Assembly (NCBI RefSeq): GCF_037975245.1
Contig: NC_092561.1
Location: forward strand, 3,643,001-3,707,000
Reading direction: 5' to 3'
Length of the DNA: 64,000 bases
From: Apostichopus japonicus
Taxonomy: Eukaryota; Echinodermata; Holothuroidea; Aspidochirotida; Stichopodidae
Shown: positions 1 through 64,000 of the stretch, in pieces
Layout: each line of letters starts with the position of its first letter
Numbering within the stretch: position 1 is the first letter of the stretch
The notes under the pieces: model-generated
Told to the model about the DNA's origin: nothing
Seen by the model: the letters and a program-made list of their open reading frames with translations, nothing else
Database searches by the model: none
Program-made: the position numbers and the translations under genes

Positions 1-1760
1 GTCTATATATGGGGTTTCTTTGTAAGGACTACATTGACAGCGCAATGACTACTGTAACGCGCGCTTTAATTACAACAAAAACTGAGGCATTTATATAAGC
101 ATATACAATATTTATTTGTTTTCTGGATTGATTTGTTACATATGCCCGTTACCAGACTGCCGGCACGACGGCGGGGAGGGGCGTGACTCATGTGCAGACT
201 AATGTAACTCTCTTGTCAAAACTGCCAAATAAGATTTCCAATATTCTGTTTGCATCGAAGATGCAGGGAACAGTACCGTGCTAAGGGCGCTGTCCGTGCA
301 GACTAGTTTACTAGTAGCCTTGTAACACTTGAAAATCTGCCCTTTTACATATGCTGTGATTCGTAGCCTATAATTAAGCATATTATACAGCTTTCAGAAT
401 GGTGACACACCATTTGCATGTTTATAGTCGCACCTATAACAGTGTTGCGAAGCTATAATACAGGCACTGTACTTCTCATTGTTGTTCGTGCCCCTTCCTC
501 CAACTCACAATTCCCGACCACTGGTCTGGATTTACTGCTCCTAACAATATATAGCTGCCAGTCTGCTTACCCTGTTTTAATTTTAAAACAAGTTACTCCT
601 AATCTCCGACATAAAATTTAATTCAGTATAAATCCATATTATATGTACCGTTAAGGATAAAGTTCCATGAATAATTAATATATATTAACAAAAAACGTTA
701 GTTTGACATTATAAACTAATACCAAAGGTTTGAATTCTGTCACACGGTAAAGGAAGGAAACATCCTATATCTTTACTCCTCCATTAAAATCGAAACGGTT
801 TTTAATTATTACATGTAAGATATATATACATGCATCACTATAAATGAAACACAACCTTCACATGCCTGTAGTTGCTTTTGGTTCAGAGTATGCTCTCAAA
901 AACTGAACCATTAACTTTATTTTCGACTCTCCTGTACCTGATGTCATTATCAGCATTCCGTAACACCCTATACGCTAAAGAAAACATATCTGTGACTTCA
1001 CAAACAAACAACAACAAACGTGTACCGGTATATAGTTTTTTATTGTTTTAGAGTTTTTTACAGAAACGTTTTTGATCTGACCACACTTTAAATTTTGAAC
1101 TTGTTATTTAATGAATAATAGGAGGTTGTGCAGATGATATTTTTAAAGGGGGAAAATGGTAATTTTTACTCTAGTTTTAGCGGAATTTAGATACCATTGC
1201 GGCAGATTCAAAATTCAGAAACACAAAAATGTAATTGTTACAAACAAAGAAAAGGATGAGAAATTGAGAAACCAGAACGCTTATTTTGTTAACAGAAAGC
1301 AGAGAAGATTAGACAAAAAACAGAGAGCTTGTGCAAATAGACCCCGGATGGAAGAACACAACCAGAGAAAGGGCGAGATGTGGAGAGAGCGAGAGAGTGT
1401 GGGGGGTGGAGAGGGGGGAGGGGAGAGAAGATATAATGTGAAAAGAAAAACAGCAGCGTTTTACCTCCTCACACTGCTTTAATGAAAAGCCTTTGCTCCC
1501 CAGGTCGTTATCCTCTGCTTGACTGGAATAAATTTAGCCACTCAGGAATGAAAGATAAGAATCTTGCGACAAGGAATGATTCTTGTTAGCAAACATTAGA
1601 TTTTTCTCCCAGAAGGGGAGAAGACACCGCGAGCGACAGATAATAATTCTTTTGCAGAAAGAGTGAGCGTTTACCCCGTTGAGGTTAAAACAGACTGCAA
1701 TAAGCATCTATTTGTGGTTACACCTGAATAGAAAGTACACAGTTAATTCTAAAAGAATAC
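1..1760. other. Gene-free AT-rich DNA
   Basis: No exon with convincing splice sites or recognisable protein motif was seen. The short open frames here have no family signature. A G-rich stretch lies at about 1398-1430, with runs of six G separated by short spacers. Confidence 0.5.
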
Positions 1761-2008
1761 CACGTGATGATAAGGATCGAAGATCGTCTAGATATGTGAC
1801 GTCAGAATAAGAAGTTAAGTGGATAGCACGTGATATTAAGGGTCGAAGGTCATCTAGACATACGACGGCAGAGTAAGAAATAAAGGAATGGTCACGTGAT
1901 GGCAAGGTTCGAAGGTCATCTAGACATGTGACGGCAGAGTTAGAAATAAAGGAATGGTCACGTGATGGTAAGGGTCGAAGGTCATCTAGACATGTGACGG
2001 CATTTAAT
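1761..2008. repeat. 66-bp minisatellite, almost four copies
   Basis: Four copies start at 1761, 1827, 1893 and 1959, an exact 66-bp period. Each begins with the palindrome CACGTG (an E-box core) and contains a segment like gtcatctagacatgtgacg. The first copy also holds a TGACGTCA. Copies three and four are nearly identical and the first is the most diverged. Confidence 0.9.
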
Positions 2009-2384
2009 ACGTGAAATAAGATATGATTGCTCCATCGTACACGATGCCTTTATGATAAACCTGGAAAAATTCTCTCATAATCGATAAGTGAATGGAGAAG
2101 GGAAATTTACTAGAAAATACCGTATACACCATTTTAATTTTTTTCTCAACTTTGTTTAAATCTATCGATTAGATTACTACAATAGCAACTAGAAGGATGA
2201 TATTCATTGAAAATAATTTGAAACGTTTGCAATTGTTATACTTTTTAAGTTTGGCTAATGCGATTTTCATAAAGTTTCTAGACGGCCAATTACACGCCGA
2301 TATCTGCGGGAATCGGTTACTTACGGCCAACACACATATCGATTCAAGGCGTAAAAAAGAAACGAGTTTATTCAAAAACGGTTT

Positions 2385-2385
<1 letters not shown>

Positions 2386-2437
<52 letters not shown>

Positions 2438-2483
2438 TAGGCTATATATATATATATATATGTAATATACATATATATATATT

Positions 2484-2579
<96 letters not shown>

Positions 2580-2580
2580 G
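2386..2580. repeat. TA dinucleotide microsatellite
   Basis: About 195 bases of almost uninterrupted TA, broken by a few short variants such as acatatataggct. The Ile-Tyr open frames on both strands come from the repeat and are not genes. Confidence 0.95.
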
Positions 2581-5500
2581 TATAAGTTGACAGAGTTGTG
2601 TCACTTACCAGTTATTTTTTGCTTGTTTTGGTTTTGTAGTGCTCGTCATCTTTAAATTTCCGACATCTTAACTATATATACCATTGATAGTTTCTTTCCT
2701 ATCTACTGTCGATCAACGAGGCCAAAAACAGTTTAACGGACGTATCCATAAGCTTTCACATGCAAGTATATAAAGTCCTATGCGGTAATGTAATAGCTGA
2801 GGGCATTATCGGTAGCCTAGTCATTTAGAATATAATCCTCCCAAACACGGAAATAGCCGATAGGTTTCCTCCTTTACTAGAAGCGACGTATTGATTGCTT
2901 CTTGTTTTGTATTTATGGTTGGTGTTTTGAAAATGCAATTACGGCAGAGAATTCTGTACATCTCCGAACATGATGTTGCTGTCGCTTACGGGCACTGAGG
3001 CATCAGAATTGTAACACTTTCACTGTTTCAGCTCTTCATGTTACAAGAAGCTTTTAAGATATTTAAACTGAGCGGAAGTTGATAGTCCTCTACTTCCGCT
3101 TTGCCCTTTAAAAAAAAAAACAAGTTAAACGAACATAGAATCTACATATCTGTTCGCAATGAGTGGTTGCGAGTCTAGATTCTATTTATCTCCGTTAGTT
3201 TATTTTGTGCAAGCACGTTGCTGAACACAAAACCTATCATTGAAATAGAAAAGGGTTAAGAAAAGTTCAGTAGAAAATGAGAAGCAATAGACTCTCTTGT
3301 AACAAAGATAATTAGATAACCGGAGCATGACCTCCATTAAGGATTCTGGTCAAGATATATAAGTATTAAAGAAAAGCATTTCCTCTTCGAGGAAGCGAAC
3401 GAAGGAGACTCACTAAAAGAAATAATAAAGAATCTTTCTTTTAGTTAACTATTCTTAAAGATTATTTTCACGTTTTCTCACGACAAGGAGACGGAGAGCT
3501 TCGGTGACTACTGAATAAGATCAGGAAGAAGGAAAGAGAAAATAAGGAATTGTGTTATGAAACGAGGAATATTCTCTGAGCCTTGAAAGCTATTTAAAGT
3601 CTGGATTTTCTCAGACGGTTTGATTTCGTGCGTGAAGAATGGAGTCTTGCAGAATAAATATGTGATAAATATGTATATTTCATTATCTCAATCTTATAAC
3701 GTCCTTGAAAATTACCATTTTGTTCCTTAATTTTCATTATTTTCCTTAAAATAATTTTCAGATGATTTGAACATTACTAGCTAACAGACCATTAAGGGAA
3801 CTTTAAAAACAAACTATAACATATCTTACATCAATGTGTTTCTTTTGTATGGTCATTACTATGTTATTTTATGTTACAGATTTTGACTAAACTTTGACTA
3901 ATGCATCGCTGCCTATACGATTCCTTTCGTGGTGACATTTTAAGGTTGGAGATATCAGTATATCAGTCAAGTTATAGCTGTCACCAATCAAAAAAGTTGC
4001 CAAGCATTTCGAAATCAGTCTCAAATAACACTGTTCGTATACCCTCGTCTTGAGAGAAATAAAACCACAGTCTTTATGTACACTTCATGTTAACTAGGAC
4101 GAGGTATATATTTCAAACTCCCCACTGACAAAATATTGGCGATGCTTACATTTCACTTGAAAAAACCTTGGCTAACAAAAAGGGATGGGATTTGTCAGAG
4201 AGATAAGTCTAAGAGTTGTATGCGAGCATCTCATAATCGAGTATTTATAAGTGGGATTGATTTTATGACGCGAAAATCTAAATATGAGATGTCTTTATGG
4301 ACAATTTGAAAGCAATTTTACCAACTGCGTCCACATGTTAGGTTGCTATCATCTTCTAATTGGTACGTGAGATAAAACATGACAGTTAAATGGAGACGAA
4401 AGTGGAAGTTGCATGCATAAAATAGAATAACTTATAAATCTATTGAGTGAAAGAGACTAGGACGTCACTCTATAGGTTATACGATGGCTGATGGGACCGA
4501 GTTAGATTTATAGTCCGGATGTGTTAACACGAAGATCTTCTTTTGGGCAGCCATATTTATGAACCTTAAAGCCAACGTCTGGATGTTCTGATTTCGTTGC
4601 TATTTTACAAAATAATGCACAACAAATTACAACGGTTTGACATTTCGTTTCGATAACACTCATCCACAGGCAAGGTAGAAAATGGTTTTATAAGTTATAT
4701 AAATTGACAAGCACAAGAATACAGATGAGGTTTTAAAATACGATGTTACTAACAGTAAATCCAGCATCTATAGTTAACAGGTATCCTACATACGGATTTG
4801 TGATCAAGGTTAGTCAATTTCTCCTCTCAATTTCATCTGCGGATATAATACTAACAAAATTAGTAACTTGCTTAGCTGAATTTTGATTGATATCCAAATG
4901 TGATCAATGCTATTTTCATCATATATTATTGATAAAGGGGAGGGGAGGAGGAGGGGGAGGGATGTTGGCCAAAGTTGGGAAAAGGGTCGGTGGAGGGTGT
5001 CATTGTTGATAATTAACCATTGGAAAACTAAAGCTATACCATAACACGAAATGATAAATATTGTGATCGGAAGAAACCAAACAACTTAATGTGATCAAGA
5101 TTCCACGTATGGTTAGAATTCACATAAACGTATTCATGCATTACCATCAGTATATAAACGTCAAGTTATTACCACAGATAAACCTACAATGCATTTGAAG
5201 TTAATGTACACATATACGAACAAACTGCAAATTACCACAGATAAACATATACTTACATATATGATTTTGTACACAAGTGATCAAACTCATGCAAATACAG
5301 CGAAACCTTCCCAGCAGGTATCACTCATCTAGCATAAATCACTATCATTGCTCTTGACATTTCCTTAGTTTTCTTTATATTTCTTTTCGTATTAAATCCA
5401 TTAAACAAAGTTGTCATAGCAACAAATATCATTAAATCGAATCCGTATCTTCTTGATAGTATCATTTGTCATCGTTCATACATACAATATATCACTGTAA

Positions 5501-5819
5501 ACTAATTGCAGACATTTTGAAGGTAAACGAGACAATATACACTACTTTCCTACATGAATGAACAAAACTGTCGTGGATATCTTGGACTAACATATTTCGT
5601 TTGAAATACTTCTCACAGCTCATCATGTCAATTTCAGTAAAAGGAGATTTACGGTATAACAACGTCTATAAAATATTGACTGAAAATTGGAATCCTTTTC
5701 CACAGAATTAGAGGATTGCTTAATTAAGTCTATTAAGGTCGTAAATGACTATAAAGGCGAAGGAAGCAGCAACCTGTTAATTGAGGCGTTCAGCACAAAC
5801 GGACTGATAAACACTCTAC
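2581..5819. other. Gene-free DNA with small hairpins and a G-rich tract
   Basis: No supported exon. Small perfect hairpins are visible, for example AGCGGAAGT pairing with ACTTCCGCT near 3072-3101, and TTCCTC pairing with GAGGAA near 3380. A G-rich tract at about 4936-4965 has several G runs separated by single A residues. Confidence 0.45.
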
Positions 5820-6100
5820 AGATATATGGATGGATGGATGTATATGGAGGGGGGAAGGGGTGGATGGATGGAGGGAGTGAGGGATGGATGAATGATAGAT
5901 GGATGAATGAATGGATGTTTGGATTGATGAATGGATGAATGAATGGGTAGATGGATGGCTGGCTGGCTGGAAGAAGAGAGGGAAGGATGGATTGATGGAT
6001 GGAATTGTGGACGGGTGAAAGGATGGATGAATGGCTGGCTGGCTTGATGGATGGGTGGTTGCATGGATGAATGAATAGATGGATGAATGGATGGCGATTT
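5820..6100. repeat. Degenerate GGAT tetranucleotide repeat
   Basis: A region built from ggat, gaatg, ggctggct and similar tetranucleotides over about 280 bases. The Ser/His/Pro/Ile-rich frames on the minus strand and the Gly/Trp/Met-rich frame on the plus strand are translations of the repeat and are not annotated as genes. Confidence 0.9.
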
Positions 6101-7900
6101 TTAGTCAATTATTTCAAACATTGCGTGCATTCTCCTATTTGATTCTATAAATGTCTTCAAACCTGACACCTTTCAATGTTTCTGTCCTAATGTATCTTAG
6201 ACAATCATGTTGCTATAATATTTACCGACAAACTTGTCAACCATAGAATGATGGGGGAAACATTGGAATAGCTTTAGTAATACAATCGCATATATTGCTA
6301 AAAAATCTTCCCTAGTGTTACAAACGTTTACAGTCGACCACAAAGTACACCTATACAGGTCGAAATTTTGACCAACAGTGTTAGACGTCACAATGTAGAA
6401 ATGGATATATATATTAAACATGGATATGATAGTCCCTGCAGATATTAACAGCGCAATATTCCCCCTTAAATTCCCATCTATATGAATATGGAATTGTCAA
6501 TTTATGTATACGATATAACAGTTCCTTCGCTGGAATAAGACAGAAATAAAAAGAAGGACAAAACTATTACACTTATAATAAGAAAACGTCTATGGTTGAA
6601 CACGTTCAGAGGAAATTCGATTCAATTTATCCATCCCACGTTGATAAATTTACCAAAGTGGGAATACTCTTCTATCGATAATGTATACTGCTCACGGTAT
6701 TCAGGACAGATAAATGGACAAATGTTCAAATATAACCTAGTCATTTCCGTCCATTTAGCGTTGATATGTCTAGCTTTCATCAAAGGCCTCTGTCATGATG
6801 CATATCAGAGTGAGTTCATTGACACGCTATGACCTCAGGTGGCTTTCCCTTAATCGATTCAAATGTCTCGATAAGATTTAAATGGTTCGGTATTATTAAC
6901 TTTATTGCTATCCTATCTTGAAATAACAAACTTGTTTGTTAAATCTGGATAATTTTGTCAGTTAGAGATGCGGTCCACATAAAGGCTAGATAGATGTCTG
7001 ACAGCAGAAGATCTTGCCGTAATACCTTGTGTATAAGCCAACAGATAACTGTTTAATCGCATAGAGCATTAAGTAGAAGCTACCGTATACTACCCTGCAT
7101 GCGTTCAACAAGGTGTGGTAATGTTTTCTGCGTCCAGCTTTCATGCGAGTCAGTCATGTCAATGGAAAGTTACTCGATTATGTTGCTTGAGAATAATATT
7201 CAACTTAGATGACGTTTTCATAGAAATCAGAATATATTATCTTGTTTTGGATATGATCTTTTACTAAAACATATCGCATCAAACTCAAAAGTTCCAACTT
7301 TTTTGGGGGTTTTGATCGAATTATGTAGCAATTTTGTATTGTGCTATCTTAAGTAGATGAATTAATATTTTTACTGTTATCGCATTAGTTATGGGTGATA
7401 ACATATACCTCAACTTACGATTATAACTTATGTGATCGAGTTCTATATGATAATGGATTAATGGATTATTATAATTATAACTGCAGCTGGATTTGTTATT
7501 AGTTTTAATTTATTTTTAAAAGTCACGATTATGCCTTATGCGATTGACTTCTACATAACAATCTTCTATTGAGCCATCGTAAGTGGATACATTAATATTA
7601 AAACTGTTTTTAGATTAGTTAGCAGTGATAACATTTATCTAAACTATTGTTTATAACAGTATAGCTACGTAGATAATATTTACAACCTTTATGCAAACTT
7701 GCAAAAACGAGCTGAAGGAACGAGTTAATTAATGAATATGTTCTGAGTCTTTTCATGTTAATGATGTAAAAGTTACAATAGTTGAAATGACTTGCTCGTT
7801 AACGATTAAGATTAATTGCTTGGTGTTCCTACAGGAAAAGAAAAACGGTATGTAAATTCGATCATATTATTTGTCCATGTTATAACTGATAGTACTATAC
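6101..7900. other. Gene-free DNA with an old imperfect duplication
   Basis: No coding exon is supported. The stretches about 7311-7450 and 7529-7660 share order and wording: a cgattat...gtgatcgag type block, then agta-gat-aattaatatt, then gttag...gtgataacat. This suggests an old, diverged tandem duplication of roughly 220 bases. Confidence 0.4.
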
Positions 7901-8103
7901 CAGTATTGTTGTGTTGAAAAAAAGATCTCTTAAACATCACTTGCTCATCAATCAACGGGACGAGCACACGATCCATTAAGATTCTAAGCAAAAATACTAA
8001 AGACCAAGAAAGTACTAAAGAAACATAAAGATGTTTATGACCCCGAATAATATGTTTTGCGATGTATCGCAAATTTGTCAAGGACAAATGGTATTGGATG
8101 TCA
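7901..8103 (-). CDS. Possible secretin-family (class B) GPCR exon, TM2 region
   Basis: On the minus strand an open frame encodes about 65 residues including HKHLYVSLVL followed by a hydrophobic helix and LRILMDRVLVP. Class B receptors carry a similar signature at the start of TM2 (His-x-x-Leu-Phe-x-Ser-Phe-x-Leu, then a Lys/Arg-Asp motif leading into the first extracellular loop), and that is the basis for the call. A donor (AATACTG then GTATAG) gives the lower end at 7901. The upper end is uncertain; CATCAG at 8104-8109 is one choice and its pyrimidine tract is weak. The frame stays open up to a stop near 8141. No flanking TM1 or TM3 exon was found in the window, so this may be a fragment or chance resemblance. 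Confidence 0.3.
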
Positions 8104-8410
8104 CTGATGGTTGTACCGTGGTGGTAACATTCTGGCCCTTACGTAGGTGATGACGTCAGTGTAGCCTTAAAGGAGTATTCCAAATACTTAGCAGACATTA
8201 AATGTGAGTTTCTTGAATATCAGAATAGCTGCAATAATATAATCAGCTTGTCATGTTCCTTGTTTGTTAGAATATGACACTTTCTGGCTAAAATGAACAA
8301 CAAAGCGCAGATGATATCAAAGAGCCGATTACATTGGTAACACAGTTGATCTCGTCAGTCGAACACAATATTAATATCATAAACGTAGCAGAAAATCTTG
8401 AGAATATTTT
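8104..8410. other. Gene-free spacer with a CRE-type palindrome
   Basis: Nothing coding is supported. TGACGTCA, the full CRE/ATF consensus, occurs at 8151-8158 in ordinary sequence outside any repeat. Confidence 0.4.
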
Positions 8411-8455
8411 TTATTTATATACATATATGTATATATGTATATACTTATATATATA

Positions 8456-8504
<49 letters not shown>

Positions 8505-8525
8505 TTATATATATATATATATATT

Positions 8526-8560
<35 letters not shown>

Positions 8561-8572
8561 TTATGATATTGA

Positions 8573-8606
<34 letters not shown>

Positions 8607-8627
8607 GATATATATATATATACATAT
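8411..8627. repeat. TA-rich microsatellite
   Basis: About 215 bases of TA repeat with interspersed tatatgta, tatatttata and gatatt units. The Tyr/Ile open frames across it on both strands are repeat artefacts. Confidence 0.95.
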
Positions 8628-11600
8628 GGTTAAAGCAGAATTCTAAACCACAGCTTATTTCGAAAGTGTGAATCTCATGAGAAGTGAATGATGTTTATGA
8701 ACACCAACCAACAACTTTAATTAAATCAATTAATGCAATTGCGACTTTAAATTTCGTTTCTGTTCCTTGACATTCTTTAACAAATGTGACGCAATTGTGT
8801 ATTAAACAGCTGTTATAAGGAGTTTCTCCTAATATCCAAGCTAACTAATATTTCAGATCACGGAAATACAATTTTTTATTTGTGGGCAAGCTTCACGTTT
8901 TTTTTTTAAACTTTAACTCCTAATCATTGATCCTCTGTTAAGGATTTGGCAAATATGAGACCATTTTGTTACGTGATAAACCATCATCGGTACAAGGCTG
9001 AAGTTTCACTACTGCAATTTTTTTTTACAATATCCAAACTAACCATTTCGGATCACGTAGCAATACAATTTTCGATTTGAGAGGAAGTATTGTGATTAAT
9101 TAGTTGAAGCGTAGAAAACAATGGCGACAAATGAATCGCGAGGCTGAAGTCCTGAACCCCCTAAAGCAAAAATTTTCCACTCTGTGGCTTAAATCGACGT
9201 TTTTTAATTTGCAAAATGTCACGCCAAGTTGCAGAAGTCCTGAATAATCTAGGTACCATTCATTTATCTGTTATCGGGATTCGATCATTCAGGCTGATTG
9301 ACCAATTATAGTGTTATCTGTAGTCGACTATAAACATTTATGGGATTTTGTTACAGGGAAAATACAGATTTGCAATGCTGTATACGTAAACTTTTAATAA
9401 GGTGTATAAAAATCACCTGTCAGTACAATTTGTTATTTCGTTTGCGTTATTTACGAACTACGAAATAAACCTCAATATTTAGTCCCGTGAGTACGGATAG
9501 TCATAAAACGAAGTAGTTTAATGTCTTACTTATTAGCTTTTGTTCCTTAATGTTTAAATGATCATCTTACTGAATGACATCACGAATTTGTATATACTCT
9601 TTATTTAATTGAAGTGGGAGAAGAAATTAATAGCAAATAGGAATAGAAATAAAGAGAGGGACCAAAGAGAAAACTAGAAGACAAGAGGAGAAACCGGAAG
9701 AAAGTCTAATGTAAAATTTAACATGTAAACATGTAATATCGTAAGCAATATTCAACTAACAGAAACACCCCTTTGAAATGGATAAATATGCCAAAGACAA
9801 AGAAAGACGGTGACAACACTGATGTTATTTTTGACTTGAAAAGATATGGAGATGTCAACAAAATATTACTATGGGAAAGATTGGAAAAGTAACAATTGCA
9901 AAAATAAGAATATAATCAACAACAAATTAAAAATGTCGCTTATTAACGTTCGATTTGTAAACATGTGGTATTTAAAACAAGTAAAAGGGCAAGAAGCGAT
10001 GCCATAACAACAGCAAAGGAAAGAAAACACCAAGGCAATAAAAAGAAGTGTTAACTTAAAGAAACATGTTTATAAAATAAAACAGTTTTTAGTCCAGTTA
10101 ATTCTGATCTTGTTTCTTCTTTCGTCTTTCTTTCTATTTTGGTAGGGTTATAGGGGCTATCAGTATCTTGTACGTTGAATCATCAATGTACTACAGAATA
10201 GAGTATAATGAACAAATACAAATAAGGGATCAATATAGAGAAGACGTAATGCGGACATTGACCTTACGGTTCCGGATATGTCCAGGGACGAGAATCTTTC
10301 TCTCTTACGATATTCTGTGTCGTACATCGTTAGGTGGAAATCGTTCTATATATTAATGAGGCATAACCTACTTTATACTCTGTAAGTGTAAGTGACAATG
10401 ACTCGCCGGGGTCGATAAACGCAACGTTACTGAGAATAAACCGCTGATGTTAACCGCTAATAACACTCACAAATACAAAATTAATGCGAAAACCATTTTA
10501 CTTCCATAACAGTGTTACCGCAAAGCTGCTCATATTTTCTCCGCATTTTCATATATCATTGAGATCCATATCATTAAGTGAGAGAGATAGCAAGACCTAC
10601 AATGAATACATATAGTTGATTAAGGAGATGTCAATTAAGTCGTATTAAACAGTAGTTAATTAAGTGGTATAAATATTGTCATATGGCGTCATATTATTGA
10701 GTAGGCGCTTGATTGATGACTCCTATTCTTCTTTCACACAAAACGGAAAGCCAGTATCTACTCGCATATTTAGACGAACGGTTTTTCAGAAAATGATTTC
10801 TTCCAGCGCGTTCGTACATATGTTAATAATTTCAACTTTCTCGTAACACGCGGCAATTAATTTGACTTGGTTGTTCGTTTCGTGAAACTGCTTCGCCGTA
10901 GTTTTGAGATGGCGATCAAAACCACTCTTTATTTGAAAATAAAATATGAATATGATTAGTCAACCTGAGAAACCTAAGAAACGTTCATCTGGGATGTAGT
11001 TATATTGACTCACATTGAAAGAAAACTATCAAACTATCTCCGACAGTTCTTTCATTGAGATATAATCATTATGAAGTGCATTTTCTGATTAATGTAATTT
11101 GTATAGAGCAACATCCGACCTCAGAATAACTTAAACCAATTTTCACGTTTTAAAGAAATAACCAAATAAAAAAATAATAAAAAAGATCAAAAGTAAACTG
11201 CTCTGTATGTTGTTTATAACACAAATGATAAAATTGATTTGAACCTTTCTGCCCGTCTTCTACTTTAATTTCAAACGTTTTATAGTTTTAATTGACAGCT
11301 CTTAATTGGCGAAATTCAGAGATTTGAAACATTGTACAGAGTGAATCCAAACTACATTGCGACGTTAATTTATAAGAAGGATATCCTCTAAGTTTGGTTT
11401 TTATAAGGTATATGTTTACCTTAAAAGGTAAAAACACCCAACGATCATCTCTCTTTATAATATGTGGTCGGTAATAAATGTGGTCTACCATTATCTTTGA
11501 AACAATTAAGAAGAAATCTATTTCCGTTTGGAAGACATCCAGCATGGTTTAGTTTTACATCACGTTAGAACACAAATATACCAAATACAAATTTACTTTA

Positions 11601-12964
11601 TTACATTAACAACACAAAGTGATACTTGCATATAAATACAACCAACATATAGGAAGGAAGGAACTGGCTGAAGTTCGCGTCAACTAGAATGAATGAGATT
11701 TGCAGATAATTTTCTTATTTCACATATTTCACGGCTATTTGTCAGTCAACTATTGTAACATCGTTTAGGCGTGTCGAGATTCTTGATAAAGATCATCAAC
11801 GATATCTTTGTGCGCATGTGTTGTTAGAATGATAAACTTCTTGTGACAATCACAGTCTTTCACCCTAATGCTTTTCTTTTCAAAAACCCGTTGCCACCTG
11901 AGATACACTGCAATGAGGCCCGTTTTAAATTCAGCGTTCATCAAATGACAAGAATTTTCAGAAAAAGCGTCTAATTTAGAATCCGCCTTTAGAGATATAA
12001 GGTATCCAATTTCATTTATAAAAGGTATTGAGCTTAGCATGAATAGATTTCAAGAGTTTGATGAAGGGGACTTTACAGATAAAACTGTTTTAGATCAATT
12101 AAATGCATCGTTTCTCCAGAAATGCCTACAAGAGGTAGCGAGATACTTAAATTGATACCATTCAAACGACTTTAAAGCAATTAATGAAAAAGTGTTATCA
12201 ATAGGATGAAGAGTTGGAAGCTCTTTTTATCTAGCAGTTGTGATGATTTATTGAAATATACTCAGACTCAACAAACACCCCCCCCCCATTTCCCGCCCAA
12301 ACGCTCCCTAAAAAATATTATAAAAAAAAACAGTTATGTTAATATGGAAGACACTATAGAGATACGAATGTACCTATAGGAAGTATCATATGTATATATC
12401 TTAACAACAGTTTGTGGCGACTCGATTCCCAAAATATGAATAAATGCAATTACGTTAAGTGCCCTTGCAGCAATCGTAGAATTTCATGATTTGCTTAAAT
12501 TTAATTTATTAACGTGTATGGATTAAACTCACTTTCTAGAAATGTTAATGCGATGAGAAAAAAAGCCCGTAGAATTATATAGATCGTGGATACGATGTAC
12601 TGATAACTGGATAAAAACACAGTATAGTCACAGTAAGTAATTATAACATAGCGTCTACAGCTCCATGCAGCATACGCGCACATACCTGTAATAATGATTA
12701 CGGGAGTTTGTTAGATTTCCAAACTGGACCGCGATTCAAGCCCTCGGTATGTAATAATGTGATAATGATTCAAAACAGGTAATGAGACCTTCAGCTTGGT
12801 TCAGTCTTGTAACACTTTCTACTGGAAGTTTTATATACAGTAGGTTCATGTGATTAATGTAACATACGAATCGAGATTAAATTTGCTATGTTAAGTAATC
12901 TCAGTAATGAACAAAATTTGGCCACGTAACGGCATACGTCATTGCACATGTTGGTCAAAATAAC

Positions 12965-12965
<1 letters not shown>
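8628..12965. other. Long gene-free AT-rich stretch
   Basis: No exon could be firmly supported. A short imperfect duplication is visible: aatatccaagctaac with gatcacg and tacaattttttattt near 8831-8882 recurs in diverged form near 9030-9081. Two minus-strand open frames (10786-10936 and 11765-12040) have a protein-like composition but no recognisable family and no convincing splice sites, so they are not called. A C-run occurs near 12279-12290. Confidence 0.45.

Positions 12966-13034
<69 letters not shown>
12966..13034. repeat. TA dinucleotide microsatellite
   Basis: An essentially perfect TA run of about 68 bases, followed by a short direct repeat of aataaccaaaa. Confidence 0.95.
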
Positions 13035-13036
<2 letters not shown>

Positions 13037-13291
13037 ACCAAAAATAACCAATAACCAAAAATATTATTTCGTCTAAAACCTGACCCAAAACAGAAAAGTA
13101 AAAAATGATGTCACATTCAGTTGGCATATTGCAGAAAGTGAAAAAAAAAACATATCTTGATGAAATCTCCTTAAATAAATAATTGGAATTGTGAGGAAAG
13201 GTCATTTAAGTATTACTGACAGCATCATATTTACGACATTCCAATGAATAAATAAATACATAAACAAATAAATAAAAAGAAAGAAGCTTAC

Positions 13292-13343
13292 CTGTTTTCC
13301 CAACGCTTTCTGCTCCAAGAACCAATATTTTCGCTTCTGACAT
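13292..13343 (-). CDS. First coding exon of a Ras-like small GTPase (P-loop)
   Basis: Read on the minus strand, an ATG at 13343 opens MSEAKILVLGAESVGKT and the exon ends one base later at a strong donor, GTAAGC (phase 1). GAESVGKT is a Walker A / G1 box of the form GxxxxGK[ST], preceded by a hydrophobic beta strand exactly as in Ras-superfamily GTPases. The exon is 52 nt, 17 codons plus one base, too short to appear as a long open frame. The remaining exons should lie at lower coordinates on the same strand, but I could not identify switch I/II (DxxG) or NKxD exons, so the gene may continue beyond the window or have long introns. Another P-loop protein, such as an Arf-like or other NTPase, cannot be excluded. 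Confidence 0.5.
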
Positions 13344-13499
13344 TGTCAACAATGAAACGTCCAATCAAAATCTGTCATTAGATAAGCCCCAGAATCGGCA
13401 GCAGCGTATATGCTGAAATGACTTCGATTACGTGTGCTGAAATACGTTACTATCATTCCAGATGCATCATTACGACTAGAACGGCTGTAGACAACACTT

Positions 13500-13692
13500 G
13501 AATACAGTGGGTTATTGGTAAACTGACTGAGAACTTTAATTCCAATTGACTAAACACAGAGAAATGATGTTTCACGGGGGTGCCTTTCACTTGAATACAG
13601 TGGGTGGATATCGGTAAACTGATTGAGACCTTTAATCCAATTGACTAAACACAGAGAAATGATGTTTCACGGGGGTGCCTTTCACTTGAAAT
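13500..13692. repeat. Tandem duplication of about 100 bases
   Basis: The segment from gaatacagtggg through aaactga, ccaattgactaaacacagag and gtttcacgggggtgcc to cacttgaa occurs twice in direct succession, with a few substitutions and a short indel (ttattgg versus tggatatcgg). Confidence 0.9.
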
Positions 13693-14746
13693 TCCAAGTT
13701 GACCTACATTCCTTGTCCTCAGAAGGCAAACGGAAAAGATCCGATCGCTCTGGACGGAATCTGAAGTTTGTTAGCCTTTTCAAATCATACGATCCGCTCA
13801 TGGGGATATTGTCTTTAGTTGAAGAGAGTTGTGGGTTGAATTGCAGTATACCCGATACTGCTTCGATCTGGGTAATGATGTAACAGACAGACAAAGGAAG
13901 AATATATCAGATAGATCAAATATTCTGTATCAAGGCACAGTAGATGACTCCTACTGAGCGGTGAGGTGAAACGTAATAGGATCATGATCATCCGTTGAAT
14001 TTGTGCTCCCGTTTTTATTACAAAATTTTGTTCGAAATCTTCCCTTGGAAGTTTAATTTTCTTCAGTATATTGACCCCCCTCAAATGTTTAGCGTGGTAA
14101 ACTGATCACGTTTTGCGAAGGTGGTACTGTCCCTTAGCATGGGTCTTTCTCTTCAAATTCATTCCCAACCAATACAAGTTAGTTTTAATTATGCAGATCT
14201 ATTTTAAAGACACATTTGGGTGGCTTTCGCAAGAAAGGATACGTGGGGTCAAAATTGACTCCTAGAGGTAACTATTTAAATCTCTACCATAATTATTTCG
14301 GGCTCAAAACGCCCACCAATTAAAAGCTCTGTAACATTTACGAAAAGCCAATTACCACGCATCAACTATAGAGTGCTTGTCGGCAAATGAATATTCATAA
14401 CATAACATGTTTATTTCACAATCACTCTTGCTGCATAGGATGACATAAAACAATCGAAGTAAAAGGTTAAAATACTAATTGTATTAATAAATACTAAAAA
14501 AGTTTTGTATATAAGAATGTGAATTATCTCTAGCTATACATATGTTCATTACTATAAAAACATCAAAACAGTCAACATTATCCAATGGGGGTAAGTGTAA
14601 AATACAAATTCCTTTTTCAATTAGTATCGCTCTGCATCTTGCATTTCAATTTCTAAATGTGTAGCTTTGCAAACATCACGTGTCACACTATAGCTTACGA
14701 TCTGTAATTAGTGGTAGTTGTTTATGTTCCTCGTTTATAGGTACTC
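13693..14746. other. Gene-free DNA
   Basis: Overlapping short open frames on both strands near 13.6-14.1 kb lack any motif and extend into the neighbouring duplication. Nothing else was seen. Confidence 0.4.
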
Positions 14747-14823
14747 TTATTATTATGATTATGATTATGATTATGATTATGATTATGATTATTATTATTA
14801 TTATTATTATTATTCAAGGTACA

Positions 14824-14859
<36 letters not shown>

Positions 14860-14861
14860 TA
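14747..14861. repeat. TTATGA then TTA trinucleotide microsatellite
   Basis: A run of attatg hexamers changes into a pure tta run, is interrupted once by caaggtacaa, then continues as tta. The interruption aaggtac recurs just after the second run (aaggtacacc), so the block itself is partly duplicated. Confidence 0.93.
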
Positions 14862-15708
14862 AGGTACACCGTCTATTGAATCAAGTATCATTCTATTCCA
14901 TCAACTGATTGCAGACAACATTGATATTAATTCATTTCATGAGCTTTAATTTCGCTTAATTTGGTCCCTCTCTCATTAGAATAGCACTTTCAATATATTG
15001 ATAGACTCACTCGTCATTTATCTTCTAATGTATACAGTTGTTTTCCCTTTCTTTGATTGTGTGTTTACCAAACCTCGAATCTCAAACCTTTTGCCACTCG
15101 ATCTAACCGAAAAAGAAAATAAAACTCTCACCAGCAAACGTTGATTGATTAGATGTAATAAGAAGCTCATGGAAAACTTCGCAGTTGCTGAGATTCTTTA
15201 TTATTCTGCCTACTTAACGTCAACAGAAGTATCGAATTAGAAACAAATTGCTGGAACTTTAGCCCCTTGTGTAGAGAAATTTATCACGTTGTTGATGTTA
15301 GCTTCCTTGAAAAGAAAAGAAAAAGAGAATGGGACTTCAAATCTCCTTGGATAAGGTTTCTTATAACTTTCTTAAGTTTGTTTAATAGAAACATGTCCAT
15401 TTATGAGACATACATTTTTCAGCAGTCTAACAAATCATGCCATTTAACACGCAACCACATACATTGCCGTTTAAAAATATACGTTAAACAAACGTTTAAC
15501 TTTACATCTAACGTTGAAATAAGCAACGTTACCTCGTAGTATTACTTAACAAAGTAATTTGGAAAATTTGTTGTTTTACGTTATAACTTAATTATGCTCA
15601 GTTATGATTTCCCTATATTGAAATGTATCACCGTTACCGTAAACGTTACGATGAAATAAAACCATTCGGCGTTATAATATTGTTAGCCGGGTAATGTTTA
15701 TGTTTACG

Positions 15709-15710
<2 letters not shown>
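14862..15710. other. Gene-free AT-rich DNA
   Basis: No supported coding exon. The 90-codon open frame at 15267-15539 has no recognisable domain. The motif acgtta recurs many times between about 15480 and 15710. Confidence 0.4.
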
Positions 15711-15752
<42 letters not shown>

Positions 15753-15773
15753 CTAGAGATATATATATGTATG

Positions 15774-15832
<59 letters not shown>

Positions 15833-15838
15833 GTATAT
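15711..15838. repeat. TA microsatellite, two runs
   Basis: Two TA runs separated by agctagagat and tatgtatgtata variants. Confidence 0.93.
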
Positions 15839-17887
15839 CGAACCTTAACTTATGTTAGTTACGGTTATTAGCATTTTGAAAATATAAAATAAGTTTAAAA
15901 AATAACCCATCATTGCATTGATTCGAAAATATTTGCCATAGTACAATTATAGTCGTTATTGTGTATTTCTCTTTAATTATATTACATGACACATTAATTA
16001 AGAGATTCTAAATAATCATACAGTAAATTTTTTCATTATTATTTTGCAGTATTCATTCGCCATAGCAAATAGTCATTTAAAAACATTAATTTGAATTCAA
16101 TTTACAAATTCGCGAGGATCGAATCACATCCGGTGTTATTATCCTAGTGTGATCTTTATATTCAGTTGACATTCTATATAATTTGGCGGAACCTATGCAG
16201 GTATATAATAGTGTGAGACTATAAGGAATTAAAAAATACTCTTCACATATGTGTATATATAACACAGGAAAGTTAGATCATTCGAACAGCTTGTATAAAG
16301 GTTAATGTGATTTGATGGTTTGAACGTAACTCAGAAGAACAAACAAATCTGAAAATGTTACTCACCCATCAAATAGATAATATATTATAGGCCTAGAATG
16401 AAAATGCCCTTTTGGCTTTAGTATAGCCTATCACTTTGAACTTTTTACTACAAAGTTATTCTTAACACGTATTGACACATACTAATAGTTTGTGTATGGT
16501 GGTTGCTATAACCTATACCTAACGGAACATACAATTGATATCCGGTTTACACAATAGGGTACCCTTACAAAAATTGTGATGAACATGAGTCTATCTATCC
16601 TATAGATATGCCTAGTTTCCAAATTCCTTATTTGCTAAATTATTAGTCGTACAGAGCATCAATCTCACCACTAAACACATCTTAAGCAGATAAATACTAT
16701 CCTACTTACACTGATTTGCTTGCTTCTTAAACAATTGCCTTCAACTGAGGCTTATTATTACTTGGGAACATGTTTAATTTATAAGTCCCTGGTAATTTGC
16801 AGCGTTAATTTCAGAATAGGCAATACATTTAACTCACAGTTAATTTGGTATTCTCTCAACGTCTGTTTCCAGCCACCTGAAGCGTGTAATCTTTTTGCTT
16901 TTACAGTTACTGTTACACCATCGTGGAATCTTCACCGTTGCTTGAGCTGATTTGTAATGACTTCGTAGAAACAACCAGATTTGCACACCTCGTATATCTG
17001 TAATCAGTTTTATTTCAAGGAAGCGGTAAAATCCAGGGAATCGCCATCATTATACTGAAAACAGCTGTTCGCAAAGCTCAAATAGCTCCCGGGTTAGTTC
17101 ATTTTGAATGTAGGGGAGAAATCACAGAGTTCTTCCATCAGCGAAGGAAAAAAAGGTTGCTTAACCGACAAACTCATAGACAGATATACTTATCGTTTGC
17201 GGGGGAAGTAGAAATAAAATAGAATGCTTGGACCATAAATACGTTTCCTGTTGTTTTAAAGCAATTTTATTCTGTTCTTGTTGTCAAATCGGCCACTTTA
17301 GAGGGCCAAATTTAGAGGCACAGGAACCTTGTATTTTTAGGCTTGCTGACTCTTCCACGTTTAAGAAGAGATCTGATCAACGAAGATCAAGATTAATGAG
17401 AATGTTCTGCTCAATATTATCTTTTACTTGATTGGTAACACACTCAGTCGTCGATACTAGAGTATTTATTGACAGAGAGAAACTAAAAGACTAGAGGAGC
17501 CAAATTACTGCAAAAGATCAAACAAATATGCGTCTTGGTTCAAATATTTCTGGCGTTTTGAGTTTATATATCGGAAAATGAAATATCGATAATCAATAAC
17601 ACATAAGCATACGTCACGCCTTCACTTTGTTTTACTAGGCCTACTTTGTCATAATTTGATCGTGATATAGCTCCCTCATTCCAGTATAACCAAAAAACTT
17701 CGCCAAAATAAGTGTAAATGTGGAAAACAAAGCTGTTGGTTTAGTTTCTGTTTATACCCAACAGGCGGCTCTCGAACCAAATCCAGGCAGCGAAACATCT
17801 CAATCCGGCAAGCGAAGTAAAAACAAAAAGAGAGAAAGAAAAAAAAAACAAAGAAAACAAACGACGGCCCTAGGCTACATGTTAGTA
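15839..17887. other. Gene-free DNA
   Basis: No splice-bounded exon or domain was seen. Short open frames at 16720-16950 and 17228-17431 have no family signature. Confidence 0.4.
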
Positions 17888-18494
17888 CGTTAATCGACTA
17901 CCGACCTACCCTGTACATTGTTCAATCTAGGAATAGGCTAGTGAATACCGACGCCTGCCCTGTAGGCCTACATTGTTCAACCTAGGTATATGCTAGTGAA
18001 TACCGACCTACCCTGTATATTGTTCAATCTAGGAATAGGCTAGTGAATACCGACCTACCATGTACATTGTTCAATCTAGGCATAGGCTGGTGAATACCGA
18101 CCTGCCCAGCTGTATATATTGCAATCTAGGTAAAGGCTGGAGAATACCGATCTTCCCTGTACATTAATTGTTCAATCTAGGAATAACCTAGTGACTGTCC
18201 TGTACATTGTTTAATCTAGGAATAACCTAGTGACTGTCCTGTAAATTGTTCAATCTAGGTACAGGCTATTGAATACCGACCTATACTGTAAATTATTCAA
18301 TCTAGGCATAGGCCAGTGAATAACGACCTGTCATGTACATTTTTCAATCTAAGTATAGGCTAGTGACTGCCCTGTATTCAATCTAGGTATCGGCTAGTGA
18401 ATACCGACCTACCCTGTACATTGTTCAATCTAGGCAAAGGCTAGTGAATACCGACCTGCCTTTTACATTATTCAATCTAGGAATAGGCTAGTGA
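17888..18494. repeat. Variable minisatellite of about 48 bases, roughly a dozen copies
   Basis: The unit runs tagtgaataccgacctaccc, then tgtacattgttcaatctagg, then aataggc. It repeats across about 600 bases with frequent internal deletions; several copies keep only tagtgactgccctgta. One copy carries the insertion tgtaggcctacattg. Confidence 0.93.
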
Positions 18495-21010
18495 GATTTT
18501 GGTTCTTTATGGCCAGTTGCACTAACCAAACTGTCTCTCTGGCCTTGTATAAGATTTATTGCGAACCATTGACGTAAGCATTCACCAATCCCAAGCTTTT
18601 CCTTTCCTTCTATACACACGTACGCAGTTTATATAGTTTACAGTACATATATGCGATATAATTATATGTTAATCCCTACTTCACTGGATTACAATTAAAG
18701 TATCGCGTGCGCACGAATGACTACGGATTTGAAGGCTCGTTCAAAGAGCTTGATGGGTTTTCTTATCGCTAGCTGTGTTAATCCTGAACTATTATATTGA
18801 TTTGGAGCACACGAATAAATTATTGGAACATGCTTCGAACCAGTGTCGTCAGGATTAAAATTGCCTGTGCTCACTATACAGCTATTACCATCTCTTTGTT
18901 GGGGTGCAGGGGGGCATTGTCCTTGAATAACGAGAAATCAGGAATCTAGTTAGTTTCGTTCGATGCAACCGGAGTAAGCTACAAGGACGAGAAATCCACT
19001 TCTCCTTTCTGTATAACAAGAGTTCATTCGTTCGATTTCCGTGCTAGCCAATGATCTCTTGATACTCATGTTCCACACAATACCCGTTCAGTTTCATGTT
19101 AATACGTTTAAATTATAAGCCAAAAGCTTGGGCAACAGCCACTTTTTAAAAGTGTGAGTACATGCAGGGATGTTTAAGTCAGATGGACATAAAACGAGTA
19201 CACTAAGACCTCATAAGCTACTGGCGTCTTGATCATCCATTTAAATTTCAAACTGACAGGGTTTTACAGATTAGTCGGTGATGCTGTTTGATTTTAATGG
19301 GAATTTCCTTACAAAACAATAGCTGGCATGAAACAATAATAATGATTTGAAGGGAAAGTTGCCACCAAGGGCATAGGGTAATCTTGACTAGAATGCGACA
19401 ACTGCTTGTGGTATTTATTTAGCAATTGCGACAGCGTAATATCAAATTGTTTCTGTATTGAACAAATCAACATAAACAAGAATACAGAAACGTCTCCTAA
19501 ATCAATTATTAGGTATATAAAGTATTTCCCCCCCAAAATGCCGCATATTACTTTTTATTGCATACGAACGATAACTCTATGGTGTCGAAAAGTTTAAATA
19601 TGAGCTTAACAATCAGGCCACAGCGACTGGCAGACTATAGGTCCTATACTCGTGTCGATTTTCAGATTCTAACCTACTATAGGTTTAGTAGACTACAAGT
19701 TAAGGGCATTGTTGAGTAACTATAAGCCTGCGTAGGTTCATGGCTTAACAGTAGCAAAAAAGATGGTATTCTTGTCGGCATCAATCTCACATCCAAGAGA
19801 CTAGTTCGTTCTACAACCTTCTCATTAACAGATGATGGAGTATGAACATATCACAGGGAACTCTTGAAAAGTTCCGTGATCAAGGACAAGAAATTAATAT
19901 TTTTTATCTCTTCTCAACCCTTACTAATTTTATATTTCGAAGACATTTGAAAGCTTTTTATATGTCACACAAACACAACTATGAGAGATAAAAGAAAAAA
20001 AGACAAGAAACGCCCAACGGCACAATAAAAATACGAATATTAATGAATCTATCGCATTTTCATTTACTATTTCAATTCATTATATTAATAACATTGACGG
20101 AAATGTTCAATCGCATTCGATTTAAAAGTCATTTCAACTTTGTGAGGAATTGGTAAAATTATCATATCAACTTTGAAATTCGTGATAAATATTCTCGTTA
20201 ATATAACTTCCGTTTATGTCGATTGCCCTTCTACTTTAGTACCATACACATCGTACTTTTTATGAACTCCAGCTACGCAAGGAGACATTTGTACAGGTGA
20301 ACTTCTCCAGATCACGTATGATGGCCAAAAAGAAGATTGGGATTGTTGGGCAGCTTAAAGCAGCATTTTGAGTCTCATACAGCTTCAAGAATGATAGAAA
20401 TCGCATACATTCATACATTGAAAGCTTCTTTTAAGTACCACTGAGGGTTTCAATCACCTACAAGAAACTAAACATAAGGCAAAACACTGACTCAACATTC
20501 GCCTAACAGGCCTGTAGCCAGGCAGACCATATCCTCCCCTTGGAGACTGATGCTTACCTTATCCAGCATGTGTACAAGAACTTCGCAAGTTACAGGTCAC
20601 AATAGCATCATGTTCCTTCATCGTCGATTCACTTTCTTCAATTCTGTTCTTTAGTCCAAAATATTCAAATCACTTAAAAGGCCTATAAAAATATTGCCAG
20701 GAGACATAAAGGTGCCAGAAAGCAAATCACAAAGTCGGTTACAACCTTGGAATAATCATAAATTTATCAATGAAGTTACTCTTTCAAACTTTGAGAGTAA
20801 TAAATCGTCTAGGCCAGCCTAATAATTGCATGATACCATCATATAACTACGGCTGTTCATTTCCCTCTCAAATAAAAGTTTAAAAAAAAAACGATGAGCT
20901 AGTGAATCTTCCAAACATAACTTCTCTAATCATTAGATTCAATTGAATTCCAAGAAGATGTTTGCTTTTCTGCTGTAATTTTACAACAGTATTTGTAGGA
21001 ATTCCAATAT
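18495..21010. other. Gene-free DNA downstream of the zinc-finger gene
   Basis: No convincing coding exon. A minus-strand donor-like sequence (GATAAG then GTAAGC, near 20562-20572) stands alone without a supporting frame. A tiny plus-strand frame starting MMAKKKIGIVG at about 20310 is too short to call. Confidence 0.4.
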
Positions 21011-21175
21011 TTTATTCATCAAAACAAATATAAATAATGAGTTAAACGCTACCATAGCATATTTACCTTGTTAAGCCTTCTTTACGAATGAGTGGGTTGA
21101 ATTTTGCTATTCTCATAAACTGCTAACTTTTAATGATCAGATTATTCCACAGTTATCCCTATACAGCCATTTATT
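21011..21175 (-). terminator. Candidate poly(A) signals of the zinc-finger gene
   Basis: Reading the minus strand, AATAAA occurs at 21170-21175, about 190 bases after the stop codon, and again at 21011-21016, about 350 bases after it. Either could end the 3' UTR. Confidence 0.4.
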
Positions 21176-21362
21176 TACTGGCGGTGCCAGAGAGAGTTGG
21201 CTCTTTTTGTGTAAAAGATGATAAAAGTACAAAGAGAATGTATATAACAGAACTGCAGTTTGTAAGAATCTTCTCTATATGGCTGTAACACACAACCAGC
21301 GGCCCTAACAACACTAATCTTACTAATCACCTGACAACAATGGTATATCTAGAGGTACTGGG

Positions 21363-23185
21363 CTACCCTTCTTGCGTATCTTGTGGTGCTTGTATGACTA
21401 TATTATGTCCATGTATAACCAATTGCTTGCCCTCTTGATTAAACTGAACAGTCTCTTCTCTATAACCATCCTCTTGATGATCGTCCTCATTACCAAATCC
21501 ATTCTCCTGCTCCTGCGGCATTGCTTTCTCTTCTGTCTGATGATCATCCTGCTCCGCATTTCCATCCACTTGTTCTTGAGATACAGTGCCTCCTTCCGAC
21601 TCAGCATTTTCCAAGTCGTCCTGCTGCCTCACAACAATCACTGATTCATTAACAAACTGCCCTTGGACAACTTGTCCTTCCACAGTTGTGAATTCTTGAT
21701 TATCTTCCACAAACTGTGTGGTCTGCTGTAAGACCTGGTGGTTCCCTGAAGACACCAATCTGGTCTCTACTGCTGGTAACTGATGCTGAACCACTGACAC
21801 ATTGCCTTCTTCGTCCGTGAACTGATGCTGTTGTATCACCACCTGTCCTTCGTTGGATACCGTAATTTCTGGTTCTGCCACTACCACCTGGTTCTGTATC
21901 CCAATCACCTCATGCTCTTCAACAATCTGACCTTCCATCACGGCTACAGATTCACCCTGGTTAAGCTCTCCACGACGCTCCACTACTTGTAGCTGGTGGT
22001 GCTGTACTCCATCCTGTTGCACGATCGCGACATGGTGCTCAATGCTGGATAGTTGCTGATTCACCTCTGCCATGACTTGTCCTAGTCGTTCAGTCTCTAC
22101 GTTCGTGGAGGAGGCATCTCCACCATTTTGAAGAGCTACTTGATGCTGTGCGACTATATGAGCAGCCTGTAAGAGACTCTCAGCTGCAAGGTGTCCTTCC
22201 TTTGGTAAGCTAGGATCTAGTTCAAGAACAGCATACACCGCTGGTGGTTGATTGCATTGGTACAAATCTTTACCATGTTTCTTCTTCATATGTTTTTCCA
22301 GGTACTGTTTTCTAATAAATCCTTTCGGACAGTAGGAGCAACAGTGAGGCTTATCTCCTGTGTGAGTCCTCTCGTGATTATCCTTATTACCCTTCTGTGT
22401 GAAAGTCTTGTCACAGTAGGCACATTTGTAAGGTTTAATACCTGTGTGACACCTCTCGTGCCGTTTCCTCTCCGCATTGAAAGGGAACCCTTTACAACAA
22501 TAGTGACACTTGTAAGGTTTCATTGGATGTCCCTCCCTGTGTTTCTTCAATTCATCATCGGAAGCAAAAGTATCGTTGCAGTTCTCATTTAGACATTTAA
22601 AGGGTTTGAAGGTAGTATGTATCTTCTCGTGAGCGTCCTTGTTCCCCTTTTGAATGAAACTTTTATCACAATGCTGACATATGTAAGGTTTGTACCCAGT
22701 GTGAATCCTTTCGTGTCTGTTCCTAGACCCGCTCTCTGAAAATGCTCGGTCGCAATGTCTACACCTGTACGGCTTTGCACCGGTGTGAATTCTCTCGTGT
22801 TTATCTTTCTGACATTTTTGCCGGAAGCGTTTGCTGCAGAATATGCACTGGTGCGGTTTCTGGTCAGAGTGTGTGCGTAGATGCTGTTTGTATTGTGTAT
22901 TGGTAGTGAATATCTTGTTGCAGTGTTTACAGGTCCATGAAGATAATTTATCTTCAGTTTTCACCTCCGACGGAGATTCACCCATCTCAAAATCTTCCTC
23001 CTCCGGCTCGATCTCGCCATCATCTTCATCTTTTACATTGATATTCTTTTCATTCTGTTTCCATTTCTTTCTTGGATTGTCGTCGTCTTCATAACCCCTT
23101 TTTTTGGAGCGTCGTTTTCGTTTACTTCGTCGTAAAGTGTTTTTGTCATCTGATTTCCTGGTAGTCACTGCTGAAGACTCATCAC
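21363..23185 (-). CDS. Zinc-finger gene, terminal coding exon
   Basis: 1823 nt from an acceptor (TTCTAG then GTGATG) to a TAG stop at 21365-21363. It carries the nuclear-localisation cluster, an acidic linker, all eight fingers and the whole Gln/Val/Glu-rich tail. The open frame runs a few codons past the acceptor to an in-frame ATG at 23213, but the splice site and the matching phase of the upstream exon argue that those codons are intronic. Confidence 0.9.
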
Positions 23186-26100
23186 CTAGAATAATGAAAA
23201 TGCCAGGAATCATTACCTCACATCAACACATCAACGACCAGCTAGAGGTTGCTATTCTTTTTTTCTTTTCTTTTTATACTTTATTTATCTTGAGCATAAC
23301 AAGCTTATCCACAAGAGCTGTCTAAGTTTTACATTGCAGTTTCCTACCAGTGCTGTAAGTTACTGCAAATCCTGATTGCAACTATTGGTCGCACCTACAA
23401 GCAGGAATTTTGCACCAGACAAAAGTAGTGTTGCAGTTTCCTACCAGTGCTGCAGGACATGGTATTTTAGGCAGTTTTAAGTTTTAATGTGTATTAAGCT
23501 TTGCTGATGAGAGAGATAGAGAGGTAACTTCAGTTGTGATCTAAATGCAACCATAGCCATGAGTGACATTTTACATATATAGTATCTTTACATGTGTTAA
23601 AATTCATAATGCATGGAACTAAGGTCATGTCTTATTGACGTAGAATTCAGATATAAGATACAACCAAATTGTCAATTTAAACAAGAGAAGTAACACTTAC
23701 ATCTTAATATTTAATTTTAAAAGCTATTTATATAATGTCTGCTTTCAGTGCAGTGATGAGAGTCTTATGCAAGTGGAGAGAATACTTCTTTAAATGAATA
23801 TATAATTTTCAAAAACCATCATGTCAAAAGTCTTCCACTAACCACCCCCACCCCCTCCTGACCCAACATGTAAGACTAAGACTAACTAAGATACTTTTCT
23901 GTGTTGAGTGCATTCATAAAGGAGACTTAGAGATTGTTAACGTCATGAATAACTAAGATACTTTCATGTGTTGAGTGCATTCATTAAGGAGACTTAGAGA
24001 TTGTTGACGTCATGAATAAACTTAAAATTCAGTGTCCTCAGTAACAGAAGCAGTACAATATATAACTATCGACTTAAACTTTTAATCCTTGCTATTTATA
24101 TTTCATGGCTTGGCTGATGATAGTCTTATAGAGAAGTAAAATAAGATGAGACATTTATCAATATTTGAAAATCTGAATGATAAGAGGCTTTCGAAATGAA
24201 ACCAAAAGCCATGTGTAATACTATAAGTAGTACATTTCATGTAAGGAATACATTAATGAAAAAGAGACATAGAGCAGGGGATTATTCAAGTTATGAACAA
24301 AAGGAATATATCCAGATACTTGATATGACCCATGTGATCAGTAACCAAAGTCGTACAATCACCGCTTGATTTTTAAATTTAAGACAGTTTGCTGGAATGT
24401 GTAGCCTGTGTCGATGAGAAGCTTACCACATGTATGAGAAATGTTTCAAAGGAATATATTAATAATATGTAAATGCAGAAAAGCACAAGAGGGTTTCAAT
24501 TACCAAATTCTATACAACTGGAGAGACTTAGTGAGCTGGATTATCCATTTCATGAATTAATTTAGGTGCAACCAGAGTTGCAGCTTAAGTACAACAACCT
24601 CTACACAAGGGGTTGCCAAGAGGCAGTTTGTAGGCCAGATCTGACAAATGAAAGATTCCACTTGGGTGAAATAACAAGAGCCCAACAGGCACTATGGTTA
24701 CTTGCTTAAGTGTTGTATGTCATAACCTAATATCATAGTTGATAAAATGAATGCATAATATCAACTTCTTACAAACGAGCAGGTTCCAAAGCCCTGTCAT
24801 GCTCTGACTGACTGATTTGAGGACCCAAACATATCTGACTTTTCCAGGACCTAGCGGTAACATTTGGGATGATAAAATTTTGCACCTAAACATCCCACAA
24901 AATTATTTGACTGAAACAAACCGGTTCACAAGTATATTTTCCCCCAAAACTTTTCCCCCCCAAAAATGTGGGACCAAATGGTGTCAAAGATATTGGGCCC
25001 AAAGAATGTTTCCCAAATTTGCACTTGAGGTGGAATATAATTTGGTTGGAAATTTTTGGGGGCCAAGTTGGTCCCAAATAATTTAAGCCTACATGTGACA
25101 GTTTTTAACCAACAACTGCATACCAAGTTTGGCTATAAAAATCTTAAAGGTTGCAGAGTTATTGCAATGTAAACAAGTTTACATTTGACCCCATAAATAT
25201 TCATAGGGTCAATGCCCAAAACAATAGGGCACACATTTTCACTATAACACATCTACACAGCATGTATGACAAATATCAATCACTCCTTTCCTGAGTGTTT
25301 TCAGACCCTTGCAAGTGTCACAGACGCAGACACAGAAACAACATACACTCCGACCTGACTGCATAGGTTCCTTTACTTCCAGGAAGGAATGATAAAAATC
25401 TACCCACAAGTTTGCACTAACAGGGCACAAAGGCCAACAAGGCCACAGGGTTCATGCACATCATTAGCTTATTATGTCCATTTTTCAATAAAGGTGTGGG
25501 GAGATATTGGTCCTCCCTGAACCTTGGCTGAAACTAATGTCTCTCTTGCCCTTGTAGAAATTTTAATCCAGAATCCCTATTATATATCTTACTCGCATGT
25601 ATTGTCATGTAGTGGCTGTATGGGGTCTTAGAGAAACACAGCAGAGCTTTTAGCTAAAGGGACATCATATATCAGCTTCTTTAACCTCTTGAAATTATGC
25701 TGCTAAGATCATCAGACCTTCTCAATTTAATAAAGCTCCCTCGCCAATTTTTTTCCTTCTCTTTATGATGTAAACGTATCAACAGATTTATAAAGTAGGA
25801 CAGGTGAAATGATGAAGATGTAGAATCACATTTAAATGCAGTATACTGTCATCTCATGAATAGAAAGAATGATTCATGGAGAGAAGATTATGTAAATTAA
25901 CAAATGCACTGAGATCCAGACACTAGTTATATCTTGAATATCTAAACTAAGCAGATTATAGTCTAGAGCAATAGCAACTAATACTGTACAATAGGCATTT
26001 GTTGTTGGAGATTTTGGATAAATGTTAGAAGACACAAACCACTTCCTCTCCCCTCCTTCTTACATCACAATCACCCTCCCCATCACAATCCCCTCCCCAT

Positions 26101-29100
26101 CCTCATCACATCAAACCCCTCCCCCTCCCCCTCACATCACAATCCCCTCACAATCCCCTCCTCCTCACTACACAATCCCTCTCTTTACATCACAATCCCC
26201 TCCCCCTCCTCACATCACAATGCCCCTCCCCTCACATAACAATCCCCCCACCTCACATCACAATCCCTTCCACCTCACATCACAATCCCCTTCCCTTCCC
26301 CTCACATCACAATCCCCTCCCCCTCCCCCTCACATCACAATCCCCTTCCCCTAACATCACAATCCCCTCACCCTTGCATCACATTCCCCTCCCCTCACAA
26401 TGCCCCTCCCCCTAAAATCACATCCCCCTCCCCCACACATCCCCCTCCCCCTCCCCTCACATCACAATCCTTCCTCCTAACATCACAACCACCCTCCCCA
26501 TCACAGTCCCCTCCCCCTTACATCACAATCCCCCACACCTTCTCTTCTTTGCAACAGGCCTGTATAAAATTACTGAAGTAGACATTGTTTTAAAGCTGAA
26601 CATACCTTCTGTTTTCTCCTGTTCTGCTCCGTCATCGGCCACCACAACAGTTACTAATTGTTCTTGTTGTTCGTCTTCTAGAAGACAAAACAGTAACAGA
26701 TCACAGTAAATTGCATCAAATCACCATGCTATGGCTTTTGTTGATTAATATTCGTACTGTCATTAATAATTAACAGTGCTTGTATTATGCATTATAATTT
26801 GCAAGGGTTGTTCAGAGATCTCAGTCAACTAAATGCCTTGATAGAAAAACCAAATCTAAGTTTGCAATCTTCTGAAAGATAGAATGTCCAAGCACTCGTT
26901 CACAGCTTACAAAATACATTAGTTGTTATATGGCTGGAAACCAAGTCTGCTGTTTTGACGCATATTTTTGAAAGACAAAATTTTTCATGGGCAAAAATAG
27001 CAACGTTTCTTAAAATACAGTCGTATCTATAATAACAACAGCCACAAGCAATTGTTTTGTGGTTTCTGCAATCAGGATCATTTGCCTTTAAAGAGATTAG
27101 CAAAATCATCTAAATGGAAGACTATAATACAGAGTTTACAACACAGTCCATGGCATAGAGAATATTATAAGGATATCATCAGTCACAGGTATTTGTCATC
27201 GGCCACAATTTATCGCTTAAAGGAATTACGAAGGCAGGGATCAAAGACATTTCATACTATTCAGTAACCTCAAAACTAGATAATATTCAATTTTTAAGTT
27301 AACCGCTTCCTATCCTATTTGACTGAATACGCTCGCTTTGAAAATTGGCTCCTTAATGCCCCGCCACAGTACACTGTAGGCCGCCATTGATAGCGTAATA
27401 CGTCTGAAAATACCATATTGATGACGTCAGGGAGGAACAACTTTTGTAACAAAGTCATTTTCCAAGTGGAAAATGTTCAGCTATTGTTGCTAGGGCTAGA
27501 AGTTTAGAATAATAATAAGGTACCTGAAGGTCATTGTTTCGTTATTCCTTCAAACAGCGTAATCACAATTTCAGTAGGGATGAGGTGAAAGGGAAAACAA
27601 GATTTAAAGTAGTCTATCCATGAGGTGACATACTCTATATAGAGTCTTACCAATCCCCCCAGGTGAAAGAAAAAATGCCAAAAGCAACAGGAGAGCATCT
27701 TTTTTTCATAATTTATCAAACAAAATCTGTTTTTTTGTTGTTGCTTGTATGCTGGAGTAACAAAATGGAAGTAAATATGGTGCACAAATTGGTCCATTGA
27801 GGCAATTTAGACCAACTTAAGCTTCCCAGGAGCAGCATACAAAACTGCTTACTACTGACTAAAGAGGTTTGTCAACAAGTTTAGTTTCTCACAACAACAA
27901 ATGTGCATGGTCATAATACAGAGAACTGAATACGGCATGAATGGCCCAACTTGTCAGCTATCCAGAGATGGGTAGGACTTAAGAGCTAGTGAGAACTTCT
28001 ACAAAAACTTGGGAGACCACATCACTTTGACGATTTAGTGTGTACATCAATGGGGCAATTATATGGAGTATGCTACCAAGAGGCATGGTGTCAAAGGTCA
28101 ACTGATGTTATAACTTTGGAGGGAAGAGGGCCATGCCATGAATCTAGCTTGCCTTTGATTCACTGGATCTGCATTCTTCTACATAAAAACCACTTATCCA
28201 GTGACATCCATTTAAATTAAACAAGTGTCCATATTTCAGCTTCAACCATTCAAACTTTAAAAGTGATACAGTACCTGTTCCAATATTAGTATCGACATCT
28301 TCTAGATGTTCTGCTTCATCAGTAGTAGAGTCCTGCCTCTCATATTCCTCTCCATCTTCTTGGGCAGATGTCCTCATGGCATCCACTTGTTGGTTTTCTT
28401 GACAATAATCTGGTAGCAAAATGAGAAATTGAAAACCTCAAAAAACATTTCTTAACACTACATCAAAGTGCTAAAGCTAACAGTACTGTAAGTATCTTTC
28501 ACATCTGTTTTTTCTAAAGTTAATGATTGATACAGTAATTTTTGGATTTAACCCCCCCCCCCCCAAAAAAAAAAAAACCCCAAAAAACAGCAGAGTTAGA
28601 CCAAATCTGTAGTGACAAATTTGCACAACTAACCAAAGTGACAACACACTTAATTGTTTATTGCCATATAAGGATATTAAAACCAACTTTCCATGAAGAC
28701 TTAGTCAAATTGGATGGTTATGTACGACTAAGTCAAATTGGATGGTTATGTACACACATTTTGCCAGAACTTAAACTGCTTTTAGGTCCTCACATTTTAC
28801 TAAACGAGGTTGTTTTGAGAAATTCTCACGTTAGTCCAAGTTTGGGATAATCTATCTATCTCAAATCATCCCCTTTATTGATATCCTTGTGACCTTCTGT
28901 TGAAAGATGTTAAGTAAGGAAAATTTATAAAGTAACATTTCTGTCTGTTTCTTCTAGCCAGGAGATAGAATCACTTTTAACTGGTAAAGCTGTGAAATAA
29001 ATTCTGGAACTCCTCTATATAGTTATAGAACCTCTAGAGATTCAATGATACTGTTCTTGAAGAAAGAATGTAATACATTGAAGAACTTACAGAGACCAGA

Positions 29101-32100
29101 TTAAAATGTTTGTTTTCTGTTGATTGATTTTCACAATCTTTGTGCAATATTGGGCAGTAATCTTTCAAAACAGAATATGCTATTCATTTAATAGACCATC
29201 TAAGTCTCGTGGAAAAGCCAACATGAAAAAAAGGGAACAAATGTAAGACCAAAATGTTTAAATTTCAAATTTACTTTTGGAAGTGATTAATTATAAATAT
29301 GTCACAAAGTATTTAGAATCTGAAGTTAGATCTATTTCATGTTTTACTCACTACTAAATGTTTAGAATCTGAAGTTAGACATATATATAATGTTTGATCA
29401 CTACTAAATGTTTAGAATCTGAAGATATATTATGTTAGAACACTACTAAATGTTTAGAATCTGAAGTTAGATCTATTTAATGTTTTACTCACTACTAAAT
29501 GTTTAGAATCTGAAGTTAGACATATATATAATGTTTGATCACTACTAAATGTTTAGAATCTGAAGATATATTATGTTAGAACACTACTAAATGTTTAGAA
29601 TCTGAAGTTAGATATATTTAATGTTTTACTCACTAGTCACTGCTACATGTTTAGAATCTGTAGTTAGATGTATTTAATGTTTTACTCACTACTACATGTT
29701 TACAGTTGAAACAATCATCAAAAGTGCCTTGTTTCGATAAATTGTAATAAATTCATGTTTGAATAAAACAAATGCTTGTTTATAAAAAAAAAAAAACGAT
29801 TACTCATTGGGGTCAACAATCAGTCATTATTATTTTTTTTTTAAATTTATTTTTAGTTTATTTATAGATTTATTTTGATACCTTCCGTACTATTTGAATG
29901 TGTGGCCCCCTGCACGTCTGTACTGCACTCTGTCTCTTTCATCACTGTATCAGCATCTCTTTCTCTCACATTTTGTTCACTCCGCTCTGTGTCAATTTGG
30001 TCAGAAGCTGAAAGGGAATGATTTAAAACAAATAAGTTGGTAACTTTTCATTAAATACAGAGTTAAATTCAGTAAATTTTATTTAATGCATACACTACTC
30101 ATTTCTCAATGAAGTAATTTAATGCTCGCTGATAGCCTCTGGCACACATGCAGCATTGCAAGGTCTTGTGTTATGGGGTGGAGTCTATGTACAATCTGGT
30201 ACATATGCAGCATCCCAGTCTTGTGTTACGGGGTGGAATCTCTTTACAATATGGTACATATGCAGCATCCCAGTCTTGTGTTACGGGGTGGAGTATATGT
30301 ACAATCTGGTACATATGCACCATACCAGTCTTGTGGTACGGGGTGGAGTCTATGTACAATCTGGTACATATGCAGCATCCCAGTCATGTGTTACGGGGTG
30401 GAATCTCTTTACAATCTGGTACATATGCAGCATCGTATAGTCTTGTGTTACGGGGTGGGAGTCTCTATACAATCTGGTACATATATGCAGCATCGCATAG
30501 CCTTGTGTTACGGGGTGCAATCTCTGTACAATCAGGTAGACGTCACATTATACATATACCCCTCTCAATTTTACAAGTAAAAAGCCACCTACAAGCATCT
30601 CTTCAAGAAGATAAACTTTAAGATAATTAACTGACACTGCTGGGCAGCTTGTATCTTCATCGCCTCAGCAACAGAAGATGCAAATGCTTCCAGGTATCTT
30701 AGAGCCTGCTCCTTCTTCTCTGTTCCTGCCTCCACGTTAGCATCTCCAGCTTTATCGGGAGGCTTCTCTTCCAAACTATCAGCTGGACAAAACAGGTATA
30801 ACAAATAATAACTTTTTAATACCTTTCTAGCAACGAATAATAAGGGGTAGTACCAAAAAATAACAATTAAAAATAATCCTTAACTAACTAAAATTAAAGT
30901 TTACATTTACATAGAATTTTAACAATTCTTTATATTTGAAGTATTTGAAAGACGTAAGTTTTATTATGAATACTGAGTTTACTTTTCAAAGTTGCTGTGT
31001 AATCAGAGAGTGCTGAAGTTTGTAAATTTTAAATACATTCAATAGTTTAGAAAGGAGCCAGGACAGTATAAGACTGTCTTGTTGAAAATATTTCTAGAAT
31101 CACTTATGTACAGAAAATATTTCAAGAAATACAGGATACAACATATACAGAAAACATTTCTAGGATCATGTGCAGGAAATCAGTTATGTACAGAAAATAT
31201 TTCCAGATTCACTGGAAATCAAATTTATGTACAGACAATTTTTCTACAATCACAGGATATCACATATGTACAGAAAATATCTCTAGAATCACAAGAAATC
31301 ACCTATGTACAGAAAATATTTCTAGAACCACAAGAAATCACCTATGTACAGAAAATATTTCTCGAATCACAGGAAATCCCCTTTGTACAGAAAATATTTC
31401 TGGAACCACAGGATTTCACCTATGTACAGTTAATATAACGAATTGGTTGTATGTCTTGGAAGGCCATCTCAGTAATAATGGCATTACCAACTATACCGTC
31501 TATAAAAACCTGCGCTAAGCCATACGTTATAATACGTATATCTCAGAGCATATTGTAAGTCTCTTACATACAATAAATGATACAACAGTGCCTGTAAAAT
31601 GCTACTACCAGCATGCGTTATAAGGTCTTGGCCTTGTTGAGCTCACCAGTAGATTCTTCATCCTTAGAATCTGGTGTGGCTTGTTCAATCACGAAACGTC
31701 CATCACTGTCCTGATAGACTTTAGTGTGCTGGTAATTCAGTGGCTTGGATGCGTTCTCATCACCATCTGTTACTGCAGGAGAGATGAGAGAAAAGCAGCA
31801 TGCAGATCATGCATGACCTAGTAATAATGTGACATAATCAGATTTATTAGTGAGCTTAACGGATTAGTCAGGATCGTTAAGGCTTCAAAACTATCAAACA
31901 CATGAGAGGAGACTTGAGCAAGTCTTATGTCAGTGACATCATAATTACTTTACTCTTTCTACAAAACATAAGACAAGAGACCTCCTTGATGTGAAATATT
32001 ACCTGTGTTGTTGCTTTCATCCGTTCCCATATCCTCCTGCTGCCCCTCCACGGATCTCTCTTCAGACGGTGGGGTCTCTACACCTGACAAATCGCTTTGA

Positions 32101-32638
32101 TTAGATGGCTCCACATTCTCTTCTACAAAAAAATAAAATAATAATACATAAAAAATATGGAATCATAGCTTCCTTGTTTTCACCTTTGACTTGTGTTTCC
32201 TACTGTAGTACTGCAAAGTTTGAGTAGAAAACAATATTGCAGTTTCTGACAGGCAAAATGATCTTATAAACCAAGATGCAACAAAATGATCAGAAGCTTA
32301 ATTTTACAGCAAAACAAATTCTGAAAATTATGTAAAATGATTATTAAAATTAATATAGGGCAAAATCCCAGGGTTCAATGCGCTTAAAAAAAACATACAA
32401 AATATATACAATTTAAATACAATTCCACTTAACCATAGGTTTGTTTGAAATAAACATCTTTAACACTGATTTGAAAGTGCTGATAGAGGTAAGGCATTGT
32501 ATTTCTGATGGTAACTTGTTCCAAAACAACAGTGCGACATGGATAAAAGCTTGCTCCTCGACTCGCTATATCTTTTCTCCTTACATATCCTTCTTACTAA
32601 TATTTCTTTGCTTAATTAACTGTACCTGTGTCATCCAT
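21363..32638 (-). CDS. C2H2 zinc-finger transcription regulator, eight coding exons
   Basis: Joined exons, 5' to 3' on the minus strand: 32638-32626, 32122-32003, 31772-31647, 30782-30636, 30007-29882, 28409-28275, 26677-26606, 23185-21363. They total 2562 nt, giving 853 aa plus stop, and the frame stays open through every junction. Residues 1-246 are acidic, Ser/Thr/Glu/Gln-rich and probably disordered. A basic nuclear-localisation cluster (RRSKRKRRSKKR) comes at about 266-277, then an acidic stretch. Eight C2H2 fingers span about 332-550, joined mostly by TGxKPY-type linkers; finger 5 has four residues between its cysteines instead of two. The C-terminal 300 residues are rich in Gln, Val and Glu, resembling an activation region. 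The protein should act in the nucleus as a sequence-specific DNA-binding regulator. The finger array is generic, so no ortholog is named. All seven introns are phase 1. Confidence 0.88.
23186..26605 (-). other. Last intron of the zinc-finger gene
   Basis: A 3.4 kb phase-1 intron. It holds a 67-base tandem duplication at about 23883-24016 (aactaagatacttt...gagacttagagattgtt...acgtcatgaa) and the C-rich repeat listed separately. No additional exon was recognised. The frame at 24817-25086 has no motif and sits in a C/T-run region. Confidence 0.6.
26040..26545. repeat. C-rich minisatellite of cccctcacatcacaatcc type
   Basis: About 500 bases of degenerate repeats of ctcacatcacaatcccctcc with variable ccct expansions. 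The plus-strand Pro/Ser/Thr/Ile frame across it is a translation of the repeat. The block lies within the last intron of the zinc-finger gene, near its 5' end. Confidence 0.92.
26606..26677 (-). CDS. Zinc-finger gene, exon 7
   Basis: 72 nt bounded by acceptor TTCTAG and donor GTATGT. It encodes about 24 residues, including DEQQEQLVTVVVADDGAEQ. Both splice phases are 1, so skipping it would keep the frame. Confidence 0.85.
26678..28274 (-). other. Intron 6 of the zinc-finger gene
   Basis: 1.6 kb with no further exon recognised. A TGACGTCA palindrome lies in the sequence atattgatgacgtcaggg near 27417-27434, outside any repeat. Confidence 0.5.
28275..28409 (-). CDS. Zinc-finger gene, exon 6
   Basis: 135 nt between acceptor CTACCAG and donor GTACTG. 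It encodes an acidic stretch including YCQENQQVDAMRTSAQEDG and EYERQDSTTDEAEHLEDVD. Symmetric phase 1-1. Confidence 0.85.
28410..29307 (-). other. Intron 5 of the zinc-finger gene, 3' part
   Basis: No exon seen. It contains a homopolymer junction (13 C followed by 13 A) near 28551-28576 and a 27-base direct duplication of gactaagtcaaattggatgg at about 28700-28755. Confidence 0.5.
29308..29702. repeat. Minisatellite with a 141-bp higher-order unit
   Basis: About eight copies of actactaaatgtttagaatc followed by tgaag and a variable tail. Three tail variants alternate in a fixed order, and the three-unit set recurs with an offset of 141 bases (29312 to 29453). The block lies inside intron 5 of the zinc-finger gene. 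Confidence 0.88.
29882..30007 (-). CDS. Zinc-finger gene, exon 5
   Basis: 126 nt between acceptor CTTTCAG and donor GTATCA. It encodes 41 full codons beginning SDQIDTERSEQNVRERDADT, acidic and hydrophilic. Symmetric phase 1-1. Confidence 0.85.
30148..30545. repeat. Minisatellite of about 55-59 bases, seven copies
   Basis: The unit includes ggtacatatgcagcatccca, then gtcttgtgttacggggtgga, then gtctatgtacaatct. The three overlapping plus-strand open frames here encode the same repeat in different registers, so they are not annotated as proteins. The block lies in intron 4 of the zinc-finger gene. Confidence 0.93.
30636..30782 (-). CDS. Zinc-finger gene, exon 4
   Basis: 147 nt from acceptor TGTCCAG to donor GTCAGT. 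It encodes DSLEEKPPDKAGDANVEAG and LRYLEAFASSVAEAMKIQAA, the second being a likely amphipathic helix and the only hydrophobic patch in the N-terminal half. The donor was chosen because it alone leaves the one base that matches the next exon. Confidence 0.8.
31104..31431. repeat. 39-bp minisatellite, about eight to nine copies
   Basis: The unit is tatgtacagaaaatatttct followed by agaatcacaagaaatcacc. The period of 39 is a multiple of three, so two frames stay open through it and give a 13-residue repeat peptide. It sits in intron 3 of the zinc-finger gene and is not called as coding. Confidence 0.93.
31647..31772 (-). CDS. Zinc-finger gene, exon 3
   Basis: 126 nt between acceptor CCTGCAG and a strong donor GTGAGC. 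It encodes TDGDENASKPLNYQHTKVYQ and a segment containing DGRFVIEQATPDSKDEEST. Symmetric phase 1-1. Confidence 0.85.
32003..32122 (-). CDS. Zinc-finger gene, exon 2
   Basis: 120 nt between acceptor TTTGTAG and donor GTAATA. It encodes 39 full codons starting ENVEPSNQSDLSGVETPPSE, acidic and Ser/Pro-rich. Symmetric phase 1-1. Confidence 0.85.
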
Positions 32639-32719
32639 TTGTACCTTCTCCAGCTTTAAGCTCCAACAATCAATATCAAGTTCTATTTGGTCTTTGATCT
32701 AGTTTTTCCTCTTTCCCAC
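32626..32719 (-). CDS. Zinc-finger gene, exon with start codon and part of the 5' UTR
   Basis: On the minus strand a very strong acceptor (pyrimidine tract ending TTTTCAG) opens an exon at 32719. The ATG is at 32638-32636, giving MDDT plus one base before the donor GTACAG. The 81 bases before the ATG are 5' UTR, so at least one non-coding exon should lie upstream at higher coordinates. No ATG precedes this one within the exon. Confidence 0.75.
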
Positions 32720-33933
32720 CTGAAAACAATGGAAGCAAATGGACATTGTTTGAGCTGATAGTCCATTTCTGTGTTGGACATTGAAACGGTGGTTCATATT
32801 AGAGCAGGTGCGCTCTAAGATAGCGTTGCTTTTCAGTAGTGAGGTAACTATTTTAACTGTAGCCTCTAGAGGTATTTCTCCTATGGTTTGGAAGTATATC
32901 AGTATCACTAGGCTAAATGAGCCTACTTATGCCCAACCTAAATTACATACATGTATCTAGGCAAGCCTCCTTGAGACAGGCTCCTAGTAGTAGCCCATAT
33001 TTGGGCCCCAGGCCCAGGATCGAGGCTGTAGCATGCAAGGCCTACTTAGCTTGTCCAAGACTGGGCACAGCATACCTACTTTCTAAGCTAGGCCTAGCAT
33101 TAGATGTGTAAAACTTGCTTAGGTCTTAGAAAGTTAGATTGATGCCTACATCATACATGTATGTTTTTTTCTCATTGAATTTACTAATTCTACTCTTACA
33201 AGTTACAGTCAACCTACTGTGGGCCTAGTATCTTTTAGTTTGTAAGGGCTTAGGCCTAACTAAGGCTAGGGTAACTTCTTAATATCAACTTTTTCAAACT
33301 TCCAAAATGAAGAACCGAGGCAAAGCAAAGTTCACAAGATAACTAGTGTTTTTCAAGAAATGATAGCTAACACTAATTAGCTAACAGCTTCCTTTCCTTG
33401 TGCGTTTCTAAACTATCCAGGCCAACAAGAAATGTTTTCTGTGCTAGTTTATTACCCCTAATTTTATTACGAATGTAGGCCTTTCAACCGTTCTCTCACT
33501 TACAAGTTACAGTGACGGAGTTACACACTCCTGTAGAGCAAAGTGTAACTTGGGTTAGGCTGTTGACTTTGGGTAAGTCCAAAGCAGACAGCAAAACATT
33601 GGGCTTGATCAAACCATCGCCCAAATCTTAAGCAAGAGCATCACAAATTCCTTTTTAATGAATTATTTCGTTTCAGGAACAAAACATTTTCACACCAAAC
33701 AATCACCACAGTAAAGTGAGCCGCACTTTCAGCCGCGTTTTCAAACGATGAGAGGTGACAGCAATTGTTGAAGTTAGAGTGTGCATACTCGAAATGTGCA
33801 ACTAGACAGGCTAGCGAAGCGCAATACGGTGTCTTGTAATGGCCATTATTCATCATAAGTCTGACAACAGGCACATTAGTTTTACATTTAATATTAATAA
33901 TAATAATTATCTCAATTTAAAATAACTTGGCAA
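32720..33933 (-). promoter_or_regulatory. Upstream region of the zinc-finger gene
   Basis: No coding exon is supported. On the minus strand CTGTAACTT is followed by a perfect donor, GTAAGTGAG, at 33503-33495; this could close a non-coding first exon starting somewhere above 33504. A near copy (CTGTAACTT then GTAAGAGTAG) lies near 33202-33190. The segment at about 33640-33860 has more CpG than its surroundings. No TATA box or start site can be fixed. Confidence 0.3.
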
Positions 33934-34337
33934 TTTGATTTTTCCCTCTTTTCTTCAGGCTCAAACTATATTAGCTTCGTGATGTAAAGAAAAATCACCG
34001 TTGGACGCTTTTCGAGGACAAACGTGCACCTAAGGGAAACATGAAACATATACAGATCATAAATTAATCCCCATATCATTTCAATTTTGTGAGGGCAAGG
34101 CGTCCATTCTGAATCTTTATTTAACGTAAAATGAATTTGATTTTTCCCTCTTTTCTTCAGGCTCAAACTATATTAGCTTCGTGATGTAAAGGAAAATCAC
34201 CGTTGGACGCTTTTCGAGGACAAACGTGCACCTAAGGGAAACATGAAACATATACAGATCATAAGTTAATCCCCATATCATTTCAATTTTGTGAGGGCAA
34301 GGCGTCCATTCTGAATCTTTATTTAACGTAAAATGAA
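33934..34337. repeat. Two tandem copies of a 202-bp unit
   Basis: 33934-34135 and 34136-34337 are nearly identical, from tttgatttttccctc to cgtaaaatgaa. They differ at only a few positions, for example gtaaagaaaaatc versus gtaaaggaaaatc. Minus-strand frames of about 60 codons occur in both copies with identical wording because of the duplication. The unit is close in length to the satellite that follows but shares no obvious sequence with it. Confidence 0.93.
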
Positions 34338-34560
34338 TGTGAGGACGGGTCAACGTGTGCGTCGAAAAGGAGACTGATGTAAATATAGACTTTTCTTTCC
34401 CAGATCAAAATTGAGCGAGTGAGTGCATGTATATGTCTTGTCGTAATACCCTTGTAGTTTTCTATACCACCATGACAAAAGAGGAGACGTAACCATAATT
34501 GATGAAAAAATAATAAAAAATATATGGAATGATAAGTATCATCAGCTTTACAAAAGTTTA
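34338..34560. other. Spacer between the 202-bp duplication and the satellite
   Basis: About 220 bases with no repeat or exon seen. Confidence 0.5.
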
Positions 34561-37500
34561 TAATCAAATTAATATATGTTGTAGAACTACTTTTCCTCAG
34601 ACCCTCATGTGAAGATTGGAATGATCCACGGCCAAAAAAGGATATATGACGTCATCATATACCCCTTCCCCAAAACAATTTACGACTGATTTCAAAGTAA
34701 ACATCGGATGTGCGGCTGAGTCTATATCTGCAATTGGCCTCACAGAAAATCCTTCAAATTCATATATATTGTAGAACTACTCTTCATCTATACCCTCATG
34801 TAAAGATTGGAGTGATTCGATGCCCACACAAGGATATATGACGTCATCAAATACCCTTCCTTAAAAATATTGGGAGTTCAAATTAAAGCTTAACTTTACA
34901 CATAAATCGAATGTGCGGCTGAGTTTATATCTGCAATTGGCCTCATAGAAAATCCTTCAAATTCATATATATTGTAGAACTACTCTTCATCTATACCCTC
35001 ATGTAAAGATTGGAGTGATCCGATGCCCACACAAGGATATATGACGTCATCAAATACCCCTTCCTTAAAAATATTGGGTGTTCAAATTAAGGATTAACTT
35101 TACACATAAATCGAATGTGCGGCTGAGTTTAAATCTGCAATTGGCCTCATAGAAAATCCTTCAAATTCATATAGATTGTAGAACTACTCTTCATCTATAC
35201 CCTCATGTAAAGATTGGAGTGATCCGATGCCCATACAAGGATATATGACGTCATCAAATACCCCTTCCTTAAAAATATTCACACGAGATTTCAAAATGCT
35301 AAACTTTACACATAAATCGAATGTGCGGCTGAGTTTATATCTGCAATTGGCCTCATAGAAAATCCTTCAAATTCATATATATTGTAGAACTACTCTTCAT
35401 CTATACCCTCATGTAAAGATTGGAGTGATCCGATGCCCATACAAGGATATATGACGTCATCAAATACCCCTTCCTTAAAAATATTGGGTGTTCAAATTAA
35501 GGCTTAACTTTACACATAAATCGAATGTGCGGCTGAGTTTATATCTGCAATTGGCCTCATAGAAAATCCTTCAAATTCATATATATTGTAGAACTACTCT
35601 TCATCTATACCCTCATGTAAAGATTGGAGTGATCCGATGCCCACACAAGGATATGTGACGTCATCAAATACCCCTTCCTTAAAAATATTGGGTGTTCAAA
35701 TTAAGGCTTAACTTTACACATAAATCGAATGTGCGGCTGAGTTTATATCTGCAATTGGCCTCATAGAAAATCCTTCAAATTCATATATATTGTAGAACTA
35801 CTCTTCATCTATACCCTCATGTAAAGATTGGAGTGATCCGATGCCCACACAAGGATATATGACGTCATCAAATACCCCTTCCTTAAAAATATTTGGTGTT
35901 TAAATTAAGGCTTAACTTTACACATAAATCGAATGTGCGGCTGAGTTTATATCTGCAATTGGCCTAATAGAAAATCCTTCAAATTCATATATATTGTAGA
36001 ACTACTCTTCATCTATACCCTCATGTAAAGATTGGAGTGATCCGATGCCCACACAAGGATATATGACGTCATCAAATACCTTTTCCTCAAACATATTCAC
36101 ACGAGATTTCAAAATGCTTAACTTTACACATAAATCGAATGTGCGGCTGAGTCTATTTCTGCAATTAGCCTCATAGAAAATCCTTCAAATTCATATAGAT
36201 TGTAGAACTACTCTTCATCTATACCCTCATGTAAAGATTGGAGTGATCCGATGCCCACACAAGGATATATGACGTCACCAAATACCCCTTCCTCAAACAC
36301 ATTCAGAAGAGATTTCAAAATGCTTAACTTTACACATAAATCGAATGTGCGGCTGAGTTTATATCTGCAATTGGCCTCATAGAAACTCCTTCAAATTCAT
36401 ATAGATTGTAGAACTACTCTTCATCTATACCTTCATGTTAAGATTGGAGTGATCCGATGCCCACACAAGGATTTATGATGTCATCAAATACCCCTCCCTT
36501 AAAAATATTGGGAGTTCAAATTAAAGCTTAACTTTACACATCAATCGAATGTGCGGCTGAGTTTATATCTGCAATTGGCCTCATAGAAAATCCTTCAAAT
36601 TCATATATATTGTAGAACTACTCTTCATCTATACCCTCATGTAAAGATTGGAGTGATCCGATGCCCACACAAGGATATATGACGTCATCAAATACCCCTC
36701 CCTTAAAAATATTGGGAGTTCAAATTAAAGCTTAACTTTACACATAAATCGAATGTGCGGCTGAGTTTATATCTGCAATTGGCCTCATAGAAAATCCTTC
36801 AAATTCATATAGATTGTAGAACTACTCTTCATCTATACCCTCATGTAAAGATTGGAGTGATCCGATGCCCACACAAGGATATATGACGTCATCAAATACC
36901 CCTTCCTTAAAAATATTGGGTGTTCAAATTAAGGCTTAACTTTACACATAAATCGAATGTGCGGCTGAGTTTATATCTGCAATTGGCCTCATAGAAAATC
37001 CTTCAAATTCATATATATTGTAGAACTACTCTTCATCTATACCCTCATGTAAAGATTGGAGTGATCCGATGCCCACACAAGGATATATGACGTCATCAAA
37101 TACCCCTCCCTTAAAAAGATTGGGTGTTCAAATTAAGACTTAACTTTACACATAAATCGAATGTGCGGCTGAGTTTATATCTGCAATTGGCCTCATAGAA
37201 AATCCTTCAAATTCATATATATTGTAGAACTACTCTTCATCTATACCCTCATGTAAAGATTGGAGTGATCCGATGCCCACACAAGGATATATGACGTCAT
37301 CAAATACCCCTTCCTTAAAAATATTCACACGAGATTTCAAAATGCTTAACTTTACACATAAATCGAATGTGCGGCTGAGTTTATATCTGCAATTGGCCTC
37401 ATAGAAAATCCTTCAAATTCATATAGATTGTAGAACTACTCTTCATCTATACCCTCATGTAAAGATTGGAGTGATCCGATGCCCACACAAGGATATGTGA

Positions 37501-40500
37501 CGTCATCAAATACCCCTTCCTTAAAAATATTGGGTGTTCAAATTAAGGCTTAACTTTACACATAAATCGAATGTGCGGCTGAGTTTATATCTGCAATTGG
37601 CCTCATAGAAAATCCTTCAAATTCATATAGATTGTAGAACTACTCTTCATCTATACCCTCATGTAAAGATTGGAGTGATCCGATGCCCACACAAGGATAT
37701 ATGACGTCATCAAATACCCCTTCCTTAAAAATATTGGGTGTTCAAATTAAGGCTTAACTTTACACATAAATCGAATGTGCGGCTGAGTTTATATCTGCAA
37801 TTGGCCTCATAGAAAATCCTTCAAATTCATATATATTGTAGAACTACTCTTCATCTATACCCTCATGTAAAGATTGGAGTGATCCGATGCCCACACAAGG
37901 ATATATGACGTCATCAAATACCCCTTCCTTAAACATATTCACACGAGATTTCAAAATGCTTAACTTTACACATAAATCGAATGTGCGGCTGAGTCTATTT
38001 CTGCAATTGGCCTCATAGAAAATCCTTCAAATTCATATAGAATGTAGAACTACTCTTCATCTATACCCTCATGTTAAGATTGGAGTGATCCGATGCCCAC
38101 ACAAGGATTTATGACGTCATCAAATACCCCTCCCTTAAAAATATTGGGAGTTCAAATTAAAGCTTAACTTTACACATCAATCGAATGTGCGGCTGAGTTT
38201 ATATCTGCAATTGGCCTCATAGAAAATCCTTCAAATTCATATAGATTGTAGAACTACTCTTCATCTATACCCTCATGTAAAGATTGGAGTGATCCGATGC
38301 CCATACAAGGATATATGACGTCATCAAATACCCCTCCCTTAAAAATATTCACACGAGATTTCAAAATGCTAAACTTTACACATAAATCGAATGTGCGGCT
38401 GAGTTTATATCTGCAATTGGCCTCATAGAAAATCCTTCAAATTCATATAGATTGTAGAACTACTCTTCATCTATACCCTCATGTAAAGATTGGAGTGATC
38501 CAATGCCCACACAAGGATTTATGACGTCATCAAATACCCCTCCCTTAAAAATATTCACACGAGATTTCAAAATGCTAAACTTTACACATAAATCGAATGT
38601 GCGGCTGAGTTTATATCTGCAATTGGCCTCATAGAAAATCCTTCAAATTCATATAGATTGTAGAACTACTCTTCATCTATACCCTCATGTAAAGATTGGA
38701 GTGATCCGATGCCCACACAAGGATATATGACGTCATCAAATACCCCTCCCTTAAAAATATTGGGAGTTCAAATTAAAGCTTAACTTTACACATAAATCGA
38801 ATGTGCGGCTGAGTTTATATCTGCAATTGGCCTCATAGAAAATCCTTCAAATTCATATAGATTGTAGAACTACTCTTCATCTATACCCTCATGTAAAGAT
38901 TGGAGTGATCCGATGCCCACACAAGGATATATGACGTCATCAAATACCCCTTCCTTAAAAATATTGGGTGTTCAAATTAAGGCTTAACTTTACACATAAA
39001 TCGAATGTGCGGCTGAGTTTATATCTGCAATTGGCCTCATAGAAAATCCTTCAAATTCATATATATTGTAGAACTACTCTTCATCTATACCCTCATGTAA
39101 AGATTGGAGTGATCCGATGCCCACACAAGGATATATGACGTCATCAAATACCCCTCCCTTAAAAAGATTGGGTGTTCAAATTAAGACTTAACTTTACACA
39201 TAAATCGAATGTGCGGCTGAGTTTATATCTGCAATTGGCCTCATAGAAAATCCTTCAAATTCATATATATTGTAGAACTACTCTTCATCTATACCCTCAT
39301 GTAAAGATTGGAGTGATCCGATGCCCACACAAGGATATATGACGTCATCAAATACCCCTTCCTTAAAAATATTCACACGAGATTTCAAAATGCTTAACTT
39401 TACACATAAATCGAATGTGCGGCTGAGTTTATATCTGCAATTGGCCTCATAGAAAATCCTTCAAATTCATATAGATTGTAGAACTACTCTTCATCTATAC
39501 CCTCATGTAAAGATTGGAGTGATCCGATGCCCACACAAGGATATGTGACGTCATCAAATACCCCTTCCTTAAAAATATTGGGTGTTCAAATTAAGGCTTA
39601 ACTTTACACATAAATCGAATGTGCGGCTGAGTTTATATCTGCAATTGGCCTCATAGAAAATCCTTCAAATTCATATATATTGTAGAACTACTCTTCATCT
39701 ATACCCTCATGTAAAGATTGGAGTGATCCGATGCCCACACAAGGATATATGACGTCATCAAATACCCCTTCCTTAAACATATTCACACGAGATTTCAAAA
39801 TGCTTAACTTTACACATAAATCGAATGTGCGGCTGAGTCTATTTCTGCAATTGGCCTCATAGAAAATCCTTCAAATTCATATAGAATGTAGAACTACTCT
39901 TCATCTATACCCTCATGTTAAGATTGGAGTGATCCGATGCCCACACAAGGATTTATGACGTCATCAAATACCCCTCCCTTAAAAATATTGGGAGTTCAAA
40001 TTAAAGCTTAACTTTACACATCAATCGAATGTGCGGCTGAGTTTATATCTGCAATTGGCCTAATAGAAAATCCTTCAAATTCATATAGATTGTAGAACTA
40101 CTCTTCATCTATACCCTCATGTAAAGATTGGAGTGATCCGATGCCCACACAAGGATATATGACGTCATCAAATACCCCTTCCTTAAAAATATTGGGTGTT
40201 CAAATTAAGGCTTAACTTTACACATAAATCGAATGTGCGGCTGAGTTTATATCTGCAATTGGCCTCATAGAAAATCCTTCAAATTCATATATATTGTAGA
40301 ACTACTCTTCATCTATACCCTCATGTAAAGATTGGAGTGATCCGATGCCCACACAAGGATATGTGACGTCATCAAATACCCCTTCCTTAAAAATATTGGG
40401 TGTTCAAATTAAGGCTTAACTTTACACATAAATCGAATGTGCGGCTGAGTTTATATCTGCAATTGGCCTCATAGAAAATCCTTCAAATTCATATATATTG

Positions 40501-43105
40501 TAGAACTACTCTTCATCTATACCCTCATGTAAAGATTGGAGTGATCCGATGCCCACACAAGGATATATGACGTCATCAAATACCCCTTCCTTAAAAATAT
40601 TTGGTGTTTAAATTAAGGCTTAACTTTACACATAAATCGAATGTGCGGCTGAGTTTATATCTGCAATTGGCCTAATAGAAAATCCTTCAAATTCATATAT
40701 ATTGTAGAACTACTCTTCATCTATACCCTCATGTAAAGATTGGAGTGATCCGATGCCCACACAAGGATATATGACGTCATCAAATACCTTTTCCTCAAAC
40801 ATATTCACACGAGATTTCAAAATGCTTAACTTTACACATAAATCGAATGTGCGGCTGAGTCTATTTCTGCAATTAGCCTCATAGAAAATCCTTCAAATTC
40901 ATATAGATTGTAGAACTACTCTTCATCTATACCCTCATGTAAAGATTGGAGTGATCCGATGCCCACACAAGGATATATGACGTCACCAAATACCCCTTCC
41001 TCAAACACATTCAGAAGAGATTTCAAAATGCTTAACTTTACACATAAATCGAATGTGCGGCTGAGTTTATATCTGCAATTGGCCTCATAGAAACTCCTTC
41101 AAATTCATATAGATTGTAGAACTACTCTTCATCTATACCTTCATGTTAAGATTGGAGTGATCCGATGCCCACACAAGGATTTATGATGTCATCAAATACC
41201 CCTCCCTTAAAAATATTGGGAGTTCAAATTAAAGCTTAACTTTACACATCAATCGAATGTGCGGCTGAGTTTATATCTGCAATTGGCCTCATAGAAAATC
41301 CTTCAAATTCATATATATTGTAGAACTACTCTTCATCTATACCCTCATGTAAAGATTGGAGTGATCCGATGCCCACACAAGGATATATGACGTCATCAAA
41401 TACCCCTCCCTTAAAAATATTGGGAGTTCAAATTAAAGCTTAACTTTACACATAAATCGAATGTGCGGCTGAGTTTATATCTGCAATTGGCCTCATAGAA
41501 AATCCTTCAAATTCATATAGATTGTAGAACTACTCTTCATCTATACCCTCATGTAAAGATTGGAGTGATCCGATGCCCACACAAGGATATATGACGTCAT
41601 CAAATACCCCTCCCTTAAAAATATTGGGTGTTCAAATTAAGACTTAACTTTACACATAAATCGAATGTGCGGCTGAGTTTATATCTGCAATTGGCCTCAT
41701 AGAAAATCCTTCAAATTCATATATATTGTAGAACTACTCTTCATCTATACCCTCATGTAAAGATTGGAGTGATCCGATGCCCACACAAGGATATATGACG
41801 TCATCAAATACCCCTTCCTTAAAAATATTGGGTGTTCAAATTAAGACTTAACTTTACACATAAATCGAATGTGCGGCTGAGTTTATATCTGCAATTGGCC
41901 TCATAGAAAATCCTTCAAATTCATATATATTGTAGAACTACTCTTCATCTATACCCTCATGTAAAGATTGGAGTGATCCGATGCCCACACAAGGATATAT
42001 GACGTCATCAAATACCCCTTCCTTAAACATATTCACACGAGATTTCAAAATGCTTAACTTTACACATAAATCGAATGTGCGGCTGAGTCTATTTCTGCAA
42101 TTGGCCTCATAGAAAATCCTTCAAATTCATATATATTGTAGAACTACTCCTGATCTATACCCTCATGTAAGGATTGGAGTGATCCGATGCCCACACAAGG
42201 ATATGTGACGTCATCAAATACCCCTTCCTTAAAAATATTGGGTGTTCAAATTAAGGCTTAACTTTACACATCAATCGAATGTGCGGCTGAGTTTATATCT
42301 GCAATTGGCCTCATAGAAAATCCTTCAAATTCATATATATTGTAGAACTACTCTTCATCTATACCCTCATGTTAAGATTGGAGTGATCCGATGCCCACAC
42401 AAGGATTTATGACGTCATCAAATACCCCTCCCTTAAAAATATTCACACGAGATTTCAAAATGCTAAACTTTACACATAAATCGAATGTGCGGCTGAGTTT
42501 ATATCTGCAATTGGCCTCATAGAAAATCCTTCAAATTCATATAGATTGTAGAACTACTCTTCATCTATACCCTCATGTAAAGATTGGAGTGATCCGATGC
42601 CCATACAAGGATATATGACGTCATCAAATACCCCTTCCTTAAAAATATTCACACGAGATTTCAAAATGCTTAACTTTACACATAAATCGAATGTGCGGCT
42701 GAGTTTATATCTGCAATTGGCCTCATAGAAAATCCTTCAAATTCATATAGATTGTAGAACTACTCTTCATCTATACCCTCATGTAAAGATTGGAGTGATC
42801 CGATGCCCACACAAGGATATGTGACGTCATCAAATACTCCTTCCTTAAAAATATTGGGTGTTCAAATTAAGACTTAACTTTACACATAAATCGAATGTGC
42901 GGCTGAGTTTATATCTGCAATTGGCCTCATAGAAAATCCTTCAAATTCATATATATTGTAGACCTACTCTTCATCTATACCCTCATGTAAAGATTGGAGT
43001 GATCCGATGCCCACACAAGGATATATGACGTCATCAAATACCCCCTTCTCCAAAATATTCACACGAGATTTCAAATTATAGCTTAACTTTACACATACAT
43101 CGAAA
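34561..43105. repeat. 8.5 kb satellite array, 42 monomers of 204 or 206 bp
   Basis: The phrase gtagaactac (one copy reads gtagacctac) marks each monomer: 42 occurrences from 34581 to 42958. After a first 190-bp and a second 203-bp monomer, spacing is strictly 204 or 206. Two types differ in one segment: the 204 type has gggtgttcaaattaagg and the 206 type has cacacgagatttcaaaatgc. All share ggatatatgacgtcatcaaa, gaatgtgcggctgagttt and gcaattggcctcatag. Edge monomers at both ends are the most diverged, as expected when unequal exchange homogenises the middle. Blocks of several monomers recur with offsets of 4708, 2048 and 1844 bases. No open reading frame is maintained. Confidence 0.97.
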
Positions 43106-44358
43106 TAAAATATTTTTCGACAGTTTAACTATTTAGTTTCCGTCTTTCTATTTCCTATTCTCTCATTCCTGTTTTCTAGTATTTCTTCCCATCTCTTCTC
43201 TCATGTTTTCTTTGTGCCAACTGGGTTGGTGTCTGGGTAGGGGGGCCGATCGACGTTATCCCACCACCCGTATAATCGGCTCTGTGATACGACTTCACTT
43301 TAACTGTATACTTGATATGCGTATATCGCTACACTGCTATACAAATGCAGTTGCATTTACACTTGTTGAAGGCTCCCGTTTTCCCATGTCTATTTCCATA
43401 TGTAAGGCTGAAATGATTCAAAGATAAGTTCAAGATGTGATTGATGTCATTATTAAACGGTCTCTGACACATTCCATGCAGCCAATTCAGATCAAATCCC
43501 TTGAGTGTCTAGTCACGTTTAGTTGGAAATTAGGATTCACTTCGGGGCTTGCTTGAATATGTCATCATGTTTGCAAATATAGCCTATTTCGTCGTGTTTA
43601 AAATATTTTTATTTTTTATTTTGGGATTAAATGTAAGTTTGATATGTGATTTTAAATATATATCATCTTGGTGTTTAACATCTTTGGTAAAAGCATATGT
43701 TTGCTTGTGAATTGACATATATTTTCAATGTATGTGCATTTCATATTATATTGTTTATGTATACTTAGTTTGTATTTTTATACATGCTTCTTTGCCTCTT
43801 GTTTCGCTTTTGCGGTCATGGCCGCCCATATGCTGATTGGTGAGTGACATAATCTATCATTTACGAAGAAATGTAAGTAAAACCTTTCACTATGACGCAA
43901 TCGTTGAATTGTGGCTTTGTGTAGAGGTTTAAATTCTTAATGTTAAGATAAAGCTGACACCGAGAAAGGAAAAGTTAACCAACTGATGACCGCAAAGGCG
44001 TTCTATACCGCCACTGTCGTCCAAGTTTGATGAATTTGCCAATTAGTATATATTTATCAGTTTATGACAGTAAACAGATTCGACTTCCTGTTTAGTGGGT
44101 GATGGGGGGGGGGAGGGGTGGCACGTTTTGGCTGTAAACGGGGTCACTTTATTCGTTGAACATTAAAACGTGTGTGCACCAGGTATTCTGAAGCCATCAC
44201 TAGAATTCCTCTTTAGGGTTGTTTTGGCTACATATCGCTAGATCGACTGTTCAACGGAACAAGGGTTTAGGATTTGTAAATTAATTGAATTCGACCAGTT
44301 TGAGAAGTGCACTGTTATTCGTTTCCGTTTCATATGAGCGGCTACACTTTGTGAGACC
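43106..44358. other. Gene-free DNA between the satellite and the PHD-USP-Ulp1 locus
   Basis: No supported exon; the 74-codon frame at 43203-43427 has no motif. A G-rich run (ten G, then agggg) occurs near 44104-44118. Confidence 0.4.
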
Positions 44359-44419
44359 ATGCCATTTTCGAAAAAGTACAAGTTTTCGGAAGAAGAAGTC
44401 CTACGCTGCATTGCTAAAG
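44359..44419 (+). CDS. Candidate first exon of the PHD-USP-Ulp1 gene
   Basis: An ATG at 44359 begins MPFSKKYKFSEEEVLRCIAK and one further base before AAAG|GTTGGT, a usable but not ideal donor. The phase is 1, exactly what the acceptor at 49668 needs. If joined, SEEEVLRCIAK would continue into the helical, Trp-containing start of the large exon (RQTKWQQ..RHDSLWYQVA), resembling the spacing of small SANT/MADF-like DNA-binding folds. That resemblance and the join are inferences. If unspliced, the frame ends after 34 codons at 44461-44463. The 5.2 kb intron would hold all the transposons listed below. Confidence 0.4.
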
Positions 44420-44727
44420 GTTGGTACTGCTTATACAAATACCCATTATGCAATTTCAAGTAATAATTGAAGGTTCTAGCGGCTAGCCATCATTTGTTTC
44501 GAGGCTAGGTTGAAAAGATGCCGCAGGCTACTACTGCTATAGCAGATATACAGTTAGTATATTTATTATATTTATATAAGGGCGACGTTCGAATAAGGCT
44601 GTCGCAGGATGTACCCGGCCCGTGATTTGATTGGTTGATATTCCGCAAGTTGTTTGCAAATATTAGAGCTTCTATGGTATATTACTTGCACAAAAAACTA
44701 AACCAGGATTCCTTAGAGCGTTTAATT

Positions 44728-44892
44728 CATAGGCGTAAAAAAAAACTGCCCCCCAAATTTCCAGAGGACAAAAATTCGGGCAAAAGTCCTGAAAAATTTG
44801 GGCAGCCTAAGAGGAGGAAAAATATATATATATATATTTATATATATATATCTATATTTAAAAATTTGAAAAGATTCGGGCAAGCTACTCCA

Positions 44893-44928
<36 letters not shown>

Positions 44929-45667
44929 TGGAGTAGCTTGCCCGAATCTTTTCAAATTTTTGCCTGACAATTCCATGATTGTCTTTATTTAGCATCATGA
45001 TGCCCGAATATCTCCGTGTAACACCACCGTAAGCGCAGCTCATCTGGGCTATCACGCTTTTTGCACGATCATTTTTTTTCTTCTAACTAGTCAATTGTAT
45101 ACCTGGACATCCCCGACATGAGTGTATATAAGAAACATTTTCTTTTTCATGGATGGGTGGGGGTGCCTACAAGCCTAGAAGTACAGGTTTATCATATTCT
45201 TTGTTATGTTTTATACTTTTTTTGTGAGACAAATTGAAGCCTCACCCGACACAGCGACATTATCCCGCCTACGTGTCGTTGAACAATGTGTGTTTTTCTG
45301 GAGGTAGCTGAGTACTTGTGTTAAGATAATAAATACGGTAACTAAATTTGAGCTTAAAAAATATACTGTCCCATTTTTCCCCTTCAAAGTGATGTTACCA
45401 TATTTTCTTCTTCTAATTTACCAAATTTTTGGGGAAGTGTAAATTTCTAAAACGTGAGATTATAAAATAAAGAATGTTTAGATGCAACTTGCAAAGCCTC
45501 AGAAGTGCCGTTTCCGGCAATCTGAGAGGCATTTTTTGCCAACAATTTTCTTGTACGCTACGCGCCAACCAATGGTGGCGCTCCGCTTAGATAGTGTCAT
45601 GAGAACTTTCGGACACAAAAATTTCTGCCCCCCCCCCCAAAAACTGAATTGGTCCCGTACGCCTATG
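44728..45667. mobile_element. Non-autonomous hAT-type transposon, 940 bp
   Basis: Inverted ends CATAGGCGTA at 44728 and TACGCCTATG ending at 45667 are flanked by 8-base direct repeats GTTTAATT (44720-44727) and GTATAATT (45668-45675), which differ at one base. Eight-base duplications are typical of hAT transposition. There is no transposase. Inside are a perfect palindrome (44860-44961) and a segment (45474-45597) shared with the small element at 60.1 kb. Confidence 0.7.
44860..44961. repeat. Perfect 102-bp palindrome
   Basis: The two 51-base arms are exact reverse complements about the point between 44910 and 44911, with no loop. The outer part of each arm is unique sequence (aaaatttgaaaagattcggg, then caagctactccatat) and the centre is TA repeat. 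It lies inside the 940-bp element. Confidence 0.97.
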
Positions 45668-46189
45668 GTATAATTTATAGTATACAAGTGATGTCATTTT
45701 TGCTGCTTAGCTTAGATTCGGTTGTATCAAAATCATAACGTCAGGATGTTTTGTCAATTACGAATTAACGTTTCCAAAACATTCATTGACAGACAATGGC
45801 AAATTAACCTTTTAAAGGTATAGGTGGACATGCTATGGATTGGCCTGAAAATTATTCATTGAGAATAAACGAACAGAATCATGCCTTTTCACCTAAAGAA
45901 AAACTCTTGTAATTACATAGTTATACAATTAAATGCATTGAAATTAAATTCATAGCTTGAAGCGAAAAAAATCTATTAATTCTCTGGCTCATATTGAATT
46001 ATTTTAGTACACAAACAATACTGTGCTGACAGTTTAGTCGAAAGAGACAGTCATTTATAGAAATTGATGTCAAATTTAGCAGATTCTCACTGACCAAAAA
46101 CGTGATGCTTAAAAGCTCATGAATGTACAGGTCACCGTGTAACGTCAATCTGCATAGGGAGTGAACCGCGAACGCGAACCAATAACAAT
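45668..46189. other. Spacer between two hAT-type elements
   Basis: No exon or repeat recognised beyond the target duplications at its edges. Confidence 0.5.
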
Positions 46190-46197
46190 GGACTTTC

Positions 46198-47622
46198 CAG
46201 GGACGTAGACAGGGGGAGGGGCGGTGGGAGCGATCGCCCCCCCCCCTTTGAGTACGCGAAAAAAATTGAACTAAAACCAGGTAATATTAAGCCCTCTGTT
46301 CAGGTTGAAGGAAGTAAAGCGACTCTTCTCAATATTCGACTGAAAGTTCGTCTACTACATAATACAATAAACTTTCTTCGCACATCAATAATGCTCCCTA
46401 TGTGAGAACTGCCCCTTTCAAAATTCTGCCAGGGACTTTTTAAGAAATTTCTCAAAAAGGGACCATATCATGATACGAGTGTCGCCAAGCATATGAAGAA
46501 TATTTTAATCCCAAAATGACGTTGACATTAACAGTTTTCACACAGCTCAGACATGATTTTACTTATACAGCCCCAACAATGTACCGTCAGCCATGCTGTT
46601 TATTTTGTTATGCTTAGGGAAATGGAGCAATACGAGGCACATAGAATAGTACGGTGGCTTAATAGAGACATATATGAAAGAAAGGAAAGTGTCCTCAAAT
46701 TTCAAAATGTTAACATATAAAGTCAACATTTAGACACTTTACCTCAAAATTGTGACTTGTTTTTTCACAATTTTGACTTTTTATCTCATAATGACTTCTT
46801 ATCCAAAAATTGTGACCATTTATCTCACAATTGTGTCTTTCTATCTCAAAATGTCTGAAAGATTTTACTTTTTATCTCAAAATGTTGACTGCTAACTTAA
46901 CAAGGATGTACGAAGTCTGCGTACGTCGTACGTAATAATTTTGTTTTCCACATCCTCTCTAGAGCTTCTCAAGGATGCATGCTGCCTGTTAAATTTCACA
47001 CTTATTAATTAATTTACGGAATATATGATGTTACAAACACGTGTCAAATATATATTGTTTAGTGTTGAAATGGGTTTTTACTAGTCAATCTGGGCTTCTT
47101 ATTACAGTGGCCAAATCTGATAGTGTTTGTATTTGCAGAGATTGGTAAAACTCATTGCGTCACTCAGTCATAGTGCTTGTACTAGTAGTGTACTACAGAA
47201 TAAATATTCAGATAAAAAGTATACAAACATTTTGAGATAAAAAGTAAACATATTTAGATATAAAGTCAACATTTTCAGATAAAAATGTCCCAATTAAGCC
47301 ACCGTAGAATAGTGATGAGATTTCATCTCAAGTTTTAAACATGTTGGCATAGCTGAAGTCTTACCAAAATTGTCATATTTTGGGACACTGTTTTCTCTCT
47401 CCTATGTCCCTCTTAAGCCACCCAAGAACAGTAATGAGGAATTCATCGCAATTGTTTAAACATGCTGGTATGGTTAAAGTATCTAGGGTGGGGGTGGGGA
47501 GGTAGAAAGGGATCTAACTGGAGTGGGGCCGTAAAAGGGACTGGGGGGCCTATGCCCCAGTTAGTACGTTGCAAAATACCCTGAATTCTGCTCCCTCTTT
47601 CAAGTTTCTGGCTAGGTCCCGG
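46198..47622. mobile_element. Non-autonomous hAT-type transposon, 1425 bp
   Basis: The left end reads CAGGGACGTAGACAG and the right end, in reverse complement, CCGGGACCTAGCCAG; they match at 12 of 15 bases. Perfect 8-base direct repeats GGACTTTC flank it at 46190-46197 and 47623-47630. It encodes no transposase, and a second inverted-repeat element is inserted in it (46650-47306). After the nested element, two related blocks (about 47293-47365 and 47412-47485, both with ttaagccacc and taaacatg) form an internal duplication. Confidence 0.8.
46650..47306. mobile_element. Nested inverted-repeat element, about 655 bp
   Basis: It begins TACGGTGGCTTAAT and ends with the exact reverse complement ATTAAGCCACCGTA. 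The sequence gaatag lies immediately outside both ends; counting the terminal TA the direct repeat is TAGAATAG (8 bases), so the exact target-duplication length is ambiguous. The interior is a degenerate repeat built on ttatctcaaaattgtgac at about 46735-46890, and a related gagataaaaagt block in the opposite sense near 47233-47285. Confidence 0.7.
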
Positions 47623-47630
47623 GGACTTTC

Positions 47631-48418
47631 CACATACTTCTCGTAATAATGTGAACCTTTTATTAACTCTTCCATTAAACGTGCAGCTACAACAAAAAGA
47701 ACTGGTTTTTAGAATTATTCACACATTGGTTAACTCATTTCGTGTAACAATTAAATAAAGCCGCTATATATTTGCGTCTTATTCAATATTTCTCAAACGC
47801 TCATTGGCTCCACGATGCCATAACGACATACATAACTAGCTTATCTTTTTAAATCTTACTACAAATGGTGAACTAAAAGTCGAACAATTTACAAATTTCA
47901 AAGTTGTTTTACTCGAAGATATTTTTCGTCAGAATCGCAATAGACCACGCCCATAATATGAATATTTAAATACTGTGAACTTCATTCAATAATGAGGTAA
48001 ATAATTTTCACTTTACCGGCGTCCTAAGCAACCCAGTAAACCAATACGTACTACAACACAATCTTTTATATGTGTGTTGTGTAAGGCCGACGTGATTCCG
48101 ACGCAACATTTGTGAATTGTAGGGATTGAATCTATTTTAAGGCAACGGCTCATAAATGTTAGCTATTAAAACTAGTGGATTTTTGGCGACTGTATGCGAT
48201 TAATTTTAAATGAGGAATTAGTCGGAGGACACTCTACTCATTATCTGCAGAGTCCCTTATTACTCGCCAATAAACACTGTTGGCAGGGAAAAACTTGGAT
48301 ATCTTAGTTTGCTGTTTTTTATTTATATGTGTAAACAACTCGATGGACATTCAAAGGGGTGAAAAACGGCGACAAAACGCAAAAAGCGGATATGAAACGA
48401 AGGACTTACTATTATATG
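47631..48418. other. Intron or intergenic DNA without recognised features
   Basis: No supported exon. If exon 44359-44419 is real, this is part of the first intron of the PHD-USP-Ulp1 gene. Confidence 0.4.
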
Positions 48419-48851
48419 CGTATATGGCAAACCATGTGGGACAAACACCACATAATATATCCGCGTAGTAATTCGAACATATACGCGTATTAATTGGAAT
48501 ATACATGCGTGTACATGTGTATAGTTTCGCTGTTTGAAGCGATCTCGGGAGCCCGCCAAAATATTTTCGTTGATATATGTACACAGCAAGAGCGGAAATG
48601 TGTTTTCGTGTACATTCGAATTAATCCGTGCATAGTCTATATTGGATTTAATCCCCATATGTATTCTATTTAATACGTGTATATATTCGAATTAATACGT
48701 GTATATATTCGAATTAATACGTGTATATATTCGAATTAATATGCGGATATATTTAAGCCATATGATTGGCTAATAATATATACGCGTATAAATTCCAATT
48801 AATACGCTCATATATTATGCGGTGTTTATCCCACATGGCTTGCCATATACG
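48419..48851. mobile_element. Long inverted-repeat MITE, 433 bp
   Basis: The left arm begins cgtatatggcaaaccatgtg at 48419; the right arm reads, in reverse complement from 48851, cgtatatggcaagccatgtg. Similarity continues for about 85-90 bases (ggacaaacaccacataat versus ggataaacaccgcataat). The core has three tandem 22-base units of cgtgtatatattcgaattaa type at 48676-48741. A clear target duplication was not found, so the superfamily is not assigned. Confidence 0.75.
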
Positions 48852-49667
48852 TACTTGTTGTGTGCATATCACTCAGATACTGTATGCATATGGTATGTGT
48901 GAGATCGGACACGTATCTCGCGCTTGTGGCATAGACAAATAAGCCAGTTTAGACAGCGCATGCGGTACAAAGCCGCGTGACGCCATTCACAGACTCATTC
49001 ATAGACTTTAAGGGTTTTACATAGGGACGGATATAAAACTTGTAAATGTTGCTCCAGGACACGAGTCATTGATTTGCGTACAAGTATAGGGGACATTTGA
49101 TATTGCGTCCGTTCATCTCAAAAAGTGTGGGACATATCCCCATGTCTCCTCCCCCACCCCCCCCCCCGGATTGACGCCCATGTGCCTCGGTAGCAGAGAC
49201 TCTCACTGTGCGACACGTGGCAAAGTATACACGAACATTTTAGCGAATTACGTTTAAGATAAAAAACAGATAATTGGTGAAGGTAAGACTGATAAATATG
49301 AAAGGAGAAAAAGGTGACCCCCCCCCCCAAAAAAAAATCATGCTCATGATACGTCATCCGTTGAACAAGTGATAAGGTACCAACAGCGATGACCAGAGTG
49401 TACGTGTACATAATATGTACAATATGTGTACTGATTTGTATGATAAATATATGTATATATATATATATATATATGTATGTATATATATATATATACACGC
49501 ATACATATATACATATGCGTGTGTGTGTGCTTGTTACACATATTCTATATATTACATATTCTATATTTTATATTATATGTTACATATTTATTTTATTTTC
49601 TGTTTATCTTATATATTGTATGATATATTATACATTATTACACTTTTTCATACACTTTTTTTCCCAG
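48852..49667. other. Intron end with C-runs and a TA repeat
   Basis: It contains C-runs near 49150-49168 and 49318-49328 and a TA/TG microsatellite at about 49446-49530. It ends with a strong pyrimidine tract and acceptor (tttttttcccag) at 49656-49667. The frame of the following exon runs back through the TA repeat, giving a Tyr/Ile-rich leader that is not credible protein. Confidence 0.6.
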
Positions 49668-52600
49668 TTCGTCAGACGAAATGGCAACAAACGCTCTCGG
49701 CTAATTCTTTCCGTCGACATGATAGTCTTTGGTATCAAGTTGCTGTTCTACTCCTGAAGACGAATGCGCACAAGAAGAAAACTCTGTCACATCTGAGCTT
49801 TTACCTGTATAAAGAGTACATGAGAGATTGCATGCTCAAAAAATGGTATAAGGTTGACAAAGAAGAAATATCAACAAAAGAAGACGTGTCAATTAAGGGA
49901 ACAGAACGGTGCGACGAAAGCGCCGCTACTAACCGGATATGTAACGATAGCCAGTCAGAAGAAGAGACGAATGATGATACACACGACCTGACTCCATCTG
50001 AGGAGAGATTCTGCATCTGTTGCGAAGTGAACGATGGCAGTCCCTACCTCCAGTGCGACATCTGTGACAATTGGTACCATTTCAGGTGCGTGGGATTATC
50101 CACTTCTCCTGATACCACAGACCATGTAGAACGCTCAAATTTTACGTGCAACAGATGTCTTCCGCTGACAGGTCGTGGAATATGTAATATTGGTAACTCA
50201 TGTTGGTTTGCAGCTATCATCCAGGCTATTAAAGTTACAGACGCTGGACAGATATTGAAGAACACCTCCCCGACGATTGGCACAGTTGCTGACGAAATCA
50301 GGCGGTTCCTTTTTGAATTAGAAGAGAACAAAACGGAACCCTTAAGCGATGTTATAGTTAGGCAGGCGATAAAGACGATTGCTGAAGAAGTCCGTGGTCC
50401 TTTTACCAATATTACGAGTCAGCAGGATGCCAGTGAGTTTTTCGCACGCTGCATTAGTGATGCCATTCAAAGGGAAAATGTCAAAAGCAACACACCACTC
50501 GTGACAACGACTTTCCTTTCTGAAATAATATCTTGTTTGAATTGTGGCAACTCAGAGAGACGACAGCAGTCACTTCCTATGCTGACTATCACCACAGACA
50601 ACACAGAGGCTGAGAGAAATATTAGCGCTATATTTCAAGACGAGGTTCGAGAGGAGGTATTGTGCAATCAATGTAAACAGAACCAGGTGAAAGGATACAG
50701 TTATGAAATTCACAAACTACCTCCATGTCTTGTTCTAAACGTAAATCGTACCAGAGCAGGTGGACGAAAGAGCACAGTTCCTGTAACGTCTTTAATATCG
50801 CTGGAAATTTCAGACTTTCAATTGAACTTTTCCGATGAATGTTACGCAGGATATCATTATAAACTGCTATCTGCGGTCGTACACCAAGGCGTAGATTGCA
50901 GGAGCGGTCATTACTATACATATACGTTTAGGAACAACGGAGTGGTCTGTCATAACGACGAAGACGTAGAGAGATCTACGTTTGAGGAAGCGGTCGCAGA
51001 CATAGCGGTGAATGGCGTTATTCTCTTCTATGAGCTTTCGCCTGAGAGCAGTGCCATAACATGGTTCACAGAGAAAGACGATGAAGAAATACCCAAGTTG
51101 GAAGAGGAGAATGTTCCACTGTCGGAAGGTAAAACTGCGGACAACGGTACTACTGAAAAACCGCAAGTAAAGATACCTGATAACGCCGAAGAGCTTGAAA
51201 AGACGGTTGACCAGGACGACGAGTCTGTGGAAGGCCCAATCAGTCTGGAAACGCTTTCCTCATTGAATGTTTGCCAGGTATATGACAAATATTTCGAAGC
51301 GTCCATTCCGACTAATGCCTCTTTTTCGATTGACGAAAACGATTGGAAAAACCTTAGAAGCAGGCAAAAGGGTACACGATTACCTTTACAGTGGGTAAAT
51401 GTGTTTTATAAAGGGCTCCGGCAATCAAACCCATTCTGTACCTTGATGTTCAAAAGACACCGGGTTTCCAAGAAGGGCAGCAGGAAAATTTCCGGTGACA
51501 TTTTCAGTGCTTACGCATATTGCTCTCGACGACCGACATGTTCCGTTTCGGCAAGACTCTCGATGGCCAGTAACCTAAAATGCATGGTGTTTTATACAGG
51601 CTGCGTCAAACACGAAACAGATGAGACTTCACAGCGTCCCGTGCGAGCCGATGAACGGAAAACGCTGCAAAATGAATTGTGGAAAAGCCATTGCCCATCA
51701 CGTTTGCACACGGAACGTCTCGGAAAGCTTGACGAGCATACATTGGCTAGCGGAAACCTAACCGGAGTATGTGTCGATGGCTCTGTTTTCAAACAGATAA
51801 GCTACGAGGGAAGACGGCAACTACAGAGCGATAAAGATTTATTAACAAGTCTTCTTTTGAAAAAACAAGATAGTTTGAACAACTACATCAGACAGATTTC
51901 TGCCTCTCCGAGCTATGTAGTCTCATTTACGGACGCTGGGGTTCGCCTCTTCCATGAGCTCGCAAAGACAGTGCCATTGCACTGGGATGCCACGGGTTCA
52001 GTGACATGGAAAGATGGCAACAAGGAATATCTGTATTATGCTATTGTTTTCCCAAATCCAACGAGACAAGAGGAGGGGGAGAAGTCATCCCCATGTCCCA
52101 TAGCAGAGCTAATTTCAACAAATCAGTCTGAGCCAACTATATCTAACTGGCTTCAGTTGTTTAGATACAGAGAGAAGAGCATATACGGGTTTAGAAACCT
52201 AACAACCCCTTGTTTAATCTCAAGCGATAGGAGCCTTCCATTGTTGGTATCTTCACTTAAGGTTTTCTCTGGAGAAACGATGAAGCAATACCTGGAGAGA
52301 AGCTGGAGAATCGTGAGCGGTGTTGCTTCTGACGAAGACTTGAACGGCATGGTTGTACACAGCGGCCTTTGCCACTTCATGAAGGACGGCAAAGAGTACT
52401 GCCGTAAGTACTATAAGAAAGAAAACTCGTGGTTTGGCATGTGCTTGTTTCGTCTTCTCGCAGAAGTTCGCGTGTTGCAAGACTTTCGAAAACTGATGTA
52501 TTCGATTTGCATTGTCCTTCGAGCAGAAGTCTACTCACCGATTTGTCAACTTCACATGAAGGAAATCTTGTCAACACTTCGCAGTCGAGATTCCTCTGAA

Positions 52601-54103
52601 ATGAATGAAATTGTTGTCACTGACAACGAGTACGAGGGAGAAGAAATAAATCCTTTGAAGCAAACTCAAACAAGCAGATGCACAGAAGAGGATGCTTTAG
52701 TTCAGGAATCGTCGAATTTCAAGACACTATGTCACAACATAGACAACGACGCGAAGGATGCCCTGTCGAAAGAGGAAAGGACAGCTGGTTACGATAACTC
52801 AAAACCAAACTATTTCAAAAGCAGCCAACTGATAGAGAGAATGCTGACATATGTTTTGCCTACCATTCCTATCTGGTCACAACTCATTCTAGGTGACCTG
52901 ACCAGACATTCGACAAAATATCAAAAGGCTAATTACGACACTACCAGATATTTTATCCGCAACCCACCAACGACACAGGGCTACATGGAAGCATACAATA
53001 AAAATTTTAAAATGACGACGGTGGCCAACTTTCGATTTCGCTTGGACGAATTACTACAAAGAATGTTCACTGCTATCGAGGCACAACAAAGGAAGTTTGT
53101 TCTCCAGTATAGGGTGCGCAAGCAAAAGAAAGTGGGAAAACGAGCAACAACATTGGTGGAAGAAAAATGGAGTCGGACGTCGAAAAAAACCAGAGATGAT
53201 ATGAAGAAAAGATCGAGCAATGGGGCCATTGGAAACTGCAAAACGGCAGCAGAAAATATTCTACAGACAGTTACATTCGAATATGACAGAGAACGAGGAA
53301 GGAAAACAGAGGACTCCACTCCGTCTCACTTAAATAAAACGAATAAAAGGAAGTCAAACACCCTAATTGGAACTCCTCGAACCAGCAAAACCCTCAAAAA
53401 GGCCAACCTTAACCAAAATGACAAGAAATCCTGGAAACGGGAAATAAACAAAAAGGTAGTGGAGGGCAAACTGTTGGAAACCCAGACGATAATCATTGAT
53501 GAAGAAAAGGAGTACACTGAAAACTACGACCGACGGGATCTGTACGAATCACTATTGCGTAATTCGTGGTTAGATGACAACGTAGTCAATGACTATTTAG
53601 AGTTGCTGCAAACACAGGTGACGAATTTCAACGTGTTCCTTTGCAATTCATTCCAAATGAGTTCACGAATTTCAATTTCCCAAATCGCTAGAAAATGGTA
53701 CAAAGCACAAAAACTCATCGGAAGTAGATGGATTCTCCTTCCCGTTAATCGCAACGGCGTACACTGGGTACTACTAGCTGCAAATGCAATTACGCAAACA
53801 CTTTATTATCTCGACCCTCTTGGAGGCGACAATCTTGGTGGAGAAATGAAGTGCTTCATTCGTTTCCTTGACGAGAGGTCAGCGTTGGAAGGACATTCAT
53901 GGCGTTGTACGAGATGGTCGGTTGAAACAACTTTTTCTTTTAAATTGCCACTCCAACCAACCCCAAACGACTGTGGTCTGTATATCCTTCTTTACGCCAG
54001 AACTTTGTTGTTGGAGAAGGAAATGCAAAGTAACATTGACATTCAAGCAGAACGGAATTCAATCTACCAAACACTTCACAATTACGATATGCAGCGGTTT
54101 TAA
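49668..54103 (+). CDS. PHD finger - USP deubiquitinase - transposase-like core - Ulp1/SENP protease protein
   Basis: A 4436-nt uninterrupted exon from a strong acceptor to a TAA stop; joined to 44359-44419 it gives 1498 aa. In that numbering: a helical N-terminus (about 20-90), then a PHD finger at 136-184 with all eight zinc ligands (CICC, CDIC, HFRC, CNRC). The USP domain at about 189-473 has the Cys box GICNIGNSCWF (Cys199), two zinc-type CxxC pairs (CLNC, CNQC), the His box SGHYYTY (His435) and a following NDED. A transposase-like region at about 550-995 has HWDATGS (Asp794), ISSDRS (Asp874), LCHF (Cys922/His923) and LAEVR (Glu953), compatible with a DD(C/H)E RNase H fold of MULE-like type. 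A basic linker leads to an Ulp1/C48 domain at about 1305-1490 with WLDDNVVNDYL, VHW (His1386), LDP (Asp1403), Gln1450 and NDCG (Cys1456). Expected roles are histone-tail reading, ubiquitin and SUMO removal, and DNA transposition or binding in the nucleus. All catalytic residues of both proteases are present, so it looks recently functional. It may be a transposon gene or a domesticated one. Confidence 0.8.
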
Positions 54104-54715
54104 AGTTTCATGTATACATGTTCCGCGAGATACTATTTACTGCCAAGAAACACAGAACTGTAAAAATTCAGACTTGGTGCCAAATTGTTAATGTGAGAGA
54201 TATTATACCAATGACGAGATTAAAACACTGTCGCTTTCAGTATATGGAAAACATTTATTATCCTTAACGACGAGCTTAGCGGCGCTTTGCACATGTTTCC
54301 GGACCTATATGAATTCATTGTTGGGACTTATCATGCTTTTCTACGAACGAGTTTGGCAGACATCCAACTATACCATCCACCAGTTTTTGGGGTGAGTGTC
54401 ATCTTTCCAACCCGTGGGTATATATGATGTGTTCTCGATGAAAGTAAAAATATTCTGCAAAGCATAGATTTGTTAACCAAAATATGATCACATAGACTTG
54501 TAACCAAAATATTATCACATATTTCAGATCAATGATCTGCTGATGTTGCTTATAATTGCCACTTATACTTGCCACTTATAATTGCTTATAAAAGCCTTTT
54601 CAGACTTAAAATGTTTCCGTTTGCTAGTTACCAAAGGAAATATTTCACGGGGTTCTTTGATAGTTTATGGCTTGGTAAATGTGCAAAACGTTGTCTTCTA
54701 ACGTTTTCCACACAG
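54104..54715. other. 3' flank of the PHD-USP-Ulp1 exon
   Basis: No obvious terminal inverted repeat matching the 5' side was found. A short direct repeat (gacttgtaaccaaaatatnatcacata and its neighbour) occurs at about 54470-54525. Confidence 0.4.
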
Positions 54716-54794
54716 ATTTCCTCGCTTCTTCACCGACGCATTCCAGTTTATCTTTCAAGATCGGCGTATGACAACTTGACGTTAACTTCCTACA
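54716..54794 (+). CDS. Candidate exon, copy 1 of a duplicated pair
   Basis: 79 nt between acceptor TTTTCCACACAG and donor GTAAGTATG. In the open frame it encodes ISSLL-H-RRIPVYLSRSAYDN and LTLTSY plus one base. The flanking sequence, including ccaaaggaaatattt upstream and ctcgtgttaagcaa downstream, is duplicated with the next copy. No family was recognised. Confidence 0.35.
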
Positions 54795-55072
54795 GTAAGT
54801 ATGTTTAACTAGTCAGTAAGAATAAATGAGCAACAACCATTCTCCTTTCTCGTGTTAAGCAAATAAAGTAGCATGATTAGATCTTGCAATCAATTGGAAT
54901 TAAAAAGAGTAACAGAACGAAAGAAATAATCGTCTTGTTGCTACTAGAATATTTTGTGCTATGTCTTTTGTACTGAAGTAATTCTTACAGACAATGGGAG
55001 CAATACTTGAAGCCAAAGGAAATATTTAATGAGGTTCTTTGATAATTAATGGCTTTCAATGTTTCCATACAG

Positions 55073-55157
55073 ATTCCATCGCTCCTGTATATATACCGAC
55101 GCATTCCAGTAAATCTGTCACGATCGGCGCATGACAACTTCACTTTTACTTTATACA
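55073..55157 (+). CDS. Candidate exon, copy 2 of a duplicated pair
   Basis: 85 nt between acceptor TTTCCATACAG and donor GTAAGTCTG. It encodes IPSLLYIYRRIPVNLSRSA, HDNFTFTLY plus one base. Compared with copy 1 it has two extra codons and mainly conservative changes. Both splice sites and the phase are the same. Confidence 0.35.
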
Positions 55158-55599
55158 GTAAGTCTGTTTTAACTTTGTCAGTAAATCTAAATAAGTAACG
55201 ACCATGGCCGCGCATTTCTCGTGTTAAGCAACTAAAGTAGAAGTAATAGATCTTGCAATCATTTGAAATAAAAAGAGTAAAAGAAAGACAGAAACTTGCC
55301 CAACAAAAATAAAATGATTGCGATCGTCATGCTGTGAAGGGAAAAGGCAATTGTTCGAGGAAGGGTGTTTGCCACGCCAGAACAGTTACAGATTCCCTCT
55401 TTGGCAAAATGTAGCTAAGTTATGAAATCATCACTTTCATAGTTATTTCATCGTCATTCACCAGGTACCATTCTTTCATTTGAATGAAATTTAAATCTTA
55501 GTTTGAACAGAGGCAGAAAACATTAACCGGTTCATCCCTATATTTTTCTACAGGTTAGCAAATTGCACATTCAAAGTTTGCAGAAAGCCGTATTCACAA

Positions 55600-56604
55600 A
55601 TGTTCTCCGTACACACTGTTTTATGGAAGCGCAAGTTATGCAAAACCGGTGCCGTTGGCATTTGTTATGGTGTCAAGGAGGAAGAGGAAGGACGACCATT
55701 GGGCTGTACTCAGGGCAGTATAAAAGAAGCCCTCCCTTCTAACCCCAGAGTTAACCGTTTCGTCTTGACCTGTGATGCTGCGAAGTATGAGAGCAGTTGA
55801 ATCCGTCTTTCCAGATGGCACCATCGAAGGCTGTCTGTTTCACTGGCGTCAAGTGGTATGGGGAAAGGTGAATTGTTTTTATATGTTTTGGCAAGTCAAG
55901 AGAAAAAATAGAATGCATTTTATATATACATAATGAAATTTAATCTATACATCCGTCGTAATATATTATATATTTTTCTATATCGCGGTACAAGATTTGA
56001 GATTGAGGAAAGCTTATTCATCGTCAGAAGCTGTGCAAACGTATATTCGAAAACTGATGATGGCATTACCTATGCTACCACTACAACAAGTTTGGCCTCA
56101 GTTCGATATTCTCAGAGAGGAGCAAATAAAGGAGTGGTCTTACTAAATGGAATCCACCTGGACGTGTGTATTAAGAGAGCCATTCACACGATATTGAAGG
56201 TATGTCTCAACAATCCTCTTTTGTATTAAATACTATATCACTTGTATTACTGGTCATGATTGAAGTTCCTCTTTTGTTTTTATTTACACATGAAATTATA
56301 TTTACACATTGTTTTTTAGGATGGCGTCGCTACCTGAACCAAATCGCTGGAAAGGAAGTACCGTTTTATGATATTGTTACAACTCTACACATAGTGGCTG
56401 AAACCTTTGTTACAATGTACAAGTGTTGCTGAGGTCGGAAGGAACACTGAGGAGGGTCCAAAAAAAAGAAGGGGGGCACACAGGACACTGCAGTCTCGAG
56501 TGCAGCAGTTGTGGGAAGAGTTTGAGACAGGAGACCAAACGACTGCGAGACTCCTCAAGTCATGTTCGCGACTGTTCGGAACCATGGACACAAAACAACA
56601 ATAG
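55600..56604 (+). pseudogene. Degraded MULE (Mutator-like) transposase
   Basis: Pieces of a Mutator-like transposase appear in order but in different frames. About 55634-55716 carries KPVPLAFVMVSRRKRKDD and AVLRAV, the block preceding the second catalytic Asp, and then hits a stop. About 55717-55776 carries KEALPSNPRV and FVLTCDAA. About 55777-55850 carries ESVFPDGTIEGCLFHW, the C/H motif. After a roughly 460-base gap, 56320-56400 has GWRRYLNQIAGKEVPFYDIV, and 56440-56600 has a C-terminal RVQQLWEEFETGD and ARLLKSCSRL block in a shifted frame. At least three frame breaks and the unrelated middle show it is inactive, unless some breaks are introns (a GTATGT follows 56200). It is unrelated to the intact transposase-like core upstream. 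Confidence 0.7.
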
Positions 56605-58598
56605 ATAGCCATAATCAGCTGGACAGATCTGGCATTTTTTCAGGAACTAACTCCTCGCCTGTCCCCACGGGGAAAAAAGAGGGCATGGGCAGGGCCTTGG
56701 GGGTAGTTCCCAAGTGCGCTCAACCATGTTTATATATCTAACAAAAAACTAACATTTTCACAAAAAAAAACATGAAACAGACTGAACTGTTGACAAGCGT
56801 TACATGAAGTATGTAAAAGGGACGTTCCTTTGTTAATGCGTTCCATGTTTTTCTCCCTAAGCCTTAAACAAGTAAAAGAAAGCAAGTTAAAAAGGAAACT
56901 CACCTTTTAAAGTATTGTCTACAAGAATCTTAAACTGTATTCTTGTACCATTATTCAAGAGAAATAGCCTAGCCTAGCCTATATGCCTTCCTTGGTTTAT
57001 CCCCTAAAAGCGTTACTTTCCTCACTTAGCCGTATTAGTATACACAGTTTCGTCAAGTACTGCAAATATCTCTTCCCACACAGCTTCTGAGTCCCGTGAA
57101 ATATGAAATATTTTTTTCACTAACATCTCTTTGATTAAAATCATTAATCAAAATCATAAATTACATTTACTACAGTTGCTTCACTACCTAAATTTAACTC
57201 TTTCAAAAACCCCTAGCCAATTAGCCGTCTCTCTTTCGTCTCATGAGAAACGTTAGTTTTCCCCTACAAGCGTTACTTTTCTTCCCTATGGTTTCGAAAT
57301 TAATGTTTTAAGGGGAGGAAACTAATGGGTCAGCAAACTAACGGGAGCCCTACATTATGTCTGAATTAATTTAAGATCTCTCATAAATGTTTTCAATACA
57401 TGATATGTTTCATTTTTTCTGATATCTAAAATTCATTTTTAATAAATTTGAGATATCGCCAAACATTAAAGGGTCGAATATGATCTGAAAGCTATATATC
57501 AGTTTATACTGCAAGGCTTACCATTTCCGGAGTAGAAGGAGAGTGAGTGGGGTGAGGGGGCTTTAAGTATGGTCAGGACACGCCGCAGCTTTGATGGAGG
57601 GACTAGTGATTATAGGTATATTTACTGTGTATATGCTGGGTTGTGGATGGGGGCATTGTACAGAGTACTACAGAAGGGTAAGTTTGGTTGAAAATGTTCC
57701 TACTTCACTGTCGTATTGTGACTATTAGTAAAAAATCTATTTACAATAATCATATGATTTATCATTGAATATTGATGTTGCTATGGGGAGAGATTCAGTT
57801 GATGAGAGAAGGGGTATTAGGAGGGAGGTTGACAACCGGGCAGTGGTTATGATTGATGGGAGGGGAACGAATTGATTTGTGAATTATGAAGTCAAAGCAA
57901 TTAGTTTCTCATTTTTTTTGTATTTGTTTGTACAAGTATTAAATTATGCGCATATAAATTAGCCTTTCATGAGACCCTTGTTCCAGTTACAACAATTGAG
58001 GTGTCAGAGATGATGTGCATGCACAGCAGCACTTATCACTCGAGATGTTTGGTAGCCTGTAATATATTCTAATTATTCACGAATGAAAATTTAACAGAAT
58101 GTCAAACAATAAGTCATATCCCACACATTCAAACATCAAATTATACTTTACTGCAAAAAAAATAATACTTCTTGAACTCATCGAGCTATCAAGATTTCAT
58201 CCAAATAATTTCAAATGGACTATAAACTTTTTAAGAAACCTCACTTCAATACCTTCCCAACAATGCATATGTTCCTATTACAAAACGTGACTGGATTTTG
58301 AGTAATTAAAATTGGTAAATAATTTCCCCTGAACCTCCTTGACCGGCCTTTGTATATAGTTAACACAAATGTATCATTTGTTAATACAAATTAACGCTGA
58401 TGTAATATTAATTGGCTTTGTAAAGCAGGGAGTTCCATAACAACTCCCTTGTGACACCTAGACAACCTTTGAAGTCACAATGATAAGCTGCTTACATCGT
58501 CTTTCTCAACGTGGGATTCAACGGTAAGGAATTAACCTAACCGTTTAGACAATTATGTTCATTAAACAGTACCGTAAACTCACACTACGGAAGGTACA
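56605..58598. other. Gene-free DNA
   Basis: No exon recognised. Two related blocks, tcccctaaaagcgttacttt near 56999 and ttcccctacaagcgttactt near 57259, indicate a short imperfect duplication about 260 bases apart. Confidence 0.4.
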
Positions 58599-58644
58599 GT
58601 TAGCATACTCGTTCAGCAAGTTGGTGCTGAACGTGCATGCTAAC
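58599..58644. repeat. Imperfect hairpin, 20-base arms
   Basis: gttagcatactcgttcagca at 58599-58618 pairs with tgctgaacgtgcatgctaac at 58625-58644, 18 of 20 positions matching, around a 6-base loop. It may be the tip of an old inverted-repeat element, since ccgtaaa-type sequence appears outside both arms in opposite orientation. Confidence 0.75.
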
Positions 58645-60135
58645 TTCAATTGGGTTTATTTACGGTTAAATCACGAATGTACGGCTGAATGTGCGGCTCA
58701 CTTGACTCTAGTCAAACAATCAGAGAATAAAATTGCAAACACCTGTAACAAAGACATCATCTAAGTCGCATTGTCGCAGCCGTTGTGTTTAATTCACGTT
58801 GAAAATGCCATTTCGTGGAAGCAGTATGTATGTTGTACGCGCAGATAACTAGAAACGTACAACTTGAACATAGGACGCATGCGTAACAAGTATCCGCCCT
58901 TATGCCCAAGAATAACATCTGTTTTGTAACAATTTCAACAAATGTCATAAAAATAGATTATGTGAGGTTCAAAGATAGAAAATATCATCATTTTACCTTG
59001 AAACCGCTTGTGATGACTCAGGTAATGCGGACTTTTCGCAAGTCCAATGGCGATGAAGCTGCTGTTGATTTGACCCCTATGACATCATAGGTCATTTAGT
59101 AACTGACTAGATGTAATGACAAGAAATACGCTAGCAACACAAAACGGCTAGCCTAGCATATAAAGAGTACAGGGCCAAGGTTCCTTCTTATTTGTTCGGC
59201 TCGTGCTCCAAAATATGCAATGTGAATTTTGGGGAATAATATGAAGGGGTCCGATACAATGGTGAAGAACTGTTTGCTCCTTTTTGTTTCGACATGTCTA
59301 GTCATTTTGTGTGTATGGGAGCCTGTTTGGAAGAACAGGAAATAGGCTAAAGATATGCAGCTTCCTATCAAAGCCTAGCTTTTTGGACCCTACCCTGCTG
59401 ATCTTTGCCGCCTTGTCCGTTTTGGCGTTTCCTATGGGCCCGTCTATAAACATATAATTATTTACATCAATCAGAAATACCCTCCATCGTCTCTGAAACT
59501 AGTTTCAGATAAGTTACTGCGGTAGGACGGTTAAGCGGTTACGGGAGAACGAATGATCGTTACTCTGCAATTATGTAGTCATGGTGCACGGCCAGTATAG
59601 TGACCTAGGGCTGCTTCTGCACTGAGCAGGACTACCCTATAAAACAAACCAAAGAAACAACCCAGGCGGAAGTATATCAGGCTGCTAATAATCAAGTCGT
59701 CCACCGTGACCCTACCACATGTTTGGGTTATGGCCTGAGGACGTTATAGGGTTATGGTTTGGTGAAACTATTAAAACACGAACGCATGTAAGAGACGTAG
59801 TTCCGATTCATTTCACGCTATGAGAAAGCACACTACTCGCAGGTCTAACAATAGTAGGCATACTGTATATTAGATCACCACCAGATTTTTAGGTAAATAT
59901 ACGATTCGTGTGTCCCGCAAGCCGAAAATTTTCTGTTAATATATATTCAATGACGTGTTAATTAGGCTTCACATTATCACGATGTTTATCAAATTTCACT
60001 ATGGATGAATTATCATTTACAGTTAAACTTACAGAAGTATGTTTCGACCTCCTTCCCTTTCCCATAATATATTTGAAAAGATGAAAACCTGAATGGGACT
60101 CCAAAAACAGTGACAGGCAGTTTGAGAGTTACTTG
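58645..60135. other. Gene-free DNA
   Basis: Short open frames on both strands between 58.7 and 59.4 kb have no recognisable motif. Nothing else was supported. Confidence 0.4.
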
Positions 60136-60434
60136 CAGTGCCGGATTTACGGCGGGGCCCACCGGGGCCCAGGACCCAGGCCCCCTCATATAGGGGCCCC
60201 TACAATTGGGTGTCCAAAAGAATGGAGGCATAAGATCCCTGTCCGTCCGTCATTGGATGTTTAGATGCAACTTGCAAGACCTGGGAAGTGCCATTTCCAG
60301 CGATCTGGGAAGCATTTTCTGCCAAAATTTTCGTGTACGCTATGCGCCAACCTAATGGTGGCGCTCCGCTAAGATAGTGGGCCTAATCGTGAAAGGGCCA
60401 AAAACTATTCTGGCCCGGGCTAAATCCGGCCCTG
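60136..60434. mobile_element. hAT-type MITE, 299 bp, perfect target duplication
   Basis: The left end is CAGTGCCGGATTTA and the right end, in reverse complement, CAGGGCCGGATTTA; one base differs. Identical 8-base direct repeats GTTACTTG flank it at 60128-60135 and 60435-60442. CAGnG termini with 8-base duplications are the hAT hallmark. The interior holds a segment (60257-60379) shared with the 940-bp element at 45.5 kb. No coding capacity. Confidence 0.9.
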
Positions 60435-61035
60435 GTTACTTGGGTAGCAGATTGTGGATGAGATGAAGAGTCAGACAATTATGGCCCGCACGCATGAAAA
60501 CCCCTAGAAATATATAGAAGACATTTCCCAATATCATGCATTATCCCCCCCCCCCCCACACATACACCCGTGTCAAGGATCCTGCAGTACGTCAATAAAT
60601 GATACAATCGGGGAGGGGGTTACTAGAGTTCTTGTATACTACTTCAGGGCAGTATCAGGGTCAGCTCCTTTCATGTTTATTTTTTTCTTTCACGTGAGAT
60701 CCTCCAATCTATGACACAGGCTTGATGAGAGGATTGGGTCGGGGGGGGGGGGTATGATTATACAGACCAGTAGCCCGAGATGTATTAGAGAGATCTGCAA
60801 ATGTAAAGAGGGTGGCCAGAGAAAATATGGGCTTAAGAAAACTTTATATATATTTTTCATTTTCAGATAAAAGACAACTGCATACTTGTGACCTAATTGT
60901 TACAGGGGCATAACTTCTGCTAGAACCAAGTTTTCACAACCAATACATAACTGGGGTTTCCGGTTGAGTGCAACTTTCGTATTAAAAGTCACATTGAGTC
61001 TGAATAACTCATGATAACCTATTTAGTATGTCTTA
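60435..61035. other. Downstream region of the 342-aa gene
   Basis: It contains C- and G-runs near 60545-60557 and 60739-60751. On the minus strand an AATAAA complement (tttatt) near 60677 could serve as the poly(A) signal of the gene ending at 61036. Confidence 0.35.
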
Positions 61036-62064
61036 TCAAGAGTTGTTCTCATTGGCCGAGTTGTCATCAACCTCTAGTATGTCATATTCAAAGATTTCAT
61101 CTTGTAATCCAAATCTAACAATTTTATTGTTCTTTGAATTGTCGAGTTTAATCTCTCCGTCAGTTGCAACCTTTGGGTGATATCTGTGACCCACTAAACC
61201 ATTATTATTTATAGCCAAGGATATGTAATCGCTTTGATCCAGTTTTGACTGAGCGATATGACTCTGTTTGGAGTCATTGTAAGACAGGTGGGAAGAATCC
61301 AATCTAGGAATAATGACGTTCAGTTCTTTTCTTTCACTTAATGATGGATTGAAATATTTTGAAGTCGTTGACGGTCTATCGCGATGTCGTGAGTACAAAT
61401 TCTTAACTTTTCCCGGTAGTTCTCTAAATGGTTGACTCGTGATACCGTTTTCTGTCTTAGAAACCGTGATTTTTCCCGATGTACTTAACTCTTCTTTGCT
61501 ACGTTGCTGTTGAATCAGTCTGGCTTTGGCGATAGACTTATCCATATCAGAGTAAGACCTTCGGATACCGGTTAACCGTGGTACACTGGACTTGCGTGAA
61601 GTCGTTTCTCTGCGATTTACGCCATTAACAGCTCTAAACGCATGTGTACTATGTGTTCCATCACCTTGATTAAGTCCAACGTTATTAATATCTTCTAAAC
61701 TAAACCCTCGTCTAAAGTTAAGTACTGGATACTGTGTATTGTGCAACCTCGGTAAACTTACACTGTATGAAATCTTCTCCTTACTATTTCTACTCTTTAC
61801 TTCGATTGCTTTTGATTTTGAAGACGTTTCCAAACAGTCCCGCTTGTCAGAAACTTTTAGCTTAGAAACTGTTACGGGGTTCCAAACTTCATAATCAGTG
61901 ACGTCACCCCACGTTAGTGTCACATTTTTACGGGATGGATTTTGCGCTCTGGACTCTTTCGTCGTAGCGCTATACAATTTATTTCTAACTTGACTTCTCG
62001 GGACACCCAAGAGACGGTCAGCTGATTGCTTTCTTCTCTCCGTCTTTGTTAATTCTTCTGTCAT
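61036..62064 (-). CDS. Unknown 342-aa basic, probably disordered protein
   Basis: An uninterrupted frame from an ATG at 62064-62062 to a TGA at 61038-61036. The protein is hydrophilic, rich in Ser, Lys, Arg and Asn, with no signal peptide, membrane segment or zinc ligands. Recognisable pieces are a basic N-terminus (KTERRKQSADRLLGVPRSQ), a central SRKSSVPRLTGIRRSYSD segment rich in phosphorylatable serines, and, near the C-terminus, KIVRF (residues 314-318) followed by an acidic EIFEYDILEVDD. KIVRF fits the RVxF docking consensus of protein phosphatase 1, so a PP1-binding scaffold is one possibility. Such short motifs occur by chance. An acceptor-like CAACAG at 62084-62079 could place an upstream non-coding exon. 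No family was recognised. Confidence 0.6.
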   Translation of the reverse strand: MTEELTKTERRKQSADRLLGVPRSQVRNKLYSATTKESRAQNPSRKNVTLTWGDVTDYEVWNPVTVSKLKVSDKRDCLETSSKSKAIEVKSRNSKEKISYSVSLPRLHNTQYPVLNFRRGFSLEDINNVGLNQGDGTHSTHAFRAVNGVNRRETTSRKSSVPRLTGIRRSYSDMDKSIAKARLIQQQRSKEELSTSGKITVSKTENGITSQPFRELPGKVKNLYSRHRDRPSTTSKYFNPSLSERKELNVIIPRLDSSHLSYNDSKQSHIAQSKLDQSDYISLAINNNGLVGHRYHPKVATDGEIKLDNSKNNKIVRFGLQDEIFEYDILEVDDNSANENNS

Positions 62065-64000
62065 GATGTTGCTTCTGTTGAATAGTCATAATATTACTGA
62101 AAATGAAACGGCTGTAATATACGTCTAACACGAGACTAATTACGTATTGATCCAATAAACTAAAGAAGTTTCATAGTTCAACGCCCGTGTTTGGTCAAGA
62201 TCGCTGTTCACCTAAACACGAGCCACAGACTGGATGCTATATTAGCCTCTTGTGATGCATGGGCTAGAGGTATTGTGACACAGGAGAACGCCCATGTCAT
62301 ATATTAACATAACAGAAATCGGCAACTGGCTTCTTCGTAATTTCTTCGTACATTCGCTTCCATTAAGATGTAAGTTGGGAGCAACGTGTAATCGGTTTTG
62401 GTATTAATTGGTGCATTCAGCACCCTCTTCAGGCTGACGCACTCAGAGAATACCCGGTCCTCTCTCACACAAAAGAAACTGTGAGAATGTAAGGAGCCTG
62501 ACTACATGTAGGGATAAAGAAAAGAAAATAACAAAACGTTAGTGCGTGATCAGACCAAAAACTAAAATAAAATGTAGGCTACCAAACACTCGGGTGAATG
62601 CATAATGTATATACGGATTTAAAGAATGCGAAAGTTACATATTTTATAACAAATAACCAGGGGTTGTTGAAAACCAAGGAGGATAAGTTGCACAGTGACA
62701 TCAAAATAGGGTTACACAAATTACAATGTATCATCCTGTCAGTGAAATGCATTTGCACCATTTCGTATACTGAGAAGTTTAAAAGTAGGAATAAATAAAT
62801 ATAAACACGTTAGCGCCGAGATGAATAAACAACATTACAGAATGTTTTTGATGGTGTTCAGGCTCTCGACGTCTCTAGCCCGACCCCTCTGGCCCGACCC
62901 CTTGGCCCCGACCCCTCTGGGGTACTATGGCCTACGTCCTTTCCTCACGTTCCTACTCGTGAACATGAAAGCAAGCGCTAATCGATTTGTTTCTTCTGTC
63001 AAACGTTTTATGTTAAGTTTTTAAACATTGTATTTATGTAACTTACCGAGCTACGTAGCCGTGTATATATGTATATAGATTAAAAAACTCTCGAATAAGA
63101 ATCTAGCTTACTCTAACGTTCATTGTAAAATATTTCAAATACGTCAGCCTTTCTAAAAGCTACCGGTACCAATTTATCAGAAAATAATTTCCTTCACTTT
63201 TTTTTTTTTTAACTCAAACTTCTACAACGGCACGGATGCCTTCGCTTTGTCATGGTTACACACCTGTGTAGTGCCTCCTGTGTTCAACCCACTTCATGTT
63301 GAAGTATACCTCCTATAGTATCGATCGAATCTAAATTGTGCCGTCTTACTTTGTTGATCTTTGTTCGAACTAATAAAACTGTCAATTAGCTTCACACTGT
63401 TGTTGAATACTAGTCGACATTGATCCAGTATAGGAACAATACGTATTTACTATCTGACCGACGGCAAACTGTCACGTTAAATTGTCAAATGTTACAATCA
63501 CCTTTGTGCTTAATCGAACCCACCAGGAGTTGTTATTTAAATAGCAGCTCCTTCAAATATAGGCTATAGAAAGGAATGACTATTATGTACTTATATAGCT
63601 ATATAGGCAGTACCGCTATTGCACCTGTGCTAAAGTTATGACAAATGATGATTTTGCTTATAAGATGTGTGTTGGCATTTTAAACAATTTTGTTTCAACC
63701 GTAAATTGCTTTTCCATTCATACTTATGGACAATTTAGACACATTCAATGAACATGAGACCAACATGTATGTCCCTTTTATAATGCAGACCTTCCTTATA
63801 GTTATATATAGGCAAGATAAATAATTTATTTTAGTTTTGTCCAAAATTAATTGCATTAATTATCTAAACTATGTACCTCACTGATTGTTCAAGATGATAA
63901 AAATAACAGACCGCACTGCAATTTTATACGACTGAAACGGTTTTGTTTATTCTAGACAAGACGAATTAGCACTGCAGCCAGAAAGTCAATTTCGCGTGCA
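62065..64000. other. Gene-free DNA to the window end
   Basis: No supported exon. A short imperfect repeat of gcccgacccctctgg occurs three to four times at about 62876-62925. A 13-base T-run lies near 63198-63210. Confidence 0.4.

Follow-up and report, generated by a model that had tools for sequence, protein, structure and literature searches.

A 25-kb DNA transposon of Apostichopus japonicus whose predicted transposase carries ubiquitin- and SUMO-protease-like domains

Introduction

Transposases of the MULE/IS256 type have an RNase H-fold core with D, D, and E residues and a [C/D]xxH motif, the latter reportedly described by Yuan and Wessler, and MULEs typically carry a WRKY-like domain as well. 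hAT and P elements generate 8-bp target-site duplications, and Ulp1 domains occur in KDZ elements. Both the SUMO and the ubiquitin pathways take part in animal transposon silencing and in DNA repair, and the PHD fingers of TAF3 and BPTF read H3K4me3.

Among described elements, Rehavkus is MULE-like. Its listed features are a PHD finger, a minisatellite located ahead of the 3' terminal inverted repeat (TIR), a 9-bp target-site duplication (TSD), and a TIR length of 26-400 bp; its reported hosts are Arthropoda and Annelida (PMC6446971). The 9.5-kb Rehavkus-1_TC of Tribolium has a 164-bp satellite in its termini (PMC10218199), and arthropod MULEs are given lengths of 1.4-10 kb (PMC13359780). Proteases have been met in several transposon contexts. 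One MULE-duplicated protease, KI-MULE, has been characterized (PMC8277862). Ulp1 domains are reported in Mutator elements of hydra, lancelet, and plants, Ginger1 elements have Ulp1, OTU, and PHD domains, and the Trichomonas protein XP_001314237.1 combines transposase_11 with Peptidase C19; a role in repair has been suggested for transposon-borne domains of the Ulp1/OTU type (all PMC2836005).

Results

Ends, duplications, and copies of the element

We analyzed a 64,000-nucleotide stretch of the A. japonicus genome (the window). The original prediction had placed a mobile element, or a gene derived from one, at 49668..54103. This interval is exon 2 of a gene that also has a predicted exon 1, and the feature as a whole is an element that extends from 33705 to 58712:

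33705..58712, plus strand: whole transposable element, 25,008 bp, with TSDs and with ends common to five full copies in differing flanks
33696..33704: left TSD CAAACAATC, exact 9-bp repeat
58713..58721: right TSD CAAACAATC, exact 9-bp repeat
33705..33735, plus strand: 5' TIR, 31 bp, matching the 3' end at 27 of 31 positions
58682..58712, minus strand: 3' TIR, pairing with the 5' end at 27 of 31 positions

The genome (672 Mb in 35 contigs) was searched for copies. A PHD-USP probe gave eight matches, five at 98-100% identity, one at 89%, and two at 67%. There are five full copies, each on a different contig, and in all five the similarity begins at 33705 and ends at about 58712. Compared with the flanks of the window copy, those of the other full copies show no long similarity, only small hits, except that a degenerate fragment of a related element lies to the left of the copy on C7. 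Exact direct repeats, each of a different sequence, flank all seven copies that have both ends (9 bp, in one case 10 bp; the count leaves out a possible end pair at C22:23553088/23556231 and single ends), which bears out the predicted mobility. Relative to exon 2 of the window copy, divergence is 0.32, 0.52, 0.56, and 1.56% in the other full copies. Of all five, two have an intact frame and three have stops or frameshifts. The window element thus belongs to a young family that has been moving recently.

The ends are found more widely, in at least 18 places for the 5' end and at least 33 for the 3' end. Both ends of the window element also delimit two shorter elements, one on C15 and one on C3, each about 12 kb long; among the matches listed, neither the PHD-USP probe nor P0008 has one within them. 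A degraded candidate of about 3 kb (C3:1742478-1745579), with a short AAAATAG on both sides, was excluded from the copy count: it has the 5' end and a 3' end without the last bases.

Two open frames on the minus strand lie outside the element. The one at 21366-23222 encodes C2H2 zinc fingers and is probably a host gene; the other, at 61039-62085, just beyond the right end, has 349 codons and no Pfam match.

A single gene with four recognizable parts

The sole recognized gene of the element encodes a predicted protein of 1,498 amino acids from two predicted exons. Residues are numbered as in P0001, counted from 49415.

44359..44419, plus strand: predicted exon 1 (MPFSKKYKFSEEEVLRCIAK plus one base), with GT donor, agreeing phase, and a Holothuria match
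49668..54103, plus strand: exon 2 with stop codon, an open frame preceded by the acceptor tttcccag
50000..50164, plus strand: PHD finger (Pfam PF00628, 2.3e-5)
50177..51031, plus strand: USP (UCH, C19) domain (Pfam PF00443, 1.2e-26), with C263, H499, and D515
51371..51610 (approximate), plus strand: WRKY-like domain at the N terminus of the core (Foldseek)
51839..53200, plus strand: DDE transposase core, with D858, D938, H987, and E1192
53567..54046, plus strand: Ulp1 (C48) SUMO-protease-like domain (Pfam PF02902, 1.2e-12; SENP1/2 match), with H1450, D1467, Q1514, and C1520

The plus-strand frame is free of stops from 49376 to 54103, so that the claim of one chain in a single open exon stands. 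Three database proteins (P0009, P0010, and P0011) are 99-100% identical to stretches of this frame, and P0010 is recorded as an A. japonicus protein. Exon 1 consists of an ATG and 61 coding bases in all, ends at a GT donor, and agrees in phase with the acceptor before 49668. Its translation is 85% identical over 20 amino acids to the N terminus of P0002 from Holothuria leucospilota, and it is identical in all four other full copies; none was found in the 89% copy or in the two 67% copies. Within the intron, a repeat-rich stretch at 48419-48854 has an inverted, 85%-identical match upstream of the gene of a second family (see below) and is perhaps a separate small repeat.

The PHD, USP, and Ulp1 domains named in the original prediction all score above their Pfam cut-offs: PHD at residues 200-248 (24.7 bits against a cut-off of 24), UCH at residues 255-539, and Peptidase_C48 at residues 1385-1544. 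By sequence, the nearest solved structures are SENP1/2 (4.6e-10), USP36 (6.4e-7), and the PHD fingers of TAF3 (3e-6) and BPTF (3e-5). The catalytic residues of the USP, Ulp1, and transposase parts are those that we take to correspond to familiar motifs. The USP (C19) profile match with its Cys, His, and Asp makes the protein a predicted deubiquitinase, and the Ulp1/SENP profile match with its His, Asp, Gln, and Cys makes it also a predicted SUMO-type protease.

The transposase core models as IS256/MULE type

Nine cores were aligned (three from A. japonicus, three from rotifers, and one each from a sea anemone, an aphid, and an ENA record), and D858, D938, H987, and E1192 are invariant in all nine. 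The predicted order D...D...CH...E holds for these four residues, whereas C986 is not a conserved position; at the C/D position of [C/D]xxH the three aligned A. japonicus cores have G.

The prediction of a transposase-like MULE/RNase H core found its backing in structure models and not in profiles: no Pfam transposase profile, that of MULE included, was matched at E ≤ 10 in the 15 members scanned. Compared with known structures, the core model matches ISCth4 (PDB 6xgx) best, by nearly 3 Z units, with Hermes at 9.5 and the P element at 8.8. ISCth4 is a member of the IS256 group, which is kin to MULEs. The model compared was made from a shorter segment with trimmed relatives. A weaker first model (610 amino acids, pLDDT 54.5, poor past the WRKY part) is the one on which Foldseek matched WRKY domains, with a probability of 1.00 and E values of 0.05-0.07. 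The window transposase thus models as the IS256/MULE type.

A second family appears to retain both proteases

A second family (family 2) was found in two places in the same genome, on C16 and C3, with a stop-free frame of 1,485 residues and 53% identity to the window protein (family 1). The two copies are 25 bases and 14 residues apart, and the C16 copy, P0008, matches PHD, UCH, and C48. Family 1-like 3' ends lie 9 and 17 kb beyond the family 2 genes and were ascribed to these copies by position; no 5' ends of family 2 were found.

Between the two families, the nonsynonymous difference is 0.295 in the USP, 0.285 in the Ulp1 domain, 0.196 in the PHD finger, and 0.219 in the DDE core, as against 0.47 and 0.46 in the linkers; synonymous sites are saturated (0.73-0.84). 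The lower nonsynonymous change of the protease domains, relative to the linkers, indicates that both the USP and the Ulp1 domain appear to have been retained between the families.

An internal satellite array

34703..43104, plus strand: internal satellite array near the 5' end, about 204 bp by 41 units, 8.4 kb

The other full copies likewise have the array within the element. It contains 41 occurrences of the motif GTGCGGCTGA, which resembles the 3' end of the element, and all window occurrences of the 7-mer TGCGGCT and its complement lie inside the element. The satellite unit scores 28 against the 3' end (maximum of 500 shuffles, 26) and 23 against the 5' end (shuffle maximum, 25). In family 2, a large tandem array lies between the gene and the 3' end, with 271/495-bp units in L035, to which L036 aligns; no such end-like motif occurs in the 4 kb of it covered in each copy. 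The notion of the satellite as a transposase-binding array was set aside because its likeness to the 5' end does not exceed that of shuffled sequences and the motif is absent from the covered part of the family 2 array.

Relatives elsewhere

Three protein searches returned 6, 11, and 11 matches, partly overlapping. Twenty database relatives were scanned singly, P0011 being left out and P0016 being scanned only in the joint 15-member profile search. A UCH match (E ≤ 0.1) was found in 10 of the 20: P0002, P0004, P0005, P0007, P0009, P0012, P0019, P0020, P0021, and P0023. Two of these, P0009 and P0012, are partial sequences from the two A. japonicus families, and in P0020 and P0021 the match is below the Pfam cut-off and at truncated ends. 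A C48 match is present in P0003 and in P0019.

The four-domain order recurs in P0008 of family 2. All four parts are also present in P0019, the ENA record, where they are differently arranged: PHD (just below the cut-off), core, USP, and C48. P0002 has PHD, USP, and core within one chain, and in rotifers both USP-core and core-USP orders occur. Two deep nodes of the core tree are weak (36 and 42). No Pfam domains were found in P0013 or in the aphid proteins P0014, P0015, and P0017; P0013, P0014, and P0017 have a C-terminal NTCAFDS that by eye is like a USP Cys box, without a Pfam match. In viral contigs, no relative was confirmed among 119 pattern stretches.

Elsewhere in this genome there are additional frames, 996-2,017 amino acids long, with 30-32% identity to the core. 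They include two groups without stops, which would be further giant transposase genes: five frames of 1,340-1,509 amino acids (C22:26390468, C3:49545, C4:13382840, C8:17329775, and C14:1015720) and three of 1,555-2,017 amino acids (C12:23368596, C8:40419158, and C20:28373992). Separately, a stop-free frame of 1,355 residues at C21:15076911-15080957, which may encode P0003, shares 48% identity with P0008 over the part that begins with the USP and continues to the end.

Discussion

We consider it very probable that the window holds a recently mobile DNA transposon of the MULE/Rehavkus kind, with a transposase made up of a PHD finger, a USP domain, a WRKY-like domain, a DDE core, and a C-terminal Ulp1 domain. 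We rate highly the identification of the element and its domains, which concerns direct observations: the domains and catalytic residues, the ends and duplications, several insertions of recent date, the shorter copies bounded by these ends, and the constraint on the proteases relative to the linkers. The predicted role of the proteases is about evenly balanced between right and wrong.

In the proposed mechanism, the WRKY-like domain would bind the 31-bp ends, the DDE core would cut and join DNA with a 9-bp stagger, and the PHD finger would tether the complex to open chromatin. The USP and Ulp1 domains would remove ubiquitin and SUMO, either from the transposase itself or from chromatin and repair proteins where the element leaves the donor and enters the target, and the complex would escape degradation or silencing. 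The arrangement suggests that the element carries its own tools for host protein tags.

A broader reading concerns a lineage of animal transposons found in echinoderms and rotifers and, through a weak and truncated match, in cnidarians. On this reading the lineage has repeatedly retained a deubiquitinase beside its transposase, on one side or the other, and some members have added a histone reader and a SUMO protease, as a portable kit with which the transposase itself would deconjugate proteins at chromatin and escape degradation or SUMO-dependent silencing. We put this forward tentatively, leaning slightly against it. To our knowledge, no transposase has been found to act on both modifiers, and the lineage reading, if true, would be the first case.

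The strongest competing explanation, which we nonetheless hold unlikely, is that the element is an ordinary Rehavkus member, that Repbase Rehavkus transposases already have the same proteases, and that only the host is new. Of the four features in Table 1 of PMC6446971, the window element shows three: its PHD finger, its 9-bp TSD, and its 31-bp TIR, which falls in the listed range of 26-400 bp. The fourth is the minisatellite, placed before the 3' TIR in Rehavkus; a satellite array is present here too, near the 5' end in the window element and 3' of the gene in family 2. The terminal 164-bp satellite of Tribolium Rehavkus-1_TC points the same way as the shared features (PMC10218199). On the other side, the main text of PMC6446971 has no occurrence of ubiquitin, Ulp1, peptidase, or cysteine protease, and the covered text of PMC13359780 none of ubiquitin, Ulp1, or peptidase; Repbase lies outside this comparison.

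A transposon of the hAT, P, or KDZ/Zisupton type is improbable. The core does match Hermes and the P element, and Ulp1 is known from KDZ elements; ISCth4 nevertheless comes first by a clear interval, the TSD has 9 bp and not the 8 of hAT and P, and WRKY-like domains are a usual feature of MULEs. We give very little credence to a domesticated, transposase-derived host chromatin regulator: the long frame is under constraint and a similar H. leucospilota protein is annotated as USP36, but five near-identical copies on different contigs have different 9-bp duplications, and three of the five frames are broken. An annotation chimera, with separate genes brought into one frame by chance or misassembly, is scarcely credible given the single open exon, the stop-free frame of family 2 with this domain order at 53% identity, and the PHD, USP, and core in one chain in P0002.

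The recently mobile MULE/Rehavkus-kind transposon places predicted enzymes for both modifiers in one young transposase, in two families of one genome, and rearranged in other phyla. Why transposases carry Ulp1 or OTU domains, a question raised in PMC2836005, is now testable in one protein. Rehavkus-like anatomy, moreover, reaches echinoderms and a length of 25 kb.

The original prediction took a USP joined to a transposase to be unfamiliar. The Trichomonas protein with transposase_11 and Peptidase C19 is a precedent for that pair (PMC2836005), whereas PHD, USP, DDE, and Ulp1 together do not appear to be described in the literature matches listed (titles and abstract openings, with Repbase outside). 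The covered text of the Holothuria glaberrima genome paper (PMC13228809) has no occurrence of ubiquitin, MULE, Mutator, or PHD.

Compared with known systems, the ISCth4 transposase (PDB 6xgx) is 10% identical to the core, and its comparison leaves the accessory domains unmatched. The Trichomonas protein is alike in joining a USP-type peptidase to a transposase and differs in transposase type; neither Ulp1 nor PHD is mentioned with it in the passages covered. Ginger1 shares a C-terminal Ulp1 and, in one listed family, a PHD finger, but it has a DDE core of the Gypsy-integrase type, and its ubiquitin protease, where present, is OTU and not USP (PMC2836005). Several Mutator elements are accompanied by Ulp1; they resemble the window element in being Mutator-type with Ulp1, and the covered passages of PMC2836005 name no USP with them. 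The likeness to Rehavkus is one of description, with the Repbase Rehavkus proteins outside the sequence comparison, and comprises a PHD finger in the transposase, an internal satellite, a 9-bp TSD, short TIRs, and one transposase gene. The window element differs from Rehavkus in its echinoderm host, its length of 25 kb, the presence of both USP and Ulp1 in the chain, and a satellite near the 5' end.
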